DNA of 64,000 bases from assembly GCF_013266755.1 (NCBI RefSeq), contig NZ_JABRWJ010000002.1:806001-870000 (forward strand). The letters run 5' to 3'. The DNA comes from Pseudaquabacterium terrae. Its GTDB lineage: Bacteria > Pseudomonadota > Gammaproteobacteria > Burkholderiales > Burkholderiaceae_C. Shown in pieces: positions 1-64,000 of this stretch. Below the pieces are notes generated by a model. It had not been told where the DNA came from. It did no database searches and saw nothing but the letters and a program-made list of their open reading frames with translations. The translations under genes were made by a program, and so were the position numbers. The stretch's first letter is position 1. Each line of letters opens with the position of its first letter.

Positions 1-1605
1 GCCGACCAGGTTGATGTTGGCGGTGTTGAAGCTGGTATCGGCGGCCAGCACCGTCAGTGCGCCCACCGACATGCTGCCGCCGGCGAGCAGCGCGACGTAG
101 GGCGCCGCATCGGCCGACGTCGGCGGCGCGCCGAACAGGTTGGTCCACAGCAGCGAGACGATGTCGGCTGGACTGGATTTGCCGGCCGCGGCCACGGCGA
201 GCGCAGCGAGATCGACATAACTCATGCCGCCGTCCAGCAGCGACAGGCCGATGCCGGCGTACTCCTTGTTGGCCACCGACGCGGCGCCGAACACCGCCCC
301 CAGCAGCTTGGCGGTCTGGCCGGCGTGGCCTTGCAGATCGAGCGCCAGCCGCGTGTCGCTGAACTGCAGGCGCTCGGTGTTGGGCAGGGCATCGGAGCCC
401 GCCGCGCTTGGCTTCTCGATCGAAAAGAGGCCGCCCGAGCGCTGCAGCGTGTAGGCGCTGCGCGCCTGCGCATACACGGCCGTGTCGATGCCGAGACCGC
501 CGTCCAGCGTGTCGTTGCCCGCGGTGCTGACGAGGCTGTCGTTGCCATCGCTGCCTTCGAGCAGGTTGTTGCCGCTGCTGCCCTTCAGCGTGTCGCCGAA
601 GACGCTGCCGACCGCGTCCTCGACATTGCGCAGCGTGTCGGTGCCCAGGCCGCCGGTGGCGCGCTGGGCCGTCAGGTCGACATTCACCGCGAAGGCGGCG
701 CTGTAGTAGGCGACGACATCCACGCCACCGAGGCCATCGATCACGTCGTCGCCGCCATTGCCTTCCAGATGGTCGCGCGCGCTGCCGCCGGTGATGGTGT
801 CATTGCCCTCGCCGCCGAGAAAACCAATGCCCGCGTCATTGCCGACGAAGGTGTCGGCGAACGGCGAACCGAACACCAGCTCGATGCCGGTGATCGTGTC
901 CGAGCCGGCACCACCGGCGGCGCTGCCGATGGCCATGTTGATCGACACGCCGGCCGTGGCATCGGTGAAATAGAGGTAGTCGTAGCCGTCGCCGCCGTCG
1001 ATCGCATCGTTGCCGACGCCGCTGTAGACAGCGTCGTCGCCGCTGCCGCCCTTGAGCGTGTCGTTGCCGCCACCGCCCCGGATCGTGTCGTTGCCGGCCT
1101 GGCCGTCGATCAGTTCGTCGCCGGTGGAGCCGGTCATCGTGTCATTGCCGTCCCCGCCCAGAAACGTCGGCGTGCCGGGCGGGGGCAGCGTGCCGGTGGC
1201 GCCGGCGAAGTTCCGCGGCGTGGCGACCACGGATACGCCGACGCGGTTCACGGCGTGCACGCCGTCTGTCGGCAAGGCGGGGTAGGTGATCTGGTCGGCG
1301 CCGCCGAAATTCAGTGTGCCGCCGCTGGTGAAGAGAAAGCCGTTCGGGACGATGAAGTCCGGCGTGACGATGCCCAGCTCGGCGAAGCCCGACGTCGCGA
1401 TCAGCACCGTCGTGTTGGCGGTGCTGGAGCTTGGCAGGTGACTGGGGAAGGTGAAGTTGCGCGTGGTGCCGCCGCTCGAAGTGCTGAGCGTGACGCCCTG
1501 CCAGAACGATTCGCCGTTGATGCCGCCGATGGACAGCTCGATGAACTGGATGGTGCCGGAGGGGTTGGAGTAGAGCTCGTTGAGGCGATAGAGGTGGAAA
1601 GCCAT
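1..1605 (-). CDS. RTX-type calcium-binding repeat protein, 3' part outside window
   Basis: The minus strand is open from an ATG at 1605 to the window edge, giving 535 codons without a stop, so the C-terminus is missing. The first ~130 residues resemble a lamin-tail-like beta domain (FHLYRLNELYSNPSGTIQFIEL region). From about residue 150 to 400 there are many glycine/aspartate nonapeptides of the form GGxGxDxL, the hallmark of RTX calcium-binding beta-rolls, e.g. GNDTLKGGSGDD. After the repeats comes an Ala/Leu-rich helical segment like those that follow RTX rolls in many Burkholderiales surface proteins. There is no N-terminal Sec signal, as expected for type I secretion. The start is chosen because a GGAGCTT sequence lies just upstream. 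It is transcribed away from the SDR gene at 1745. Exact function (adhesin, protease or S-layer-like) cannot be told without the missing end. Confidence 0.85.
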   Translation of the reverse strand, partial: MAFHLYRLNELYSNPSGTIQFIELSIGGINGESFWQGVTLSTSSGGTTRNFTFPSHLPSSSTANTTVLIATSGFAELGIVTPDFIVPNGFLFTSGGTLNFGGADQITYPALPTDGVHAVNRVGVSVVATPRNFAGATGTLPPPGTPTFLGGDGNDTMTGSTGDELIDGQAGNDTIRGGGGNDTLKGGSGDDAVYSGVGNDAIDGGDGYDYLYFTDATAGVSINMAIGSAAGGAGSDTITGIELVFGSPFADTFVGNDAGIGFLGGEGNDTITGGSARDHLEGNGGDDVIDGLGGVDVVAYYSAAFAVNVDLTAQRATGGLGTDTLRNVEDAVGSVFGDTLKGSSGNNLLEGSDGNDSLVSTAGNDTLDGGLGIDTAVYAQARSAYTLQRSGGLFSIEKPSAAGSDALPNTERLQFSDTRLALDLQGHAGQTAKLLGAVFGAASVANKEYAGIGLSLLDGGMSYVDLAALAVAAAGKSSPADIVSLLWTNLFGAPPTSADAAPYVALLAGGSMSVGALTVLAADTSFNTANINLVG

Positions 1606-1710
1606 GGGGGAAGCTCCTGGCGGCGTGATGCGCGAGGCGGAAGTATCGATCTTGTGATCGATCAATGCCCGGGTCCGCCCGCAGTGACCGGCGGCGGCGT
1701 CGCGGCCTAT

Positions 1711-1729
1711 GATGTTGCGCCGCAACATC
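1711..1729. promoter_or_regulatory. Perfect 19-bp palindrome, candidate operator
   Basis: GATGTTGCG-C-CGCAACATC is a perfect 9+1+9 inverted repeat. It lies between the divergent RTX gene (start 1605) and the SDR gene, ending 15 bp before the preferred SDR start at 1745. If the ATG at 1709 were used, the palindrome would fall inside the coding region. Its size and symmetry suit a dimeric helix-turn-helix repressor of TetR or similar type. The regulator is not identified here. Confidence 0.45.
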
Positions 1730-1744
1730 AAGCCGAGGGATCGC

Positions 1745-2560
1745 ATGGACATCGCCAACCAGGTCGCCGTCATCACCGGGGGCGCCAGCGGCATCGGCCG
1801 CGCTGTCGCCGCCGCCATGGCGCGGCGCAACGTCACCGCCGTCGCCCTCGTCGACGCCAGCGAGGCCGTCGTGGACGTGGCCGAGAAGCTCAACGCCGAC
1901 GCCGGCCGGGTCTTCGCCGTGCCGTTCCAGGGCGACACCACCGACGAGGCCTTCCGCGCCTCGGTGTTCGACACCCTCAGCGGCACCTACGGCCGCGTGT
2001 CGCTGTGCGTGCCGGCCGCCGGCATCACGCGCGACGAGCTGGCGGTGCGCATCGACAAGCACACCGGCAAGGCGCGCATCTATCCGCTCGAGCAGTTCAA
2101 GCTGGTGGTCGACGTCAACCTCATCGCGCCGGTGTACTGGGCGCTGGAGATGATCGCCCGCATCGCCGAAGACCGCGCCGCGCGCGCGTTGAAGCGCTGG
2201 ACGCCCGAGGAGCACATCCAGGGCTCGGTGGTCTTCATCGGCTCGATCTCGTCGCAGGGCAATCGCGGCCAGATCTCCTATGCCAGCACCAAGGCCGGCC
2301 TGGAGGGCGCGGCAGCCACGATCATGAAGGAGGCCATCTTCCACGGCGTGCGCTGCAGCGTCATTCACCCCGGCTTCACCGACACGCCGATGGTGCGCGC
2401 GATGGGCAAGGAGTACCTGGACAAGAACATCCTGCCGTTCACGCAGCTGGGCCGCCTGATCCAGCCGGAGGAAATCGCCGACGCGATCTGCTTCATGCTG
2501 GGCAATGCGGCCGTCAGCGGCGAGCTGTGGGTCGACGCGGGCTGGCACGCGCCCGCCTGA
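1745..2560 (+). CDS. Short-chain dehydrogenase/reductase
   Basis: A 271-aa classical SDR enzyme. The N-terminal Rossmann glycine motif is GGASGIGRA, the catalytic Ser lies in GSISSQ, and the active-site YASTK supplies Tyr and Lys. The C-terminus (PEEIADAICFMLGN...GELWVDAGW) is typical of FabG/PhaB-like reductases. I chose the ATG at 1745 because GAGGGA ends four bases upstream; an in-frame ATG at 1709 lies upstream of the palindrome. It ends 71 bp before phaC on the same strand, so co-transcription is likely and a role in supplying or recycling 3-hydroxyacyl intermediates for PHA is plausible. The substrate is not shown by sequence, and the insertion around residues 110-165 (KHTGKARIYPL... 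RAARALKRW) makes it longer than a standard PhaB. Confidence 0.85.
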   Translation: MDIANQVAVITGGASGIGRAVAAAMARRNVTAVALVDASEAVVDVAEKLNADAGRVFAVPFQGDTTDEAFRASVFDTLSGTYGRVSLCVPAAGITRDELAVRIDKHTGKARIYPLEQFKLVVDVNLIAPVYWALEMIARIAEDRAARALKRWTPEEHIQGSVVFIGSISSQGNRGQISYASTKAGLEGAAATIMKEAIFHGVRCSVIHPGFTDTPMVRAMGKEYLDKNILPFTQLGRLIQPEEIADAICFMLGNAAVSGELWVDAGWHAPA

Positions 2561-2631
2561 CGCTCACTAAAAACGTTAGAACCCCACCGGAGACACCCGC
2601 CGCCAGTAACGGGAAGGGCGGGCGGCAAGCG

Positions 2632-4380
2632 ATGAACACGAACGCGAACCAGACCGTCAGCGAGACACAGGACTTCGACCGCGAGTTGCGCGCCCAGGCC
2701 GCGCAGATGACTGCCGGGCTGGCGCCCTCGGCATTCACCAGCGCGTGGGCCGACTGGGCGATGCACCTGGCGCTTTCGCCGGACAAGCAGCGCGAGCTGC
2801 AGGTGCATGCGCTGCAGCGCACGCGCGACACCTGGGCCTTCGCGCTGCAAGCGTGGGCCGGCCAGCCGCTGGCGCCCACCGCGGGGCTGGACGGCGAACC
2901 CGACCGCCGCTTCGAAGCCCAGCCCTGGTGGCAGTTCCCCTTCAACGTTTACGCCCGCGCCTACCAGAACAACGTCGCGCTGATGAAGGACGCCACCGAT
3001 CAATTCGGCGGCGTCACCGACTACCACGCGCAGCTGCTCGGCTTCGCGGCGCGGCTGCTGGCCGACGCCGCGTCGCCCTCCAACGCCCTGGCCACCAACC
3101 CCGAGCTGCTGGCGCAGACGCAGTCGGAGCAGGGGCAGAACTTGATGCGCGGGTGGGAGCACCTGGCCGAGGACATCGACCGCACGCTCCAGGGCATGAA
3201 GCCCGCCGGCACCGAGGCTTTCGTGCCCGGCAAATCCGTTGCCGTGACCCCGGGCAAGGTGGTGTTCCGCAACGAGCTGATCGAGCTGATCCAGTACGCC
3301 CCCGCCACCAAGGAAACCCATGCCGAGCCGATCCTCATCGTGCCGGCGTGGATCATGAAGTACTACATCCTCGACCTGAGCCCGCGCAACTCGCTGGTGA
3401 AGTACCTGGTCGACCAGGGCCACACGGTGTTCATGATGTCGTGGAAGAACCCCGACGAGAGCGACCGCGCGCTCGGCATGGAGGACTACCTGCGCCAGGG
3501 CCTGTTCGCGGCGCTGGACGCGGTGGCCGCCATCGCGCCGAAGCGCCCGGTGCACGCCGTGGGCTACTGCATCGGCGGCACGCTGCTGGCCATCGGGGCG
3601 GCGGCACTCGGGCGCGAGCGCGACCCGCGCATCGGCTCGGTGACGATGTTCGCCGCGCAGACCGACTTCAGCGAACCCGGCGAGCTGGCCTCCTTCATCA
3701 ACCCCAGCCAGCTGGCGATGCTGGAGGCCACGATGCACAAGAAGGGCGTGCTCGAGAGCCGCCAGATGGGCGGCGCGTTCACGCTGCTGCGCGCGCACGA
3801 TCTGCTGTGGCAGCCGATCGTCGACAACTACCTGAAGGGCCAGCGCACCCCGATGATCGACCTGATGGCCTGGAATGCCGACGGCACGCGCATGCCGTGG
3901 CGCATGCACAGCGAGTACCTGTACCGCCTGTACATGGACAACGAGCTGGCGACCAACCGCTTCGCCGTCGGCGGGCGCATCGCGCGGCTGTCGGACATCA
4001 CGGTGCCGATGTTCCTCGTCGGCACCGAGGCCGACCACGTCGCGCCCTGGAAGTCGGTCTACAAGCTCGACAACCTGGTGCGCTCGGACGACTTCACCTT
4101 CCTGCTCACCGCCGGCGGGCACAACGCCGGCATCGTCAGCGGCCCGGTGCACCCGAAGCGGCACTACCGCATCAAGACGCGCCGGCTGGCCGACCCGCAC
4201 CTGGCGCCGCAGGAATGGGAAGAGGAAGCGCCGCTCCACGCGGGCTCGTGGTGGCCGGCGTGGCAGGGCTGGCTGGCGCAGCATTCCAGCGCCAAGGGCA
4301 AGCCGCCGGCGATGGGCGCGGCGACCAAGGGCTACAAGGTGATCGAGGACGCGCCGGGGCAGAACGTGCTGCAGCGCTGA
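2632..4380 (+). CDS. phaC: Class I poly(3-hydroxyalkanoate) synthase
   Basis: A 582-aa protein, the usual length of class I PHA synthases, which polymerise (R)-3-hydroxyacyl-CoA on the surface of cytoplasmic granules. The lipase-like box GYCIGG carries the catalytic Cys at about residue 313. The Asp in GTEADHVAPW (about 468) and the His in GGHNAG (about 497) complete the triad with the spacing known for the family. The N-terminal alpha-helical region and the conserved PAWIMKYYILDLSP and MMSWKNP segments are present. The start at 2632 begins MNTNANQT; the region just upstream is GC-rich with a GGCGGCAAGC-like ribosome site. No phaA, phaB or phasin gene follows, so this copy is separate from a full pha operon; the preceding SDR may be functionally linked. 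Confidence 0.95.
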   Translation: MNTNANQTVSETQDFDRELRAQAAQMTAGLAPSAFTSAWADWAMHLALSPDKQRELQVHALQRTRDTWAFALQAWAGQPLAPTAGLDGEPDRRFEAQPWWQFPFNVYARAYQNNVALMKDATDQFGGVTDYHAQLLGFAARLLADAASPSNALATNPELLAQTQSEQGQNLMRGWEHLAEDIDRTLQGMKPAGTEAFVPGKSVAVTPGKVVFRNELIELIQYAPATKETHAEPILIVPAWIMKYYILDLSPRNSLVKYLVDQGHTVFMMSWKNPDESDRALGMEDYLRQGLFAALDAVAAIAPKRPVHAVGYCIGGTLLAIGAAALGRERDPRIGSVTMFAAQTDFSEPGELASFINPSQLAMLEATMHKKGVLESRQMGGAFTLLRAHDLLWQPIVDNYLKGQRTPMIDLMAWNADGTRMPWRMHSEYLYRLYMDNELATNRFAVGGRIARLSDITVPMFLVGTEADHVAPWKSVYKLDNLVRSDDFTFLLTAGGHNAGIVSGPVHPKRHYRIKTRRLADPHLAPQEWEEEAPLHAGSWWPAWQGWLAQHSSAKGKPPAMGAATKGYKVIEDAPGQNVLQR

Positions 4381-4408
4381 GCGGGCTTGTTCACCGCCGT
4401 GTGCGCCC

Positions 4409-4427
4409 AGCTGCCTTCAGGGCAGCT
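4409..4427 (+). terminator. Short hairpin downstream of phaC
   Basis: AGCTGCC-ttcag-GGCAGCT forms a perfect 7-bp stem with a 5-nt loop, 29 bp past the phaC stop. No clear T-run follows, so it is only a weak intrinsic terminator candidate. The rest of 4381-4601 shows nothing else recognisable. Confidence 0.35.
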
Positions 4428-4601
4428 TCGATGGTTGCGAGCGGCAGCACCAGCGACCGAGGGTCGAAGGCCTCGCGGAGCCGGCGCGCCCACGCGCAAC
4501 GGGGCTGGCTGCGCGTATGCTCACATCGGTGAGCGCGATGGTCGGCGGTCGAAAGAGGATGCCGAAGCGTTGACGATGCCGCTCACTCAGCGAGGTGACC
4601 A

Positions 4602-5615
4602 GTGATCGCGCGACGCCGAATCGTGGCCTGGCACGGTGCTGCGCTGATGCGCCTGTGCATCGGCTCGGTACTTTCGAGCGCCCTTGTCGGCCGCGTGGCG
4701 TGGGCCCAGGCACGAAGCGCCCGCATCGGCTGGCTCGTGGGGTCCACGGCTCCGCCAAGCGGCCGATGGCCGGTGCATGTCAAGTTCCTCGACCGCCTGC
4801 ATGAACGCGGGTGGATCGAAGGAACGAACCTCGTCGTCGACATGCGCTACGCCGGCGGCCGATCCGAGCCGCTGCCGGCATTGGCTGCCGAGCTGGTCGC
4901 GCTGCGCCCCGATCTGATGGTCACCGCGGGCACGACCCCTACGCGCGCCTTGCGCGATGCGACGTCGACAATTCCGATCGTGATGGCCGGCGGCGGCGAC
5001 CCGGTGGGCAGCGGCCTGGTCCAAAGCCTCGCACGCCCCGGCGGCAACATCACCGGCGTCTCGCTGCTCGGGCAGGAGATCATCCCCAAGGCCTTGAGCC
5101 TGCTGCATGAAGTGGTGCCGCAGGCGCGGCGCATCGACCTGCTGGGCAATGCGGCCAACCCGGCGAACCAGTTCTTCGCCAAATCGTTTTCGGATGCTGC
5201 GCGTGCACGAGGCCTGGACAGCCACCTGCTCGAGATCCGCAGTGTGGACGAGATCGCGCCCGCGATCGCTGCGGCGCGCGCTGACGCGCTGTTGTGCCTG
5301 CCTGATCCGATGTTTGCGCCGAACGCCCGGCGCATCGCCGATGCGGCGATCGAGCGTCGCCTGCCGCTGGCCAACACGGGTGGGCGCCTCTACACGACGG
5401 CCGGCAGCCTGTTCTCGTACTCGGTCAACGACGATGACGTCTGGCAGCTGGCCGCGGTCTACGCCGACCGCATCCTGCGCGGCGCCAAGCCCGCCGAGAT
5501 GCCCATCGAGCAGCCCTCGCGCTACGAGCTCATCATCAACCTGAAGACCGCAAAGGCGCTCGGGCTCACCATCCCGCAAAGCGTTCTGCTGCGCGCCGAC
5601 GAGCTGATGCGTTGA
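4602..5615 (+). CDS. ABC-type substrate-binding protein (pfam04392 type)
   Basis: A 337-aa secreted protein. Residues 1-36 form a Sec signal (MIARRR basic region, hydrophobic core, RVAWAQA cleavage). The mature part shows the family features of ABC_sub_bind/TrpX-like proteins: RIGWLVG at the start, ERGWIEGTNLVVDMRYAGGR, PDLMVTAGTTPTRALRDAT, IPIVMAGGGDPVGSGLVQSLARPGGNITG, and a C-terminal INLKTAKALGLTIPQSVLLRADE. The GTG start at 4602 follows GAGGTG. No permease or ATPase gene is adjacent, as is common for this large family in Burkholderiales. The ligand is unknown; some relatives bind aromatic amino acids or act near regulatory genes. A second member lies at 21573-22559. Confidence 0.85.
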   Translation: MIARRRIVAWHGAALMRLCIGSVLSSALVGRVAWAQARSARIGWLVGSTAPPSGRWPVHVKFLDRLHERGWIEGTNLVVDMRYAGGRSEPLPALAAELVALRPDLMVTAGTTPTRALRDATSTIPIVMAGGGDPVGSGLVQSLARPGGNITGVSLLGQEIIPKALSLLHEVVPQARRIDLLGNAANPANQFFAKSFSDAARARGLDSHLLEIRSVDEIAPAIAAARADALLCLPDPMFAPNARRIADAAIERRLPLANTGGRLYTTAGSLFSYSVNDDDVWQLAAVYADRILRGAKPAEMPIEQPSRYELIINLKTAKALGLTIPQSVLLRADELMR

Positions 5616-5651
5616 CTCGCGGCACGCCCGCCGAGTACGCGCAGGAGGCGG

Positions 5652-6350
5652 TCACTCTGCAGCGCTCGCCGGGGCGCGGGAGACCGGCCGGATGTGGGCG
5701 AACATGCTGCGGGCGTTCCAGGTCGGGAAGGCTCTCACGAGCGACGAGGGGCCGTGGAGCCGGATGCGGTGCTCGCCCGTGGCCTGGGCCCAGGTGAGCT
5801 GGCCGGCGTGCCATTTGACGAAGGCCTCGGCGTCCGCCGTGATGTAGAGGTCCTCGTCGAGGCCGAGGTAGGTCTTGCAGATCTCGGTGTCGCCGAGCTC
5901 GATGAGCAGCCAATAGCGTTCAGGGCGCACGCGGCCGGTGAAGTCGAAGCGGATGACGACGCGTCGATCCGGGAGCCGGTCTCGGCGCAGCGCCCTGCAC
6001 ATCGACCACAGGGCCACGAAGGGGTCGAGGTGCTCGGGCGCGATCTCGAGCCAGCGCGCACCCCACTCGCCCAGCGACTGGCAGACCGCGAACAGTTCGT
6101 GCCCCGAGGACGTGAGCGTGTAGTGGTGCCCGCGCCCCTCGGCCTTGCGGGCCGACTCGACGATGCCGGTGAGCTCGAGCTGCTTGAGCCGCTGTGACAG
6201 CAGGGTGGCGGAGAGTCCGGGCGTGCCCTCCAGGATCTCGCTGAAGCTTGCGCAGCCGAGGTACAGGTTGCGCACGATCAGCGGTGTCCATCGCTCGGCG
6301 AAGATCTCCGAGCCGCGAGCGATGGGGCAGTATTGGCCGTACGTCCTCAC
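5652..6350 (-). CDS. HxlR-family winged-helix transcriptional regulator
   Basis: A 232-aa regulator. The N-terminus MRTYGQYCPIARGSEIFAERW is the typical HxlR opening with the conserved Cys. It is followed by the winged helix-turn-helix (residues about 20-95: FSEILEGTPGLSATLLSQRLKQLE... RGHHYTLTSSGHEL). Residues 100-220 form an extra C-terminal domain that looks like the SCP2-like fold attached to some HxlR proteins (VVIRFDFTGRVRPERYWLLIELGD...CKTYLGLDEDLYITAD). The start is a GTG at 6350. It is transcribed divergently from the FAD oxidase at 6456, with a strong inverted repeat between them (6381-6405), so the oxidase gene is its probable target together with autoregulation. Confidence 0.88.
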   Translation of the reverse strand: MRTYGQYCPIARGSEIFAERWTPLIVRNLYLGCASFSEILEGTPGLSATLLSQRLKQLELTGIVESARKAEGRGHHYTLTSSGHELFAVCQSLGEWGARWLEIAPEHLDPFVALWSMCRALRRDRLPDRRVVIRFDFTGRVRPERYWLLIELGDTEICKTYLGLDEDLYITADAEAFVKWHAGQLTWAQATGEHRIRLHGPSSLVRAFPTWNARSMFAHIRPVSRAPASAAE

Positions 6351-6380
6351 GCAGCCAGTATTGCCACGCCACCTCGCGTT

Positions 6381-6405
6381 GTGAAGTCCAGATTCTTGAC
6401 TTCAC
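6381..6405. promoter_or_regulatory. Inverted repeat between hxlR-type regulator and FAD oxidase
   Basis: GTGAAGTC and GACTTCAC form perfect 8-bp arms around a 9-bp spacer. It lies 31 bp upstream of the regulator start and 51 bp upstream of the oxidase start, where a shared operator would sit. The 17-bp centre-to-centre spacing suits binding by a winged-helix dimer. Confidence 0.55.
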
Positions 6406-6455
6406 GGCCGGGGTCCCCGGTGTTCCGATGTGGCCATTCGAGAAAGGAGTACCCG

Positions 6456-7889
6456 ATGACCACACCGACGACCGCGGAAGCCTGCCGCAGCAGCAGCGCC
6501 TCGACCGCCGTGCAGATCGACGGGTTCCGAGGACCGCTGATCGGGCCCGATCACGCCGACTACGACATCGCCCGTGCCGTGTGGAACGCGGCCATCGATC
6601 GGCGCCCGCGCCTGATCGCGCGCTGCATAGCGGCCGCCGACGTGGCCGCCGCCGTGCGTTTCGCCCGCGACCACGATCTGGAGATTGCCGTACGGGGCGG
6701 CGGCCACAACGTCGCGGGCACCGCCGTCTGCGACGACGGCATCGTCATCGACCTGTCGGCGATGCGGGCCGTGCGCGTCGATCCCGCCCAGCGCAGCGCC
6801 TGGGTGCAGGGCGGTGCGCTGTGGGGCGACGTCGATCGCGAGACACAGGCGCACGGCCTGGCCACGACCGGCGGCATCGTCAGCCACACCGGCGTCGCCG
6901 GGCTCACCCTCGGCGGCGGCGTCGGCTGGCTGATGCGCAAGCACGGCCTGACGGTCGACAACCTGCTCGCCGCGGATGTCGTGACCGCCGACGGCGAGCG
7001 GCTGCGCGCGTCCGCGGACGAGCACCCCGACCTGTTCTGGGCCCTGCAGGGCGGCGGCGGCAACTTCGGCGTGGTCAGCGCGTTCGAGTTCCGCCTCCAC
7101 CGCGTCGGGCCCACCGTCCTGGCCGGGCCCCTCCTCTGGGACGCGAGCGACGCCGCGGAGGTCCTTCGCTTCTACCGCGACTTCGTGCGCGACGCGCCCG
7201 ACGAGCTCGGCACGGTCGTGCGCTTCGGCACCGCGCCGCCGCTGGCGGCCATTCCCGAGCATCTGCACTGGCGCCCGGTGCTGATGGTCGGCCTCTGCTA
7301 CAGCGGGCCGATCGAGCGCGGCGAGCAGCTGCTCGGCCCGCTGCGCGCATGCCGCACGCCGCTGCTCGACCTGGTCGGTCCCGCGCCGTACGCCGGATTC
7401 CAGAGCGCACTCGACTCGACCGTCGTCCACGGCTGGAACTACTACTGGAAGTCCACCCACCTGCCGGCGCTGCGCGACGACCTCGTCGACACGCTCGTCG
7501 AGCACGCGTTCTCCGGTTCGTCGCCACGCTCGTACGCGGCGATGTTCCATCTGAAGGGGGCGGTGAGCCGGGTGGCCGAGGGCGCGACGGCGTTCGGCAA
7601 CCGGCAGGCGTCGCACGCGATCACGCTCGATGCCGTGTGGCGGCCCGGCGAGGACTTCGGCGACCGCGACACCGCCTGGGCGCGGAGGTTCTTCGCCGCG
7701 CTCGGCCGCTACCGCGAAGGCGTCTACGTCAACTTCCTCGGCGGCGACGAAGACCCCGGCCGCGTGCGCGAGGCGTACGGCGACGCCGTCTATGAGCGGC
7801 TGGTGGACGTGAAGACGAGGTACGACCCCGACAACGTCTTCCACCACAACCAGAACATCCGCCCGCGGGTGCTTGCGGACAGATCGTGA
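6456..7889 (+). CDS. FAD-linked (berberine-bridge type) oxidoreductase
   Basis: A 477-aa flavoenzyme of the FAD_binding_4 plus BBE class. The FAD domain carries RGGGHNVAG, whose His is the usual 8-alpha-histidyl FAD attachment site, then the nucleotide-binding stretch GGIVSHTGVAGLTLGGGVGWL and QGGGGNFGVV. The usual second attachment Cys is replaced by the GIVSHT segment, so the flavin is probably mono-covalent. The C-terminal BBE motif YDPDNVFHHNQNI is intact. I chose the ATG at 6456 because GAAAGGAG precedes it at the right distance. Family members oxidise alcohols, sugars or secondary metabolites with oxygen; the substrate here is unknown. Divergent from the HxlR regulator, which likely controls it. 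Confidence 0.9.
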   Translation: MTTPTTAEACRSSSASTAVQIDGFRGPLIGPDHADYDIARAVWNAAIDRRPRLIARCIAAADVAAAVRFARDHDLEIAVRGGGHNVAGTAVCDDGIVIDLSAMRAVRVDPAQRSAWVQGGALWGDVDRETQAHGLATTGGIVSHTGVAGLTLGGGVGWLMRKHGLTVDNLLAADVVTADGERLRASADEHPDLFWALQGGGGNFGVVSAFEFRLHRVGPTVLAGPLLWDASDAAEVLRFYRDFVRDAPDELGTVVRFGTAPPLAAIPEHLHWRPVLMVGLCYSGPIERGEQLLGPLRACRTPLLDLVGPAPYAGFQSALDSTVVHGWNYYWKSTHLPALRDDLVDTLVEHAFSGSSPRSYAAMFHLKGAVSRVAEGATAFGNRQASHAITLDAVWRPGEDFGDRDTAWARRFFAALGRYREGVYVNFLGGDEDPGRVREAYGDAVYERLVDVKTRYDPDNVFHHNQNIRPRVLADRS

Positions 7890-7896
7890 CGCAGCG

Positions 7897-7965
7897 ATCA
7901 CTCGGGCAAAGCCGGCCAGCCGCAGTCCGTTCGCCAGCTGCGCCAGGTCGTCCGCGCGATGGACC
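7897..7965 (-). pseudogene. 3' scrap of a second copy of the winged-helix/TPR regulator
   Basis: About 66 bp match the extreme 3' end of the regulator gene at 18951-20546 with only a handful of mismatches (both encode DLAQLANGLRLAG). Here one extra base (GGCTTTGCCC against GGGCTGCCC) shifts the frame past the original stop. Upstream of 7965 the similarity stops. This looks like the remnant of a paralogous gene whose body was deleted. The remainder of 7966-8070 shows nothing recognisable. Confidence 0.65.
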
Positions 7966-8070
7966 AAGCGTTGAATCGACCGTTGGAGTGCACTGATCGG
8001 GCGTGCGCTTCGCGAAGGTTGGGCGCCGATCAACCCGCGGCGACAGCCACGGGCGCCCATGCCGTGGCCT

Positions 8071-9429
8071 TCACCGAAGTGGCAGGCGCATGGTCACCAG
8101 CAGCCCGCTCGGCGACCGGTTCGCGAGTTCCAAGTGCCCCCCGTGTCCCTCGGCCACGGCCCTCACGATGGCCAGCCCGAGGCCGAACCCGCCGTGCGCC
8201 GCCTCCCGCGCCGCCGACAGCCGCGCGAAAGGCTCCACGACGCGCGGCAGATCCTCGCCCGGCACGCCCGGCCCGGTGTCGCTGACCCGGAGCAGCGCGT
8301 CGCCACCCTCGATCGCCAGCGTCACGCAGGCACCGCTCGCGTACTTGTTCGCGTTGTCGATGAGGTTGCGCAGCGCACGCGCGAGTGCGTCGGGTCGCAC
8401 CGGCCAGGGCAGGGATGCGGGGCCGTCGTAGCTTGCCACCTGCCCCATGGCGACGTGGTCCGCGCACTCGCTGCGCGCGAGGGCGGCCAGATCAACGCGG
8501 CGCCGAGGTTCCTCGCGCGATTCGCCCTGGAGGTAGGCCAGGGCCGATGCCGCCATCCGCGTCATCTTGTCGATGCTCCTGATCAGTTCCGCGCGCAGAA
8601 CCGGGTCCTCGACCAACTCGGCCTGGATGCGCAGCGCCGTCAATGGCGAGCGCAGGTCGTGGCCAATGGCCGCGAGCGTCTGCGTGCGGCGCGTCATATC
8701 GTCGGCAATGCGCTGCTGCATGGCGTTGAAGGCGTCGATCGCACGCCGCAAGTCCTCCGGCCCGGAGCGCGGCACGGTTCGAACCACGCGGCCGGCGTCG
8801 AATTGCTGCGCTGCTTCCGTCAACCGCGCCAAGGGCCGTCCCAGGCGGTGCGCGAACCACACTGCGGCCAGCCCCACGACGAGAAATGCCGCCCCGGACC
8901 GCATCAGCCAGGCCACCAGCTCGGAATGCAGATGCCACTCGTGCGGATGAATCTCGGCGTTGAGCCAGCCGCCGGACGCCAGACGGATTGAGATCACCAG
9001 GCCCGAGAGAGGAAAACGCATCTCGTCCGGTCTGCAGCGGGCATACGCGAAGTCCTCGCGTTGCAGCATGACCCGATCGACCTGCACGCCACCTTCCGGC
9101 AGCCGCAGCCTGGCGGCCAGCTCGGTCCGAACCTGAACCGCTTCGCGTTCCGTGCCCTGGGTTGCCGCGGGCTCGCTGGTGACCGTATAGCCCTCATGGC
9201 AGAACGAAGTGGCTGCCAGGAACGCTTCGCGGCGCTCGGGTGGCAAGTGTTCCAGCGCCTGGCGTGCCTGCCACAGCCGATGCACCGTCGACGCGTGGCC
9301 GGCCCAGGAGACCAGATCGTCCTGATCGGCCATCTCCAGCGCGGTCAGGATCGCCAACAGCACCACGAATGACGCGACGACGACGGCGGTCATCTGGGCA
9401 GCGAGCCCGCGGGGCCAGATCCGGATCAC
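8071..9429 (-). CDS. Two-component sensor histidine kinase (EnvZ/RstB-like)
   Basis: A 452-aa inner-membrane sensor kinase. One transmembrane helix at about residues 11-30, a periplasmic sensor region of ~130 residues, a second helix (AAFLVVGLAAVWFAH), then HAMP (LGRPLARLTEAAQQFDAGR), HisKA with the phospho-acceptor His in IGHDLRSPLTALR, and a HATPase domain with N-box NLIDNANKYA and G-boxes DTGPGVPGEDL and GGFGLGLAIV. The GTG start at 9429 overlaps the response-regulator stop (GTGA), which fixes the start and shows translational coupling. With the upstream regulator it forms a two-component system divergent from the ABC exporter at 10322. The stimulus is unknown. Confidence 0.92.
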   Translation of the reverse strand: MIRIWPRGLAAQMTAVVVASFVVLLAILTALEMADQDDLVSWAGHASTVHRLWQARQALEHLPPERREAFLAATSFCHEGYTVTSEPAATQGTEREAVQVRTELAARLRLPEGGVQVDRVMLQREDFAYARCRPDEMRFPLSGLVISIRLASGGWLNAEIHPHEWHLHSELVAWLMRSGAAFLVVGLAAVWFAHRLGRPLARLTEAAQQFDAGRVVRTVPRSGPEDLRRAIDAFNAMQQRIADDMTRRTQTLAAIGHDLRSPLTALRIQAELVEDPVLRAELIRSIDKMTRMAASALAYLQGESREEPRRRVDLAALARSECADHVAMGQVASYDGPASLPWPVRPDALARALRNLIDNANKYASGACVTLAIEGGDALLRVSDTGPGVPGEDLPRVVEPFARLSAAREAAHGGFGLGLAIVRAVAEGHGGHLELANRSPSGLLVTMRLPLR

Positions 9430-10148
9430 GCGAGCCACGTCAGCTCGGCCGCGAACACATAGCCGCTGCCCCACCTGGTAAGAATGAGCCGCGGCCGCTG
9501 CGCGTCGGGCTCGATCTTCCGGCGCAGCCGGCTGACCTGGTTGTCGATGCTTCGATCGAACAACTGTGCCTCCCGCCCGCGGGTCAGATCCAGCAGTTGG
9601 TCCCGCGTCAGCGTCAGCCCGGCACGCACCACGAAGGCCACCAGCAACGCGTGCTCTCCGCTCGAAAGCGCCACTGTCTCGCCGTCCTCGCCATGCAGCT
9701 CCGGCTGCGCGAGATCGAATTGCCAGCGATCGAACCGCACCACGCCGGCCTCCTGGCGCCGCCGGCGTGGCAGGGCCTCGGCTCGACGCAGGATGGCCTT
9801 GACGCGCGCCACCAGCTCCCGCGGGTTGAATGGCTTCGGCAGATAGTCGTCCGCGCCCAGTTCCAGCCCCAGGATGCGGTCGATCTCGTCGCTCCGCGCG
9901 GTGAGGAGCAAGACGGGCGGGCCGCCGCGATCACGCAGTCGGCGGCAGATGCTCAGGCCATCCTCTCCCGGCATCATCACGTCGAGCACGATCAGGTCGG
10001 GATGCGAGGCACCGAGCGCAGCGTCGAGCTCCCTGCCGTTGGCAGCCAGCGCCGTGCGGAACCCGTGCTGCTCGAGAAAGCGCGCCAATGGCCGGCGGAT
10101 GTCCGGATCGTCGTCGACGATAAGGACGTGGGGCCGCGTCTCCGTCAT
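9426..10148 (-). CDS. OmpR-family response regulator
   Basis: A 240-aa regulator. The receiver domain has the acidic pocket (IVDDDPDIRR), phospho-acceptor Asp in LIVLDVMMPGEDG, the Thr of LLLTARSD and the Lys of YLPKPFNP. Residues 140-235 form a winged-helix DNA-binding domain (LSSGEHALLVAFVVRAGLTLTRDQLLDL ... RSIDNQVSRLRRKIE). I chose the ATG at 10148 because the homologous part begins there (MTETRPHVLIVDDD). It is the first gene of a two-gene operon with the histidine kinase. A 10-bp-period direct repeat in the divergent intergenic region (10204-10221) is a candidate binding site. Confidence 0.93.
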   Translation of the reverse strand: MTETRPHVLIVDDDPDIRRPLARFLEQHGFRTALAANGRELDAALGASHPDLIVLDVMMPGEDGLSICRRLRDRGGPPVLLLTARSDEIDRILGLELGADDYLPKPFNPRELVARVKAILRRAEALPRRRRQEAGVVRFDRWQFDLAQPELHGEDGETVALSSGEHALLVAFVVRAGLTLTRDQLLDLTRGREAQLFDRSIDNQVSRLRRKIEPDAQRPRLILTRWGSGYVFAAELTWLA

Positions 10149-10203
10149 GCCGCCGCATCGTAGCGGGGCGCCGCCATCGGCGCCGGCGCAAGGCGGGCGG
10201 GAC

Positions 10204-10221
10204 TTTGTCGCAGTTTGTCGC
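10204..10221. promoter_or_regulatory. Direct repeat TTTGTCGC x2, candidate response-regulator box
   Basis: TTTGTCGC occurs at 10204-10211 and again at 10214-10221, giving a 10-bp repeat period. OmpR-family regulators bind tandem half-sites spaced about one helical turn. The pair sits 56 bp upstream of the response regulator and about 100 bp upstream of the ABC ATPase gene, so it could serve both divergent promoters. Confidence 0.45.
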
Positions 10222-10321
10222 GAGCCCCCGCGCGGGGCACAGGTTGCGACCATCGGGCCCGCGGCCGGCACAGATTCCGCAGCACGCGCCGCCTAGCCTT
10301 CCGTTCACACGGAGGACTTCG

Positions 10322-11050
10322 ATGCATGCCTTGCTGGATGCCCAGGGCTTGACCAAGTCGTTTGGACAAGTCACCGCCCTGCACCCCCTGGATCTCCAGG
10401 TCGGTGCGGGAGAGATCGTCTGCCTGCTGGGCGCGAACGGCGCTGGCAAGACCACCACCCTCAATCTGTTTCTCGGCTTCCTCACGCCCACGGGCGGAAC
10501 GGCGTTGGTGGATGGAATCGATGTCGCCAAGGCCACCCGCTCGGCGCGCCGGGCGCTGGCCTACATCCCGGAGCAGGTGGCGCTGTACCCCTCCCTCAGC
10601 GGCCTGGAGAACCTGGCGTTCTTCGACCGCATGGCCGGCGGGCGCCGACGGGTGGTCGAACTCGTGCAGCTGCTGGAGCGCGTGGGCCTCGATGCGGCCA
10701 GCGCGGGCCAAGCGGCGGGCACGTACTCCAAGGGCATGCGCCAGAAAGTGGGCATCGCCATCGCACTGGCCAAGGACGCCCGCTGCCTGCTGCTCGACGA
10801 GCCGCTCTCCGGCCTGGATCCGATGGCTGCCAATGCCTTCTGTGGCCTGCTCGCGGCACTCGGGCAGGACGGGCGCGCCGTCCTGATGGCCACGCACGAT
10901 CTGTTCCGCGCCAAGGAAGTCGGCACGCGCATAGGCATCATGAAACAGGGCCGGCTGGTGGAGCAGGTGAGCGCCGCCACCGTCGATGCACGTGAGCTGG
11001 AGCGCATCTACCTCGATCACATGAAGATGCCGCGGGAGGGCGCGACATGA
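10322..11050 (+). CDS. ABC transporter ATP-binding protein
   Basis: A 242-aa ATPase subunit. Walker A is GANGAGKTT, the Q-loop region is YIPEQVALYPSLSGLENL, the signature is TYSKGMRQKVGIA (SKGMRQ in place of LSGGQ, common in DrrA/CcmA-type exporters), Walker B is CLLLDEPLSGLDP and the switch His lies in LMATHDLFRA. GGAGGA lies six bases before the ATG at 10322. The stop overlaps the next gene by ATGA. It probably energises the two ABC-2 permeases that follow. Divergent from the two-component system, which likely regulates it, a layout typical of stress- or peptide-responsive export modules. Confidence 0.92.
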   Translation: MHALLDAQGLTKSFGQVTALHPLDLQVGAGEIVCLLGANGAGKTTTLNLFLGFLTPTGGTALVDGIDVAKATRSARRALAYIPEQVALYPSLSGLENLAFFDRMAGGRRRVVELVQLLERVGLDAASAGQAAGTYSKGMRQKVGIAIALAKDARCLLLDEPLSGLDPMAANAFCGLLAALGQDGRAVLMATHDLFRAKEVGTRIGIMKQGRLVEQVSAATVDARELERIYLDHMKMPREGAT

Positions 11051-12468
11051 TCCGGGCGCTGCTGATCAAGGAGCTGCGCCTGCTGTGGCGCCATCGAACC
11101 GCCGGCTGGCTTGCGTTGACGTTGCTCGTGGCGGTACCGGCGGCGGCGCTGCTCGCGGTCCAGCGGGTGGAGCGCTTCGAGTTCGAACGGCACTCGGCCC
11201 AGGCGGCCGATCGAGTGCTGTGGGATGCACAGGGCGTGCGCAATCCGCACGCTGCCGCGCATTTCTCGCGTTATGCCTTCAAGTCCATGTCGCCGCTGGC
11301 CGCTTTCGATCCCGGCGTGGTCGATCACGCGGGCCTGGCCGTGTGGATGGAGGCGCATCAGCAAAGCCCTCCCGTCTATCGCCGCGCCGAGGACCAGGCT
11401 GCGGATCTGCGCCTGGCCGCCTTGACGCCAGCCTGGCTTCTTCAGGTCGTCGCCCCGCTCCTGCTCCTCATCGCACTCCATCCGGCGATTGCCGGCGAGC
11501 GCGAAGACGGCACCTTCCGGCACCTCGCCGCCGCGGGCGCGGGGACTGCCGCGGTGGTCGCCGGCAAACTTGGCGCCGCGGTGGCCGCCCTGGCCGTCGT
11601 GCTGCTGCCTGCGGTGGCGGCCGCCCTGGTCGTCGCGGCCTCCTGCGCGCACACGCCCGCGCTGCCGGACCTGGCTCTGCGGTCAGCCGGGCTCTTGCTG
11701 GCCTACGGAGGCGGCCTGTTGATCTTCGCGCTGGTGTCGCTGGGCGTCTCTGCGCTGTGCAGGCAGCGTCGCACCGCACTGCTCGCCTTGATGGTGCTCT
11801 GGCTCGCCACGGCGATCGTCGTGCCGCGCCTGGGTACGGACCTGGCGCTCGAGCGCCATCCCGAGCCCGACGCGCAGACGTTCAGGACTGCCCTGGCCGC
11901 ATCGGCGGACAGCCTGTGGTCGGACCGCGCGTTTCAGTCCAGGCAACTCGCGCAGGTGCTGGTTCGCCACGGCGTGGAGCGGGCTCAGGACCTGCCCTTC
12001 AATTACCTGGGGCTGCAGCTGCAGCTCAGCGAAGAACGGGCGCAGCCGAGGTTCGACGCGTTCTACGCGTCCATGAGTGCGCGCCACGCCGCGCAGGAGT
12101 CGGTGCTCGCGCGAGTGGCATGGGCATCGCCCGGCCTGGCGCTGGGCGTGCTGTCGTCGGGCCTCGCGGCAAGCGACCGTCTTCATCACACCGCCTTCGT
12201 GCGCGACGCCGAGCTGCAGCGGCGGCGCATCATGAAGCAGCTCAACGCCGACATCCAGGCCCACGCCGGCCACGATGGCACCGGCTACACCGCGGACGAA
12301 CGCTTGTGGCGTGCCGTGGCTGATTTTCAGCACACGCCGGTTCCGTTCACCTTGGCCCAGGCACCGTACGCCGAGACGGCGCTCACGCTGCTGGTGCAGT
12401 TGATCGCGGCGTTGGCATTCGCCTGGTTCGCCGTCGCCCGAGCCCACTTGCGGAGCATCGCCGAATGA
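11047..12468 (+). CDS. ABC-2 type permease, DUF3526-like (first of two)
   Basis: A 473-aa membrane protein. A first transmembrane helix lies near residues 18-38, a large extracytoplasmic region follows, and then a cluster of helices (about 130-260: LLQVVAPLLLLIALHPAIAGERED, AAALAVVLLPAVAAALVV, LLLAYGGGLLIFALVSLGVSAL). A second extracytoplasmic loop and a final helix near the C-terminus follow. The GEREDGTFRHLAAAG segment is the ABC-2 motif contacting the ATPase. Start and stop overlap neighbours by ATGA. The substrate is unknown; DUF3526 permeases typically occur as a pair with one ATPase, as here. Confidence 0.85.
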   Translation: MIRALLIKELRLLWRHRTAGWLALTLLVAVPAAALLAVQRVERFEFERHSAQAADRVLWDAQGVRNPHAAAHFSRYAFKSMSPLAAFDPGVVDHAGLAVWMEAHQQSPPVYRRAEDQAADLRLAALTPAWLLQVVAPLLLLIALHPAIAGEREDGTFRHLAAAGAGTAAVVAGKLGAAVAALAVVLLPAVAAALVVAASCAHTPALPDLALRSAGLLLAYGGGLLIFALVSLGVSALCRQRRTALLALMVLWLATAIVVPRLGTDLALERHPEPDAQTFRTALAASADSLWSDRAFQSRQLAQVLVRHGVERAQDLPFNYLGLQLQLSEERAQPRFDAFYASMSARHAAQESVLARVAWASPGLALGVLSSGLAASDRLHHTAFVRDAELQRRRIMKQLNADIQAHAGHDGTGYTADERLWRAVADFQHTPVPFTLAQAPYAETALTLLVQLIAALAFAWFAVARAHLRSIAE

Positions 12469-13862
12469 TCCTCGCGACGCTGCGCCTTGAATGCCGGATC
12501 TTCTTCGCCACCCCGGCTGGCGGCCTCGCGTTCGTGCTGATGCTCGCCCTCAGCGTGTGCGCGCTCGTGGCCGGCGAGAGCCAGCACGCGCTGGACGAGC
12601 GCGCCCGGCAAGCGCATGCCCGCGCTGTACAGGGGGCATTCGAAGCGTGGAGGGGCGCACTGGTGCGCATCGAAGCCACGGGCATCGCCAAGTCGCCCCA
12701 CGAAGCGCAGCCGATGAACTTGAGCGTGCCCGTGGCGCTGGCGCCGGGGCCGCTGCCCGCTTTCGCCCTCGGCCTGCGCGAGCTGCTGCCCTCGCAGGCC
12801 ACGCTATCGCCCTGGAACACGTCCGCCACGGTGTTCCCGGCCTACCAGTTTCAGAACCCGACGCTCCTGGCGCTGGGTCGCTTCGACCTGAACTTCGTCA
12901 CCATCGTGCTGCTGCCGTTGCTGATGATTGCAGTGTCTTCGGACACGCTCGGGCGCGAGCGCGCCCGCGGCACCTTGCGCCTGCTGCTGGCACAAGGCGC
13001 CCGGTTGGAAAGCCTGGCGGGGTGGCGGCTGATCCTTCGAAACACCTGGATCGTGCTGCCCTTGATGCTGGCGAGCGCAGCGTACGCGGCCTCGGCGGCA
13101 CCGGTCGAATCCTGGATCTTCTATCTCCTCTGGCTGGCGGCCACCGGTCTTTACGCCGGTGTCTGGTTGGGCCTTATCGCCCTTGCCGTTGCGTGGTACC
13201 GGCGCACGGAGGCCGTGGCCGCGAGCCTTGTCGCCGCTTGGACGGCGGTCGTGCTTGTCCTGCCTGCCGTGCTGGCTGCCGCGGCTGAAGCGTCCTACCC
13301 CGCGCCATCGCGGCTTGCGTATCTGTCGGAGCTGCGCGCGGCGCAGATCGACGCCAGCCGCGAAGTGGATCGGCTGACCCGAGGTTATCTCCTCGATCAT
13401 CCGGAGTTGACAATCAGCGATCAGGCCGCGCCCAGCTTCCATCGCGATGCCTACCTGGCCAACCTCGAGGTCGAGCGTCGAACCGCATCGATCCTGGCGG
13501 CCTTCGACCGATCGCGGGCCGATCGCCAGTCATCATTGGCCCGCGCTCAGTACGCCTCCGCGGCACTCGTCGCACAGAGGCTGCTGAATCGGCTCGCGGG
13601 GGCGGACGAGGCGCGGTACTGGCGGTTCCAAGCCGGCGTTCGCGCATGCCTGGCTCACTTGGCCGACGCAGTGGGGCCGTCGGTCGTCTCCGGTCAACGG
13701 ATTCGCTTGGCAGAGGTGGAGGGCGCAACCGCTTGCGCTATCGATCCTCCGTCGCTGCGGGAACTCATCGTCGAATCTCGATGGCCGGTGTTCTATCTGG
13801 TCTCGCTCGCAGCGGTGCTGTTGCTGTTTGCGCGACGGCGCCTTCGACGGCCGCCGGACTGA
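12465..13862 (+). CDS. ABC-2 type permease, DUF3526-like (second of two)
   Basis: A 465-aa paralogue of the preceding permease with the same plan: N-terminal helix (GGLAFVLMLALSVCALVAG), long extracytoplasmic loop, a helix cluster around residues 140-270, a second loop, and a C-terminal helix ending in FARRRLRRP. The motif SDTLGRERARGTLRLLLAQGARL corresponds to the ATPase-coupling segment. Its start overlaps the preceding stop (ATGA), completing a three-gene exporter operon. After its stop, 13863-14007 shows no clear terminator. Confidence 0.85.
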   Translation: MILATLRLECRIFFATPAGGLAFVLMLALSVCALVAGESQHALDERARQAHARAVQGAFEAWRGALVRIEATGIAKSPHEAQPMNLSVPVALAPGPLPAFALGLRELLPSQATLSPWNTSATVFPAYQFQNPTLLALGRFDLNFVTIVLLPLLMIAVSSDTLGRERARGTLRLLLAQGARLESLAGWRLILRNTWIVLPLMLASAAYAASAAPVESWIFYLLWLAATGLYAGVWLGLIALAVAWYRRTEAVAASLVAAWTAVVLVLPAVLAAAAEASYPAPSRLAYLSELRAAQIDASREVDRLTRGYLLDHPELTISDQAAPSFHRDAYLANLEVERRTASILAAFDRSRADRQSSLARAQYASAALVAQRLLNRLAGADEARYWRFQAGVRACLAHLADAVGPSVVSGQRIRLAEVEGATACAIDPPSLRELIVESRWPVFYLVSLAAVLLLFARRRLRRPPD

Positions 13863-14007
13863 AGGCCGGATCGATGGACCTTCAGCGCACGATGCCGTGG
13901 AATGGCGGCCGCCCGGCGCCCGTACACCGTCAGGCGCCCAGGATCGGCGGCGTGTCGGTCCGGTGCCCGAACAACGCACGTGCGTGGTCATCACGCGGGA
14001 GACCTCC

Positions 14008-14583
14008 ATGACCTTCGAGCTTCGAAATCCTGTCCTGGCGTGTTCATTGGCGGCCCTGGCTGTCCTGTCCGGCGGGTCGGCCCTGGCCGACAAGGGCGGG
14101 AACGACAACCGCACGGTCGGCGCCCAATTGAGCGGCTTCCAGGAAGTGCCGGTTGTCTCGACCAAGGGCAGCGGCGAATTCAAGGCGAAGATCAACAGCC
14201 AGACGAACGAGATCGAGTACGAGTTCAGCTACGCCGACATGCAGGCGACAGTGCTGCAGGCGCACATCCACCTCGGGCAGCGCGGTGTCAACGGCGGCAT
14301 CATGGTCTGGCTGTGCCAGTCGGCCGCCAACCCCGCGCCCGCCGCGGTGGCGGGCTTCACGCCGGTGTGCAGCAGCCCGGCGTTCTCGTCCGGCGGCATC
14401 ATCAACGCGGCCAGCATCGTCGGGCCGGGCGGCGCACAGCAGCTGGGCGCCGGCGAGCTGGCCGAGTTGGTGGCCGCGTTCCGCGCGGGCGTCGCGTACG
14501 TCAACGTGCACACCGCCACGTCGCCAGGTGGGGAGATTCGCGGGCAGATCCGCTCGGGCAGCGGACACGGGCACGGGCACTGA
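14008..14583 (+). CDS. Secreted CHRD-domain protein
   Basis: A 191-aa exported protein. Residues 1-28 form a signal peptide ending SGGSALA. The rest is one CHRD domain (named from chordin), recognisable by LSGFQEVPVVSTKGSGEFKA, LQAHIHLGQRGVNGGIMVWL and the closing AYVNVHTATSPGGEIRGQI. The C-terminus GHGHGH is an imperfect His tail that may bind metal. GGGAG precedes the ATG at 14008. The molecular function of bacterial CHRD proteins is not established; they are usually periplasmic or surface-exposed. The gene stands alone and converges with the hybrid kinase. Confidence 0.9.
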   Translation: MTFELRNPVLACSLAALAVLSGGSALADKGGNDNRTVGAQLSGFQEVPVVSTKGSGEFKAKINSQTNEIEYEFSYADMQATVLQAHIHLGQRGVNGGIMVWLCQSAANPAPAAVAGFTPVCSSPAFSSGGIINAASIVGPGGAQQLGAGELAELVAAFRAGVAYVNVHTATSPGGEIRGQIRSGSGHGHGH

Positions 14584-14600
14584 CGCCGGCGGACCACGAA

Positions 14601-16466
14601 TCACCACTGCGTGGCCGGATTCGTCCGCTGCCCGGTCCAGCGCTCGATCGCGGCCGAGAGCTGCGCGCTGCTGACCGGCTTGGTCAGGAAGCCGTCCATG
14701 CCCGCTTCGATGCAGCGGTCGCGGTCGGTCGCCAGCGAATCCGCCGTGAGCGCGACGATGGGCAGATGCGCGCCGTTCGGCCGCTCGGCGTGGCGGATGC
14801 GGCGCGCGGCTTCGTAGCCGTCCATCACCGGCATGTGGCAGTCCATGAACACGATGTCGTAGTGGCCCAGCGCGGCGGCCGTGTGGGCGGCGTCGCCATC
14901 GGCCACCACGTCGACCTCGCAGCCGAGCTGCCGCAGCATCTGCTCGACCAGCATCTGGTTCGTCAGGTCGTCCTCGGCCAGCAGCACCGAGACGGACAGC
15001 TCGGCGTGGCCGTCGTCGGCGGCATCGTGCGCGGCCGGCAGCGGCGTTTCGGCCGGTGCCTCCGCCAGCGGCAGGTCGACCCAGAAGTGCGAGCCTGAAC
15101 CGACGCGGCTCTCCACGCGCACCTGGCCGCCCATCAATTCGGCCAGTTCCTTGACGATGGCCAGCCCCAGGCCGCTGCCGCTGTGGCGCCGGGTGCTCGA
15201 GCTGTCGCCCTGGGTGAAGGCGCCGAAGATCGACTCCACCTGCTCCGGCGCGATGCCGATGCCGGTGTCGTGCACCGACAGGCGCACGCGCAGCGGCGCG
15301 GGCTCGAGCACCCGGACCTCCAGGATCACCGAGCCGCGCTCGGTGAACTTGACGGCGTTGTGCAGCAGGTTCACCAGCAGCTGGCGCAGGCGCACCGGAT
15401 CGGCCAGCACCCGCGCCGGCAGCGAGCGCGACACCGTGCCGGACAACACGATCGGCTTGTCGCGCGCGGTGATCTGCACCAGCTCCACCGCCTCGGCGGC
15501 GAGGGCGCGCAGGTCGACGCCGGCGAGGTTGAGCGTGAGATTGCCGGCTTCGATGCGCGACAGGTCGAGCACGTCGTCGATCAGCGCCAGCAGCGCCGTG
15601 GCTGAGCGGTGCGCCGTGCGCACGTAGCGCTGCTGCGTGGGCGTGAGCGGCGAGGCGATGAGCAGCTCGGCCGCGCCGAGGATGCCGTTCATCGGCGTGC
15701 GGATCTCGTGGCTGGTGACCGCCAGGAACTGCGACTTTGCGAGGTTCGCCTGCTCGGCATTCAGGCGCGCCTGCCGCAGCTCCACCGCCTGCTGCTCCAG
15801 CGCCTGCGCCTTCTGCTCGAGGCTGACGACCAGCGAGCGCGCGGCGTGGATCGCCTGCTGCGTACGCTGGCGCAGCCGCTCGGTCACCAGGCCGGCCAGC
15901 GACAGGTACAGGCCCAGCAGGTACAGCGTGACGGCGATGCCCAAGCGATCGGGCCAGAACGCGCGTGCCGGATCGTGCAGGCTGATCCAGACCGAGTAGC
16001 CCAGGTAGGCCGCGGTGATCACATGCCCGAAGTACAGCGCGCGCCGGAAGCCGTTGCCGACCTGGTCGACGACGCGGATCAGCAGGAAGTAGGCGAAGAA
16101 CAGGTTGCCGCTCTCCAGGTGGTGCAGGCTGCCCATCCAGACCAGGATGTCCAGGTGGAACAGCAGCAGGCTCAGGTCGACGCGGCCGCTGCGGCCGTAG
16201 CCGAAGCGCAGCACGAGCCCGGCGCCGGCGGCGTACGACAGGTTCACCGCGACGAGGGCCAACAGCGGCGGCTGGGGAAACGGCGCGCCGCTGCGCCAGT
16301 CCTGCAGCACGGCCATGATGCACAGGATGACGAAGCCGATGGCGCGCAGGGCGGGGATCTGGCGGGTGTAGAGGCGGCGCGCGTTGGCGGCTTTGCGGTG
16401 CTGCAGGAGCGACTCGTCCAGCGTGAAGCCGGTGTCGGGTTCGATAGCTGCGGCGTTGCGTTTCAT
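14601..16466 (-). CDS. Membrane hybrid sensor histidine kinase/response regulator
   Basis: A 621-aa hybrid kinase. Residues 40-195 hold about five or six transmembrane helices with no periplasmic domain of size. A coiled coil (residues 200-245) leads to HisKA with the phospho-acceptor His at about 253 in SHEIRTPMNGIL. The HATPase domain has NLLHNAVKFTERG, DTGIGIAPEQ and GSGLGLAIVKELAEL. The C-terminal receiver domain has Asp at about 542 in MDCHMPVMDG and the Lys of LTKPVS. I chose the ATG at 16466, where the conserved protein begins. No separate response regulator or Hpt gene is next to it, so output is unknown. It is divergent from the subtilase at 16684. Confidence 0.9.
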   Translation of the reverse strand: MKRNAAAIEPDTGFTLDESLLQHRKAANARRLYTRQIPALRAIGFVILCIMAVLQDWRSGAPFPQPPLLALVAVNLSYAAGAGLVLRFGYGRSGRVDLSLLLFHLDILVWMGSLHHLESGNLFFAYFLLIRVVDQVGNGFRRALYFGHVITAAYLGYSVWISLHDPARAFWPDRLGIAVTLYLLGLYLSLAGLVTERLRQRTQQAIHAARSLVVSLEQKAQALEQQAVELRQARLNAEQANLAKSQFLAVTSHEIRTPMNGILGAAELLIASPLTPTQQRYVRTAHRSATALLALIDDVLDLSRIEAGNLTLNLAGVDLRALAAEAVELVQITARDKPIVLSGTVSRSLPARVLADPVRLRQLLVNLLHNAVKFTERGSVILEVRVLEPAPLRVRLSVHDTGIGIAPEQVESIFGAFTQGDSSSTRRHSGSGLGLAIVKELAELMGGQVRVESRVGSGSHFWVDLPLAEAPAETPLPAAHDAADDGHAELSVSVLLAEDDLTNQMLVEQMLRQLGCEVDVVADGDAAHTAAALGHYDIVFMDCHMPVMDGYEAARRIRHAERPNGAHLPIVALTADSLATDRDRCIEAGMDGFLTKPVSSAQLSAAIERWTGQRTNPATQW

Positions 16467-16683
16467 AAAGCCCCGTCCCTGGGACCGCAGGGGGACATGA
16501 TGGGGCTGTGGGGGGAGGGGCGCAATCCTCCGGGGGGCGGATGAGCGGGGGCCCGCATCCACGGGCAGGTCCGGGTATCTCCGACTCGACAGGGTCGGGG
16601 TGGCGAATAGTCTCCCCTCGTCCCTGTCCCGTCGTGCCCCGCCTCACGAAGGTGGCGGCACGCCATCTCGAAGGATCGCCACC

Positions 16684-18888
16684 ATGACCCCCACCCCTGT
16701 CGCTCGTCGCCTGACCCCGCTCGCATTGGCGCTCGCCGTTGCCGGCACCTTGTCGCTACCGGCCACGCCGGCACTGGCCGCGCCCGGCCAGAACAGCGAT
16801 GCCAACGTGTCCACCCGGCCGCGCCAGGACACCAGCACGGCGCTGGTCCAGCTCAACGGCGACCCGCTCGCGACCTATGTCAAGACCAGGCCGGCCAAGG
16901 GCAAGAAGGTCGATTTCAGCAGCAACACGACCCGGTCCTACCGGGCCCAGCTGTCGGCGCTGCGCAATGACTACAAGGCCTGGCTGCGCGCGAACGTACC
17001 CGGTGCCAAGGTGACCGGCGAGTTCGACATCGCCCTGAACGCGGTCGCGGTGCAGCTCAATGGCGCATCGCTGGCCCAGGTGTCGGCGACGCCGATGGTC
17101 AAACATGCGCAATACCAGGGCCTGTACTACCCGAAGGTCACCGACCCCGACCTGGCGCTGATCGATGCGCCCGAGGCTTGGGCACAGGCCGGCGGCCCGG
17201 CCGGCGCCGGTGCGGGTGTCAAGGTCGCCATCGTCGACAGCGGCATCGACACCACGCACCCGTGTTTCAGCGACGCGGGTTATCCGGCGCAGACGCAGCT
17301 CGGCAACCGCAACTTCACCAACAACAAGGTCATCGCCGCCAAGGTCTTCAACAACAAGGTGCCGCAGCAACACTTCAGCGCCGAGGCGATCGACAGCCAT
17401 GGCACCCACGTCGCCGGCACGGTGGCCTGCAACTTCGGCACGCCCGCGCCGGTGAACGGGGTGGTCACCTACGACATGTCCGGCGTCGCGCCGCGTGCGC
17501 TGCTCGGCAACTACAACGTGTTTCCCGGCGACGTCGGCAACGCACGCTCCGAGGACATCATGAATGCGCTCGAAGCGGCCTACGCCGACGGCTTCGACGT
17601 CGCCAACATGAGCCTGGGCGGCGGCGCGCACGGCGCGCAGGACCTGCTGACGATCGCGGTCGACAACCTCGACCAGGCCAACATGGTGGTCGCGGTGGCG
17701 GCGGGCAACGAAGGGCCGGGGCTGTTCACGGTGTCGTCTCCCGGCTCGGCGGCGCGCGCGCTGACGGCCGGGGCCAGCACGGTGCCGCACTTCATCGGCA
17801 CACCGGTCACCGCCGGCGGCAACACCTACGGCGCGGCGTCGGGCGACTTCGCCGTCGTCAGCGCCGACCTGACCGCAGCGCTCGGCGTCGTCGCCGGTCC
17901 GATCGGCGGGCTCGGCGATGCGTGCGCCGCGCTGCCGGCGAACTCGCTGCTCGGGCGGATCGCGCTGGTGTCGCGCGGGACCTGCTTCTTCTCGGTCAAG
18001 ATCCGCAACGCCGAGGCCGCCGGCGCAGTGGCGACGCTGGTCGCCAACAACGGCTTCGGCGACCCGAGCGCCATGGGCACCGACGGCCTGCCGAGCCAGC
18101 CGACCATTCCCGCCTACATGGTGTCGCAGGCGGCCGGCCAGGCGCTGAAGACGCTCGACGGCTCGCCCGCCACCATCGGTGCGGCGCTGCAGTATTTCCA
18201 GACGGTCAACGCCGACATCATGGCCGGGTTCAGCAGCCAGGGGCCGACCGACGTCGACTTCCGCGTCAAGCCCGACGTGGTGGCACCCGGCGCCAACGTG
18301 CTGAGCTCGATCCCGCACACGTTCTGCGCCGCTCCGCCGTGTTTTGCGTTCTTCAATGGCACCTCGATGGCGACGCCGCACCTGGCGGGCTCGGCCGCGG
18401 TGGTGCGCCAGCAGCGCCCCGGCTGGTCGGCCGCCGACGTGCGCTCGGCCATCGTCAACACCGCCGAGCGCGGCGTGCTGCGCAGCTTCTCGAATGGCGC
18501 GCTGCAGGACAACGTCAACATCAACGGCGCCGGGCGCGAGAACCTGCTCGCCGCCGTGAACGCCAAGGTGGCGCTCGACCCGGTGAGCCTGAGCTTCGGC
18601 GCGGTGCCATCGGGAAGCGGGCAGACGCGCCAGATGAGCGTCACGCTGACCAACCTGAGCGGGGCGGCGCAGACCTATTCGCTCGGCGTCAGCGGCCAGC
18701 CCGCGAGCGGCGTGGTCTACGGCGTCAACCCGGCGTCGCTGACGCTGGCTGCCGGCGCGAAGGCGAACGTGACGGTGACGATGAGCTCCAGCAAGGGGGC
18801 CTCGGCCGGTGGCCAGCAGGCGTATCTGGAAGTCAGCGCCGGCGGCGGCAACATCGCCCACGCGGCGTTGTTCACGCTGGTGAAGTGA
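16684..18888 (+). CDS. Secreted S8 (subtilisin-like) serine protease with PA domain
   Basis: A 734-aa secreted protease. Signal peptide 1-33 (ends PALAA), then an I9-like propeptide (about 50-145). The S8 domain starts near residue 155: Asp at 185 in VAIVDSGIDTTHP, His at 239 in DSHGTHVAGT and Ser at 561 in GTSMATPHLAGS. A protease-associated (PA) domain is inserted between His and Ser (about 400-505: CFFSVKIRNAEAAGAVATLVAN). The last ~100 residues form an Ig/Fn-like beta domain (VSLSFGAVPSGSGQTRQMSVTLTN). The ATG at 16684 has GAAGGA nine bases upstream. Architecture matches extracellular subtilases of Gram-negative bacteria. It may be secreted by type II export. Confidence 0.93.
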   Translation: MTPTPVARRLTPLALALAVAGTLSLPATPALAAPGQNSDANVSTRPRQDTSTALVQLNGDPLATYVKTRPAKGKKVDFSSNTTRSYRAQLSALRNDYKAWLRANVPGAKVTGEFDIALNAVAVQLNGASLAQVSATPMVKHAQYQGLYYPKVTDPDLALIDAPEAWAQAGGPAGAGAGVKVAIVDSGIDTTHPCFSDAGYPAQTQLGNRNFTNNKVIAAKVFNNKVPQQHFSAEAIDSHGTHVAGTVACNFGTPAPVNGVVTYDMSGVAPRALLGNYNVFPGDVGNARSEDIMNALEAAYADGFDVANMSLGGGAHGAQDLLTIAVDNLDQANMVVAVAAGNEGPGLFTVSSPGSAARALTAGASTVPHFIGTPVTAGGNTYGAASGDFAVVSADLTAALGVVAGPIGGLGDACAALPANSLLGRIALVSRGTCFFSVKIRNAEAAGAVATLVANNGFGDPSAMGTDGLPSQPTIPAYMVSQAAGQALKTLDGSPATIGAALQYFQTVNADIMAGFSSQGPTDVDFRVKPDVVAPGANVLSSIPHTFCAAPPCFAFFNGTSMATPHLAGSAAVVRQQRPGWSAADVRSAIVNTAERGVLRSFSNGALQDNVNINGAGRENLLAAVNAKVALDPVSLSFGAVPSGSGQTRQMSVTLTNLSGAAQTYSLGVSGQPASGVVYGVNPASLTLAAGAKANVTVTMSSSKGASAGGQQAYLEVSAGGGNIAHAALFTLVK

Positions 18889-18892
18889 ACCT

Positions 18893-18924
18893 GGGCGGGC
18901 GGCGCTTCTAAAGCAGGCCCGCCC
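18893..18924. terminator. Hairpin between convergent genes
   Basis: GGGCGGGC (18893-18900) pairs with GCCCGCCC (18917-18924), with a nested GCTT/AAGC in the loop, followed by GTTTC. It sits between the convergent subtilase and regulator genes and could act in both directions. Confidence 0.55.
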
Positions 18925-18950
18925 GTTTCAGCGCCAGATAGCGGTGAAGG

Positions 18951-20546
18951 TCACTCGGGCAGCCCGGCCAGCCGCAGTCCATTCGCGAGCTGTGCCAGGT
19001 CTTCCGGGCGATGGATCGGAAGCCACTCCGCAAGATTGGAGATCCGAAGCGACGGATCGAGCGTGCGCACGCGCTGCATCGCCTGCTTCGCCTTGTCCAT
19101 TCGTCCGGCGAGCGCATGACTCGCGGCCACCACGCTGACCGCAGCCAGGAAGCTGGGCAGATTGCCGACGGCCTTTTCGGCCCAAGCCGAAGCGGCGTCG
19201 AAGCGACCCGCGAAGAAATGGGCCAACCCCATTCCGGCCTGCATCCTGAACAGTTCCGGATCCAGCGGACTCAGGCGAATGGCATGCGCCAGATGCTCGA
19301 TCGCGGCGTCTGCTTCACCGTGGAGCGCGCGCAGGAACCCACCCAGGAACCATGCGGGGGCGAGGTTCGGATTGAGCAGCACGGCTCTGTCCAGCAGCGC
19401 GATGCCGCCATCGAGGTCGCCGGCGAGATGCGCGAGGGCATGGCCTCCTCGCGTGAGTGCCACGGCGTCGTCCCGGCCGATCTCCACCGCCAGCCTTGCC
19501 AGGCGGGTGCCCTCCGCAGTCTCCCAGTGCCGATCGGTCGTCCAGCCATTCACCTTGCGCCAGAAATGGCACCAGGCGGCCATGCCATAGGCCGATGCAA
19601 ATTCCGGATCGAGCTCGATGGCCTTGCTGAACAAGGGCAGCGCCGCGTCGATGGATTCGTGAGTGCCGCTGTGCAGCTTCGCGATGCCGCGCAGGTAATA
19701 GTCGTAGGCGTCCAGGCTGTCCGTCGGCTTGCGCTTGGCGCGCTCGATCTCGGCCCGTTCGAGCTGCGGCGCGACCGCGCCGACGACGCTTTCCGCCATC
19801 TGGTCCTGCAGCTCGAAGATGTCGTCCAGGGTGCCTTCGAAGCGCTCGGCCCAGACATGCGTCCCGGTCGTGGCGTCGATGAGCTGCCCGGTGAGGCGCA
19901 CCTTGCTGCCGGTCTTGCGCACGCTGCCTTCCAGCACGTAGCGCACGCCGAGCTCGCGGCCGACGTCCTTCACGTCCACTGCCCGGCCCTTGTAGGTGAA
20001 GCTCGAATTGCGCGCGATGACGAACAGCCAGCGCATGCGCGACAAGGCCGCGATGATGTCCTCCACCACGCCGTCGGCGAAGTACTCCTGCTCCGGATCG
20101 CCGCTCAGGTTGTGGAAGGGCAGGACGGCAATGGAGGGCTTGTCCGGAAGAACGAGCGCGGACGGCGCTTCCCTCGACTCACCGGCGCTGCGTTCGCGCA
20201 CGCCTGAAGCGCCGCGCAGTCGCGCTTCCCCGAGCTCGCCGACCTGGACCTCGCCGACGAAGCGGAAGCCCTTGCGGGCGACCGTGCGGATCAGGTGCTG
20301 CTCCTCGCCGGTATCGCCGACGGCCTTGCGAACCCCGTTGATGTGGCTGGTGATCGTCGATTCCGAGACGATGCGGCCGTTCCAGACCGCTTGCAGCAGG
20401 TCGTCCTTGCTGACCACGCGGTCGCGGTTCCTCACGAGGTGCAGCAGCAGATCGAAGACCTGCGGCCCGACTGGCACGACTTGCGCGCGATGCGAAAGCT
20501 CCCGCCGTTCCGGGTCGAGCACGTAGTCACCGAACAGGAACCGCAC
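18951..20546 (-). CDS. Winged-helix transcriptional regulator with TPR region (CadC/adenylate-cyclase-like)
   Basis: A 531-aa protein. Residues 1-100 are an OmpR/CadC-type winged helix (MRFLFGDYVLDPERREL, VFDLLLHLVRNRDRVVSKDDLL, STITSHINGVRKAVGD). From ~140 the conserved segment PSIAVLPFHNLSGDPEQEYFADG, LEGSVRKTGSKVRLTGQLIDATTG and FEGTLDDIFELQD marks the region shared with TolB-like/adenylate-cyclase-associated proteins. The C-terminal ~270 residues are TPR repeats. There is no transmembrane helix, so it is likely cytoplasmic. The start is a GTG at 20546 with AGGGGAAAG upstream. It is divergent from the NmrA-like gene, and a 23-bp near-perfect palindrome lies between them. A 3' scrap of a second copy lies at 7897-7965. 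Confidence 0.88.
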   Translation of the reverse strand: MRFLFGDYVLDPERRELSHRAQVVPVGPQVFDLLLHLVRNRDRVVSKDDLLQAVWNGRIVSESTITSHINGVRKAVGDTGEEQHLIRTVARKGFRFVGEVQVGELGEARLRGASGVRERSAGESREAPSALVLPDKPSIAVLPFHNLSGDPEQEYFADGVVEDIIAALSRMRWLFVIARNSSFTYKGRAVDVKDVGRELGVRYVLEGSVRKTGSKVRLTGQLIDATTGTHVWAERFEGTLDDIFELQDQMAESVVGAVAPQLERAEIERAKRKPTDSLDAYDYYLRGIAKLHSGTHESIDAALPLFSKAIELDPEFASAYGMAAWCHFWRKVNGWTTDRHWETAEGTRLARLAVEIGRDDAVALTRGGHALAHLAGDLDGGIALLDRAVLLNPNLAPAWFLGGFLRALHGEADAAIEHLAHAIRLSPLDPELFRMQAGMGLAHFFAGRFDAASAWAEKAVGNLPSFLAAVSVVAASHALAGRMDKAKQAMQRVRTLDPSLRISNLAEWLPIHRPEDLAQLANGLRLAGLPE

Positions 20547-20667
20547 TTCAGCTTTCCCCTAAGCCGATGGCCACGGCGCGCCTGGACGAAAAACCAAGCC
20601 ATTCTGAAGACCGAACCAAGGTGCCGGCAAGGACTTGTCCGGGGCGCTCAGGCAATCTTCACGCACT

Positions 20668-20690
20668 CCGACAGCAACGGTTGCGGTCGG
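20668..20690. promoter_or_regulatory. 23-bp near-perfect palindrome, candidate operator
   Basis: CCGACAGCAAC-G-GTTGCGGTCGG pairs at 10 of 11 positions. It lies 19 bp before the NmrA-like start and about 120 bp before the regulator start, in the intergenic region of the divergent pair. The position overlaps where the promoter or the region just after it would be, so binding would probably repress the NAD(P)-binding gene. Confidence 0.45.
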
Positions 20691-20709
20691 AACGAACGGA
20701 GAGAAAGCC

Positions 20710-21465
20710 ATGAAGATCGTCATCATCGGAGGCACCGGCCTGATCGGAAAGAAGCTCGCCGGGATTCTGCGCGAGCGCGGCCATGAGGTGCTCGCAGCCG
20801 CTCCCAGCACCGGCGTCGACACCATCACCCGCGAGGGCCTGGCCCAGGCGGTCGACGGCGCCGATGTCGTCGTCGACGTGGCCAACGCGCCGGTGTGGGA
20901 AGACCAGGCCGTGCTCCAGTTCTTCGAGACCTCGGGTCGCAACCTGTTGGCCGCGGAAGCTGCCGCCGGCGTGCGCCACCATGTGGCCCTGTCGATCGTC
21001 GGCAGCGAACGGCTTCCCGACACGGGCTACTTCCGGGCGAAGGTCGCGCAGGAAGACCTCATCAAGGCGTCCGGCCGTCCCCACACCATCCTGCGTGCCA
21101 CGCAGTTCTTCGAGTTTGTCGGCGGCATTGCCCAGTCGGCCACCATCGGCGACGAGATCCGCCTGTCGCCGGCGCTGATCCAGCCGATCGCGGCGCAGGA
21201 CGTGGCACTGGCGCTGGCCGATGTCGCGGTCGCACCGCCGGTCAACGGCACGGTCGAGGTCGCCGGTCCCGAGGCCATGCCACTGGACGAACTGGTCAGG
21301 CGCTTCGTGCGCGGAACGAAGGATACGCGCAAGGTCGTGCCGGACGTGCACGCGCGCTACTTCGGCGGCCTGCTCTCCGATCGCACGCTCACGCCCGGGG
21401 CCAACCCGCGCATCGGCGCGATCCACTTCGAGGACTGGCTCGCGGCTCAAGCAGGGCGGCGCTAG
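20710..21465 (+). CDS. NmrA-like NAD(P)-binding oxidoreductase
   Basis: A 251-aa atypical SDR. The nucleotide-binding motif GGTGLIGKKLA is at residues 7-17. The rest (ADVVVDVANAP, AGVRHHVALSIVGSERLPDTGYFRAKVAQEDLIKAS, HTILRATQFFEFVG, IQPIAAQDVALALADVA) matches NmrA/YwnB-type proteins annotated as NAD(P)H-binding or putative reductases. The classical catalytic YxxxK is present as YFRAK. GGAGAGAAAG precedes the ATG at 20710. It is divergent from the winged-helix/TPR regulator, a pairing often seen in Burkholderiales, so it is probably that regulator's target. Substrate unknown. Confidence 0.88.
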   Translation: MKIVIIGGTGLIGKKLAGILRERGHEVLAAAPSTGVDTITREGLAQAVDGADVVVDVANAPVWEDQAVLQFFETSGRNLLAAEAAAGVRHHVALSIVGSERLPDTGYFRAKVAQEDLIKASGRPHTILRATQFFEFVGGIAQSATIGDEIRLSPALIQPIAAQDVALALADVAVAPPVNGTVEVAGPEAMPLDELVRRFVRGTKDTRKVVPDVHARYFGGLLSDRTLTPGANPRIGAIHFEDWLAAQAGRR

Positions 21466-21572
21466 TGATGGCGCGGCTACCACAAGAGAAAGGCCATCGT
21501 GGCACGTACCGCATCAGTACGACAGCCTCAACAGGGCGGTCGTCAGTCTGTTCATGGTTTCGCCTGAAGCGG

Positions 21573-22559
21573 TCACTCGATCACGCGGTCGGCGCGGATG
21601 CGCAGCGACTGCGGCACCTTGACCCCGAGCGCCTTCGCGGTCTGCAGGTTGATCACCAGGTGAAACTGCGTGGCCCGCTGAACCGGAACATCGCCCGGCC
21701 GCGCACCATCGAGGATCTTCGCCACCTGCCCGCCCATCATTGCGCCGACTTCGGCGTTGATGGCGCCGTACGCCATCAAGCCACCGGTGTCGGCGAAGAA
21801 CGGAAAGGCATTCATGGACGGCAGCGAATGCTCGAGCCAGAACTGGGCGAGCTTGCGCGCCTGGGCGCCCAGGATCACGTCCGGGTAGACGAATACGGCG
21901 TCCGGCTTGATCTTCGCAATCTTCTCGAGGGCCGCCGGAATGCTGTCGCGGTCCTTGTACGGAACCATCTGAATCGCAATGCCGAGCTTCGGCGCGGCCT
22001 CCCGCGTCAGACGCCAGCCCAGCGGCGCATCCTCGGGATCGCCGAAGAACACCACCCGCCTTGCCTCGGGAAGCAGTTCCTTCAGGAGCTCGAGCCGCTT
22101 CGGGCTGAGCTCCGTCGTCATGCAAGTCGTCCCGGTGACGTTGCTTCCTGGGCGCGACAGCTTCGCTACATGCTCGAACGGGTCGCAGGAATACATGACG
22201 AGCGGCGTGCGCTTCACGACCTCTTGCACGATGCGGACGGCCCGGGTGCCAATGACCCAGATCACCTCGACCTTCAGCCGTTCGAGCTCTCTGGCCAGTG
22301 CGGGCAGACGCTCGTACTCGCCAATGCGAAGCTCGATCGTGAGATTCTTTCCCTCCACGTAGCCCTGCTTGGCCAAGGTCTCCTGGAACACGCGGACCAA
22401 CTCGCTCGGAGGAGGCTTCGGCGCGTCCGGCGCGGGCGGCTTGCCCGGGACGAGGATCCCGATCCGGTGCATCGCCTCGGCCTTCTGCGGCCAGGCGTCT
22501 CGCGGCAGCAGAAATGCAATCGCGGCGATGAGCAGGAGCAACAGGAACGGCTTCTTCAT
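21573..22559 (-). CDS. ABC-type substrate-binding protein (pfam04392 type)
   Basis: A 328-aa exported protein of the same family as the one at 4602. The signal peptide is MKKPFLLLLLIAAIA... ending near DAWPQ. The mature part has HRIGILVPG, KQGYVEGKNLTIELRIGEYERL, VIWVIGTRAVRIVQEVVKRTPLVMYSCDPF, LSRPGSNVTG and the C-terminal NLQTAKALGVKVPQSLRIRAD. The start at 22559 is chosen because AAAGGGA lies eight bases upstream and the signal peptide begins there. No transporter partner is nearby. It converges with the NmrA-like gene; the 107 bp between shows nothing recognisable. Confidence 0.87.
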   Translation of the reverse strand: MKKPFLLLLLIAAIAFLLPRDAWPQKAEAMHRIGILVPGKPPAPDAPKPPPSELVRVFQETLAKQGYVEGKNLTIELRIGEYERLPALARELERLKVEVIWVIGTRAVRIVQEVVKRTPLVMYSCDPFEHVAKLSRPGSNVTGTTCMTTELSPKRLELLKELLPEARRVVFFGDPEDAPLGWRLTREAAPKLGIAIQMVPYKDRDSIPAALEKIAKIKPDAVFVYPDVILGAQARKLAQFWLEHSLPSMNAFPFFADTGGLMAYGAINAEVGAMMGGQVAKILDGARPGDVPVQRATQFHLVINLQTAKALGVKVPQSLRIRADRVIE

Positions 22560-22698
22560 CGGTGGGTCCCTTTCCCCAAACCGCGTCATTCGATCAGCCA
22601 GCCGGCACCGCTGCAGAGTCCGCCGGCGCTGCACCTCCCTCGCCAAGCAGCGAGCCGAGTCTACGCTCCGACGTCGGAGGCTCGAAGGCCCCGCACAG

Positions 22699-24750
22699 TC
22701 ACGGCAGCTGGTGCAAGACCAGCGGCAGCACCGCGGTGGCACCGGCCTCGCGCAGCAATGCGGCCGCCACGGTCGCGGACCAGCCGCTGCGGTAGCGGGC
22801 GTCGATCAGCAGCAGCGGCCCGGCCGGTACCTCCACCTCGGGCCGCAGCGTGAGGGCCTCGAGCAGCGCCGCCACCTTCGCGCCGGACGCGGCGTCGACA
22901 CCCGGCGTGGGGCCCACCAGGCGCAGCGGATCGACCAGCGGCAGCTTGCCCACCGATGCCACGTGCAAGGCCACCGAGCGGATCAACTGCGGGTGCAGCG
23001 CCGAGGGCATCGGCACCACGGCCACCGGCCGCGGACCCCAGCTGCGCCGCCATCGGCCGAGCACCTCGACCACCCCCTCCAGCACCTGCGGCGGCGCGGG
23101 CCCATCGGCTTTGGTGAATAGCGGCAGCAGCACCTCGGCCCAGCCGGGATCGTCGGCAAAGGCCAGCGCGCGGCCCTCATTGCAGCCGGCGATGCGGCCC
23201 TTGCGACCCACGCCGGACGGCCACAGCTTGCGCGGCTCGATGACCACGTCCTGGCCGCGTGCGAACACGCGCGCCGCCTCGATGCGCTCGGCGCTGGGCC
23301 GTGCCCCCGGACCGGGCAGCCGGCCCGTGCACACGCTGCAGCGCCCGCAGTTGCTGGGGTCGGGATCGTCCAGCGCTTCCTGCAGGAAGCGCATCAGGCA
23401 GCCCGCGCCGCCGGCGAACGAACGCATCAGGCCGGCCTCGCGCTCGCGCACCTGCGCCAGCGCCTGCCAACGCTGCGCGTCATACGTCCACGGCCGGCCG
23501 GTGAGTGCCCAGGCCGAACCGTCGCGCTGCACCACCTCGTCCACGGCCAGGATCTTCAGCAGGCCCTCGAGCCGCCCGCGCCGGATCGTGGTGGCGTTCT
23601 CCAGCTCCACCAGGGTCTGCGGCCGCTGCTCGAGCGCGCCGATGATCTTGCCCACGCGCTGTTCGTCCGGCACACCCGCCGTCGCGAAATAAGCCCAGAT
23701 CTGCTCGTCCGTCTCGGCGGGCAGCAGCACGGCCACCGCGTCGTCCAGCGCCCGGCCCGCACGGCCCACCTGCTGGTAGTAGGCCACCGGCGAGGCGGGC
23801 GAGCCGACGTGAATGCAGAACGCGAGATCGGGCTTGTCGTAGCCCATGCCCAGCGCCGAGGTCGCCACCACGGCCTTCAGCGCGTTGCGGCGCAACGCAT
23901 CCTCGATGCCCTGACGCACGGCAGTGTCCAGTCCCCCGTGGTAGGCCGCGACCTCGAAGCCGCAGGCGCTTAGGAAGCCGGCCAGCCGCTCGGTCTCGGC
24001 CACCGTGAGGGCATAGACGATGCCGGAGCCCGCAAACTGATCCAGCGCATCGGCGACCCAGGCATAACGTTCCAACGCACCGAGCCCGGGCACCACGGCC
24101 AATCGCAACGACGAACGCGCGAGCGAACCGCGGAAGGTCAAGGTCTGCGGGCCGAGCTGGCGGGCGATGTCCAGCGTCACGCGGCTGTTGGCCGTCGCGG
24201 TCGTGGCGAGCACCGGCGTGTCGGCGCCGATGCCCACCAGCGTCTTCGCCAGGCGCTGGTAGTCGGGGCGGAAGTCGAAGCCCCAGTCGGAGATGCAGTG
24301 GGCCTCGTCGATCACCACCAGCCCGGTCGCGGCGATCAGGCCGGGCAGGCGCCGCGCGAAACCCGCGTTGCCCAGCCGCTCGGGCGAGACCAGCAGCACG
24401 TCCAGGCGGTCGCTGGCGATATCGTCGAAGACCGCGTCCCAATCGTCGAGGTTGGTGGAGTTGACGGTGGCCGCGCGCAGGCCGGCCTGAGCGGCGGCGC
24501 TGACCTGGTCACGCATCAGCGCCAGCAGCGGCGAGACGATCAGCGTGGGGCCTTTGCCGGCGGCGCGCAACGCCGAAGTGGCGGCCCAGTAGACGGCGGA
24601 CTTGCCCCAGCCGGTGGCTTGCACGACGAGGACGCGGGCGCGCTGGTCGACCAGCGCGGCGACTGCGGCGGTCTGGTCTTCGCGCGGTCGCGCCGCGGGG
24701 CCGGCCATCGCGGCGAGGACCTGGCGCAGGTGGAGGTCGGCACGGGTCAT
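22699..24750 (-). CDS. RecQ-type DNA helicase fused to a phosphoribosyltransferase-like domain
   Basis: A 683-aa protein. The helicase core has Walker A ATGWGKS (Lys about 50), IVSPLLALMRDQ, DEAH at 148-151 followed by CISDWGFDFRPDY (RecQ aromatic-rich loop), TTATANSRV, and motif VI QQVGRAGRA. A zinc-binding cluster NCGRCSVCTG sits near residue 465. The last ~120 residues form a phosphoribosyltransferase-like domain with PVAVVPMPSALHP and LLLIDARYRSGWSATVAAALL, the latter corresponding to the PRPP-binding loop but with DARYRSG in place of the usual acidic DDxxTTG. I chose the ATG at 24750 (MTRADLHLRQVLA). An ATP-dependent 3'-5' DNA helicase is expected; what the fused domain does is unknown. 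A decayed second copy lies at 29606-30200. Confidence 0.9.
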   Translation of the reverse strand: MTRADLHLRQVLAAMAGPAARPREDQTAAVAALVDQRARVLVVQATGWGKSAVYWAATSALRAAGKGPTLIVSPLLALMRDQVSAAAQAGLRAATVNSTNLDDWDAVFDDIASDRLDVLLVSPERLGNAGFARRLPGLIAATGLVVIDEAHCISDWGFDFRPDYQRLAKTLVGIGADTPVLATTATANSRVTLDIARQLGPQTLTFRGSLARSSLRLAVVPGLGALERYAWVADALDQFAGSGIVYALTVAETERLAGFLSACGFEVAAYHGGLDTAVRQGIEDALRRNALKAVVATSALGMGYDKPDLAFCIHVGSPASPVAYYQQVGRAGRALDDAVAVLLPAETDEQIWAYFATAGVPDEQRVGKIIGALEQRPQTLVELENATTIRRGRLEGLLKILAVDEVVQRDGSAWALTGRPWTYDAQRWQALAQVREREAGLMRSFAGGAGCLMRFLQEALDDPDPSNCGRCSVCTGRLPGPGARPSAERIEAARVFARGQDVVIEPRKLWPSGVGRKGRIAGCNEGRALAFADDPGWAEVLLPLFTKADGPAPPQVLEGVVEVLGRWRRSWGPRPVAVVPMPSALHPQLIRSVALHVASVGKLPLVDPLRLVGPTPGVDAASGAKVAALLEALTLRPEVEVPAGPLLLIDARYRSGWSATVAAALLREAGATAVLPLVLHQLP

Positions 24751-24858
24751 GCGGGGATTGTGGGCCGCCTTCTCCCCGGTGCCGGCGGCCCAATCGAGCG
24801 CTGACGAGGCCCCAGTGGGCACGCCTGCCGCTGTGCCCTTGGCCCTCGAGCCTTCCGG

Positions 24859-26541
24859 CTAGCTCGACTGAAGCAGGCGAATCAGCACATCGATCACATC
24901 GTTGCCGTCGGGTGACTTCAGCCGGTGCTGGCGCAGCGAGCGGGCCAGGTCGGCCGGCGCCAGCAGCTTGTAGTCGGCGCGGATCAGGATGCCGGCGATG
25001 GCGCGCTGCACTTCGAGCGAGCGGGCCAGCGGGAACAGGCGGGCGATCTCCTGCAGGCTTTGCGCATCGGCCAGGCGCTGCCGTGCCAGCGTCTCGAGCG
25101 CGCGCACCTGGGCGCTGGCGGCGGTCATGCGCCCGATGCCCGACGCGACAGCACGCAGTTCACTCACGTCGGCCAGCGCTCGGTGACGCAAGTAGGTCTG
25201 CGCGACCGCGACCTCCTCGTCCTGCGAACTCGTCAGTGCACGAACGGTGCGTTCGTGCGCTTCCACGCTTCCCAGGCACGCCAGCACCGCCGCATGCATC
25301 ACATTGCCGGGTCGCACCGTACCGGTGGCCAGCACCTGCCGCGCAAGGGCCGGTTCGCGCTCGCGCTGGGTCGCGCAGACGAGATCGACCTCGTTCCTGC
25401 CCAGGCCGCCACGGGCCATGCGGTCGGCGATCATGCGCAGGAACTCCGCCTGCTCCTGCGCCGGCGACAGCCACCCGAGGCTGCGCGCCAGCGCCATCAT
25501 GCGGGTCTGCACCGCCGCTTCGTCGGCGTCGCGCGCAAACGCAAGGTAGCGCTCGCGCGTACGGCGGTCGCCTTCGATCGCCGCCAGCGCTGCTGCCACC
25601 TCGGGCACCAGCCGCTGTGCCGGGCCGACCGAGGCGGCGTAACGCTCGAGATGATCGAGGAACATGCGCACTTCGGTCACGTCGCGCTGCAGCACCTCGT
25701 GCATGAAGGCAAGCTTCTGCGCATCCGAGTGCCGCTCGTCCGCGAAGCCGCACATGTCGCGGCGGAAGCTCGCGTGCGGATCGGCATCGGTCAGTCCGGC
25801 GACGGCGATCATCGAACTCGGCCCGAACAGGTTCAGCAGCGCCGGGCTGGCGCGGCCGCTGGTGATTTCGCCCGCGGGCGCCGATTGGAAATAGCGTTCG
25901 AGCAGCGGCCCGGCGCTGCGCCCGAGCGGTGCCTTCGACGAAAAACCGTAGAGCACCGGCACGTCCTTGAAGACGTGGCGCAGCCGGTCGCGATTGCTCT
26001 GGCCGTAGCGCTCGCTCAACAGCTCGGAGAGGCGGTCGGCGTCGGCCTGCGAATGGCCCGAATGCACGAGGCTGCGCGCGACCTCGGCCGAGGCAACATG
26101 CCGCGGCGCCGACTTCAGGGTGTTGCAGCCGAACAGATACACCGCCTTGAGCTGCGAGAACAGCCCGTTGCACGACGCGCTGCAAGAAGCGCGCTGCATC
26201 TCGTGCACCGTCAGGAATTCGCGGTCGTCGAAGCGGTCGGTGTAGAACTCGGTGCCGTCGTCGAAATGGCCGGAGATGATCAGCGCGTCGCAGCTCACGC
26301 CGCTCCGGCAGGCCGAGGCCAGCCAGTCCGGCTGCCCGCGCTGCACCAGTTCGACGAAGCGGTAGTCGCCGCGCGGCAGATGGCGCTGGAACGCGTCTTT
26401 CTCGTCGGAGGAGTTGATGGTGACGGTGCACACCGTCTTCGGCGCGGCGCTGGCGCCGAACGACCCTGTCGCGGCCAGGCAGGCCAGCAGCGCGGCTGAC
26501 GCGGCGAAGAGCGATCGGGTCAGGGCAGCTCGACGCGGCAT
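24859..26541 (-). CDS. Secreted caspase/CHAT-like domain protein with helical repeats (copy A)
   Basis: A 560-aa protein I cannot assign to a named family. Residues 1-33 are a signal peptide. Residues 36-145 have a caspase-like pattern: a predicted strand ending in a small-residue-His (DALIISGH, His92) and a later strand ending in Cys (VYLFGCNT, Cys139), the order and spacing of the His/Cys dyad in CHAT and caspase-like peptidases. Five further Cys are conserved with copy B (38, 78, 84, 120, 124), suggesting disulfides outside the cytoplasm. From ~260 on the protein is alpha-helical with HEAT-like repeats (e.g. LEVQRAIAGILIRADYK). It is a tandem paralogue of 26588-28270. Activity is inferred, not shown. 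Confidence 0.7.
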   Translation of the reverse strand: MPRRAALTRSLFAASAALLACLAATGSFGASAAPKTVCTVTINSSDEKDAFQRHLPRGDYRFVELVQRGQPDWLASACRSGVSCDALIISGHFDDGTEFYTDRFDDREFLTVHEMQRASCSASCNGLFSQLKAVYLFGCNTLKSAPRHVASAEVARSLVHSGHSQADADRLSELLSERYGQSNRDRLRHVFKDVPVLYGFSSKAPLGRSAGPLLERYFQSAPAGEITSGRASPALLNLFGPSSMIAVAGLTDADPHASFRRDMCGFADERHSDAQKLAFMHEVLQRDVTEVRMFLDHLERYAASVGPAQRLVPEVAAALAAIEGDRRTRERYLAFARDADEAAVQTRMMALARSLGWLSPAQEQAEFLRMIADRMARGGLGRNEVDLVCATQREREPALARQVLATGTVRPGNVMHAAVLACLGSVEAHERTVRALTSSQDEEVAVAQTYLRHRALADVSELRAVASGIGRMTAASAQVRALETLARQRLADAQSLQEIARLFPLARSLEVQRAIAGILIRADYKLLAPADLARSLRQHRLKSPDGNDVIDVLIRLLQSS

Positions 26542-26587
26542 CCGGGCAGTGTTTCACAAGCGGCGCCGGCGAGGTGGGGGCATACCC

Positions 26588-28270
26588 TCAGGGCGATCGC
26601 AGCCTGCGCACCAGCGCGTCGATCATGTTGTCGCCGGCGGGGGACGGCCGGCGGTCCGTGATCAAGGTGCGCACGAGTTGCGGGCTGGCGATCGAGCGCG
26701 CGTCGGCGCGTATCAGGATGCCCGCGATGGCGGCCTGCACGGTCCATGACGACGTCTGCGAGTACAGGCGTATCAGCAGGTCCAGAATGTCGCGATCGGA
26801 CACGTAGTGCCGGCCCAGGGCCTCCAGCGCGCGCACCTGTGCATCGGAGGCACGCATGCGGGCGATGCCGGCGGCGACCCGGCGCAACTCGGTGGCGTCG
26901 GTGATGGGCCGGTGCCGCAGATAGGCCCGCGCGATCTGGACCTCCGCCTCGTTCGGGCTGACCAGTCCCTCCAGCGTGCGTGCACGGCCCTCGGCACTGC
27001 CCAGGCAGGCGCGAACGGCGGCGTGCGGCACGTCGTCGGCCGGCCCCCCCGGCGTCGCGCTCGGTTGGAACGTGCCGTCGAGCTCGTGCTCCTGGTTCAA
27101 GGTGCAGGCCAGATCGACCTCCGTCACGCCGACCGCGCTGCGGGCCTGCAGATCGACCAGCATCAGCGCGAGTTCACCCCAGCGCTGCTCGGCCGACAGC
27201 CATCCGAAGTCGCGTGCGACCTTGAGCATGCGCGCCCGCACCGCCGGCTGGTCGGCGTCGCGCGCGAAGTCGAGAAAGCGCGCGCGCAGGGCGGCGTCGC
27301 CGGCGATGTCCGCCAGCGCCTGGGCCACCTCCGGCGTCCGCCGCGCCGGGTTGTCGAGCGCCTTCGCATAGCGCTGGATGCGGTCGAGATGCATCCTGGC
27401 TTCGGCCATCTGCCGCTGCAGCAGCTGGCGAACGAAGCCGAGCTTCTTGGCGTCCGACAGGCGGTCGTCGGCGAACTGGCAGACGTCGCGTCGCGTGGCG
27501 GCGTGCGGATCCTTGTCGGTCATGCCCTGGGTCACGGTCATCGCGTACGGCGCGAAGTGCCCGAGCAGGCGGCCGCTCGGGCGGCCCTGTCCGATCTCGC
27601 TCGCGCCGCTGGTCCGGAAGTAGCCGCTCAGCGTGGAGGCGGCGATCGGGCCCAAGGGTGCCACCGACGAGAAGCCGTAGATCACCGGCACGTCCTTGAA
27701 GACCTGGCGCATGCGGTCACGGCTGCTCTCGCCGTGCCCGGCGTTCAACCAGCGCAAGTGGCGCTCGGCCTCCTTCAGCGAGTGGCCTTCGCGCACCAGG
27801 CTGCGAACGATCTCTGCCGATGCGCTGCTCTGCGCCTCGGTGTTCAGCGTGTTGCAGCCGAACAGATGCACCTCCTTCAGCCGGGCGAAGAGCCCCGGGC
27901 AGGAATCGCTGCAGGAGACGCGCTCCAGTTCGTCGACCGGCAGAAATTCGCGCGTCTCCAGGCGGTCCGAAAAGAACTCGTTGCTGCCGTCGTAGTGGCC
28001 GGAGATGATCAGCACGTCGCAGGCGATGGCGGCGCGGCAAGCCGAGGCCAGCCAATCGGGCCGGTCGCGCTCGACGAGTTCGACGAACTGGTATTTCGCT
28101 GCCGGCAGGTAGCGCCGAAAGGCTTCCTTCTCGTCGGCGGAATTGACGGTGACGGTGCAAACCGTCTGCTTCACGGCCGCGGCCGGGGCCGCGGCGAACG
28201 GCGCCGACAAGGGCAGGGCCACCGCGAACGCGACGAGCCAGAGCTTCGGTGGCCAGCGCATGCGGGCCAT
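26588..28270 (-). CDS. Secreted caspase/CHAT-like domain protein with helical repeats (copy B)
   Basis: Paralogue of copy A. From the ATG at 28270 it is also exactly 560 aa and aligns without gaps through the first 170 residues: His92 in LIISGHYDG, Cys139 in VHLFGCNT, and Cys 38, 78, 84, 120 and 124 all coincide. That alignment is why I prefer 28270 over the ATG at 28297. The signal peptide ends near residue 33. The conserved frame CTVTxNSxDEKxAF, FVELV, PDWLASACR and REFL is shared. The C-terminal half has HEAT-like helical repeats (WTVQAAIAGILIRADAR). The 46-bp gap to copy A and same strand suggest one transcript. Maintenance of both dyads argues for function in both copies. Role unknown. 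Confidence 0.7.
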   Translation of the reverse strand: MARMRWPPKLWLVAFAVALPLSAPFAAAPAAAVKQTVCTVTVNSADEKEAFRRYLPAAKYQFVELVERDRPDWLASACRAAIACDVLIISGHYDGSNEFFSDRLETREFLPVDELERVSCSDSCPGLFARLKEVHLFGCNTLNTEAQSSASAEIVRSLVREGHSLKEAERHLRWLNAGHGESSRDRMRQVFKDVPVIYGFSSVAPLGPIAASTLSGYFRTSGASEIGQGRPSGRLLGHFAPYAMTVTQGMTDKDPHAATRRDVCQFADDRLSDAKKLGFVRQLLQRQMAEARMHLDRIQRYAKALDNPARRTPEVAQALADIAGDAALRARFLDFARDADQPAVRARMLKVARDFGWLSAEQRWGELALMLVDLQARSAVGVTEVDLACTLNQEHELDGTFQPSATPGGPADDVPHAAVRACLGSAEGRARTLEGLVSPNEAEVQIARAYLRHRPITDATELRRVAAGIARMRASDAQVRALEALGRHYVSDRDILDLLIRLYSQTSSWTVQAAIAGILIRADARSIASPQLVRTLITDRRPSPAGDNMIDALVRRLRSP

Positions 28271-28374
28271 CGTAGATGCAGACGGCGATGAAGTCACTGC
28301 ACCTCGACATGCACGGGCGAACCGCAGCGCTCAGGCCCTGGCGGGAAGAGGGGCCGAGGGCCCCAGGGGCGAAC

Positions 28375-29232
28375 TTACTGACGGGCCGGCGCGGTCGCGC
28401 CAAGGGCCAGCTTCGACGCCGCGCGCGGGCCCAGCAGTTCCCGCCCCGACAGCCAGCGCTTGATGGCGATCACGTCCGACGCCCGGTCGGCCCGGTCGCC
28501 CGCCCCCATCACCACCACCAGCACCTTGCGGCCGGCCTCCTCGAGCAGCATCGACAGGCACAGCCCGGCTTCGCGCGTGTAGCCGGTCTTGGACAGCAGG
28601 ATCTTCCAGCCCGGACTGCCCACCATGCGGTTGGTGTTGTGGAACTGCGTGCTGACGCCGTTGACGTCGAACTGCGCCATGCGCTGGCTGGTGATGTCGG
28701 TGATCTCCGGGTAGTGCGCCGCGGCAGCGAGCATGCGCGCCACGTCCGCGGCGCTGGACTGGTTCTTGGGCGACAGGCCGGTGGGCTCGCGCATCGAGGT
28801 TTCCTGCAGACCCAGTGCCTGGGCCTTGGCAGCCACTGCCCGCACGAAGGCCGGCATGCCGCCGGGGTAGGTGCGCGCCAGCGCGGCGGCGGCGCGGTTG
28901 TCCGAGGCCAGCAGTGCCAGGCGCAGCAGCGTCCGGCGTGTGAAGCGCGCCCCGACCGGCACGCCCGACTTCGTGCCCTTGATGGCGTCCTGGTCGGCCG
29001 GCTCGATGTCCAGCACCTCGTAGGGGTTCAGCCCGGCGTCCAGCACCACCATCGCGGTCATCAGCTTGGTCAGCGATGCGATGGAGGCCACGTCGTGCTC
29101 GCCCTTGGCCAGCAGCACCTCGCCGGTCGAGGCATCCAGCACCAAAGCGCGCGGCGACTCCAGGGACGGCACGGCAGCGGCCCAGGTGGAACAACAGACG
29201 AAGGCCGCGGACAGGACAAGACGCTTGAACAT
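28375..29232 (-). CDS. pbpG: D-alanyl-D-alanine endopeptidase, PBP7 type
   Basis: A 285-aa periplasmic penicillin-binding protein of the S11 peptidase family. The signal peptide ends near STWAAA. The three catalytic motifs are present: SLTK (SxxK nucleophile), SDN (SxN) and KTG near LLSKTGYTREAGLCL. Its length and absence of a C-terminal amphipathic anchor fit PBP7/8 rather than DacA. It cleaves D-Ala-meso-DAP cross-links in peptidoglycan. The ATG at 29232 begins the signal peptide; the reading frame stays open upstream through unrelated sequence, which is not part of the gene. Confidence 0.92.
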   Translation of the reverse strand: MFKRLVLSAAFVCCSTWAAAVPSLESPRALVLDASTGEVLLAKGEHDVASIASLTKLMTAMVVLDAGLNPYEVLDIEPADQDAIKGTKSGVPVGARFTRRTLLRLALLASDNRAAAALARTYPGGMPAFVRAVAAKAQALGLQETSMREPTGLSPKNQSSAADVARMLAAAAHYPEITDITSQRMAQFDVNGVSTQFHNTNRMVGSPGWKILLSKTGYTREAGLCLSMLLEEAGRKVLVVVMGAGDRADRASDVIAIKRWLSGRELLGPRAASKLALGATAPARQ

Positions 29233-29386
29233 CGGGATCCGGCTGAAGAAGTTGAAGGAGGTTGCGCCCGGCAGACCCGGCGGGCAAGGCACTGTTCCGC
29301 GTCCACCGGCCAAGGAGCGCACTTTGACGACATAGTTCACGCCCTGACCAGAACACCGCGGCCACGGCCGGTGGTGCCGGGCGCAT

Positions 29387-29509
29387 CGCAAGGACGAGAT
29401 GGCCAAGCAGCTGCCGCCGAAGTCGCTGATCGTGCGCACGGTCGACCTGCAAGGCGGGCAGCGCGACCTGTACGAGATCGTGCGTACCGCGATGCAGGAA
29501 AAGGTGCGT
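29387..29509 (+). pseudogene. Internal fragment of a SNF2-family helicase gene
   Basis: Forty-one codons read RKDEMAKQLPPKS... VDLQGGQRDLYEIVRTAMQEKVR, the segment that in bacterial SNF2/Rad54-like ATPases links the two RecA-like domains (typically RRxKxEVAxELPPKxE, then the QRDLYExxR helix). There is no start codon, Walker motif or downstream helicase domain, so this is a scrap of a deleted gene. It lies just before the decayed recQ copy and marks the left edge of the accessory region. Confidence 0.65.
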
Positions 29510-29605
29510 GCGAGACGCTCGACGGCTCCTTCGCGGCGCTGATCTGCGGCCCCGGACATGGTGATGCCCAGCGAGTGACTGCAGCAGGTCTGGGGCGAGG
29601 ACTTT

Positions 29606-30200
29606 TGCCCTGCCGCACGCCCGTCTCCAGGCCGCCGTGGTAAGCCGCCACCTCGAAGCCGCAGGAAGCCCGCCAGCCGCTCGGTCTCGGCCACCGTGAG
29701 GGCATAGACGATGCCGGAGCCCGCAAACTCAGCCAGCGCATCGCCGACCCAGGCATAACGCTCCAATGCACTGAGTCCGGGGATCACGGCCAATCGCAAC
29801 GACGAACGCGCGAGCGAACCGCGGAAGGTCAAGGTCTGCGGGCCGAGCTGGCGGGCGATGTCCAGGGTCACGCGGCTGTTGGCCGTCGCGGGCGTGGCGA
29901 GCACCGGCGTGTCGGCGCCGATGCCCACCAGCGTCTTCGCCAGGCGGCGCTGACCTGGTCACGCATCAGCGCCAGCAGCGGGGAGACGATCAGGGTGGGG
30001 CCTTTGCCGGCGGCGCGCAGGGCCGAAGTGGCGGCCCAATAGACGGCGGACTTCCCCCAGCCGGTGGCTTAGACGACGAGGACGCGGGCGTGCTGGTCGA
30101 CGAGCGCTGCGACCGCTGCGGTCTGGTCCTCGCGGGGTTGCGCCGCGGGGCCGGCCATGGCGGCGAGGACTTGGCGCAGGTGGAGGTCGGCGGGGGGCAT
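29606..30200 (-). pseudogene. Decayed second copy of the RecQ-type helicase gene
   Basis: This stretch is highly similar at DNA level to the 5' part of the intact helicase gene at 22699-24750, starting from the same ATG context (30200). Three lesions are visible. Codon 44 is a stop (VV-stop-ATG where the intact gene has VVQATG). About 250 bp are missing, joining sequence equivalent to 24495 with 24253 and removing the DEAH motif. An 8-bp deletion shifts the frame near 29663 (CGCAGGAAGC against CGCAGGCGCTTAGGAAGC). Similarity ends near 29606, so the 3' two thirds are absent. It cannot make a helicase. Confidence 0.88.
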
Positions 30201-30558
30201 GCGGGATTGTGGGCCGCGTTCGCGTCCCCTCGACGCATGATGTCGCCTGCGGAGCGCTGCGATAGAAGTGGCCACACTGCAGGATGGATGCCATGACCTT
30301 TCGAGCAACCGGAACGGGCCAGATTGAAATCGCCCCCCGTTGTTCGGGCGCCGGCATGTTGAAGGCGCTCTTGCTCAACCTCGACTTCGACGACGCACAC
30401 GTCACGGCCCTTGAAGCGCGAACACATCGACTTCATGCGTACACGAGACATGCCGCTGCTCGCGAGCGTTCGGAGCAACGTCACGCTCTGCCGACCAGGA
30501 CACGGCAGCTCATCGCTACCTAGAATCGCCAGGTCGCAGCACTGTTCAAGGGGCCAGC
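30201..30558. other. Intergenic stretch, no gene recognised
   Basis: This 358-bp stretch separates the recQ remnant from the glycosidase gene. The first ~30 bp still resemble the region upstream of the intact helicase gene (GGATTGTGGGCCGC). A possible 79-codon ORF (30284-30523, plus) has no recognisable relatives, no good ribosome site and no consistent codon bias. I see no promoter elements I would defend. Confidence 0.4.
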
Positions 30559-31920
30559 GTGAACGTTCTGAGCAATGTCGTTGCGCGCGTGATGTTTGTC
30601 CTTTTGATCACGTTTTCTGTGCCGGTGCCTGCCCAGGTCGTTGGTTGGACCTTCAAGGGAGCCAGCTCCGGCGTGCCAAGCTGGGACTTGACTGAGACGA
30701 CGCCACGCGACGAGGACCTCAAAGAGGCAATTGAGAGAATGAAGCGGAATGGCGTCAACTGGTATGAAATTGGTGTTGCATGGTTCATGCCTTCGCTGAC
30801 GTCGATCGTCGTGGAGCCGATCTACGATCGCGAGAGGATCCATCCTGCCGCCAGCGGTTCGCTACTACCCACTGTCTCTGACCAGCGGCTCGAGCAGGTG
30901 ATTGCCAAGTTCCGCACCAACGGCATCAAGGTCTATCTGCGGCCGAGTGTCGAGCCGAACATGGCAGCGTGGCGCGGCGACATTGCCCCGACGGACTGGA
31001 ACCAATGGTTCAATAGCTACACTGGTTTCATCACCCACTACGCCCGACTCGCGCAGCGTAGCGGCGCAGAAATGCTCTCTGTCGGCCTTGAACTCAACTC
31101 GTCCGTCGGTCGCACCGAGAACTGGCGCGCACTGATCGCTGCCGTGCGCAGCGTCTATTCAGGAGCGATCTCGTATGACTGCGGCGGAGTTCTGTACCAT
31201 GGTCGCGATGAGGACTACACCACAATGGACCTCGTTCGCAATTGGCAGGCTGCATCGGTGGGTGATTTCCTTTCTGCGGTCGACTACATCGGCATCGACT
31301 GGTATCCGCCCATCGCCAGCCGATCGGACAGCAGCGTCGCCGAGATGACCGAGAATGCGCGCGCGATCGCCGACCAATTCCTCCGGCCGCTGGTGCAGCG
31401 CTTTGGCAAGCCGATCTACTTCGGCGAGATTGACTACGCGAGCGTTGACCGATCCGCAATGAATCCATTGCTGTACCGGTCTGGCAACATCGACGAAGGC
31501 GAGCAGGCAAGCGCATTCGAGGCGATCTTCCGGGTCTTCTCCAACCAGCCGTGGTTTGCCGGCATGTTTCCGGCAAGCCACTTTTTGACCGTCTTCAAGG
31601 ACCAGGCCGGGACGACAAACTCAATCTGGTTTAAGCCAGCGGAGGGAGTCTTCCAACGATGGTATGGAGGGGCCTTGGCAAAAGCTGGCTGCCTCTTCGA
31701 CTGGGCAGAGCGCACATATCCGACGCTGTTTCCAAATAGTCATATCGGAAATGGGCTGGACTACTATGCGCCGTACTACTACCGGTACTATCCTGGAAGC
31801 GCAAACTATGTCGGCGTGTCTAGCGACAACCAGCGGGTTTGGTTGCTTGGTTCCATCACGGGCGGGCAGCTAACCGAGGTCGGCACCTTCGAGGCGTTCG
31901 CAGCCACGGCAGGTTGTTAG
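30559..31920 (+). CDS. Secreted GH113-like glycoside hydrolase with C-terminal accessory domain
   Basis: A 453-aa protein. The signal peptide ends near VPVPAQ. Residues 28-360 form a TIM-barrel of GH113-like type: NGVNWYEIGVAWF, GIKVYLRPSVEP, SVGLELNSS with the probable acid/base Glu, DYIGIDWYPP, and YFGEIDYAS with the probable nucleophile Glu. GH113 enzymes include endo-beta-mannanases, but the substrate here is not established. The last ~70 residues (CLFDWAERTYPTLFP ... YYRYYPGSANYVGV ... VGTFEAF) match a domain also found near the N-terminus of the protein at 46350-48461. The GTG start at 30559 has AAGGGG upstream. Codon use is less GC-rich than in the flanking core genes, suggesting transfer. 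Confidence 0.78.
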   Translation: MNVLSNVVARVMFVLLITFSVPVPAQVVGWTFKGASSGVPSWDLTETTPRDEDLKEAIERMKRNGVNWYEIGVAWFMPSLTSIVVEPIYDRERIHPAASGSLLPTVSDQRLEQVIAKFRTNGIKVYLRPSVEPNMAAWRGDIAPTDWNQWFNSYTGFITHYARLAQRSGAEMLSVGLELNSSVGRTENWRALIAAVRSVYSGAISYDCGGVLYHGRDEDYTTMDLVRNWQAASVGDFLSAVDYIGIDWYPPIASRSDSSVAEMTENARAIADQFLRPLVQRFGKPIYFGEIDYASVDRSAMNPLLYRSGNIDEGEQASAFEAIFRVFSNQPWFAGMFPASHFLTVFKDQAGTTNSIWFKPAEGVFQRWYGGALAKAGCLFDWAERTYPTLFPNSHIGNGLDYYAPYYYRYYPGSANYVGVSSDNQRVWLLGSITGGQLTEVGTFEAFAATAGC

Positions 31921-32217
31921 ATGGAAGGTACCTGCCTTTGCCTACGATTGATGCTGCCAAGTTGCCTGCCAACGACCGCAGGCGGCCAGGAGCTGATGTT
32001 CGCAACGGGCGGCTTTCGAGCTGCCTACATGTTGATAGGGATTGCATCCAAACTGCGAAGCTGAAACCGGAGACCCGGACATCTGACAAGTTACATTATT
32101 TCCCTAAGCACCCCGTGCGCGGCGGCATGAGCCCAGCCGTCATAGGCCATCCGCGCTGAGATCGGGATTGCTAGCAGCGCGGGTGCGAGGGTATCCCATA
32201 TTTGAAAGCTCTATCGC
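31921..32217. other. Intergenic region upstream of hamA
   Basis: Nearly 300 bp of mixed base composition with an AT-rich patch (TTACATTATTTCCCTAA near 32090-32106) that could hold the hamA promoter. No gene, repeat or terminator is recognised. Confidence 0.35.
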
Positions 32218-32982
32218 ATGACGCGCTTCGCCGAATGGTGCACGGAGGTCGTCGTTGGGTGCAGTGCGCCCCATAGCCACACGATGCTGCACGCAGATGC
32301 ATCGAAGTTTGATGCGTCGGTTGCCATCGTGGCAGATGTGGTGCCCGAACACTTCTTGCCGCCGAGCCGGCTGGCGGAGATGTTCGCTCGCCTGCAGCGG
32401 CACGAAGTTGCTGAGTTGATTCAGAACAGGCTGCCGGAAAGCGCGCAGCTCAAGTCTGGCGATCTCGGCGAGGTGTTGTGCACCACTTTCATCGGTGAAA
32501 AGACGCCGTTCACGCTGGGCATCAAACGTCTTCAATTCAAGGACCACCGAAACATGTCGATGCGAGGCGACGACATGTTGGGCTTTAACTTGAACCCCGT
32601 GACCGGCAAGCTCACTGTGCTCAAGGCGGAGTCCAAGAGCAATGCAACCATGCCTGCTTCCACCGTCGCTAAGGCTCGAGAGGCGCTGTCCGGCTATGGC
32701 GAGCTGCCGTCGCCCCATTCAATGGGATTCGTTGCTGATCGGCTGACGAATCCTGCTGACAAGCCCTTGCGGGACGCAATCGACGACGCTCAGTTGAAGA
32801 AGTCACTGAAGCCCGGCGATGTCACGCACATGCTTTTCGCCTTCACGGGCAACGACACGACCACGCTGTTGCAATCCAACTTGAGCGGCTACCCGGGGGG
32901 CGCGGCCCAGCACTATGTCGGACTGCGGGTCGCTGAACATCAGAAGTTCATCAAAGCCGTCTTCGCGGCCGTGGGGGCCTGA
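32218..32982 (+). CDS. hamA: Hachiman defence protein HamA (DUF1837 nuclease)
   Basis: A 254-aa DUF1837 protein. Family features: LKSGDLGEVLCTTFIGE, IKRLQFKDHRNMSMRGDDMLGF and LTVLKAESKSN. The Asp of RGDD (about 118-119) together with Glu138-x-Lys140 in the AESK motif make a PD-(D/E)xK-like nuclease site. In the Hachiman system HamA is the nuclease effector held by the helicase HamB and released or activated on sensing abnormal DNA during phage infection. The stop overlaps the hamB start (TGATG), so the two are translationally coupled and presumably made in fixed ratio. The start at 32218 has only a weak GAAAG site. The pair sits in a lower-GC accessory region. Function is inferred from the family; no experiment on this pair is implied. 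Confidence 0.85.
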   Translation: MTRFAEWCTEVVVGCSAPHSHTMLHADASKFDASVAIVADVVPEHFLPPSRLAEMFARLQRHEVAELIQNRLPESAQLKSGDLGEVLCTTFIGEKTPFTLGIKRLQFKDHRNMSMRGDDMLGFNLNPVTGKLTVLKAESKSNATMPASTVAKAREALSGYGELPSPHSMGFVADRLTNPADKPLRDAIDDAQLKKSLKPGDVTHMLFAFTGNDTTTLLQSNLSGYPGGAAQHYVGLRVAEHQKFIKAVFAAVGA

Positions 32983-35900
32983 TGGCATCCACATCCGAGG
33001 AACTGCGCTCCAACATCCGTGAAGCGGTTGAGGCGGGTTACCGTCAACAGTTGCTCGCGAGGGGACAAGCGCGCGGCATGATTTGGCGCGCGGGCGAACT
33101 GCCTATAGATGCGCCGAATTTCAGTCCGCTCCTTTCGGAGGACCTACTCTCGTTCGGCTACTCGCTGCTGCTCCATGGTCTGCGGTATCTGGATTTGGGC
33201 GGCGACTTCGAGACTGCGCGACAAGCCTTCGAGGTTGCGGCGGAGTCCATCGAGGCCGTCGTCGCGCGAGGGCAACTGGACGAGACGCGAGATTTTCACC
33301 GTCTAGTCGCAGCAAGCGCGTACCACTTAGGGCGGTTCTCGGCGCGCGCGTACTCACTCCTGAGGGCTGACTTCGAGCAGGCCAACCTGTCTGTTGTTGA
33401 GCGATGCCTCGCACAACTGGTGCTGAGGGACCTTGCTGGGGTGAACCGTGCGGTTGCTAGCTGGTTCGAGTCGGGCGCCGGTTCCGACGACAACCTGATG
33501 GCTGCGCTGGATCCCCTTTTCGAAGTAGGCGGTCAGGGGGCGGCCCTGGAAGACGGCGAAGGTGTGGCTGAGGCCCTGTTGCTTGGCTTAGAGGGCAACT
33601 TCATGTCGGCGATGTCTCAGACGCTGCTCGCTCTGGAGCGGGGCGAACAGCATCTCATCGGCGAAGCACAGGCGCGTCTCAGGCAGGGCCTGTCCGTGGC
33701 GGGGGACATGAACTTCGTCGGCCAGTGGTGGGTGCATCGCTTGGCGCTGTACATCGTCGACAGCCTGTGGTCCAGCAGCTTTCACGCGATCCTGCCCATG
33801 TCCGGCCCCGATGGTGCAGCAATCGGCGATTGGGAATCGTTGCGCAAACTGTTCATCACCTCGCTGTTGTGCCGCGGTCGGTCGGAGATTGAGCTCTGGC
33901 CGTCTCAGATTGAAGCAGCGAAGCGTGTGCTGGAGTACGACGCCAATCTTGTGCTGTCACTGCCCACAAGCGCGGGAAAGACGCGCATCGCAGAGCTGTG
34001 CATCCTCGCGTGCCTGGCGCTAGGCACGCGAGTCGTTTTCGTAACGCCCTTGCGTGCGCTGTCTGCGCAAACAGAGGTCTCGCTGCGCCGCACGTTTAGC
34101 GCGCTCGGCAAAAGCGTCTCAAGCCTTTATGGCAGCATCGGGGCCAGCAGTAGCGATGTCGACACCCTCAAGTCACGCGACATCGTGGTGTCGACGCCCG
34201 AGAAGCTCGATTTCGCCCTTCGGAGCGACCCGACGCTCTTGGACGACGTGGGGTTGGTGGTCCTCGACGAAGGCCACATGATAGGGCTCGGCGAGCGGGA
34301 GGTGCGCTACGAAGCACAAGTCCAGCGGCTGCTTCGGAGGCCTGACGCAGCTTCCCGGCGCATCGTCTGCCTTTCCGCCATCCTGCCTGATGGTGACCAA
34401 CTCGCTGACTTCACCGCTTGGCTCACCGCCGACCGGCCCGACGGACTCATCAAGAACGGTTGGCGCCCGACCCGGCTTCGATTCGGTGAGGTTGACTGGA
34501 ACCCAGAGACCAAGGTCGCGCAGCTGAACGTGGTGGTGGGGGACGAGCATCCGTTCATTCCCAAGTTTGTCGTCGGGAAGAGGACGTCCAATCGTGCAAA
34601 CGCGGCGATCGTCCCCGGATCGCAGACCGACCTGTGCATCTTCACGGCGTGGCGTCTGATTGAAGATGGTCAGTCGGTGCTGGTGTTCTGTCCGATTCGA
34701 GTGTCGGTCATGCCGTTCGCCAAACGCATCATCAAGCTAAGCCAAGGGGGCTTGCTCCCGCCGATCATGACGCCTCCGGTCGACGCTATCGCGTCCGCAT
34801 TGGCCGTCGGTGCTGAGTGGTTCGGCCCGGATCACGATATCTTGAAATGCCTCCGCATGGGCGTGGCGGTCCACCATGGCGAGTTACCCACCCAGTTCCG
34901 CAAGGAAGTGGAGCACTTGCTTAGGGACGGCATTTTGAAACTCACGGTGTCGTCACCGACCCTCGCCCAGGGGCTGAACTTGGCGGCAACCAGCCTCATC
35001 CTTCACGGGCATTCCAGGCATGGTGAGGCGATCGATGAGTCCGAGTTCCGAAATGTCGTCGGTCGGGCTGGCCGCGCGTATGTCGACATCGAAGGGTTGG
35101 TGCTCTACCCGATGTTCGACGAGCACGAGAAGCGGCGAGATGCCTGGAAGGGTCTGATCCGCGGCGACAAACAACGTGAGATGGAGAGCGGCATCTTCCG
35201 ATTGCTTTACTGGCTACTGGATCGCATGGCCAGGAAGATCGGGACGAGGGACGTCGATGCCTTGCTGGCGTATGTGGCAGGTCAGGGCGCTTGGAGCTTT
35301 GCGGCGGTGCCTGGGGAGCGAAAAAGGTTGGCAGAGGCCGCGGTTGAAGACTGGCCGCGACATCTAACCAGCCTGGACACAGCCATCTTCAGCTTGCTTG
35401 GGGACGCGCAGGTTGCTGATGAAGAGCTCGAGTCAAAGATTGATGAGGTGCTGACGTCATCGCTGCTCACGCGCCGGCTCGCGCGGCGGAGTGAAGGTGT
35501 TCAAAGGGCGCTGCTTTCTGGCTTGAAGGCCAGAGCGAAGCTGATCTGGACCGGTTCCACAGCGGTGCAACGGCGCGGCTATTTCCTCGCCGGCGTCGGG
35601 CTTGAGACGGGCAGAATGCTGGATGAGAAGGCCGATGAGCTTGAGTTCTTGTTGCTCAGGGCGGATACGGCTGTAGACGGCGGTGAAGTCGATGAAGCTG
35701 TCAAGGCGATCGTCGCTTTCGCCGAGATTGCCTTCGAAATCTCCCCGTTCACGCCGAAGTCGTTGCCGCCAGATTGGCGAAAGTTTCTGGACCAGTGGCT
35801 GAGAGGAGCTCCAGTTCACGAGTTGGGGGACGACGACGCAGACGATGCGATATCCCTCATCGAGCATGCGTTCGTCTACAACTTGCCGTGGGCGATGGAA

Positions 35901-36500
35901 GCCGTGAGGGTTCGTGCGCAGGCTCACGCTCCCGTTGGGGATCCATTCGACCTAGACATCGACCTTCTGCCGAATCTGGGGAGCGGCAGCGCTGTTGCTG
36001 CAGTCGAGACGGGAACGTTGTCCATCCCGGCTGCGGTGTTGATCAAGGCCGGCTTCGCGTCGAGGCTCGGCGCCATCAGCGCGGTGCTCTCGACAGGCGC
36101 AGATTTCGACGACGCCAAGGGCCTGCGTGCTTGGCTTGCCTCAGATACCGTACTGGCTTGGAGCGTCATTCCCACATGGCCGACAGAAAACTCGCACGAA
36201 CTTTGGAGGGAGTTCACTGCGCCTCATGGAGCAGGCAACGTACAACCGTGGACGACGACGGAGTACACCGGACCGGTTCAATGGAAGGGTGGCGTACCGA
36301 TGCCGCCCGGGATGCCCCTGCGCATTGCCGGCTCCGGACCGAAGGTCGGCGTGATCTACAGCAGCGACTACCGAGAGTTGGGGAGAGTTCGTTATCCCTT
36401 CAGTCAGAAGGCCGTCGGCCTCACAGTGGCAACGTCAAACGGTGGGGCAGACCAGATCTCGTTCGAGTACACCGGACCGAATGACCTGATTCAGTCCTGA
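32982..36500 (+). CDS. hamB: Hachiman defence helicase HamB
   Basis: A 1172-aa superfamily 2 helicase. Residues 1-310 are a helical N-terminal region. The Ski2/Lhr-like core has Walker A SLPTSAGKTR (about 326-335), FVTPLRALSAQ, the DExH box as VVLDEGHMIG (about 427), CLSAILPDGDQ as motif III, and motif VI FRNVVGRAGRA (about 690). The last ~450 residues are a family-specific region without known motifs. HamB homologues translocate on DNA and gate the HamA nuclease. Length and gene order hamA-hamB match the two-gene Hachiman layout. No further defence gene follows; the next gene on the plus strand is at 45308. 36501-36689 shows nothing recognisable. Confidence 0.87.
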   Translation: MASTSEELRSNIREAVEAGYRQQLLARGQARGMIWRAGELPIDAPNFSPLLSEDLLSFGYSLLLHGLRYLDLGGDFETARQAFEVAAESIEAVVARGQLDETRDFHRLVAASAYHLGRFSARAYSLLRADFEQANLSVVERCLAQLVLRDLAGVNRAVASWFESGAGSDDNLMAALDPLFEVGGQGAALEDGEGVAEALLLGLEGNFMSAMSQTLLALERGEQHLIGEAQARLRQGLSVAGDMNFVGQWWVHRLALYIVDSLWSSSFHAILPMSGPDGAAIGDWESLRKLFITSLLCRGRSEIELWPSQIEAAKRVLEYDANLVLSLPTSAGKTRIAELCILACLALGTRVVFVTPLRALSAQTEVSLRRTFSALGKSVSSLYGSIGASSSDVDTLKSRDIVVSTPEKLDFALRSDPTLLDDVGLVVLDEGHMIGLGEREVRYEAQVQRLLRRPDAASRRIVCLSAILPDGDQLADFTAWLTADRPDGLIKNGWRPTRLRFGEVDWNPETKVAQLNVVVGDEHPFIPKFVVGKRTSNRANAAIVPGSQTDLCIFTAWRLIEDGQSVLVFCPIRVSVMPFAKRIIKLSQGGLLPPIMTPPVDAIASALAVGAEWFGPDHDILKCLRMGVAVHHGELPTQFRKEVEHLLRDGILKLTVSSPTLAQGLNLAATSLILHGHSRHGEAIDESEFRNVVGRAGRAYVDIEGLVLYPMFDEHEKRRDAWKGLIRGDKQREMESGIFRLLYWLLDRMARKIGTRDVDALLAYVAGQGAWSFAAVPGERKRLAEAAVEDWPRHLTSLDTAIFSLLGDAQVADEELESKIDEVLTSSLLTRRLARRSEGVQRALLSGLKARAKLIWTGSTAVQRRGYFLAGVGLETGRMLDEKADELEFLLLRADTAVDGGEVDEAVKAIVAFAEIAFEISPFTPKSLPPDWRKFLDQWLRGAPVHELGDDDADDAISLIEHAFVYNLPWAMEAVRVRAQAHAPVGDPFDLDIDLLPNLGSGSAVAAVETGTLSIPAAVLIKAGFASRLGAISAVLSTGADFDDAKGLRAWLASDTVLAWSVIPTWPTENSHELWREFTAPHGAGNVQPWTTTEYTGPVQWKGGVPMPPGMPLRIAGSGPKVGVIYSSDYRELGRVRYPFSQKAVGLTVATSNGGADQISFEYTGPNDLIQS

Positions 36501-36689
36501 TGCACCCGCGCCGGATCTAGGCGCTGGCGCTCGCAGCCAACACCTCCGGTAGGAGCGCAACCGACCGCTTCCGGGTGGCGAACTCGTGAACCTCGCCGGC
36601 CGCAGTGGGTCGATCTCAGTCGTCACGACTGGGGGTCTTCAGTGCGGGCGGTGATACCAATCGAGATCTGATAATGCAACCTCGCGTCC

Positions 36690-39413
36690 TCAGGTTCCTA
36701 CCCTCAACGCCACCCCCATCGTCTCCAGAATCTGCCCCAACGCCCGGTTGTCCTCTTCGTCGATCTCGCGCCCACCGGCGAAATTGAGGTTGTCGCGGCC
36801 GAGCTGAAGAAGCGCCACGCCCCAGTCAACGAAGAACTCGCGCTCCGGGTGGCCGCGTTGCTCCGGCAGGGCCGGCAGGCTACCCCGCGCCGGCGGTAGG
36901 GGCAATGCAAACACCCCGCGCGCCCGCGTCTTCGGCGCCTCCGGCGTGCCCGGCCGGTCGGCTTCGGGCAAGTCGCCATAACCGAGGTACGTCACGTGGT
37001 CGTTGACCATCGTCGCGGCGATCGCGGCGGCGCGGTCGGCCACTTCGTCCCAGCGCACGTTCGCTGCAGCCAGTTGCCTGCGGATGCGCTCGGCGATGCG
37101 GTCGGCCAGTTGCTGGCGGTGAGCGCCGATCACCAGTTCGTCGGTCAATGCGCCGACGATGGCGGAGTCGAGGCCCAATGCCGTCAGCGCTTTGGCATCC
37201 GCTGCCAAGCCGCGCACGCGGTCAGCCCACAGATTGATCACCTGCCCCGCAAAGTGATCGGCCCGGTCACGCTGCCGCCGGATCGGTTGAGTCTTGGCAG
37301 GCGCCTTCTTGTTGATCGTCGCCTCGGCATCCACCGCCCAGGGATCATCGGCCCACGGATCGTCCTCCGCCGCCGGTGATGCGGCGACGGGCGCCGCCGC
37401 CGGCGCCGTGTCCAGCCGCAGCGAAGCCACGTTGAGAAACGCCGCCCGCACATCCGGCTCCGCCAGCTGCAGCCTTGCCAACAGCAGCGCAAAGTTCCTG
37501 AACTCCCGCTCATTGCAAGCCCGATACAGCCGGCGCCGCAAATCCATCAACGCCGCTTCCTTCTCCTTGCGCGACGCATCATCCCCAGCCGCATAGAACA
37601 CACGCAACCGCGCATCCAGCGCCTGCGCCTGATCCACCAGCCTGCCGGCGAGCTGCCGCGTCTTCAGCTTCGGGCTCAGCACCCGCTCCAGGTTCTCCAC
37701 CAGGTAGCGCACGCCGCCGTCGTTGAAGGCCATCGCCGAATCCCAGGCCAGCGCCGGGTTGACGAAGTGCTTCCTGCAGCGCTCGGAATCGAGCAGGCCC
37801 TGGCGGCTGGCGTTGATGCGCGGGGCGGCTTCGGTGGCGATGCCGAGTTCCTGCCGCGCGTCGCCGTCGCCTTCGTACTGGAACACGCCGGCCGGGCGGA
37901 AGCCGGGGTTGCGCAGGAAGTAGGTGTTGTTGAAGGCCTGGCCGTTCCAGTTCTGCAGCCAGTCTTCCTGCTTGTACAGCTGGTACATCGAGGCTTCGAG
38001 CCGGGTGTCGATGCGGCTGGCCCAGCTTTCGGGCGTGTCGCCGGGCTTGTCGACGAGCTCGCCGTCGAACTTGGTCAGCACGAAGAACAGCGCGTTCGGC
38101 AGTTGCGCACGTGATTGGGCGTTATCACCGTGCGTCTGCGCCACCCACTTGCCGACCAGCGCGGTCAGGTCCTTGACGTCCTGGTTCGAGGGCGGCATGC
38201 ACAGCAGCATGCAGGTGAGCTCACGCTCTTCGGTGTAGCGCTGGAACAGGTAGGCGATCTTGCCGCGCAGAAGGATGTTGCGCACGCTGAAGGCGCGCTC
38301 CTGCGGGTCGGCGGGCAGATCGATGTTCTTCTCGCGTGAACGTGCGCCCGGGAAGTCCAGCAGGTCGGTGTGCTCGAAGAACTGCCACGGCTTGTCGGCC
38401 ATCACCACCTTGATTTCTGCGACCAGGCCGGTCAGCGTGGCGCGGGCCACCGGCACGGGCGGGCCGTCGCCGCCGCCTTCGCTCAGCTCGGGCACCACGC
38501 TGACCAGGTCCTTCTGGTCGTCGAGGGTGCCGAGGCGGTGCTTGAGGATGTCGACGTCGATGATGCTGGTGGTGCGCGGCAGCAGGCAGTTCAATGCCGC
38601 GCGGGCGGTGGCAGCGTGGCCCAGCGCTTCGAGCGTCTTGTGCAGCAGCGTGTAGATGGCTGTGAAGTCGGCGTTCTGGCCCCACAGCAGGCTGTACAGC
38701 TCGATGCGCTGCGCCGTCGGCAGCTTGTGGCCGAAGCGCGTCAGCGCATCCCAGAAACCGCCGCGCGTCAACGGGCCGATCGACGACGAGAAGGTGCCCT
38801 TGAAATACTCGCCGACATCGAACATCACGATCTCGTCGAGGTGCTGTGCGCTGCTCTTGGCCAGCGGCTCCAGCCGCGCGATGACGGCGCGCACTTCTTC
38901 TTCGCCCGGCAGCCCGAGCTTGCGGTTGTGCTCGTCGAAATCGGACAGGAAACCATTCCCGAGGATCTTGACCAGGTCCGTTTCGCTCAGCAGCCGCAAT
39001 TCGACCGGGTGGCTCTTGTCGCGCGAGCCGCGCACGATCGTGAAGCGGGTGACGAGGCCGGTGGCTTCCTTGCCGCCCTCGGGGTTGATCTCGGTGATGA
39101 AGTTCTTGGTGTCGCCGGCAAAGTCGGCCAGCAGCGGCGCATCCTTGCTGCGGCCCAATACCGAGACGAGGTAGGACTTGCCGGCCTGGCTGGGGCCGAA
39201 CACGCCTGCCGAATTGCGGCGGCCGGACGACGCGGCGAGCTTGCGCGAGAGGTTCTCGGCGCGCCGCGTCGCTTCGATCAGTGAATGGCCTTCGTTGGCG
39301 ACGCGGGTGGCGCTTTGCGACACGCGCGCCACCCAGCCGCGGGCCTGCGAGCTGGCACTGGCCAAGGCGCGGGCGCCGTCGGCGAGGGTCTGCTGGATGG
39401 GATCGATGGACAT
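36690..39413 (-). CDS. srfC: SrfC-like dynamin-type GTPase
   Basis: A 907-aa protein with a GTPase domain in its N-terminal half: P-loop GPSQAGKS (73-80), a G3-like DLLDFPGARSRE (about 340) and G4 LTKFDGEL (about 435). The rest is long alpha-helical sequence, as in dynamin-like proteins. An acidic linker (AAEDDPWADDPWAVD) lies near 670. It matches virulence factor SrfC of the SrfABC operon first noted in Salmonella, and follows SrfB by three bases. A membrane- or filament-associated role with the actin-like SrfB is plausible but unproven. It is the last gene of the operon, running toward hamB on the opposite strand. Confidence 0.85.
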   Translation of the reverse strand: MSIDPIQQTLADGARALASASSQARGWVARVSQSATRVANEGHSLIEATRRAENLSRKLAASSGRRNSAGVFGPSQAGKSYLVSVLGRSKDAPLLADFAGDTKNFITEINPEGGKEATGLVTRFTIVRGSRDKSHPVELRLLSETDLVKILGNGFLSDFDEHNRKLGLPGEEEVRAVIARLEPLAKSSAQHLDEIVMFDVGEYFKGTFSSSIGPLTRGGFWDALTRFGHKLPTAQRIELYSLLWGQNADFTAIYTLLHKTLEALGHAATARAALNCLLPRTTSIIDVDILKHRLGTLDDQKDLVSVVPELSEGGGDGPPVPVARATLTGLVAEIKVVMADKPWQFFEHTDLLDFPGARSREKNIDLPADPQERAFSVRNILLRGKIAYLFQRYTEERELTCMLLCMPPSNQDVKDLTALVGKWVAQTHGDNAQSRAQLPNALFFVLTKFDGELVDKPGDTPESWASRIDTRLEASMYQLYKQEDWLQNWNGQAFNNTYFLRNPGFRPAGVFQYEGDGDARQELGIATEAAPRINASRQGLLDSERCRKHFVNPALAWDSAMAFNDGGVRYLVENLERVLSPKLKTRQLAGRLVDQAQALDARLRVFYAAGDDASRKEKEAALMDLRRRLYRACNEREFRNFALLLARLQLAEPDVRAAFLNVASLRLDTAPAAAPVAASPAAEDDPWADDPWAVDAEATINKKAPAKTQPIRRQRDRADHFAGQVINLWADRVRGLAADAKALTALGLDSAIVGALTDELVIGAHRQQLADRIAERIRRQLAAANVRWDEVADRAAAIAATMVNDHVTYLGYGDLPEADRPGTPEAPKTRARGVFALPLPPARGSLPALPEQRGHPEREFFVDWGVALLQLGRDNLNFAGGREIDEEDNRALGQILETMGVALRVGT

Positions 39414-39416
39414 CGG

Positions 39417-42400
39417 TCAGTTCCCCAGCAGGATGCCCGTGTCGAGCCAATAGCCCTGGGCGTTGTTCAGCGTCTGCAGCCGCAAATGCAGCCCGATGTT
39501 CGGCACAGTCTTGCCTTCGGGGTCGACGATGGCGTGGATCGCCAGTGTCGGGTTCTCGTCGTAGCGCTCGCCGGTTTCCTTGTCTTCCTTGCTCTTCGCG
39601 CGCTGGCGTTTCAGCGTGACTGAGAGCGGCGTGCGCGGATTCAGCCGGCTCGCGAACTCGGGCGAGCTGTAGTCGATGCTGTACAGCCGCGTCGCCGGCC
39701 AGCGGTCAACCGGCAATTGACGGAATCCCAGCGGCATCGGGCCGCGGAATTCGAAGGGCGTTTCGGGAACGTCGTAATCGGCGCGGTCGAGGTCGAGGTT
39801 GTTGTAGAACTCGTCGGCCTGGCGCAAGCGGTCGTTCTGATCCAGCTTGCCGAAATAGCGCGCTGTCGATCGCGGCCGCAATTGGTCGGACCGGAAATTG
39901 AAGTTCTGCAATTGTCCATTGCCGAGCAGGCAGATCATCGCGCCGACGGCCGCCGTGGTCTTCGGGTCGCCCACGGTGTAGCGGTGGTCGTGGAACGGGT
40001 ACCACGGGCCGACGCGGAACTGGTGAAGCGGCAGGATGCGGTGCGTCGGCAATGCCGCGCTTTCTTCGAGGATCGCCTGCACAGCGGGCAGGCGCGAGGT
40101 GCGGCCGCTCAGGATCAGCACGTCGCAGCGGTAGCGCTGCACGATCTCGCCCAGCGCCTGCAGCATGTCCATGAAGACGCTGCGCACGGTGCGGTCGACA
40201 TCCGCTGGCGAGACGGTGAATTCCATGTCCTGCAGCTTGAATTCGCGCCGGCCGAGCTTGCTGACCTCGGCATTGAAGTGCTGCAGTAGTTCCTCCGACG
40301 GCTGGTTGTCCGCATTGAAGAAGTCGGCGAAGGGCCGCGTCGTCGCCGCGCCGGGGTCGAGCACGTTGAAGCTTTCGTAGTCCTCCAGCAGGCCGAGCGC
40401 GATCGGCGCGGCGATCTGCGTCGCGAACTGCTGGCGGCGCACGTAGTCCACCGCCTTCATCTCGCTGTGGTCGCCGCCGAGCAATCGGTTCAGCACGAAA
40501 TCGGCGCGTTCGCCGAAGCCGCATTCGACCAGCTTGTCGCGGATCGGGCGGATCACGTGCTCGCGCACCACGCGCAGCAGCGCTTCGTCACCCGCGAGGT
40601 TGAAGCCTTCGCGGAATTCCTGGAACGGCGTCAGCGTGACGTTGGCGCCGCTGCCGTCGACCGCGATCGAGGTGACGACGAGATCCGTGGTCCCGCCGCC
40701 GATGTCGATCGTCGCCAGGCGCAGCGTGTTCGCGCCGGTCGGGCCGTTGCGGTTCAGCGGGTGACGCAGGTCGTCGAAGAAGGCCTTGGCGTCGCCGGAA
40801 TAGTTGCGCGCGACCTGCGTGTAGAGGTAGACGGCCTGTGTCGCGGTGGCTTCGTCCCACTGCAGCTTCACTTCCGGGCCGGCGGCATCGTTGTCGGCGC
40901 GGGTGCGGCCCTCCAGCGTGTATTTCAGGCGCTTGCTGCCGTCGTCGTCGTAGTGCACTTCGGCGAGGCCGAGCGAGAGATACGCCATGTCGCAGGCGGC
41001 CTGCGCCTGCTCTTTCAGGATCGCGCGCTCGGCCAGCGGCATCGCGGTGGGCATCGTCATGATCACGCGGCGCAGGCGGCGCGGCAGGTGCGCATTGGTC
41101 GGGCGGCGCAGGCGGTGCATCGGTGAATTCATCATCGCGATCGCCTGCACGAAGATCTCGGCCAATGCGAAGGCGGTGAGGTTGCGGCGCGAATACAGCG
41201 CGCGGATGGCAGGGAAGCCGCGGTCGGGGTCGGTGGCCAGCGCGACATCGCTGATGCGGTGCAGCGGCTCGCCCAAGTCATTGACCAGCGTCGTGAACAT
41301 CACGCCGTGCGCCAGGTCGCTTTGCCCGCCATTGCCGTTGGCAGCGGTGTTGAAGCGCCACGAATCGCGGCGCGCATCTTCATCCCACAGGTAGCGCTTC
41401 GGGCTCGACAGGCCGGACGAGCCTTCGGTGCCGCTGCGCTGCGCGGCCAGGCGCTGCGCTTCGAGGCCGACGCGCACGACGGTCGGCCAGCCGAAGGCTT
41501 CCGAGCGCCCGCTGCGCACCGACAAATGGTCGCGCCCGAATTGCGCGCGGGCGAATTCGAAGCGGCTCGGGAAGGGCTCGGCATACACCTGCTCGGCGCG
41601 GCTCAGATCGCGCAATTGCAGCTTCACCGATTTGGTGATGTCGACGCCCAGTTGCTCGGGGTCGGATTCGATCAACAGCCCGCAGCTGCGCGAATTGCCG
41701 AGGTCCAGCACCAGGTCGACATCGATCGGCGGCGTGCGCGGTTCGGTGATGCGGTCGACCAGCTGGAAGGCGGGCAGGATGTCCAGCGCGTACAGCAGGT
41801 CGACATAGGCGCGATAACGGGCGATGTGCTCGTTGCTGCCCTGCATCTGCTCGTGGATCTCGTCGTTGCTCAACGCGCGCAGCGAGAAGCGGCGGCGCTT
41901 GCGCTCTTCGCGCGCCAGCATGTCCTTGAAGGTTTCGAGGCACCAGTCCTTCAGCCAGTCTTCGGCGTAGAACCAGTCGATGTTGTCCTTCGGGCCCGGC
42001 AGCGCGAACTCCTGGCCGGTGCGGGCATCGCCGGGGCAGGGTGCCAGGTAGGCCTCGTTCTCGACGAACTCCAGCAGCGTGGTGTCGGCGGCCAGCACCA
42101 GGCGGTAGTGGTGGCCGTCGTCGTCGGGCGTGTCCAGCTTGGCCAGGTAGCCGCGCACCCAGTTGGTCGGGCCGCGGTAGAAGCCGTGGGCCTCGCGGCG
42201 CAGCAGCGGCAGCGGCATCCACGTGCGGTCGAACATCTGCTCCAGCGCCTTGATGTCCACCGAGTACGACTCGACGACGTCGCGCGGCACCTCTTCGTCG
42301 CCACGGCGCGCCAGGCGCGGCGAGCGGTCGTTGTTCAGCGTGGTGTGCGGGTCGTGGAAGCCCCATTCGGTGGGCATGCCGCCGTGCTTGTCGATCGAGA

Positions 42401-42485
42401 AGCCGAAGTCCAGGAACTGCACCCCGCTGCCGGGGATCAGCGGCACGACATCGGGCAGTTTGTGAAGCAGCTCGTTGAGGGCCAT
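39417..42485 (-). CDS. srfB: SrfB-like actin/Hsp70-fold ATPase
   Basis: A 1022-aa protein of the SrfB family. Actin/Hsp70 nucleotide-binding motifs are visible: phosphate-1 loop VLDLGNSRSCGLL (about 259-271) and phosphate-2 loop IDIGGGTTDLVVTS (about 620). About 250 residues precede the ATPase core (PDVVPLIPGSGVQFLDFGF...). The adenosine-motif region is less clear (LILSGRTSRLPAVQAIL near 780 fits). No signal peptide. It is separated from SrfC by three bases, so they are co-translated. It probably acts with the SrfA-like membrane proteins and SrfC GTPase; the biochemical role of the family is not settled. Confidence 0.87.
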   Translation of the reverse strand: MALNELLHKLPDVVPLIPGSGVQFLDFGFSIDKHGGMPTEWGFHDPHTTLNNDRSPRLARRGDEEVPRDVVESYSVDIKALEQMFDRTWMPLPLLRREAHGFYRGPTNWVRGYLAKLDTPDDDGHHYRLVLAADTTLLEFVENEAYLAPCPGDARTGQEFALPGPKDNIDWFYAEDWLKDWCLETFKDMLAREERKRRRFSLRALSNDEIHEQMQGSNEHIARYRAYVDLLYALDILPAFQLVDRITEPRTPPIDVDLVLDLGNSRSCGLLIESDPEQLGVDITKSVKLQLRDLSRAEQVYAEPFPSRFEFARAQFGRDHLSVRSGRSEAFGWPTVVRVGLEAQRLAAQRSGTEGSSGLSSPKRYLWDEDARRDSWRFNTAANGNGGQSDLAHGVMFTTLVNDLGEPLHRISDVALATDPDRGFPAIRALYSRRNLTAFALAEIFVQAIAMMNSPMHRLRRPTNAHLPRRLRRVIMTMPTAMPLAERAILKEQAQAACDMAYLSLGLAEVHYDDDGSKRLKYTLEGRTRADNDAAGPEVKLQWDEATATQAVYLYTQVARNYSGDAKAFFDDLRHPLNRNGPTGANTLRLATIDIGGGTTDLVVTSIAVDGSGANVTLTPFQEFREGFNLAGDEALLRVVREHVIRPIRDKLVECGFGERADFVLNRLLGGDHSEMKAVDYVRRQQFATQIAAPIALGLLEDYESFNVLDPGAATTRPFADFFNADNQPSEELLQHFNAEVSKLGRREFKLQDMEFTVSPADVDRTVRSVFMDMLQALGEIVQRYRCDVLILSGRTSRLPAVQAILEESAALPTHRILPLHQFRVGPWYPFHDHRYTVGDPKTTAAVGAMICLLGNGQLQNFNFRSDQLRPRSTARYFGKLDQNDRLRQADEFYNNLDLDRADYDVPETPFEFRGPMPLGFRQLPVDRWPATRLYSIDYSSPEFASRLNPRTPLSVTLKRQRAKSKEDKETGERYDENPTLAIHAIVDPEGKTVPNIGLHLRLQTLNNAQGYWLDTGILLGN

Positions 42486-42536
42486 GGCGCTATGTTGGTC
42501 CGGTCTTAGGCTTCAGGGCAAGGCGGGTGGACCCGA

Positions 42537-43703
42537 TCATCGCAGGCGGCGCAGCGGGGCTTCCCACTTGTGGCCGTCGCTGTTGACGGCGTAGCAGATG
42601 GTTCTGCCGCTGGGCTCGGTCTCGCATTCGTGGCGGCTGCCGCCGATGTCGCGGCCGCCGCCGCTCACGTCCTTGCACGGGGCGCGGTCGAAGACCAGCT
42701 TGCGGCCTTCGATGCGGGCCTTCAGCGGGCCGCGGCAGTCGGGTGCCGGCTGTTGGCCATAGGTGCGCTCGACGCCGTTCACCTGGCCGGTGCCGTCGCG
42801 CTTGAACTGCAGGACCATGCGGTAGGTGCCGATGATGTTGTCGGCGCGGCCGCGGTAGATCGTCAGCCGGCGCTCGCCCATCTGCCACAGGCCCTCGAGG
42901 AACGAGAGGTCGCCGCGCTCCAGCGCGCCCGGCGGGATCTGCAGCTGGGCGCCGGGGTCCAGGGTTTCGGTCTTCGGCGCGGCGGGGTCGTCGACCGGGG
43001 TGCAGAACTTCAGCGCCAGCAGCGCGAGCAGCAAGAGCAGCAGCAGCAAGGCGAGCAGCCAGGGCAGCCAGGCGCGTTTCTTCGTGACCGGTGCGGGGGT
43101 GATGGGTGGTTCGGCGAGCGGTGGCTCGGGTGGGGCGAGCGGGGCGGCGACGGGCGCCTCGGCGAGCGGCGCTGTAGATGGCGCGACTGGTGGCGCGACG
43201 GGTGGCGCGGCCGGCGTCGCGCTCCACGCCTCGGGCGCGCTCGGGTCGACGCTGCCCGTCTGCGGATCCTCGAAGCCCCAGCAGGCGATCACCGGCTGCT
43301 CGCCGACGAAGTACAGGAAATCGCCATCGGCAGGCACGCGCCGCGCCTGGTCGAGCAGGCTGGCGAAGGACGCGGCACTGCTGTGGCGGTCGCCGCCCTC
43401 GCGGCGGAAGCGACTCGTCAGATCGTTCAGCGCATCGTGCACCGCCTGCACTTGCGCCTGCGCTGCGGCGGCTTCGTCCGGCGACAGATCGCCGCGCCGG
43501 CGCACCGCACCGGGCAGGTCAGTGCTGTAGCGCAGCTCCCGCAGCTGCGGATCGATCGCCGGCCGTGCGAAGTACGCGGCCAGCAGCGGCTGGCGTTGCG
43601 CCAGCAGCATCGCCTGCAGCTGCACGTGCGAGCGATACGCTGGCGCGCCGAAGGCCCCGAGTGGCCGGTAGCGTTCCAGATCCTCTCGGAGCAGCTCGGC
43701 CAC
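42537..43703 (-). CDS. SrfA-like single-pass membrane protein (second copy)
   Basis: A 388-aa protein. The N-terminal ~150 residues (RYRPLGAFGAPAYRSHVQLQAML, SFASLLDQARRVPADGDFLYFVGEQPVIACWGFED) match the larger SrfA-like protein encoded upstream. A Pro/Ala-rich linker follows, then one transmembrane helix (WLPWLLALLLLLLLLALLAL, about 235-255). The C-terminal soluble domain (about 290-388) has paired Cys and resembles that of its paralogue (LEGLWQMGERRL, GGSRHECETEPSGRTICYAVNSDG). The GTG at 43703 is chosen because it lies just after the upstream stop and has AGAAGAAG in front; five bases separate the genes. Likely part of a four-gene Srf operon. Topology (C-terminus outside) is inferred from the cysteines. 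Confidence 0.72.
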   Translation of the reverse strand: MAELLREDLERYRPLGAFGAPAYRSHVQLQAMLLAQRQPLLAAYFARPAIDPQLRELRYSTDLPGAVRRRGDLSPDEAAAAQAQVQAVHDALNDLTSRFRREGGDRHSSAASFASLLDQARRVPADGDFLYFVGEQPVIACWGFEDPQTGSVDPSAPEAWSATPAAPPVAPPVAPSTAPLAEAPVAAPLAPPEPPLAEPPITPAPVTKKRAWLPWLLALLLLLLLLALLALKFCTPVDDPAAPKTETLDPGAQLQIPPGALERGDLSFLEGLWQMGERRLTIYRGRADNIIGTYRMVLQFKRDGTGQVNGVERTYGQQPAPDCRGPLKARIEGRKLVFDRAPCKDVSGGGRDIGGSRHECETEPSGRTICYAVNSDGHKWEAPLRRLR

Positions 43704-43708
43704 GTCGT

Positions 43709-45205
43709 CTACTTCTTCTGGATGTCCATGTAGTAGCGGCTGCCGTCCGGATTGACGCCGTAACACTGCGTCTGGCCGTTGCGCTCCTTCTGGCATTCGA
43801 TCTTCGGGGCGGGGTACGACTCACCACCGGGGCAGGGGACCGTCTGCTGGCCTTCGATGCCGAGCTTGCCGCCTTGCATGCGCCCGCGCACCGGGCCCTT
43901 GCAGACGCTGCCATCGGAGCGGCGCAGCGTGATCTCGCCCTGGCCGTCCTTATCGAAGTGGAACGACAGGTCGACCGGCTGCTTGCTGCGCTTGTCCAGC
44001 AGCGGGTCCGGGGACTTCCAGTCGCCTTCGAGGAAGTCCATCTTCGGCGGCGCTTGGCGCGTCTTCGGGTCCTTCGGCAGGTCCGGCAGCTTCATCGACT
44101 TCGGGTCGAAGGGGGTGTTGGGCAGCGCGGGCGGATCGGTCGTGCCGCGGTCGGGCTTCGCGGGATCCAAGGGGTTGCCGGGCTTCAGCGGGTCTTCCTT
44201 CGGCGCTTCGGGCAGGCCGCCGCTGGGAGGCAGCTGGGGCAGGCCCAGGCCGTCACCGGGCGCCGAGGCGCCGGGCAGGCTGGGCAGCGGGCCGGCTTCG
44301 GTGCCGCCCGGGCCGACAGTGCCGCCGGGGCCTTCGGTGCCACCCGGGCCGATCGGGCCGCCAGGTCCCACCGCGCCGCCCGGGCCCACGCCCGGCGTCA
44401 CGGGGGCCACCGGCGTGCCATCCGGGTTCAGTGGCGCCGACCCGCCGGCCGCGGGCTCGGAGGCCGAGGGGCCGAGCGGCGGCACGACCGGCGCCTCGAT
44501 CGGCAGCGGCGCGCAGCCGCGCCAGAAATACAGCAGCGCCAGCAGCAGCAACAGCGCGAGCAGCAGCCACAGCAGCCACCACCACCAGGCGCGCTTCTTC
44601 GCCGGCACCACGGCCACCGGCTCGACCGGCACCGGTGCAATCGCCGGCGGCGGCGGTTCTGCCACCGCGGGCGCGGCCACCGCGGCCGCCAGCGGCAGTG
44701 AGGCTGCTGGATCGACGCTGCTGCCGTCGTGGTTCTCGAAGCCCCAGAAGGCGATCACCGGCTGGTCGCCGACGAAATGCAGGAAGTCGCCGTCGGGCAC
44801 CTTCATCGCCTGCTCGAGCAGGCTGGCGAAGGCCGCTGCGCCACCCGGCTGCGCGGCACCCGCCGGCGCAGCGTTGCCGGCCTGGCGGCGCAGCTCCTGC
44901 GCGTAGCCCAGCAGGCTCTCGCGCAGGCGCTGCAGAGCCGGCTCTCGCTCGGCGCGCTCGGCCTCGTCCATGCGCGCCCAGGCGCGCGCCGTGCCCGGCA
45001 CCTCGGCATGCCAGCGCAGCTCACCGGCGTCGGGGTCGAAGGTCGGCCGTGCGAAGTAGTTGGCGGCCTCCAGCCCGAGCTTGCCGCGCAGCATCGCGCG
45101 CAGCTGCACGTGGCTCTGCCAGGCCGGCTTGCCGAAGGCGCCGAACGGGCGGAAGCGATCCACCCTGTCGTGTGCCAGTTGCGCGCCCGTTGTGTTGGAG
45201 TTCAT
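43709..45205 (-). CDS. SrfA-like single-pass membrane protein with collagen-like linker
   Basis: A 498-aa protein, first gene of the Srf operon. It has the shared N-terminal domain (RFRPFGAFGKPAWQSHVQLRAML; DGDFLHFVGDQPVIAFWGFEN), a Pro/Ala linker, and one transmembrane helix (WWWWLLWLLLALLLLLALLYFW, about 206-227). A striking Gly/Pro-rich stretch follows (about 270-310) with repeated GPGG units (VGPGGAVGPGGPIGPGG), collagen-like in composition. The C-terminal domain (about 390-498) resembles that of the next gene (LEGDWKSPDPLL; CQKERNGQTQCYGVNPDG). It starts 102 bp from the divergent protease gene at 45308. SrfA proteins are membrane components of the SrfABC set; function is unknown. Confidence 0.75.
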   Translation of the reverse strand: MNSNTTGAQLAHDRVDRFRPFGAFGKPAWQSHVQLRAMLRGKLGLEAANYFARPTFDPDAGELRWHAEVPGTARAWARMDEAERAEREPALQRLRESLLGYAQELRRQAGNAAPAGAAQPGGAAAFASLLEQAMKVPDGDFLHFVGDQPVIAFWGFENHDGSSVDPAASLPLAAAVAAPAVAEPPPPAIAPVPVEPVAVVPAKKRAWWWWLLWLLLALLLLLALLYFWRGCAPLPIEAPVVPPLGPSASEPAAGGSAPLNPDGTPVAPVTPGVGPGGAVGPGGPIGPGGTEGPGGTVGPGGTEAGPLPSLPGASAPGDGLGLPQLPPSGGLPEAPKEDPLKPGNPLDPAKPDRGTTDPPALPNTPFDPKSMKLPDLPKDPKTRQAPPKMDFLEGDWKSPDPLLDKRSKQPVDLSFHFDKDGQGEITLRRSDGSVCKGPVRGRMQGGKLGIEGQQTVPCPGGESYPAPKIECQKERNGQTQCYGVNPDGSRYYMDIQKK

Positions 45206-45307
45206 GGGTGGGGCCTGTGGCGTGGCACTTTACTGTGCGGATGGCATGAAGCAAGCGCTTCCGGTGAGTAGACTCGGTTCGTTCAACAGGGGCTGGGCCG
45301 CTCTCCC

Positions 45308-46330
45308 ATGAATCGCTCTGTGCGCAACAACCTCATCGGCGCGCTGCTGGTGCTGCTGCTGCTGGCATTGGTCTTCGGCTGGTGGTTGTTCAACCGCGTC
45401 GATCCGTCTGCCACGTCGGCCCAGCGCCTGCTGGAGTTGCGCAAGCAGCAAGAGCAGCTGATGGCCCAGCTGGCCAACGTGCCGTCGAAGGAGCCGCGCG
45501 ACTGCCCGCCCGGCCAGAAGCTGCAGTTGCTGCCCGCCGGTGGCGCCGCCTCCAGCGCGGTCGGTGCGGCCAGCGAGCCGGCGATCGCTGCCGCCTCGAC
45601 GCCCGATCCCGGCCCCGCGCCGGCCGGCGGCGAGGCCGCGGTGCTCAGCGCGGCGGCGCTCGCCCAGCGCCTGGAGATGGCCACCGCGATCGTCATCGTC
45701 GCCGGGCAGAACGACCTGGGCAGCGGCACCGGCTTCTTCATCACGCCGAACCTGCTGGTGACGAACCGCCACGTCGTCGAACATGTGGCCGGCAAGCGCC
45801 TCTTCGTGACCAGCCGCGCGCTCGGCACCCTGCGCCGCGCCAGCGTGGTGACGGCCACCTCCAGCTCGACCATCGGCGCGCCCGACTTCGCGCTGCTGAA
45901 GCTGCACGACGGCACCGCCTCCGGCACGCTCGAGCTGGCCAGCGAGGTCAGCAAGCTGGCCACCGTCGTCGCCGCCGGCTACCCGGGCGTGGTGCTGCGC
46001 AACGACGCCAACTTCCGCCGCCTGATGAGCGGCGACCTGTCGGCCGCGCCCGACCTGAACCTGACGCAGGGGGCCGTGCAGTCGCTGCAGGCCGGCGCCA
46101 ATGGCCTGCCGCTGGTGATCCACACCGCGGCGATCTCGCAGGGCAACTCGGGCGGCCCGCTGGTCGATGGCTGCGGCCGCGTCGTCGCGGTCAACACCTT
46201 CATCAACGTCGACCAGCAGAACTCGACGAAGACGCACTACGCGATCCGCAGCGCCGGGCTGGTGGGTTTTCTCGAGTCGGCGGGCGCGAGCACGAAGATG
46301 AATCCGCGCGCCTGCGGGGCGAAGGGCTGA
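45308..46330 (+). CDS. Membrane-anchored trypsin-like serine protease
   Basis: A 340-aa protein. One N-terminal transmembrane helix (residues 9-28), a short coiled coil (40-58) and an Ala/Pro-rich linker lead to a trypsin-like domain. The catalytic triad is His155 in VTNRHVVEH, Asp193 in GAPDFALLKL and Ser281 in SQGNSGGPLV. There is no PDZ domain, unlike DegP/DegS. The protease domain should face the periplasm. It is divergent from the SrfA-like gene with 102 bp between, so a shared regulatory region is possible. A role processing or regulating the Srf proteins is a guess from position. Confidence 0.85.
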   Translation: MNRSVRNNLIGALLVLLLLALVFGWWLFNRVDPSATSAQRLLELRKQQEQLMAQLANVPSKEPRDCPPGQKLQLLPAGGAASSAVGAASEPAIAAASTPDPGPAPAGGEAAVLSAAALAQRLEMATAIVIVAGQNDLGSGTGFFITPNLLVTNRHVVEHVAGKRLFVTSRALGTLRRASVVTATSSSTIGAPDFALLKLHDGTASGTLELASEVSKLATVVAAGYPGVVLRNDANFRRLMSGDLSAAPDLNLTQGAVQSLQAGANGLPLVIHTAAISQGNSGGPLVDGCGRVVAVNTFINVDQQNSTKTHYAIRSAGLVGFLESAGASTKMNPRACGAKG

Positions 46331-46349
46331 AGCCGCGCGGCGCGCTGCA

Positions 46350-48461
46350 TCAATCGCACTTCAGCGGATAGTCCGTCGTCAGCAGCGTCTTGCAGCGGTT
46401 GCCGCCGCCGTCGATCACGACGCCGGGCACCGGGTTCGGGCCGAAGTCCGGCGCGAACAGCGTCTGCCCGAAGTCGTTGTTGCGGAACAGGTTGCGGGTG
46501 ATGATGAAGTCTGCCGGCTGCGCTGCGCGCTCGCCGGGCAGTGACGAGATGCCACCGCCATAGCCGAGGCGGTTGAACAGCGGCATGTAGGCGCTGAAGC
46601 CCGCGGTGACCAGCGGCTCGATGAAGCGATTGCCTTCGAACACGTTGTCGCGAAACTCCACCGCGGTGTCCGCCGGCAGCAGGTCCTTGTCGTCGCTGCC
46701 CGCGGCTCGCAGGCCGTAGCTGCGGTAGATCAGGAACAAGGACGGCGACCGCTGCACGGTGTTGTCCGCGATGGTCGAGTCGACCACGCTGGACCAGTAC
46801 CAGCCGCCGATGCCGCAGATGCCGGTGTCGACGATGCGGTTGTGCCGGATGGTGGCGCCGGCCAGCTTGCCGACCCACTCGATGCCGCAATCGAAGAAGC
46901 CGCTCATCGTGTTGTGCTCGATCACGGCGCCGGTTTCGTCCTGCAGTACGAAGCCGTCGTCGGCGCCGTTCCACGGCCCCGGCACGCGATTCCAGCTGCC
47001 TTCGAGCACGTTGGCAGAGAAGTGGTTGTTCCTGCCCCAGGTGCTGACGATGTTCCCGGGGACGATGCTGCTCCCCGTGCCCGCCGGCGCGGTGATGCGG
47101 TTGGCATACACGGCGTTGCCGGTGCCGTAGCGCTGCTGGTAGGTGCCGCTCGAGATCATGTTGTTGGCGAAGACCAGCGCCGATGTCCCGACCGCATTGA
47201 TCACGGACGCAAATTTCGCATCCAGCGGGGACACCTGCAGGCCTGTCAGGCTGCCCCGGGATGCGTCTTCGATGTCGATCCACTGGATCGTCAGCGCGCA
47301 GTTCTTGACCGAGAAGTTGCGCACGCGGCTGATGCGCAACGCGGTGCTGAGGTTGACCCGGTTGCCGCGCAATGCGTGGCCGGCACAGTCGAGCTGCACG
47401 CCGTCGACATCGTGGATCGACACGCAGGCGCCATCGGTCGCGTCGAGGTCCTTGGTCAGCACGTAGCTGCCGGCAGTCGTGATCTCGCGGCAGGCGCTCA
47501 CCGGCACCGGCGCCTGCGCGGAGACCACCGTCAGCACGGCCGGCGCACTGGTGACGGCGCCGCCGCCGTTGGCCACCCGCACCCCGTACGCGACGCCGTC
47601 GTCGCCGTAGCCGGCGGCGGGGATGGCCAGCGTGTTGGCCGTGGCGCCGGCGATCGGCGCGCCGGCGCGGTACCACTGGTAGCTGAACGGCGGCGTGCCC
47701 GCGGCCTGCACGCTGAACACGAAGCCGCTGCCCACGGTGGCCGATCCGGCGAGCGGCGGCACCGCCAAGGTCGGTGCCGGCGGATTGACCGTCAGGCGGG
47801 CCGCCTGGCTGACGGTTTCGCCAGCGCTGTTGATCACGCGCACGCGAAACTGATGTCCGCTGGACGAGAGGTCCAGGGAAGGGGCCACGTAGGCGGCCCC
47901 GACGGCGCCGGTGATGTCGGCGAAGCTCGCGCCGCCATCGGTGCTGCGTTGCCACTGGTACGCGGCCACGCTGCCGGCGATCAGTTCGATGCCGAAGCGT
48001 GCGCCCGTGCCGGTCACGGTCGTCGTGTCGCGCGGGTGTGTCGCGATGACCGGCGGCGCGCAATCGGTCGGGTAGACCTGGCAACGGAAGTCGAACAGCG
48101 TGCCGACGTCCAGCACGACGCCGTTCGACACCGGCCCCAGCACCGCGACGGTCTCGCCGGCGACGCCGACGTAGTTCCCGGTGTCGGGATAGTGGCGATA
48201 GAGATAGGGCGGCGACGAGCGTGTCGTCTCGTGGCGAGGGAACAGGTGGGGATAGGCCTGCTCGGCCCAGTCGAGCAGGGTTTCGACGTCCGGCTTGCGC
48301 GGCGCCGGCACCTGGGGCGGCACTTGGGCCACTTGCTGCCGGTTGTCTTGTTGTGTCGAGCGGTCGATTTCGCCGCCGCCGCCGCAGCCGCCGAGCAGCG
48401 CGCCGGCCAGTGCAACGAAGATCGCCCGCGCCGTTCGGCGCACGAAGTGCTGTTGTCCCAT
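46350..48461 (-). CDS. Lipoprotein with Ig-like domains and right-handed beta-helix
   Basis: A 703-aa predicted lipoprotein: lipobox ALAGALLGGC near residues 16-25. Residues ~55-135 hold an accessory domain (LLDWAEQAYPHLFP ... YLYRHYPDTGNYVGV ... VLDVGTLFDF) shared with the C-terminus of the glycosidase at 30559. Next come two Ig-like domains (VIATHPRDTTTV... and APTLAVPPLAGSA...YQWYRAGAPI). From ~330 to the end lies a parallel beta-helix of short repeats (FVLQDETGAVIEHNTMSG, TIRHNRIVDTGICG). Such folds often bind or cleave polysaccharides, but no catalytic residues can be picked out. The ATG at 48461 has GGGAGGAG upstream, so in-frame ATGs further upstream are not used. Converges with the protease gene, 19 bp apart. 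Confidence 0.82.
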   Translation of the reverse strand: MGQQHFVRRTARAIFVALAGALLGGCGGGGEIDRSTQQDNRQQVAQVPPQVPAPRKPDVETLLDWAEQAYPHLFPRHETTRSSPPYLYRHYPDTGNYVGVAGETVAVLGPVSNGVVLDVGTLFDFRCQVYPTDCAPPVIATHPRDTTTVTGTGARFGIELIAGSVAAYQWQRSTDGGASFADITGAVGAAYVAPSLDLSSSGHQFRVRVINSAGETVSQAARLTVNPPAPTLAVPPLAGSATVGSGFVFSVQAAGTPPFSYQWYRAGAPIAGATANTLAIPAAGYGDDGVAYGVRVANGGGAVTSAPAVLTVVSAQAPVPVSACREITTAGSYVLTKDLDATDGACVSIHDVDGVQLDCAGHALRGNRVNLSTALRISRVRNFSVKNCALTIQWIDIEDASRGSLTGLQVSPLDAKFASVINAVGTSALVFANNMISSGTYQQRYGTGNAVYANRITAPAGTGSSIVPGNIVSTWGRNNHFSANVLEGSWNRVPGPWNGADDGFVLQDETGAVIEHNTMSGFFDCGIEWVGKLAGATIRHNRIVDTGICGIGGWYWSSVVDSTIADNTVQRSPSLFLIYRSYGLRAAGSDDKDLLPADTAVEFRDNVFEGNRFIEPLVTAGFSAYMPLFNRLGYGGGISSLPGERAAQPADFIITRNLFRNNDFGQTLFAPDFGPNPVPGVVIDGGGNRCKTLLTTDYPLKCD

Positions 48462-48567
48462 CGCCGCTCCTCCCCAGGTCAGCGTCTGGGGCCGATGATG
48501 CCAGCTCATCGCGCAGGCGCGACCGCGACGGTCGCCCCGTCGACGAAGCAGACCTCGGTCGCCCGGG

Positions 48568-49671
48568 TTACGGCATCGCGCGCGGCGCGGGCTCGCTCTC
48601 GCCCAGCGCGCCGAGCGGGCCGCCGGGCGCCCGGCCGGCACCGGGCTGCAGGTCTTCGCCGCCGACGTCGCGGCTGAAGCCGGCGCCGGCGGCAGCGCGG
48701 TACTGCTGCACCCAGGCGCTCACCGCCTTGGTGTGTTCACTGCGGACCGGGGCGGCGGCGAGCGCGGCCGGCCGCCAGTCGGCCGCGCTGCCGGCGTCGC
48801 GGCCCAGCATCGGGCGCAGCCAGTCAGTGCGCTGCACGCGCAGGTAGCCGTGGCGGCGCTCGGCGAAGAAGAGCGTGGCCGACAGTGCCGGCCCGGTCGG
48901 CACGCTGCCGCCGAGGCTGTTGACGGTGGCACCGGCCTGGTCGCCGGCGACGCCGCCGCTGAGCACGAAGCCGCCCACGGCCCGCAGCGTCACGCATTCG
49001 CTGCGCATCGCGTTGCCGGGCGTCGCCGCATGCAGCAGCTGCGCCGGGTCGTTCTGCGCGGCGCAGGTCTCGATGTCGGTCCAGCGGGTGTTCGCGGTGG
49101 CGCGGCGGTTCGCGGTGGCGGTCAGCACCGAGCGCAGCTCGCTGCCGGCGAACTTGCCGAACATCAGCGTCGTGAGCTCGACGCCGCCGGTGCTGCGGTG
49201 GTCGACGGCCGCCAGCGCGATCCATTCACCCGCGGGCAGCACGATCTGTTTCTTCGAGCCAGCCCAGCCGACCGTCAGCACGCCGGGGCCGGTGAAGCGG
49301 TCGCCGAGCTGGTGGCTGATCGCGCCGCTCTCGCCGGCCTGCGCGAAGTGCCGCAGGCTGCGCGGTGCGGCCGGCGGGACGGTAGCGGCGACGGCCGCCG
49401 GCGCCGCATGGACCGGCGCGGCATGGACCGGCGCGGCAGGCGCCGGGGCGGCGGCAGCCGGCGCGGCGGGGGCGAGCCGGCCGAGCGCCAGCCGCGCCAG
49501 CGCTGCGTAGTGGCCGCTCGGATACGCCGTCAGGTAAGCGGCATAGGCCTCGGCGCTGCCGAGCCGCTCGGCCGAGCGCCAGAACTCCACTTCAGCAGGC
49601 GCCTGGGCCCGCGCGGTCCACGAGCAGGCGGCCAGGCAGGCAGAGATCAGGAGCAGGCGTGAACGCGACAT
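48568..49671 (-). CDS. Secreted protein with TPR-like N-terminal motif
   Basis: A 367-aa protein of unknown function. The signal peptide (MSRSRLLLISACLAACSWTARAQ) may instead be read as a lipobox around Cys12 or Cys16. Residues 28-66 (FWRSAERLGSAEAYAAYLTAYPSGHYAALARLALGRL) form the helical pair often seen beside caspase or peptidoglycan-binding domains. An Ala/Pro linker with a PVHAA repeat follows, then a ~200-residue domain (GDRFTGPGVLTVGW...KKQIVLPAGEWIALAAVDH...) without named relatives. The start at 49671 is chosen for the signal peptide. Its stop lies 106 bp before the beta-helix lipoprotein on the same strand; co-transcription is possible. Confidence 0.65.
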   Translation of the reverse strand: MSRSRLLLISACLAACSWTARAQAPAEVEFWRSAERLGSAEAYAAYLTAYPSGHYAALARLALGRLAPAAPAAAAPAPAAPVHAAPVHAAPAAVAATVPPAAPRSLRHFAQAGESGAISHQLGDRFTGPGVLTVGWAGSKKQIVLPAGEWIALAAVDHRSTGGVELTTLMFGKFAGSELRSVLTATANRRATANTRWTDIETCAAQNDPAQLLHAATPGNAMRSECVTLRAVGGFVLSGGVAGDQAGATVNSLGGSVPTGPALSATLFFAERRHGYLRVQRTDWLRPMLGRDAGSAADWRPAALAAAPVRSEHTKAVSAWVQQYRAAAGAGFSRDVGGEDLQPGAGRAPGGPLGALGESEPAPRAMP

Positions 49672-49693
49672 CGGGCGATTCCGGTGGAGGTGG

Positions 49694-50345
49694 TCAACGG
49701 ATTTCGGCGCCGGCGGCGCGCGCTTGAGCGCCGCGCGCCGCGCCGGGCGCGATGCCGGCATGGCGCTTGAACGCGCGGCTGAAGGCGGCTTCGGAGCGAT
49801 AGCCGGCGCGCTCGGCGACATCGGCCAGCAGCGCGCCGGGGGCCTGCAGCCAGCTCTGCGCGAGCTGCATGCGCCATTGCGTGAGGTACTGCATCGCCGG
49901 CATGCCGACGCGTTCGGTGAAGCGCGCCGCGAAGGCCGAGCGTGACATCGCTACCGCCGCCGCCAGCGATTCGAGCGTCCAGTCGCGCGCGGGCTCGCGC
50001 TGGATCAGCGTGATCGCGCGGCCGATCTGGCGGTCCTGCAGCGCGCCGAGCCACCCGGTCTGCGCCTGCGGGGCCTGTGCGATCCAGCCGCGGATGGCCT
50101 GGATCACCAGGATGTCGGCGAGCCGCGTGATCACCGTCTCGCCGCCGGGGCGCGGCTGGCGCGCTTCAGCGGCCATCAGCCGCAGCGTGCCGTGCAGCCA
50201 GTCGGCATCGGGCACGTCGGCGGCATCGATGACGATCTGCGGCGGCAGCAGCGAGACGAGGTGGCGTGCGGCCGGATGCTCGAAGCGCACGGCCGCGCAG
50301 ACCATCGGTCGCAAGTGCCACGGCGGCGCGCCGTCGGTCTCCCCA
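49694..50345 (-). pseudogene. AraC-family regulator, 5'-truncated
   Basis: The C-terminal two thirds of an AraC regulator of the cupin_6 type. The two helix-turn-helix motifs are intact (WTLESLAAAVAMSRSAFAARFTERVG; LLADVAERAGYRSEAAFSRAFKRHAG). Upstream, the end of the cupin domain is recognisable (AAVRFEHPAARHLVSLLPPQIVIDA). Beyond about 50345 the frame stays open but runs antisense through sequence coding for an unrelated SDR fragment, so the first ~120 residues of the regulator are missing. A shortened protein could start at the ATG at 50305 (203 aa), lacking the effector-binding cupin. I treat it as a probable pseudogene. Confidence 0.68.
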
Positions 50346-50559
50346 GATCGCTGACACCGAACGTCAGGAAGCCGCGGTGCGCGCCAGCGGCCTCGACCGG
50401 ACGTTGATCCAGCCGGTGCACCTGACTGACGACGCAGGCGCCGGCGAGCTGCTCGCGTCGCTCGACGGTGCGCTGCGCAGCCTGAAGATCGCGCGGCGGC
50501 TGGTCGGCCGTTGCCTCGCCGACGCGCTGCGGCAGCCGGCGTGGCTGGGCGGTCGGTGA
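50345..50559 (+). pseudogene. 3' fragment of an NAD(P)H-binding SDR gene
   Basis: Plus-strand codons read RASGLDRTLIQPVHLTDD, LLASLDGALRSLKIARRLV and GRCLADALRQPAWLG before the TGA at 50557. This is the normal C-terminus of NmrA/YwnB-type NAD(P)H-binding proteins. No nucleotide-binding motif or start is present; the 5' end stops at the junction with the truncated AraC gene. Divergent AraC/SDR pairs of this kind are common, so one deletion seems to have removed both 5' ends and their shared promoter. Confidence 0.65.
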
Positions 50560-50637
50560 CGCTGTCGGAAGGGTGATCGGCGACTGCAACGCGGCATCGC
50601 TCTCGGATACCCCCGGGCACGGGACTAGACTTCGCCA

Positions 50638-51132
50638 ATGCAAGGCCAGCTCGAGTTTCCGTACAAGACAGTAAAGCGCGTCCTGCCGATGTTGATCGTG
50701 GCGGTGGCAATGCCGGCGGCTTGCGCCTACACCGCATGGACGAACACCCGAGGTCTTCGCATTGCCGGCTTCATCACCGCCACGGCGAGTCAGGCGACAA
50801 CGATCTATTGGTGTCTTGCCGTGATCACCGCGCCGGTGTTGCCCGTGGTGATCTGGACGGTACTGCAGAGTCGCCGTGCGCCCCTTTCGCTTGTGCTGGG
50901 TCCGACCAGCATCACCCTGCCACGGGCTTCATTGCGAGGAGAGTGGGTCGAGGTTCCGTACGCGGCGATCCAGAAGACAGGCGTCGAGGTCATCGGCCCC
51001 GATAAGCTCTTCGTTGTCGTCTCCACGCTTGGCCGCTTCAATGTGGCAAGGAGTGGGTTTCGAGGATCCGACGATTTTGGTGCTTTCGCGAAGGCGCTTG
51101 GCGAGTGTGTGGGTGCAAGGCCACCGCGCTGA
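50638..51132 (+). CDS. Small membrane protein of unknown function
   Basis: A 164-aa protein. Two transmembrane helices (about 14-32 and 57-77) are followed by a ~85-residue cytoplasmic domain (LSLVLGPTSITLPRASLRGEWVEVPYAAIQKTGVEVIG) that looks like a short PH-like/bPH domain. I do not recognise a named family. The ATG at 50638 lacks a strong ribosome site. It converges with the isomerase gene 18 bp away. Confidence 0.65.
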   Translation: MQGQLEFPYKTVKRVLPMLIVAVAMPAACAYTAWTNTRGLRIAGFITATASQATTIYWCLAVITAPVLPVVIWTVLQSRRAPLSLVLGPTSITLPRASLRGEWVEVPYAAIQKTGVEVIGPDKLFVVVSTLGRFNVARSGFRGSDDFGAFAKALGECVGARPPR

Positions 51133-51150
51133 TTCCGGACCTCTCCGCCG

Positions 51151-51747
51151 TCATCCCCGCAACAGCGCCTGCCGCACGAAATCCAGCCGGTCCTGGCCGA
51201 AGAACAGCCGGTCGCCGACGAAGATGCTCGGCGCGCCGAACGCGCCGCGCTCGACCGCTTCCTCGGTATTGGCGATCAGCGCGGCCTTGACCGCGGGGTC
51301 GGCGACCCAGCCGGCGAACGCCGCGGGGTCGATGCCGACAGCGGCCAGCAGCCGCTCCAGCTCCGCCGCGTCGCCCAGGTTGCGCTGGCCGACCCACATC
51401 GCCTCGAAGACGGCGTAGGCATAACGGTCGAAATCAGCGGCCGAGAACCGCTGCAAGGCCACGGCGCCGCGCATCAGCGTCAGCGTGTTGATGGGGAAGT
51501 ACGGGTTGGCCGCGAAGGGCACGCGCCAGTGAGCCGCCCACTGCACGATGTCGCCCATCATCCAGCGCCCCTTCGCGGCGATCAGCACCGGGCTCTGGTT
51601 GCCGGTGGCCTTGAACACGCCGCCCAGCAGCATCGGCCGCCAGCGCAATTCGGCGCCGGTCTCGGCGGCGATGCGCGGCAGCTGCGTCGCGGCCAGGTAG
51701 GTCGTCGGGCTGCCGAAGTCGAAGAAGAACTCCGCGGTCTTGCTCAT
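51151..51747 (-). CDS. DsbA-family 2-hydroxychromene-2-carboxylate isomerase-like protein
   Basis: A 198-aa thioredoxin-fold protein. The N-terminus EFFFDFGSPTTYLAATQLP and the closing GAFGAPSIFVGDRLFFGQDRLDFV are the HCCA isomerase (kappa-GST-like) signatures; Ser in FGSPTTY is at the glutathione-binding position. The reaction in naphthalene catabolism is glutathione-dependent isomerisation, but most genomic homologues have other or unknown substrates. It lies 12 bp after the SDR at 51760, so the two form an operon. Confidence 0.87.
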   Translation of the reverse strand: MSKTAEFFFDFGSPTTYLAATQLPRIAAETGAELRWRPMLLGGVFKATGNQSPVLIAAKGRWMMGDIVQWAAHWRVPFAANPYFPINTLTLMRGAVALQRFSAADFDRYAYAVFEAMWVGQRNLGDAAELERLLAAVGIDPAAFAGWVADPAVKAALIANTEEAVERGAFGAPSIFVGDRLFFGQDRLDFVRQALLRG

Positions 51748-51759
51748 GTGTCTCGGTCC

Positions 51760-52521
51760 TCACCAGGTTTCGATCCAGGGGCGCAGGTCCAGCTCGTGTG
51801 TCCAGGCGCTGCGGGGCTGGCAGTGCAGCTGCCAGTAGTTCTCGGCGATCGCTTCCGGGTCGAGGATGCCCTCGCGTTCCTTCAGCGCATATCGGCCGGG
51901 GAAATTCTCGGCGATGAACTGCGTGTCGATCGCGCCGTCGATGACGATGTGCGCGACGTGCAGGCCCTCGGGTCCGAGCTCCCGCGCCATGCTCTGCGCC
52001 AGCGCGCGCAGCGCATGCTTGGCGCCGGCGAAGGCGCAGAAGCCCGACGAGCCGCGCAGGCTGGCGGTCGCGCCGGTGAAGAGGATGGTGCCGCGGCCGC
52101 GCGGGCGCATCACGCGCGCCGCTTCGCGCCCGGCCAGGAAGCCGGCCAGCGCGGCCATCTCCCAGACCTTGCGGTAGACGCGCTCGGTGGTCTCGGTGAT
52201 GCCGAAGCGCACGTTGGCGCCGATGTTGAAGACCACCACCTCGATCGGCGCGACCTCGGCCTCGATCTGCGCGAACAGCGCGGCCACCTGCTCCTCCTTG
52301 CGCGCGTCGGAGGCGAACCCGTGCGCCTGGCCGCCATCGGCGCGGATGCGCTCGACCAGCGGCTGCAGCTTGTCGGCCGTGCGGCGCACGACGCAGGCGA
52401 TGTAGCCCTCGCGGGCAAAGCGGCGCGCGATCGCGCCGCCGGTGGCGTCGCCGGCGCCGATGACCAGCGCGGCCTTGGTGGCCTGGGGAGGGGGGGATGC
52501 GGTCACGGGCGGGTTCTCCAT
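51760..52521 (-). CDS. Short-chain dehydrogenase/reductase
   Basis: A 253-aa SDR. The nucleotide-binding motif is VIGAGDATGGAIARR, with Asp-Ala-Thr where GxxxGxG glycines usually occur, as in many divergent SDRs. The YxxxK motif is replaced by FAGAKHALRALAQ (Phe for Tyr), so classical dehydrogenase activity is doubtful. The conserved NNAG is VFNIGANV. Start may be the ATG at 52521 or the GTG at 52506, which has GGAGAA seven bases upstream. First gene of a pair with the isomerase-like protein. It may act on an aromatic or acyl substrate; not known. Confidence 0.8.
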   Translation of the reverse strand: MENPPVTASPPPQATKAALVIGAGDATGGAIARRFAREGYIACVVRRTADKLQPLVERIRADGGQAHGFASDARKEEQVAALFAQIEAEVAPIEVVVFNIGANVRFGITETTERVYRKVWEMAALAGFLAGREAARVMRPRGRGTILFTGATASLRGSSGFCAFAGAKHALRALAQSMARELGPEGLHVAHIVIDGAIDTQFIAENFPGRYALKEREGILDPEAIAENYWQLHCQPRSAWTHELDLRPWIETW

Positions 52522-52631
52522 TCACCTGCACGACTCTAGGACGAAACCTACGCGCGCATGCGCAGGCGTCCGATGCGCGCCGGCCAGCGGCAGTTCGCAT
52601 ACTGCCCTGCATCTGTCGTTGGAGAACCATC

Positions 52632-53435
52632 ATGCATGTCCGCACAACCGCGCTGGCGCTGATCGCCATCACCTGGGGTGCGCAAGCCGCCGCCCAGGTC
52701 ACCTTCTATGCGCGCGAGAACTTCGAAGGTCCCGCGTTCACCACGCAGCAGTACGTGCCGCACCTCGAGCGCCGGTTCGACGACCGGGCGTCGTCGGCGG
52801 TGGTCACCAGCAACCGCTGGGAGGTCTGCGAAGAACCCGAGTTCCGCGGCCGCTGCGTCGTGCTGCGACGCGGCAGCTACCCGTCGCTGGCGGCGATGGG
52901 CATCGACAACCAGATCTCGTCGGTGCGGGCATTGCGCCAGAACGTCCGTGTCGATGACAGCCGCTATGCGCCGAGCCCGCTGATCTCCGGCGACTTCCGC
53001 CGGCGCCACAACGAACGCCTGTTCGAGGCCGAGGTCACCGCCGTGCGCGCGGTGATGGGGCCGCCGGAACGGCGCTGCTGGGTCGAGCGCCAGCAGGTCG
53101 TCGAAGACCACGGCCGCAGCAACGTGCCGGGTGCCATCGCCGGTGCCGTTCTCGGCGGCATCCTCGGCCACCAGGTCGGCGGCGGCAGTGGTCGGGACAT
53201 CGCCACCGGCGTCGGTGCGGTGGCCGGCGCGGCGGCCGGCTCGCGCATCAACAGCCGGGACGAACGGGTGGGCTACCGTGACGTGCAGCGCTGCTCCGAG
53301 GTGCCGGCCGGCGCGCGGCCGAGCCACTACGACGTGACCTACCGCTTCCGCGGCCAGGAGCACACGATGCAGACGACCACGCCGCCGGGGGCGACGGTGA
53401 CCGTCAACCGCCTGGGCGAACCGCGCGCGGCCTGA
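52632..53435 (+). CDS. Secreted beta/gamma-crystallin-like protein with glycine zipper (copy 1)
   Basis: A 267-aa exported protein. Signal peptide 1-21 (ends AQAAAQ). Residues 22-110 resemble a beta/gamma-crystallin fold (VTFYARENFEGPAFTTQQYV, SSAVVTSNRWEVCEEPEFRGRCVVLRRGSYPSL). A second beta segment follows (LFEAEVTAVRAVMGP). Residues ~155-195 are a glycine-zipper segment (GAVLGGILGHQVGGGSG...GAVAGAAAGS) of the Rick_17kDa/2TM type that inserts into membranes. GGAGAA lies before the ATG. A paralogue of identical length is at 56107. Calcium binding is possible but not shown. Confidence 0.85.
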   Translation: MHVRTTALALIAITWGAQAAAQVTFYARENFEGPAFTTQQYVPHLERRFDDRASSAVVTSNRWEVCEEPEFRGRCVVLRRGSYPSLAAMGIDNQISSVRALRQNVRVDDSRYAPSPLISGDFRRRHNERLFEAEVTAVRAVMGPPERRCWVERQQVVEDHGRSNVPGAIAGAVLGGILGHQVGGGSGRDIATGVGAVAGAAAGSRINSRDERVGYRDVQRCSEVPAGARPSHYDVTYRFRGQEHTMQTTTPPGATVTVNRLGEPRAA

Positions 53436-53479
53436 TCGGGCCCGCTGATCCGGCCGGCTGATCCGGCCGGCAAACCGAC

Positions 53480-53508
53480 AAGCCGCCGAGGCCCTGCCTC
53501 GGCGGCTT
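53480..53508. terminator. Strong bidirectional terminator hairpin
   Basis: AAGCCGCCGAGG-ccctg-CCTCGGCGGCTT is a perfect 12-bp stem with a 5-nt loop. It lies between the convergent crystallin-like gene (ends 53435) and the OmpA lipoprotein gene (ends 53517). Each arm is flanked by A or T, so it should end transcription in both directions. A tandem duplication of GCTGATCCGGCCG lies just before it. Confidence 0.75.
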
Positions 53509-53516
53509 CCTGTGCT

Positions 53517-54452
53517 TTAGCGACGCGTACGGATCGGTTGGTCGTTCTCGGCGATGTAGATCTCGACGCGGCGGTTCAGCGCCCGGTTGGTGTCGGTGAT
53601 GTTGTCGGCGACGGGATAGTCCTCGCCGTAGCCGACCGTCGTCACGCGCTGCCCGGACACGCCCATGCCGGCGAGCATCGCGTTGACCGCATCGGCGCGG
53701 CGGCGCGACAGCACTTCGTTGGTCGCGGCGGTGCCGACGTTGTCGGTGTGGCCCTCGATCAGGATCACGCGGCCCGGATACACCTGCAGGAACTCGGCCA
53801 GCTTGCGCAGCGAGCCCTGGGCGGCCGGCTTGATCGCGGCCTGGTTGGTTTCGAACAACACGTCACCCAGCGTCACCAGCAGCCCGCGTTCGGTTGGCGT
53901 GGCCTGCAATGCGCTCAGGCGCTGCTGCAGTTGGGCGGTCTGCTGTTGCGCCTCGGTGGCCTGGGCCTGGGCCAGCGCGCTGCGCTGGTCGGCGCTGTCG
54001 GCACGCTGCGCGGAGACGGCGGCCTGTTCACGCGCCATGCCGGCCTGGGCCAGCGCGACGCCGGTCTGGGCGCGGGCGCGTTGCGCCTCGGCGGTGCGCA
54101 GGTCGGCGCGAATGCGTTCACGCTCGACCTGTGCGCCGGCGATCGCGGCTTCGTTGCCCTTGGCCTGGGCGGCAGCCATCGCGGTGCGGGCCTGCTGACC
54201 TGCAATGTACGCGGCACTGTCAATGGCGGCCGGCGACGAGCGGTCCTCGGCGAACAGCGTGTTCGCGCGTTGCAGCGCATCGACGGCTTTCTTCAGCTCC
54301 AGCGGGGCGAGCGCCGCGACCGCGGGATCGGCTTCGGCCTGGCGCAGCGCGGAGCGCGCTTCGACGAGTGCCGGCGGCGGCATGGGCGTGGTGGCGCAGG
54401 CGGCGAGCAGCAGGCTGCCCAGCAGCGCGCCGGTGGTGAGGGTGTGCTTCAT
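53517..54452 (-). CDS. OmpA-family lipoprotein with DUF4398 domain
   Basis: A 311-aa lipoprotein. Lipobox LLGSLLLAAC near residues 10-19. Residues 25-110 are a DUF4398 helical region (ARSALRQAEADPAVAALAPLELKKAVDAL). A long Ala/Gln-rich coiled coil follows (110-190). The C-terminal OmpA domain binds peptidoglycan (VLFETNQAAIKPAAQGSLRKLAEFL, IEGHTDNVG, NEVLSRRRADAV, NRALNRRVEIYI). GGAGAA precedes the ATG at 54452. It is 53 bp after the smaller DUF4398 lipoprotein on the same strand. Together they probably tether or stabilise the envelope. Confidence 0.92.
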   Translation of the reverse strand: MKHTLTTGALLGSLLLAACATTPMPPPALVEARSALRQAEADPAVAALAPLELKKAVDALQRANTLFAEDRSSPAAIDSAAYIAGQQARTAMAAAQAKGNEAAIAGAQVERERIRADLRTAEAQRARAQTGVALAQAGMAREQAAVSAQRADSADQRSALAQAQATEAQQQTAQLQQRLSALQATPTERGLLVTLGDVLFETNQAAIKPAAQGSLRKLAEFLQVYPGRVILIEGHTDNVGTAATNEVLSRRRADAVNAMLAGMGVSGQRVTTVGYGEDYPVADNITDTNRALNRRVEIYIAENDQPIRTRR

Positions 54453-54505
54453 GCTTCGGTTCTCCGGAATTCGGGAGGCGGCCACGCGGCCGCGGTCGAT
54501 GGTGT

Positions 54506-54901
54506 TCACTTGCGGCCCGCTTCTTCGCGCAGCTGGCGCAGCCCTTCGCGCACTTCGGCCAGCGCGCGCTGCGAACGCAGGGCCCGTGCCTGGGCATCGG
54601 CGAGCGTGGCGTCGGCCTCGGCCTGCTCGGCCAGCTCGCGCGCGAGCACGTGGTCGCCGGCCGTGCGGGCAGCGTCGGCGCGTGCGATCTTGTTGCGCGC
54701 AGCGGCCAGCAGCATGGGCGAGTCGGCGGCGGCGGTGGAGTTGGCGTGTTCCACAGCGGCCTGGCCGACGGCCAGTTGTTCATTCGGCGGCGGCGTGCTG
54801 GCGCAGGCCGACAACAGCAGCAGGGCGCCGGTGGCGGCGCCGAACGCGGCGCTCAGGGCGATGTCGGGCAGGCTCCGGCGGGTTGGGGCGGTGCGGCGCA
54901 T
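54506..54901 (-). CDS. Small DUF4398 lipoprotein
   Basis: A 131-aa lipoprotein. Basic N-terminus, lipobox ALLLLSAC at about residues 25-32, and one DUF4398 helical domain (EQLAVGQAAVEHANSTAAADSPMLLAAARNKIARADAAR) ending in a coiled coil. AGGGAG lies seven bases before the ATG at 54901. It precedes the DUF4398/OmpA lipoprotein, with which it probably forms an operon. Function unknown. Confidence 0.87.
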   Translation of the reverse strand: MRRTAPTRRSLPDIALSAAFGAATGALLLLSACASTPPPNEQLAVGQAAVEHANSTAAADSPMLLAAARNKIARADAARTAGDHVLARELAEQAEADATLADAQARALRSQRALAEVREGLRQLREEAGRK

Positions 54902-55036
54902 GGCTGCTCCCTCTCGGTGTGGCACCGCGGCCGGCTTGACGGGCGAAGGCCCGTTCCGCTGAAGTGGTGGAGCACTCTGGGTTGTTGCCCATTGGTGGTC
55001 CATCAGACAAGCCGACGACCGCCTGTGGGACAAGCG

Positions 55037-55963
55037 CTACAGCGGATCGACGGCCGCGGCCGCTGCCAGCGTGGAGACCGGCAGGCTCATCAGAATCAGT
55101 GCGCCTTGCCCCGGCGACGACTCGATCGCCAGCGTGCCGCCCTCGGCCTCGACGCGGAAGCGCATGCCGACCAGGCCGTACGCGGCCCGGGTGGCGGTGT
55201 GCGGGTCGAAGCCGATGCCGTCGTCGCGCACGGAGGCCTGCACTTCATCCTGGTTCAGCGCCAGCTTGATCCAGACGTTGCGTGCCTGCGCGTACTTGGT
55301 GATGTTGTTGACGGCCTCCTGCACCAGCCGGTAGACCACCAGCTCGGCATTCGGCCGCAGCCGGATCGGCTCGATCGCGCAGTGGACTTCGATGTCCGAG
55401 ACCTCGGTGAACTCGCGGCACAGGATCTGCAGCGCCGTCGCCAGGCCCAGCAGCGTCAGCGCCGAAGGCCGCAGGTTCTCGATGATGCGGGCCTTCATCG
55501 CGCCGATGCTGTTGAGCGTCTCGACCAGGTGGGCGAGCCGCTCCTGTGCGTCGGGCGCGCTGCCGGCCAGCCGCGACTTGATGCGCGCCGCATCCAGCCG
55601 GGCCGAGGTGAGCAGCGAGCCGAGCTCGTCGTGCAGCTCGCGCGCCAGGCGGTTGCGCTCGTCCTCGCGTGCGGTCTGCAAATGCTGGGTCAGGTCGGTC
55701 AGCTGCGCGGTGCGCTGCGTCACATCGAACTGCAGCCGGTCGTTCGCCGACTGCACCAGCTGCTGCGCCTCGCGCTGCTGCCGCGCGAGCGCAGCAGTCT
55801 GCCGCAGGAAGAGCACCAGCGCGATCAGGCTCGCCGCGCTCAGCGCCGCCACGCTGTACGAACCCTCGCTGGCGAGCAGGAACAGCAGCAGCACCGTCGT
55901 CACGACGACCAGCGGCGCGGTGAACGGGCGGCGCTCGAGCACGCTCAGCAGGTTCGTGGCCAT
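55037..55963 (-). CDS. Orphan HisKA_3-type sensor histidine kinase
   Basis: A 308-aa kinase of the NarL/DegS-partner class. Two transmembrane helices (about 17-32 and 36-54) with almost no periplasmic loop, a short coiled coil (58-100), then HisKA_3 with the phospho-acceptor His at 111 in LARELHDELGSLL. The HATPase domain has EAVNNITKYAQA and DDGIGFDP, then GLVGMRFRVEAEGG. The start at 55963 is chosen where the helix-containing part begins. Kinases of this class normally pair with NarL-type regulators, but none is next to it. Divergent from the second crystallin-like gene at 56107. Confidence 0.9.
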   Translation of the reverse strand: MATNLLSVLERRPFTAPLVVVTTVLLLFLLASEGSYSVAALSAASLIALVLFLRQTAALARQQREAQQLVQSANDRLQFDVTQRTAQLTDLTQHLQTAREDERNRLARELHDELGSLLTSARLDAARIKSRLAGSAPDAQERLAHLVETLNSIGAMKARIIENLRPSALTLLGLATALQILCREFTEVSDIEVHCAIEPIRLRPNAELVVYRLVQEAVNNITKYAQARNVWIKLALNQDEVQASVRDDGIGFDPHTATRAAYGLVGMRFRVEAEGGTLAIESSPGQGALILMSLPVSTLAAAAAVDPL

Positions 55964-56106
55964 GACGACCCTAGGACAACGACTACCGTGGCTCGCGTGG
56001 ACGTCCGATGGCCGCGCCCGACGATGCTTCGCACACTCGGCCAGTCCCACGAACACCGCGGTTGCCGATCGGCTTCGGTGCATTTCACAGCCCACCGGAG
56101 AAACTC

Positions 56107-56910
56107 ATGAAGATCCGCACAATCGCACTGGCGCTGGTCGCCCTCACGGCCACCGCGCACGCCACGGCCCAGGTCACTTTCTACGAGAACGAGGGCTACG
56201 AAGGCCGCTCGTTCACGACGCAGGAGCAGGTGCGCAACTTCCAGCGCCGCTTCAATGACCGCGCGTCCTCCGCGGTGGTCACCAGCAACCGCTGGGAGGT
56301 CTGTGCCGACGCCGACTTCGGCGGCCGCTGCGTGGTGCTGCGCCGGGGCAACTACCCGTCGTTGGCCGCGATGGGCCTGGACGACCGCGTGTCCTCGGTG
56401 CGCGCCGTCGGCAGGCAGGCCCGCGTCGACGACGAGCGCTACGCGCCCTCGCCGCTCATCGATCGCGACTACCGCCGGCGCGGCGGCGAACGGCTGTACC
56501 AGGCCGACGTGACCTCGGTGCGCGCCGTGATGGGCCCGCCGGAGACCCGCTGCTGGGCCGACCGTGAGCAGGTCCCCGACCACGGCCGCAGCAATGTGCC
56601 GGGTGCGGTCGTCGGCGCGGTCCTCGGCGGCATCCTCGGTCACCAGGTCGGCGGCGGTAGCGGCAAGCAGATCGCCACGGTCGGCGGCGCGGTCGCCGGC
56701 GGCGCCATCGGCGCCCGCACCGGCCGCGACGACAACGGCCGGCCCGGCTCGTTCCGCGACTTCCAGCGCTGCAGCGAGACGGCGGCGCGCCAGCGGCCGG
56801 ACCATTGGGACGTGACCTACCACTTCCGGGGCCAGGAGCACCGCGTGCAGATGACCGCGCCGCCCGGACAGACGGTGACCGTCAACCGTGACGGCGAGCC
56901 GAGGGCCTGA
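56107..56910 (+). CDS. Secreted beta/gamma-crystallin-like protein with glycine zipper (copy 2)
   Basis: A 267-aa paralogue of the protein at 52632, the same length and with the same order: signal peptide (ends AHATAQ), crystallin-like part (VTFYENEGYEGRSFTTQEQV, SSAVVTSNRWEVCADADFGGRCVVLRRGNYPSL), glycine zipper (GAVLGGILGHQVGGGSGKQIATVGGAVAGGAIGAR) and C-terminal beta segment (HWDVTYHFRGQEHRVQM). GGAGAA precedes the ATG. A 47-aa membrane protein starts three bases after its stop. Divergent from the orphan kinase. The two copies bracket the lipoprotein cluster and were probably produced by local duplication. Confidence 0.85.
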   Translation: MKIRTIALALVALTATAHATAQVTFYENEGYEGRSFTTQEQVRNFQRRFNDRASSAVVTSNRWEVCADADFGGRCVVLRRGNYPSLAAMGLDDRVSSVRAVGRQARVDDERYAPSPLIDRDYRRRGGERLYQADVTSVRAVMGPPETRCWADREQVPDHGRSNVPGAVVGAVLGGILGHQVGGGSGKQIATVGGAVAGGAIGARTGRDDNGRPGSFRDFQRCSETAARQRPDHWDVTYHFRGQEHRVQMTAPPGQTVTVNRDGEPRA

Positions 56911-56913
56911 ACG

Positions 56914-57057
56914 ATGAACACGAGCTCGATGCTGATGACCGGTCTCGCCGCACTGGGCGGGATCGCCCTCGTGGCGTGGATAGGGTGGGCCATCGCCAGC
57001 GTGAACGACGATCTGCGCGGGTTGGATGGGTTCGAGGGCATGCATCTCGAGGACTGA
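56914..57057 (+). CDS. 47-aa single-helix membrane protein
   Basis: ATG at 56914, stop at 57055-57057. The sequence has one transmembrane helix (LMTGLAALGGIALVAWIGWA, about 7-26) and an acidic tail ending FEGMHLED. It starts three bases after the crystallin-like stop, so translational coupling is likely. No relatives recognised. Confidence 0.6.
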   Translation: MNTSSMLMTGLAALGGIALVAWIGWAIASVNDDLRGLDGFEGMHLED

Positions 57058-57181
57058 GCGCAGGAGGGGATGGAACTGCTTTATCGGCCTGTGCGGCCGG
57101 GTTGTCGGTGCGCAAGCGCACAGACACGATCCGGCGCTCGGGCCACCATCGAGCCTCCATCAGAACGACTCGAGCTCCCCC

Positions 57182-57463
57182 ATGTCCCAGGAACCCTTCT
57201 TCGACCAGCCGTCCGGCACGGTGCGTTTCTGGGTCGAGATCGACGGCCAGCTGATCGGTGCCAGCATCGGCACGCAGACGCTGCACTACCGCTACCAGCC
57301 GACCCGCCACGACGACGATCCGATGGTGACCTACGCCGCCCATGCCGCCGAGATCGAAGCCGCGGTCAGGCGCCGCGTGGCGGGGGGCTCGCGCCACCCG
57401 GTGATGCTGCGCGATCACGACATGCAGCCGCAGGCCGAACCGGTCAGCCCGCCGCCTGCCTGA
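57182..57463 (+). CDS. Small DUF1488-like protein
   Basis: A 93-aa cytoplasmic protein. It reads as a short beta-rich start ([27 protein letters not shown]) followed by a helix with [18 protein letters not shown], a pattern like DUF1488 proteins (Phe/Trp-rich strand, then a helical I-E-A-A segment). The match is by eye only. Its last 20 bp overlap the 3' end of the convergent 2Fe-2S subunit gene. Confidence 0.6.
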
Positions 57464-57890
57464 TGGCCGCTCTGATCCTGGGATAGGTGCCGCAGCGGCA
57501 CAGGTTGCCGCTCATCGCCTGCGCGATCTGTGCGTCGTCGGGTTTCGGCGTCGTTTTCAGCAGTGCGCAGGCGCTCATCAGCTGGCCGCTCTGGCAGTAG
57601 CCGCATTGCACGACATCGAGCTCATTCCAGGCCTTGCGCAGCGCCTGGATCTCGGGCCCTTGCACGCCCTCGATCGTGGTCACCGCCTTGCCGGCGCAGG
57701 CCGCGACCGGCGTCACGCAGCTGCGGATCGGTGCGCCGTCGAGGTGCACGGTGCAGGCGCCGCACAGCGCCATGCCGCAGCCGAACTTGGTGCCGGTCAG
57801 CTGCACCTCGCCGCGCAGCACCCACAGCAGCGGCGTGTCGGGCTCGGCCTTGACGGTGACCGGCTTGCCGTTGATCGAAAGGGTGGTCAT
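57444..57890 (-). CDS. 2Fe-2S subunit of a molybdenum hydroxylase (IorA-like)
   Basis: A 148-aa protein with two [2Fe-2S] clusters. The plant-type N-terminal cluster is [16 protein letters not shown] with a further Cys in RSCVTPV. The C-terminal helical cluster is [11 protein letters not shown] and NLCRCGTY. This matches small subunits of isoquinoline-1-oxidoreductase and related aldehyde/xanthine-type enzymes. It passes electrons from the large subunit. It is 20 bp downstream of the large-subunit gene in the same operon. No FAD subunit is present, as is usual for the IorAB type, where a cytochrome is the acceptor. Confidence 0.93.
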
Positions 57891-57910
57891 GTCGAATAGG
57901 TGTTAGGGGA

Positions 57911-60184
57911 TCAGGTCAGCTTCAGCGGCAGCGTGCGCAGCCGCTGACCGGTGAGCGCGAAGAGCGCATTGGCGACGGCCGGCGCGATCGGCGGCGTGCC
58001 GGGTTCGCCAACGCCTTCGGGCGCCGCCGTGCTGGCGACGATCTCGGTCTCGATCGCCGGGCATTCGTCGTAGCGCAGCATCGGCTGCTCGTGGAAGTTG
58101 TGCTGCTGCACCTGGCCCTTATCGAGCGTGATCTCGCCGTACAGCGCTGCCGACAGGCCGAAGACGATCGCGCTTTCCATCTGCTGGCGGACGCCGTTCG
58201 GGTTGACCGGAAAGCCGCAGTCGATCACCGCGACCACGCGGTGCACGCGGATGCGCTTGTCCGCTGCCAGCGACACCTCGGCGACCTGCGCGACCACCGA
58301 GCCGAAGGATTCGTGCAGCGCGATGCCGCGCGCCTGCTTGGCGCCGTCGGCGGTGTCGGCCAGCGGCGCGCCCCAGCCGGCGAGCGACGCGGCGCGTTGC
58401 AGCACCTGCAGATGGCGCGGATGGTTCTGCAGCAGAGAGACGCGGAAGGCCAGCGGGTCCTGGCCGGCGGCCACGGCCATCTCGTCGACGAAGCCTTCCT
58501 TGAAGAACGCGTTGTGCGAATGGCCGACCGAGCGCCAGAAGCCGACCGGCAGCGGCACGTCGACGATCGCATGGCCGATGCGCGCGTTCGGCCATTCGTA
58601 GGGCTGGTCGAAGGCGCCTTCGGCGGTGGTCTTGTCGGGGCCGGCGCCGGGCAGGCCGAACTGGCGCTTGACCACCTGGTGCACGATCGACGGCGCGGCC
58701 GACACGGCGCTGAAGGCGACCGGCTTGCCCTGGGCATCGAAGCCGGCGCGGTAGCGCGCGACCGCGGGCGGGCGGTAGAAGTCGTGCGTCATGTCTTCCT
58801 CGCGCGACCAGAAGGTCTGCACCGGCTTGTCCGGCAGCGCGCGCGCGATGGCCGCCGCCTGGGCGATGAAGTCGACCTCCAGCCGGCGGCCGAAGCCGCC
58901 GCCGAGCAGCGGGATCTCGAGCCGGATGCGTTCCTTCGGAATCGCCATCGCCTCGGCCGCCGCGGCGATCGCGAAATCGGGCACCTGCGTCGGCGCCCAG
59001 ACCGTCGCGCTGCCGTCGTTGCGCAGCAGGACGGTGCAGTTCTGCGGCTCCAGCGTCGAGTGCGCGAGCGGCGGCGCGCGGTACTCGGCGTCGATCGTTT
59101 TCGCGGCGGCCTGCAGTGCGGCGGCGGTATCACCACTGTCGTGGTACGTGAAGTGATTGTCGCGGTCCAGCGCCGCGGCCAGCTGCTGCATCAGCGTGGG
59201 CGTCGACAGGCCCGCGGCCGGGCCGGGGTCCCATTGCACGTCGAGCGCCTTGACGGCCTGCATCGCATGCCACGGCGTGTCGGCGATCACCGCGACGCCG
59301 GCGGTGCCGCCGCGCAGCGCCGGCACCATCAGCGCCTGCTTGAAGCCGGGCAGCGCACGCGCGGCCTTGTCGTCGAAGCCGCTGGCGCGGCCGCCGAGCG
59401 TCGGGCACAGCCGCACGCTGGCGTACAGCAGCCCGGGCGGCAGCTGGTCGATCGCGAAGCGTGCGCTGCCGTCGCCCTTCGACGCGCTTTCGAGCCGGCG
59501 CTGCGGCTGGCCGATCAGCGTGAAGCGTGCCGGGTCCTTCAGCACCGGCGCCGACGGCAGCGGCTGGCGCGCGGCGGCCTCGGCGAAGGCGCCGAAGCGC
59601 GACTGCTTGCCGCTGGCTGCATGCCGCAGCACGCCCGAACGCACCTCGATCTCGGCGGCCGGCACGCCCCAGGCTTGCGCGGCGGCACCGACGAGCATCG
59701 CGCGCGCCGACGCGCCGGCCTCGCGCATCGGGCCCCACAGGTCCTTGATGCTCGACGAGCCGCCGGTGGCCATGATGCCGATCTCGCGCATCGACTTCGC
59801 GGTCATCCAGCCGGCGATGCGCTTGACGCTGCCCTTGTCGTCCGGATGGAAGGGCAGCGAATCGACGACCGTGGCCAGGTTGTTGTAGATGCTGTCGATC
59901 GGCGCCATCTCGGTCGTGATCGTCGACCAGTCGGCATCGAGCTCCTCGGCCAGCAGCATCGCCAACGCGGTGTGGATGCCCTGGCCCATCTCGCTCTTGG
60001 CGAGCAGCACCGTCACGCGGTCGTCCGCGCCGACCTTGACCCAGCCGTTCAGCGCGGCCTGGCCGGGCTGCGTCGGCAGCGGCGCCGAGGGTGTCAGCCG
60101 CTGGCGCACCGGCAACAGCGACCAGCCCAGCATCAAGGCGCCTGCGGCACCGAGGGTGCCGAGCACGAAATAGCGGCGCTTCAT
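57911..60184 (-). CDS. Molybdopterin-binding large subunit (IorB-like)
   Basis: A 757-aa protein. The N-terminus MKRRYFVLGTLGAAGALMLGW is a signal or anchor without a clear twin-arginine motif. The molybdenum-domain motifs are present: SEMGQGIHTALAMLLAEELDADW, GGFGRRLEVDF, HSHNAFFKEGFVDE and the C-terminal GVGEPGTPPIAPAVANAL, whose Glu is the likely active-site base. GGAGA lies upstream of the ATG at 60184, which overlaps the MerR gene stop (ATGA). It should hydroxylate an N-heterocycle or aldehyde, or work at the periplasm on an alcohol/aldehyde; the substrate is not shown. Confidence 0.9.
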   Translation of the reverse strand: MKRRYFVLGTLGAAGALMLGWSLLPVRQRLTPSAPLPTQPGQAALNGWVKVGADDRVTVLLAKSEMGQGIHTALAMLLAEELDADWSTITTEMAPIDSIYNNLATVVDSLPFHPDDKGSVKRIAGWMTAKSMREIGIMATGGSSSIKDLWGPMREAGASARAMLVGAAAQAWGVPAAEIEVRSGVLRHAASGKQSRFGAFAEAAARQPLPSAPVLKDPARFTLIGQPQRRLESASKGDGSARFAIDQLPPGLLYASVRLCPTLGGRASGFDDKAARALPGFKQALMVPALRGGTAGVAVIADTPWHAMQAVKALDVQWDPGPAAGLSTPTLMQQLAAALDRDNHFTYHDSGDTAAALQAAAKTIDAEYRAPPLAHSTLEPQNCTVLLRNDGSATVWAPTQVPDFAIAAAAEAMAIPKERIRLEIPLLGGGFGRRLEVDFIAQAAAIARALPDKPVQTFWSREEDMTHDFYRPPAVARYRAGFDAQGKPVAFSAVSAAPSIVHQVVKRQFGLPGAGPDKTTAEGAFDQPYEWPNARIGHAIVDVPLPVGFWRSVGHSHNAFFKEGFVDEMAVAAGQDPLAFRVSLLQNHPRHLQVLQRAASLAGWGAPLADTADGAKQARGIALHESFGSVVAQVAEVSLAADKRIRVHRVVAVIDCGFPVNPNGVRQQMESAIVFGLSAALYGEITLDKGQVQQHNFHEQPMLRYDECPAIETEIVASTAAPEGVGEPGTPPIAPAVANALFALTGQRLRTLPLKLT

Positions 60185-60651
60185 GCGGTGGTCTCCGGTT
60201 GAAGGCGGGCGCCGCGCGCAGTCGGCGCGCCGGCGGCGAGAAAGTCGATCAGGAAGCGGCACTCGGGATCGGTGATGCGCTCGAGCCGGCCGGCGGCGGC
60301 GTCGGCCAGGTAGCCGCGCAGCAATCCGAGCCGCGCCAAGCGGGCATCGATCTGCGACAGCTGCGCGCGGGCCATCGCCTGCAGTGCCTCGGCATCGAGC
60401 GGCCCGCCGTCGTGCGCCGCGAGCACCAGCGCGACCTCGCGCAGCGTGAAGCCGAGCTCCTTCAGAAGCCGGATCGCCTGCAGCCGGGCGACCGACTCTT
60501 CGGGATAGTGGCGGTAGCCGTTGTCGCCGCGCCGCGGCGGCGGCAGCAGGCCTTCGGATTCATACAGGCGCAGCATGCCGCGCGTGACGTCGGCGGCGGC
60601 GCACAGGCGCGCGGTGGTCAGCGCCACGGAGGCGGAGTCGGCGAGGGGCAT
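60181..60651 (-). CDS. MerR-family transcriptional regulator
   Basis: A 156-aa regulator. The N-terminal MerR domain has TTARLCAAADVTRGMLRLYESEGLLPPPRRGDNGYRHYPEESVARLQAIRLLKELGFTL, abbreviated here by its ends: TTARLCAAADV and YRHYPEESV. The C-terminal part is a coiled-coil dimer helix (MARAQLSQIDARLARL) and a short tail, without the Cys cluster of metal sensors. The ATG at 60651 gives the standard domain start. It overlaps the large-subunit gene by ATGA, so it is the first gene of the molybdenum-hydroxylase operon and probably regulates it. Confidence 0.9.
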   Translation of the reverse strand: MPLADSASVALTTARLCAAADVTRGMLRLYESEGLLPPPRRGDNGYRHYPEESVARLQAIRLLKELGFTLREVALVLAAHDGGPLDAEALQAMARAQLSQIDARLARLGLLRGYLADAAAGRLERITDPECRFLIDFLAAGAPTARGARLQPETTA

Positions 60652-60743
60652 CGACGGCAGGGCAACAAACCAGAGGAGCGGGCAGGATAAACCCGGCACC
60701 TGGGTGCCATGTCAAGCCCCGGATCGGCGCGGGGCGATGGCGG

Positions 60744-61907
60744 TCAGGCGCTCGGGCCGAAGCGGGTCGGCGCCAGCCGCGCCGGCTCGACGCCGGCCGC
60801 CTGCAGCTCGGGCGGCAGCGCCACGCCGCGCCACAGCGCGGCTGCCAGCGCACCGGCGGCCCAGGCGGTCTGGATGCCGTAGCCGCCCTGGCCGCAGAGC
60901 CAGAAGAAGCCGTTCACCGCGCCGTCCCAGCCGATCACCAGCTCACCGTCGGGCGCGAAGGTGCGCAGGCCGGCCCAGGTGCGTTGCGGGCGGCGGATCT
61001 CGAGCGTCGTGCACTGCTGGATGCGGTGAATGCCGAGCGCGATGTCGAGCTCCTCGGGCTGCACGTCGTGCGGCGGCACCGGGTCGACGTTGGCCGGGCT
61101 GCCGAGCAGGCGGCCGGCGTCGGGCTTGAAGTACCAGCTGTCGTCGACGCGGTCGACCGCCGGCCAGTGCCGCACGTCGATGTCGGCCGGCGCGGCGAAG
61201 CTGAAGGCGCTGCGACGGTTCGGCTGCAGGCCGCGCGGTCGTGCACCGGCGATCGTCGCGACGGCGTCGGCCCAGGCGCCGGCGGCGTTGACCAGCGTGT
61301 GCGTCGTGACCTGGCTGCCATCGTCCAAGGTGAGCGTCCAGCCGGCCGCGTTGCTTTCGGCGCGCGCCAGCCCGGCGCCGCAGCGCAGCGTCGCGCCTGG
61401 GCCGCTCAGCGGGTGCCGCGCGCCGCGCAGGAAGCCGTGGTGCAGCGCATGCACGTCGATGTCCATCGCATCGGCTTCCCACAGGCCGCCGAGCAGGCCC
61501 AGCGGGCGCAGCACCGGGCACAGCGCTCTTGCCGCAGCGGCGTCGATGCGCTGGATCACGCTGCCGGTCGCGCGCAGTTCGGCTTCCACCTCGTCGAGAC
61601 GGGCCTCGTCGCCGGACCAGCCGATGTACAGCGCGCCGCGCGGCTGCAGCAACGGCAGCTCGGTGAACCCGGCCGGCGGCGCGGTGTAGAAACCGCGGCT
61701 CGCGCGCGTCAGCGCCCGCGCCTGCGGCGGGCCGTAACTCTCCATGAACATCGCCGCGCTGCGGCCGGTGGTGTGGTAACCGGGCTGCGATTCGCGTTCG
61801 AGCAGCAGCACGCGCGCATGCGGCGCGAGCTGATACGCCAGCGATGCACCGGCGATGCCGGCGCCGACGATCGCGCAGTCGAACGGTTCGGCGGGGGTGT
61901 CGTTCAT
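60744..61907 (-). CDS. FAD-dependent oxidoreductase, DAO family
   Basis: A 387-aa flavoenzyme. The N-terminal Rossmann motif is IVGAGIAGASLAYQL, then RESQPGYHTTGRSAAMFMESYGP, where HTTGRSAA is the conserved FAD-contacting segment of D-amino-acid dehydrogenases. C-terminal FAD contacts are FWLCGQGGYGIQTAWAAGAL. It resembles catabolic D-arginine dehydrogenase DauA-type enzymes, which oxidise D-amino acids to oxo-acids. The start overlaps the amidase stop (ATGA), so the two are coupled; a pathway in which the amidase frees an amino acid derivative for oxidation is possible but only inferred. Confidence 0.88.
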   Translation of the reverse strand: MNDTPAEPFDCAIVGAGIAGASLAYQLAPHARVLLLERESQPGYHTTGRSAAMFMESYGPPQARALTRASRGFYTAPPAGFTELPLLQPRGALYIGWSGDEARLDEVEAELRATGSVIQRIDAAAARALCPVLRPLGLLGGLWEADAMDIDVHALHHGFLRGARHPLSGPGATLRCGAGLARAESNAAGWTLTLDDGSQVTTHTLVNAAGAWADAVATIAGARPRGLQPNRRSAFSFAAPADIDVRHWPAVDRVDDSWYFKPDAGRLLGSPANVDPVPPHDVQPEELDIALGIHRIQQCTTLEIRRPQRTWAGLRTFAPDGELVIGWDGAVNGFFWLCGQGGYGIQTAWAAGALAAALWRGVALPPELQAAGVEPARLAPTRFGPSA

Positions 61908-63400
61908 GTCGGTGGGTCGGTGACGATGGATTTGAGCTCGGGCCGCGGCGTGCGCAGCGCAGCGAGATCCGGCCGCGGCCGGGCCAGCACCGGATCGGCG
62001 GCGAACGCGGCTTCGAAAGCCCGCGCCGCGGCCAGCAGCGGCGCATCGCCATGCAGGCGGCCGATCAGCTGCAGGCCGAACGGCAGGCCGCGTTCATCGC
62101 GCCCGCAAGGCAGCGCCAGCGCCGGATGGCTGGTCAGCGTGATCACGTAGGTCAGCGCCAGCCAGTGGTAGTAGTTGCGCTGCGGCCGGCCCTGCACGGT
62201 GTCGGCGAACCACTGCGTCCACGGAAACGGCGACAGCGGCGTCACCGGCGCGACGATCAGGTCGTGGCGTTCGAGCAGCGCGGCCAGCGCACGCTGCAGC
62301 CGCGCCTGCTCGGCGCCGGCGGCGGCGCGGTCGGCGAGCGTGAAGCCGGCGGCGAGCTCCAGGTTGGCGCGTACATTGGGCGATAGGCTCTCGGGCCGCT
62401 CGCGCCAGGCCGGCAGCTGATCGGCGAGAAAGCCTTCGGCGCGCAGTACGTCGAAGGCGCGGTCGGCATCGCCATACGGAAAATCCACCGCTTCGAGCCG
62501 CCCGACCCGCGGCGCGATCGCCGCCAGGCGGTGGCGGAAGACGCGGCGGATGTCGTCGTCGACCGCGCAGGCGCCGAAGTCTTCGCTGAAGCCGATCGAC
62601 AGACGCGACAGGTCGGGCAGCGGCAGCGGCTCGAAACGCGCGCCCGACCACGGGTCGCGCGCATCGAAACCGCTGATCGCCCGCAGCATCAGCTCGAGGT
62701 CGCCGACCGAGCGCGCCATCGGGCCGGTCGCCCACAGCGTGCCGAAGCCGAGCGCACGGCGCTCGCTGGGCACCACGCCGAGCGAGGGCCGGAAGCCGAC
62801 GATGCCGCACAGCGCTGCGGGCGTGCGCAGCGAGCCGCCGAGGTCCGAGCCGGTCGCCAGCGGCAGGTAATCGAGCGCCAGCGCGGCCGCCGAGCCGCCC
62901 GACGAGCCGCCGGCATTCAGCGTCGGGTCGAACGGATTGCCGGTCGCGCCCCAGACCGCATTGCGCGTGTTCGCGCCGGCGCCGGAGTCCGGCGTATTGG
63001 TCTTCGCGAGCACGATCGCGCCGGCGGCTTTGAGGCGCTGCACCAGCAGGCAGTCGGCGGTGGGCACGTGGTTGCGGAAGGCGATGTTGCCGTAGGTCGT
63101 GCGCAGGCCGGCGGTGTCTTCCAAGTCCTTGATGCCGACCGGCAGGCCGTGCAGCGCACCGAGCGGCTCGCCGCGCATCACGGCGGCCTCGGCGGCGCGG
63201 GCTGCGGCACGGGCGCGGTCGAAGTCGGTGGCGCAGAGCGCGTTGACCGCCGGCTCGAAGGTGGTGATGCGGGCGATGCAGTCATCGAGCAGTTCGACCG
63301 GCGACAGCTGCTTCGCACCGATCAGGCGGCGTTGCGTGGAGGCCGGCAGCGTCGCCGGCGTTGAAGCATCGAGCAGGTGCGGCATCGGGCGATCTTGCAT
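61904..63400 (-). CDS. Amidase (amidase signature family)
   Basis: A 498-aa amidase signature enzyme. The Ser-cisSer-Lys triad is visible: Lys91 in VGIKDLEDTAG, cis-Ser in AGGSSGGSAA (about 166) and nucleophile Ser190 in GSDLGGSLRTPAA. C-terminal GLPFGLQLIGRLHGD is typical. I chose the ATG at 63400, with GGGAG upstream, over the GTG at 63409. It hydrolyses an amide or carbamoyl bond; the substrate cannot be told. It precedes the DAO-type enzyme with a four-base overlap. Confidence 0.92.
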   Translation of the reverse strand: MQDRPMPHLLDASTPATLPASTQRRLIGAKQLSPVELLDDCIARITTFEPAVNALCATDFDRARAAARAAEAAVMRGEPLGALHGLPVGIKDLEDTAGLRTTYGNIAFRNHVPTADCLLVQRLKAAGAIVLAKTNTPDSGAGANTRNAVWGATGNPFDPTLNAGGSSGGSAAALALDYLPLATGSDLGGSLRTPAALCGIVGFRPSLGVVPSERRALGFGTLWATGPMARSVGDLELMLRAISGFDARDPWSGARFEPLPLPDLSRLSIGFSEDFGACAVDDDIRRVFRHRLAAIAPRVGRLEAVDFPYGDADRAFDVLRAEGFLADQLPAWRERPESLSPNVRANLELAAGFTLADRAAAGAEQARLQRALAALLERHDLIVAPVTPLSPFPWTQWFADTVQGRPQRNYYHWLALTYVITLTSHPALALPCGRDERGLPFGLQLIGRLHGDAPLLAAARAFEAAFAADPVLARPRPDLAALRTPRPELKSIVTDPPT

Positions 63401-63433
63401 CACACCCACTCCCTGGCGAAACCCCGCGGGGTT

Positions 63434-63922
63434 CTATCGTTCCCCCATCTCGATCCTCAACACCCCCTCTCGCTGCTGCCAGCGCAGCTTGCCCAGCACG
63501 TTCATCCCCAGCAGCGGCTGCGGTCCCAATCCCGGCAACGCGGTGATGCGCAGCCGCTCCGCGCGCACGCCGCCTTCGAGTGCGACATCGGCGCGCATCA
63601 ATTGCCCGCGCGCCGGGCCGTTGGCGGTCATCGACGTCGCTTCGCCTTCCGACTTCAGCCCCAGCTCGGCCGCCAGTGCGGTCGAGATCGCGGTGCCGGT
63701 GGCGCCGGTGTCTATCAGGAAGGTGACGCGGCGGCCGTTGATCTCGCCCGGCCAGTGGTAGTGCCCGTCCTCGGCGCGCCGGATCTCGATCACGCCGTCA
63801 CCGGCGACGAAGCGCGTCTGCCGCGCCTGGTGCTGCCAGGCCTGGATGCCGAAGAAGAGGGCCAGCGCGACGAGGATCCAGATCGTGGCGACCTTCAGGG
63901 TGCTGGGAAGCTCATGCTGCAT
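63434..63922 (-). CDS. Membrane-anchored retropepsin-like aspartic protease
   Basis: A 162-aa protein. One N-terminal transmembrane helix (residues 10-28), then a single retropepsin-like domain with the catalytic FLIDTGATGTAIS (Asp71) and the flap/closing part LPGLGPQPLLGMNVLGKLR. It matches the clan AA TIGR02281 proteases of proteobacteria, which act as homodimers in the periplasm. The ATG at 63922 overlaps the upstream gene stop by a few bases, so it is coupled to it. The target is unknown. Confidence 0.88.
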   Translation of the reverse strand: MQHELPSTLKVATIWILVALALFFGIQAWQHQARQTRFVAGDGVIEIRRAEDGHYHWPGEINGRRVTFLIDTGATGTAISTALAAELGLKSEGEATSMTANGPARGQLMRADVALEGGVRAERLRITALPGLGPQPLLGMNVLGKLRWQQREGVLRIEMGER

Positions 63923-64000
63923 GCGTCGGAGTGTCGCCGACCGCACGGTTCAGCCACCGCTCTTCGAACTCCGCCGGATGCACCGGCTCGCCGAAGAGGA
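63912..64000 (-). CDS. 3' end of an unidentified gene
   Basis: Only the last 28 codons are inside the window (FGEPVHPAEFEERWLN ... GDTPTHAA, stop at 63912-63914). The FGxPxxxxEFExRW pattern is like the tail of EAL-domain proteins, but this is too short to be sure. It overlaps the start of the aspartic protease gene by 11 bases. Confidence 0.5.
   Translation of the reverse strand, partial: LFGEPVHPAEFEERWLNRAVGDTPTHAA

What the first reader, a model, noticed from the sequence alone, without database searches (positions are those of the whole stretch)
24859..28270. Tandem secreted proteins with an aligned caspase/CHAT-like His-Cys dyad and HEAT-like repeats
Two adjacent genes each encode 560 aa with a signal peptide. 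Their first 170 residues align without gaps, and His92 (LIISGH) and Cys139 (LFGCNT) fall at identical positions in the order and spacing of CHAT/caspase active sites. Five other cysteines also match, fitting disulfides outside the cytoplasm. The C-terminal halves look like helical repeats. I know of no named family with this architecture. Secreted caspase-like proteins with repeat domains would be unusual, and keeping both copies with intact dyads suggests selection.
Basis: partly seen in the sequence, partly recalled or inferred. Interest (0 to 1): 0.8.

Follow-up and report, generated by a model that had tools for sequence, protein, structure and literature searches.

The report
Secreted caspase-like HEAT-repeat protein pair
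Two neighbouring bacterial genes each encode an apparently exported protein that joins a caspase-like cysteine-protease domain to a helical-repeat arm; they belong to an unnamed family kept as a gene pair in some Burkholderiales and found, usually unpaired, in Bdellovibrio-type bacteria.

The parts
24859..26541 (-). Gene A (P0001), 560 aa, second gene of the pair
   Evidence: orthologues form a 40-row clade
26588..28270 (-). Gene B (P0002), 560 aa, first gene of the pair; ends 46 bp before the start of gene A
   Evidence: orthologues form a 38-row clade
26443..26541 (-). Signal-peptide-like N terminus of A, residues 1-33
   Evidence: sequence; hydrophobic N terminus in 95 of 96 evaluable betaproteobacterial ORFs by a crude hydropathy test
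28172..28270 (-). Signal-peptide-like N terminus of B, residues 1-33
   Evidence: sequence
25774..26442 (-). Caspase/CHAT-like domain of A, residues 34-256
   Evidence: AF2 and structure search
27503..28171 (-). Caspase/CHAT-like domain of B, residues 34-256
   Evidence: 57% identical to the domain of A, no gaps; not folded itself
26266..26268 (-). Codon of His92 in A (presumed catalytic His, just after strand 86-90)
26125..26127 (-). Codon of Cys139 in A (presumed nucleophile, just after strand 133-137)
27995..27997 (-). Codon of His92 in B
27854..27856 (-). Codon of Cys139 in B
24862..25773 (-). Helical HEAT/ARM-like solenoid of A, residues 257-560
26591..27502 (-). Helical HEAT/ARM-like solenoid of B, residues 257-560
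   Evidence: HEAT_2 sub-threshold at 476-534

Best explanation
The two genes encode exported cysteine peptidases of the caspase/clan CD type. Each has a signal peptide, a catalytic domain with a His92-Cys139 dyad, and a C-terminal HEAT-type solenoid. Shown by computation: the fold (for A), the place of the dyad after strands 3 and 4, its conservation, an export-type N terminus, the repeat arm, purifying selection, and the conserved two-gene arrangement. Inferred: (1) the protein acts in the periplasm or outside the cell, held by disulfides, C78-C124 well supported, C389-C422 and C84-C120 weakly, C38-C264 only by elimination, which leaves Cys139 free as the nucleophile; (2) the S1 pocket is acidic (invariant Glu47 at the start of helix 1, possibly Glu64), so cleavage after Arg or Lys is the best guess; (3) the HEAT arm binds the substrate or a regulator; (4) A and B, kept together since one old duplication, work as a pair, either as a heteromer or with one activating the other. 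The residue after the catalytic His (F in A, mostly Y or H in B) suggests that the two differ in substrate or role.
For: Fold: AF2 pLDDT 89.4 and pTM 0.83 for the whole protein, 88.4 and 0.84 for the domain. By their titles, 48 of the 50 rows shown in the domain's VIA list are SAVED-CHAT, legumain/AEP, GPI-transamidase, C11 peptidases or caspases/apopain; of the other two, 1nmq is caspase-3 as I recall and 9qpe is an Hcp3-Tce1 complex. Foldseek's three hits at E <= 0.001 are all SAVED-CHAT. Dyad: 109 of 109 rows that cover both positions (on the rows); 34 of 34 rows from profile searches, 6 of them repeats of the first set; 15 kept, 3 jointly lost, none with only one lost among 18 divergent ORFs. 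Profile-profile alignment, given no dyad hint, put His on His and Cys on Cys for CHAT and for DUF4347, at low probability (16% and 13%; with a wider profile 13% and 33%; DUF4347 against CHAT, as a yardstick, 26%). Among divergent dyad-bearing rows that cover them, Glu47 is kept in 11 of 11, Asn43 in 10 of 11 and Glu64 in 10 of 10; all three are replaced in L159, which lost the dyad. Disulfide: C78 and C124 present together in 96 rows, absent together in 13, never split where both are covered. Export. Pair. HEAT.
Against: No activity, localisation or interaction data exist. Coordinates of the models were not available, so the His-Cys and cysteine-cysteine distances were not measured. Sequence-profile links to CHAT and DUF4347 are weak. 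In known clan CD enzymes a glycine adjacent to the His is structurally conserved (PMC4357240, section 17 read); here the glycine precedes the His (SGHF) and the next residue is F, Y or H. Three divergent homologues have lost the dyad, so the fold can also serve without catalysis. C84-C120 is contradicted by four divergent ORFs that keep only one of the two (two in L153, L154, L159), and L162 keeps C124 without C78, in a poorly aligned stretch. Neighbouring genes do not recur and give no hint of function. The A and B clades have only moderate support.
Confidence: 0.76

Rival explanations
1. Autoprocessing domain: the caspase-like part mainly cuts its own chain, as in toxin-processing caspase-like domains, and frees the HEAT arm, which is the working part.
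For: Caspase-like domains often serve as autoprocessing peptidases in exported bacterial proteins (PMC3482391, passages seen). The length beyond the domain varies among homologues: open frames of 349 to 1061 aa among matches with E <= 1e-50.
Against: In that paper processing domains usually sit just upstream of a C-terminal toxin domain; here the C-terminal part is a helical solenoid with no toxin family match. The catalytic domain is more conserved than the arm.
Confidence: 0.12
2. Non-enzymatic scaffold or receptor: a caspase-like fold used for binding, the dyad kept for structural reasons.
For: Three of 18 divergent homologues lack both residues, so the fold survives without catalysis.
Against: His and Cys are invariant in the rows counted, sit with likely pocket residues, and are lost jointly, as expected of a catalytic dyad.
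Confidence: 0.08
3. Component of an anti-phage defence or inter-bacterial toxin system.
For: In this window the pair lies between a PsyrT/RecQ-like helicase gene (22699-24822) and a Hachiman locus (32218-36500). The closest structure is a SAVED-CHAT protein, a defence protein as I recall.
Against: The proteins carry export-type N termini. Of 57 flanking genes scanned, only the window's own helicase matches PADLOC at E <= 1e-20, and the Pfam families shown for them are mixed. No tblastn match of P0001 on plasmids or phages. No PADLOC match for P0001 or P0002 at E <= 0.1.
Confidence: 0.05
4. Another Rossmann-like alpha/beta domain that only resembles a caspase.
For: Other three-layer folds (short-chain dehydrogenases, response regulators) appear lower in the Foldseek list.
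Confidence: 0.03

Closest known systems
CHAT domain (PF12770; SAVED-CHAT 8tl0 as the best structural match)
   Different: No Pfam match; export-type N terminus, conserved cysteines, GH instead of HG, HEAT arm. The CHAT matches elsewhere in this genome (11) are other genes
Clostripain family C11 (iotapain 6nag, clostripain 9cip)
   Different: No Pfam match; no HEAT arm in C11 (recalled)
Cyanobacterial orthocaspases/metacaspases with EZ-HEAT or HEAT_2 domains (PMC2853523, PMC7475262; passages seen)
   Same: Caspase-like domain joined to HEAT repeats in a bacterium
   Different: Those have a p20 domain; here no such Pfam match, but an export signal, conserved cysteines and a gene pair
Separase (clan CD; PMC4852461, passages seen)
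   Same: Helical-repeat region joined to a caspase-like domain
   Different: Eukaryotic, much larger, repeats first and protease last, not exported (last point recalled)
DUF4347 (PF14252)
   Same: His and Cys ('SHG ... YGCN') aligned to His92 and Cys139 by profile comparison
   Different: Probability only 13-33%; no Pfam match

Membership tests
Clan CD peptidase fold (caspase-haemoglobinase fold) | Overall caspase-like alpha/beta fold | tested here: met
   AF2 and VIA/Foldseek
Clan CD peptidase fold (caspase-haemoglobinase fold) | His after strand 3 and Cys after strand 4, in that order | tested here: met
   Strands 86-90 and 133-137 with H92 and C139 following; rule from PMC4357240 (passages seen)
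Clan CD peptidase fold (caspase-haemoglobinase fold) | Dyad conserved in homologues | tested here: met
   109 of 109, 34 of 34 (6 repeats), 15 of 18 with joint loss in 3; one of the two patterns of the scan contained Cys139, the profile searches did not require it
Clan CD peptidase fold (caspase-haemoglobinase fold) | Gly adjacent to the catalytic His | tested here: inconclusive
   Gly91 precedes the His (106 G and 4 A of 110 covered rows; 34 of 34); the residue after it is F, Y or H
Clan CD peptidase fold (caspase-haemoglobinase fold) | Peptidase activity | not testable with these tools
   needs purified protein
CHAT family PF12770 | Match to the family model | tested here: not met
   Not among the matches of P0001 or P0002 nor of 91 domain members at E <= 1
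Peptidase C14 (caspase/metacaspase p20), C11, C13, C25 | Match to the Pfam models | tested here: not met
   none listed
DUF4347 PF14252 | Match to the family model | tested here: not met
   none listed; the model has no match at E <= 0.001 in this genome
HEAT-repeat proteins (PF13646 HEAT_2) | Repeat model above its cut-off | tested here: inconclusive
   P0002 17 bits against 27.7, P0001 none; homologue L064 182 bits, about nine 33-aa units; profile of A3 hits a synthetic E4-NB2 protein at E 2.8e-4 and alphaRep/HEAT chains at E 0.0086 or worse
Exported protein | N-terminal signal peptide | tested here: met
   Hydrophobic N terminus in 95 of 96 evaluable betaproteobacterial ORFs and 33 of 34 other rows (the one below threshold is L072), by a crude hydropathy test, not a trained predictor

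The most novel reading that the evidence does not exclude
A previously unnamed, exported two-component caspase-like protease system: two old paralogues that only work together (a heteromeric or activator-effector pair) and use a HEAT arm, separase-like but outside the cytoplasm, to choose substrates. Its usually unpaired form occurs in a quarter of sampled Bdellovibrionota genomes, where in at least one homologue (L064) the repeat array has been freshly duplicated.
Probability: 0.35. Interest if true: 0.78.

Novelty: new variant of a known kind. Interest (0 to 1): 0.6.

Why it matters
It adds to the clan CD fold a conserved family that Pfam and NCBIfam do not name. It places a caspase-like domain with a HEAT recognition arm outside the bacterial cytoplasm, while the bacterial caspase-HEAT fusions I found in print are cyanobacterial p20 proteins. 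The recurring A/B pair makes a clean test of whether bacterial caspase-like enzymes can work as partners. About a quarter of the sampled Bdellovibrionota genomes carry a match, so the family may matter for a phylum that includes predatory bacteria (recalled).

Tried and rejected
Defence association: not supported. One of 57 flanking genes scanned (the window's own helicase) matches PADLOC at E <= 1e-20, although the window itself has a Hachiman locus nearby. Conserved neighbours: clustering of flanking ORFs over 52 loci found no family in more than 10 loci, in mixed positions, and the Pfam families shown (25 of 66) were mixed, none in more than 3 of 57 genes; these genes came from a crude caller of my own. 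Mobile carriage: no match on plasmids or phages. Viral structure library: no hit at E <= 0.001. Recent duplication: not supported by the tree, though the A and B forks have only moderate support (93 and 81) and 8 rows do not sort into A or B. Papers: eight searches listed no paper whose title or abstract start describes this family; the library lacks most subscription papers. The HEAT half was not folded alone, nor was protein B folded.

Limits of the counts. One search used 114 ORFs (118 rows) after leaving out repeats of the same loci; 109 rows cover both His and Cys, one more only His and one only Cys; two genes of G394 are in twice (L070 and L076). The 34 rows include 5 repeats loci and L072 (a genome of the window's own order). 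One search covers 17 of the 22 weakest matches plus L073, which is also among the 109; the five weakest were not read. The genome-contig scan used two degenerate patterns and so misses relatives without them. Rarity near the window: 4 of 150 genomes of the family, 6 of 300 of the order, 2 of 398 of the phylum, the own genome counted each time.

Full report
What is there. Two ORFs on the minus strand, 24859-26541 (A, P0001) and 26588-28270 (B, P0002), each encode 560 residues. They align over all 560 columns without a gap at 50% identity. The genome is 8.04 Mb in 56 contigs and has only these two matches. Neither protein has a Pfam or NCBIfam hit over a curated cut-off. Of 91 family domains scanned one by one, no Pfam family matched more than 3, and none with E under 0.025.

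The family. A scan of 84,980 species genomes with two degenerate patterns gave 56 loci, mostly Burkholderiales or betaproteobacterial by record title (Rubrivivax, Piscinibacter, Ramlibacter, Ideonella and MAGs; L053 is titled Alphaproteobacteria), plus five Bdellovibrionota (L062, L064-L067). Among genomes related to the window's own it is rare (4 of 150 in the family, 6 of 300 in the order, 2 of 398 in the phylum, own genome counted). It has a match in 61 of 240 genomes of the phylum of G812, the genome of L065, which is titled Bdellovibrionales: one match in 41 of the 61, two to four in 20. Domain identity between the window protein and the five Bdellovibrionota members is 32-36%.

The dyad. 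His92 and Cys139 are kept in 109 of 109 rows that cover both. One of the two search patterns contained Cys139, which biases that count. The 34 rows came from profile searches without that requirement (33 Bdellovibrionota rows and L072; 6 repeat the first set); all 34 keep both. Eighteen divergent ORFs: 15 keep both, 3 (L155, L159, L166) have lost both, none has lost only one. Joint loss is what a catalytic pair predicts. A profile comparison placed His on His and Cys on Cys for CHAT and for DUF4347, at low probability (13-33%; DUF4347 against CHAT 26%).

Pocket. In clan CD the S1 pocket is built by helix 1 or the loop before it and by the loops after strands 4 and 5, and a basic P1 is the commonest preference (PMC4357240, section 17 read). 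Glu47, at the start of helix 1, is kept in 109 of 109 rows that cover it, in 34 of 34, and in 11 of 11 divergent dyad-bearing rows that cover it; it is replaced, with Asn43 and Glu64, in L159, which lost the dyad. Gingipain and MALT1 have an S1 Asp on helix 1 (same paper). Cleavage after Arg or Lys is therefore the best guess; it is inference.

Disulfides and location. C78 and C124 are both present in 96 rows and both absent in 13, never split where both are covered. In seven divergent ORFs both are absent again; L162 keeps only C124, in a poorly aligned stretch. C84 and C120 are both replaced in L073, but four divergent ORFs (two in L153, L154, L159) keep only one of them, so that pairing is doubtful or replaceable. 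C389 and C422 are lost together in L064. C38-C264 is proposed by elimination only. A hydrophobic export-type N terminus is found in 95 of 96 evaluable betaproteobacterial ORFs and 33 of 34 other rows by a crude test.

The pair. Of 53 betaproteobacterial loci examined, 44 have two or more members on one strand, one (L056) has them on opposite strands, and 8 have one member, six of those at a contig edge. A tree of 91 rows gives a 38-row clade of first genes and a 40-row clade of second genes (support 81 and 93), 8 rows that do not sort, and the Bdellovibrionota outside; L040 has two genes of the first kind. So one old duplication was followed by joint inheritance in the order B then A. In four comparisons dN/dS is 0.24-0.37 (domain 0.16-0.23, arm 0.25-0.45). 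The residue after the catalytic His is F in 40 of 40 A rows and Y 29, H 6, F 2 of 37 covered B rows. L050 and L053 have a first gene split over two frames. Flanking genes differ from locus to locus.

Mechanism. Most likely an exported cysteine peptidase with a HEAT arm that binds substrate or regulator, and two paralogues that cooperate. Shown by computation: fold, dyad conservation, export-type N terminus, arm, pair. Inferred: activity, P1 preference, disulfide pairing, cooperation, biological role.

Against known families. It has a clan CD fold by structure but is no member of CHAT, C14, C11, C13, C25 or DUF4347 by model. Secreted caspase-like peptidases exist (clostripain, gingipains and toxin-processing domains; PMC3482391, passages seen), as do cyanobacterial caspase-HEAT fusions (PMC2853523, PMC7475262, passages seen) and separase (PMC4852461, passages seen). 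The combination of export, conserved cysteines, HEAT arm and recurring pair did not turn up in eight paper searches.

Noticed in passing
window 32218-36500 (+): A Hachiman defence locus: HamA (PADLOC E 5.6e-86, Pfam HamA) and HamB helicase (PADLOC 1561 bits), in a stretch of lower GC (about 0.61) than most of the window.
   Followed up: partly
window 22699-24822 (-) and 29606-30221 (-): A RecQ-like helicase gene (PADLOC PsyrT E 4.1e-192) has a truncated second copy, about 92% identical in two pieces, on the other side of the caspase-like pair and an S11 D-Ala-D-Ala peptidase gene.
   Followed up: partly
window 52621-53410 and 56097-56888: A 77% direct repeat: two related ORFs (52497-53435 and 56008-56910) with a crystallin-like look and a glycine-rich segment (the look is recalled, not searched).
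   Followed up: no
window 30559-31920 (+): A GH113-family glycoside hydrolase (Pfam E 2.2e-42) lies upstream of the Hachiman locus.
   Followed up: no
L153 (G1010:C43) 513-8390: Three divergent members in a row in one genome of the Bdellovibrionota sample, so multi-copy arrays occur outside the Burkholderiales too.
   Followed up: partly
L155 834-3416, L159 919-1653, L166 242-3274: Homologues that have lost both His and Cys: likely non-catalytic versions of the same fold.
   Followed up: partly
L064 5154-6049: About nine copies of a 99-bp unit, 80% matching, encode the HEAT array of a homologue: a sign of repeat duplication in the arm.
   Followed up: partly
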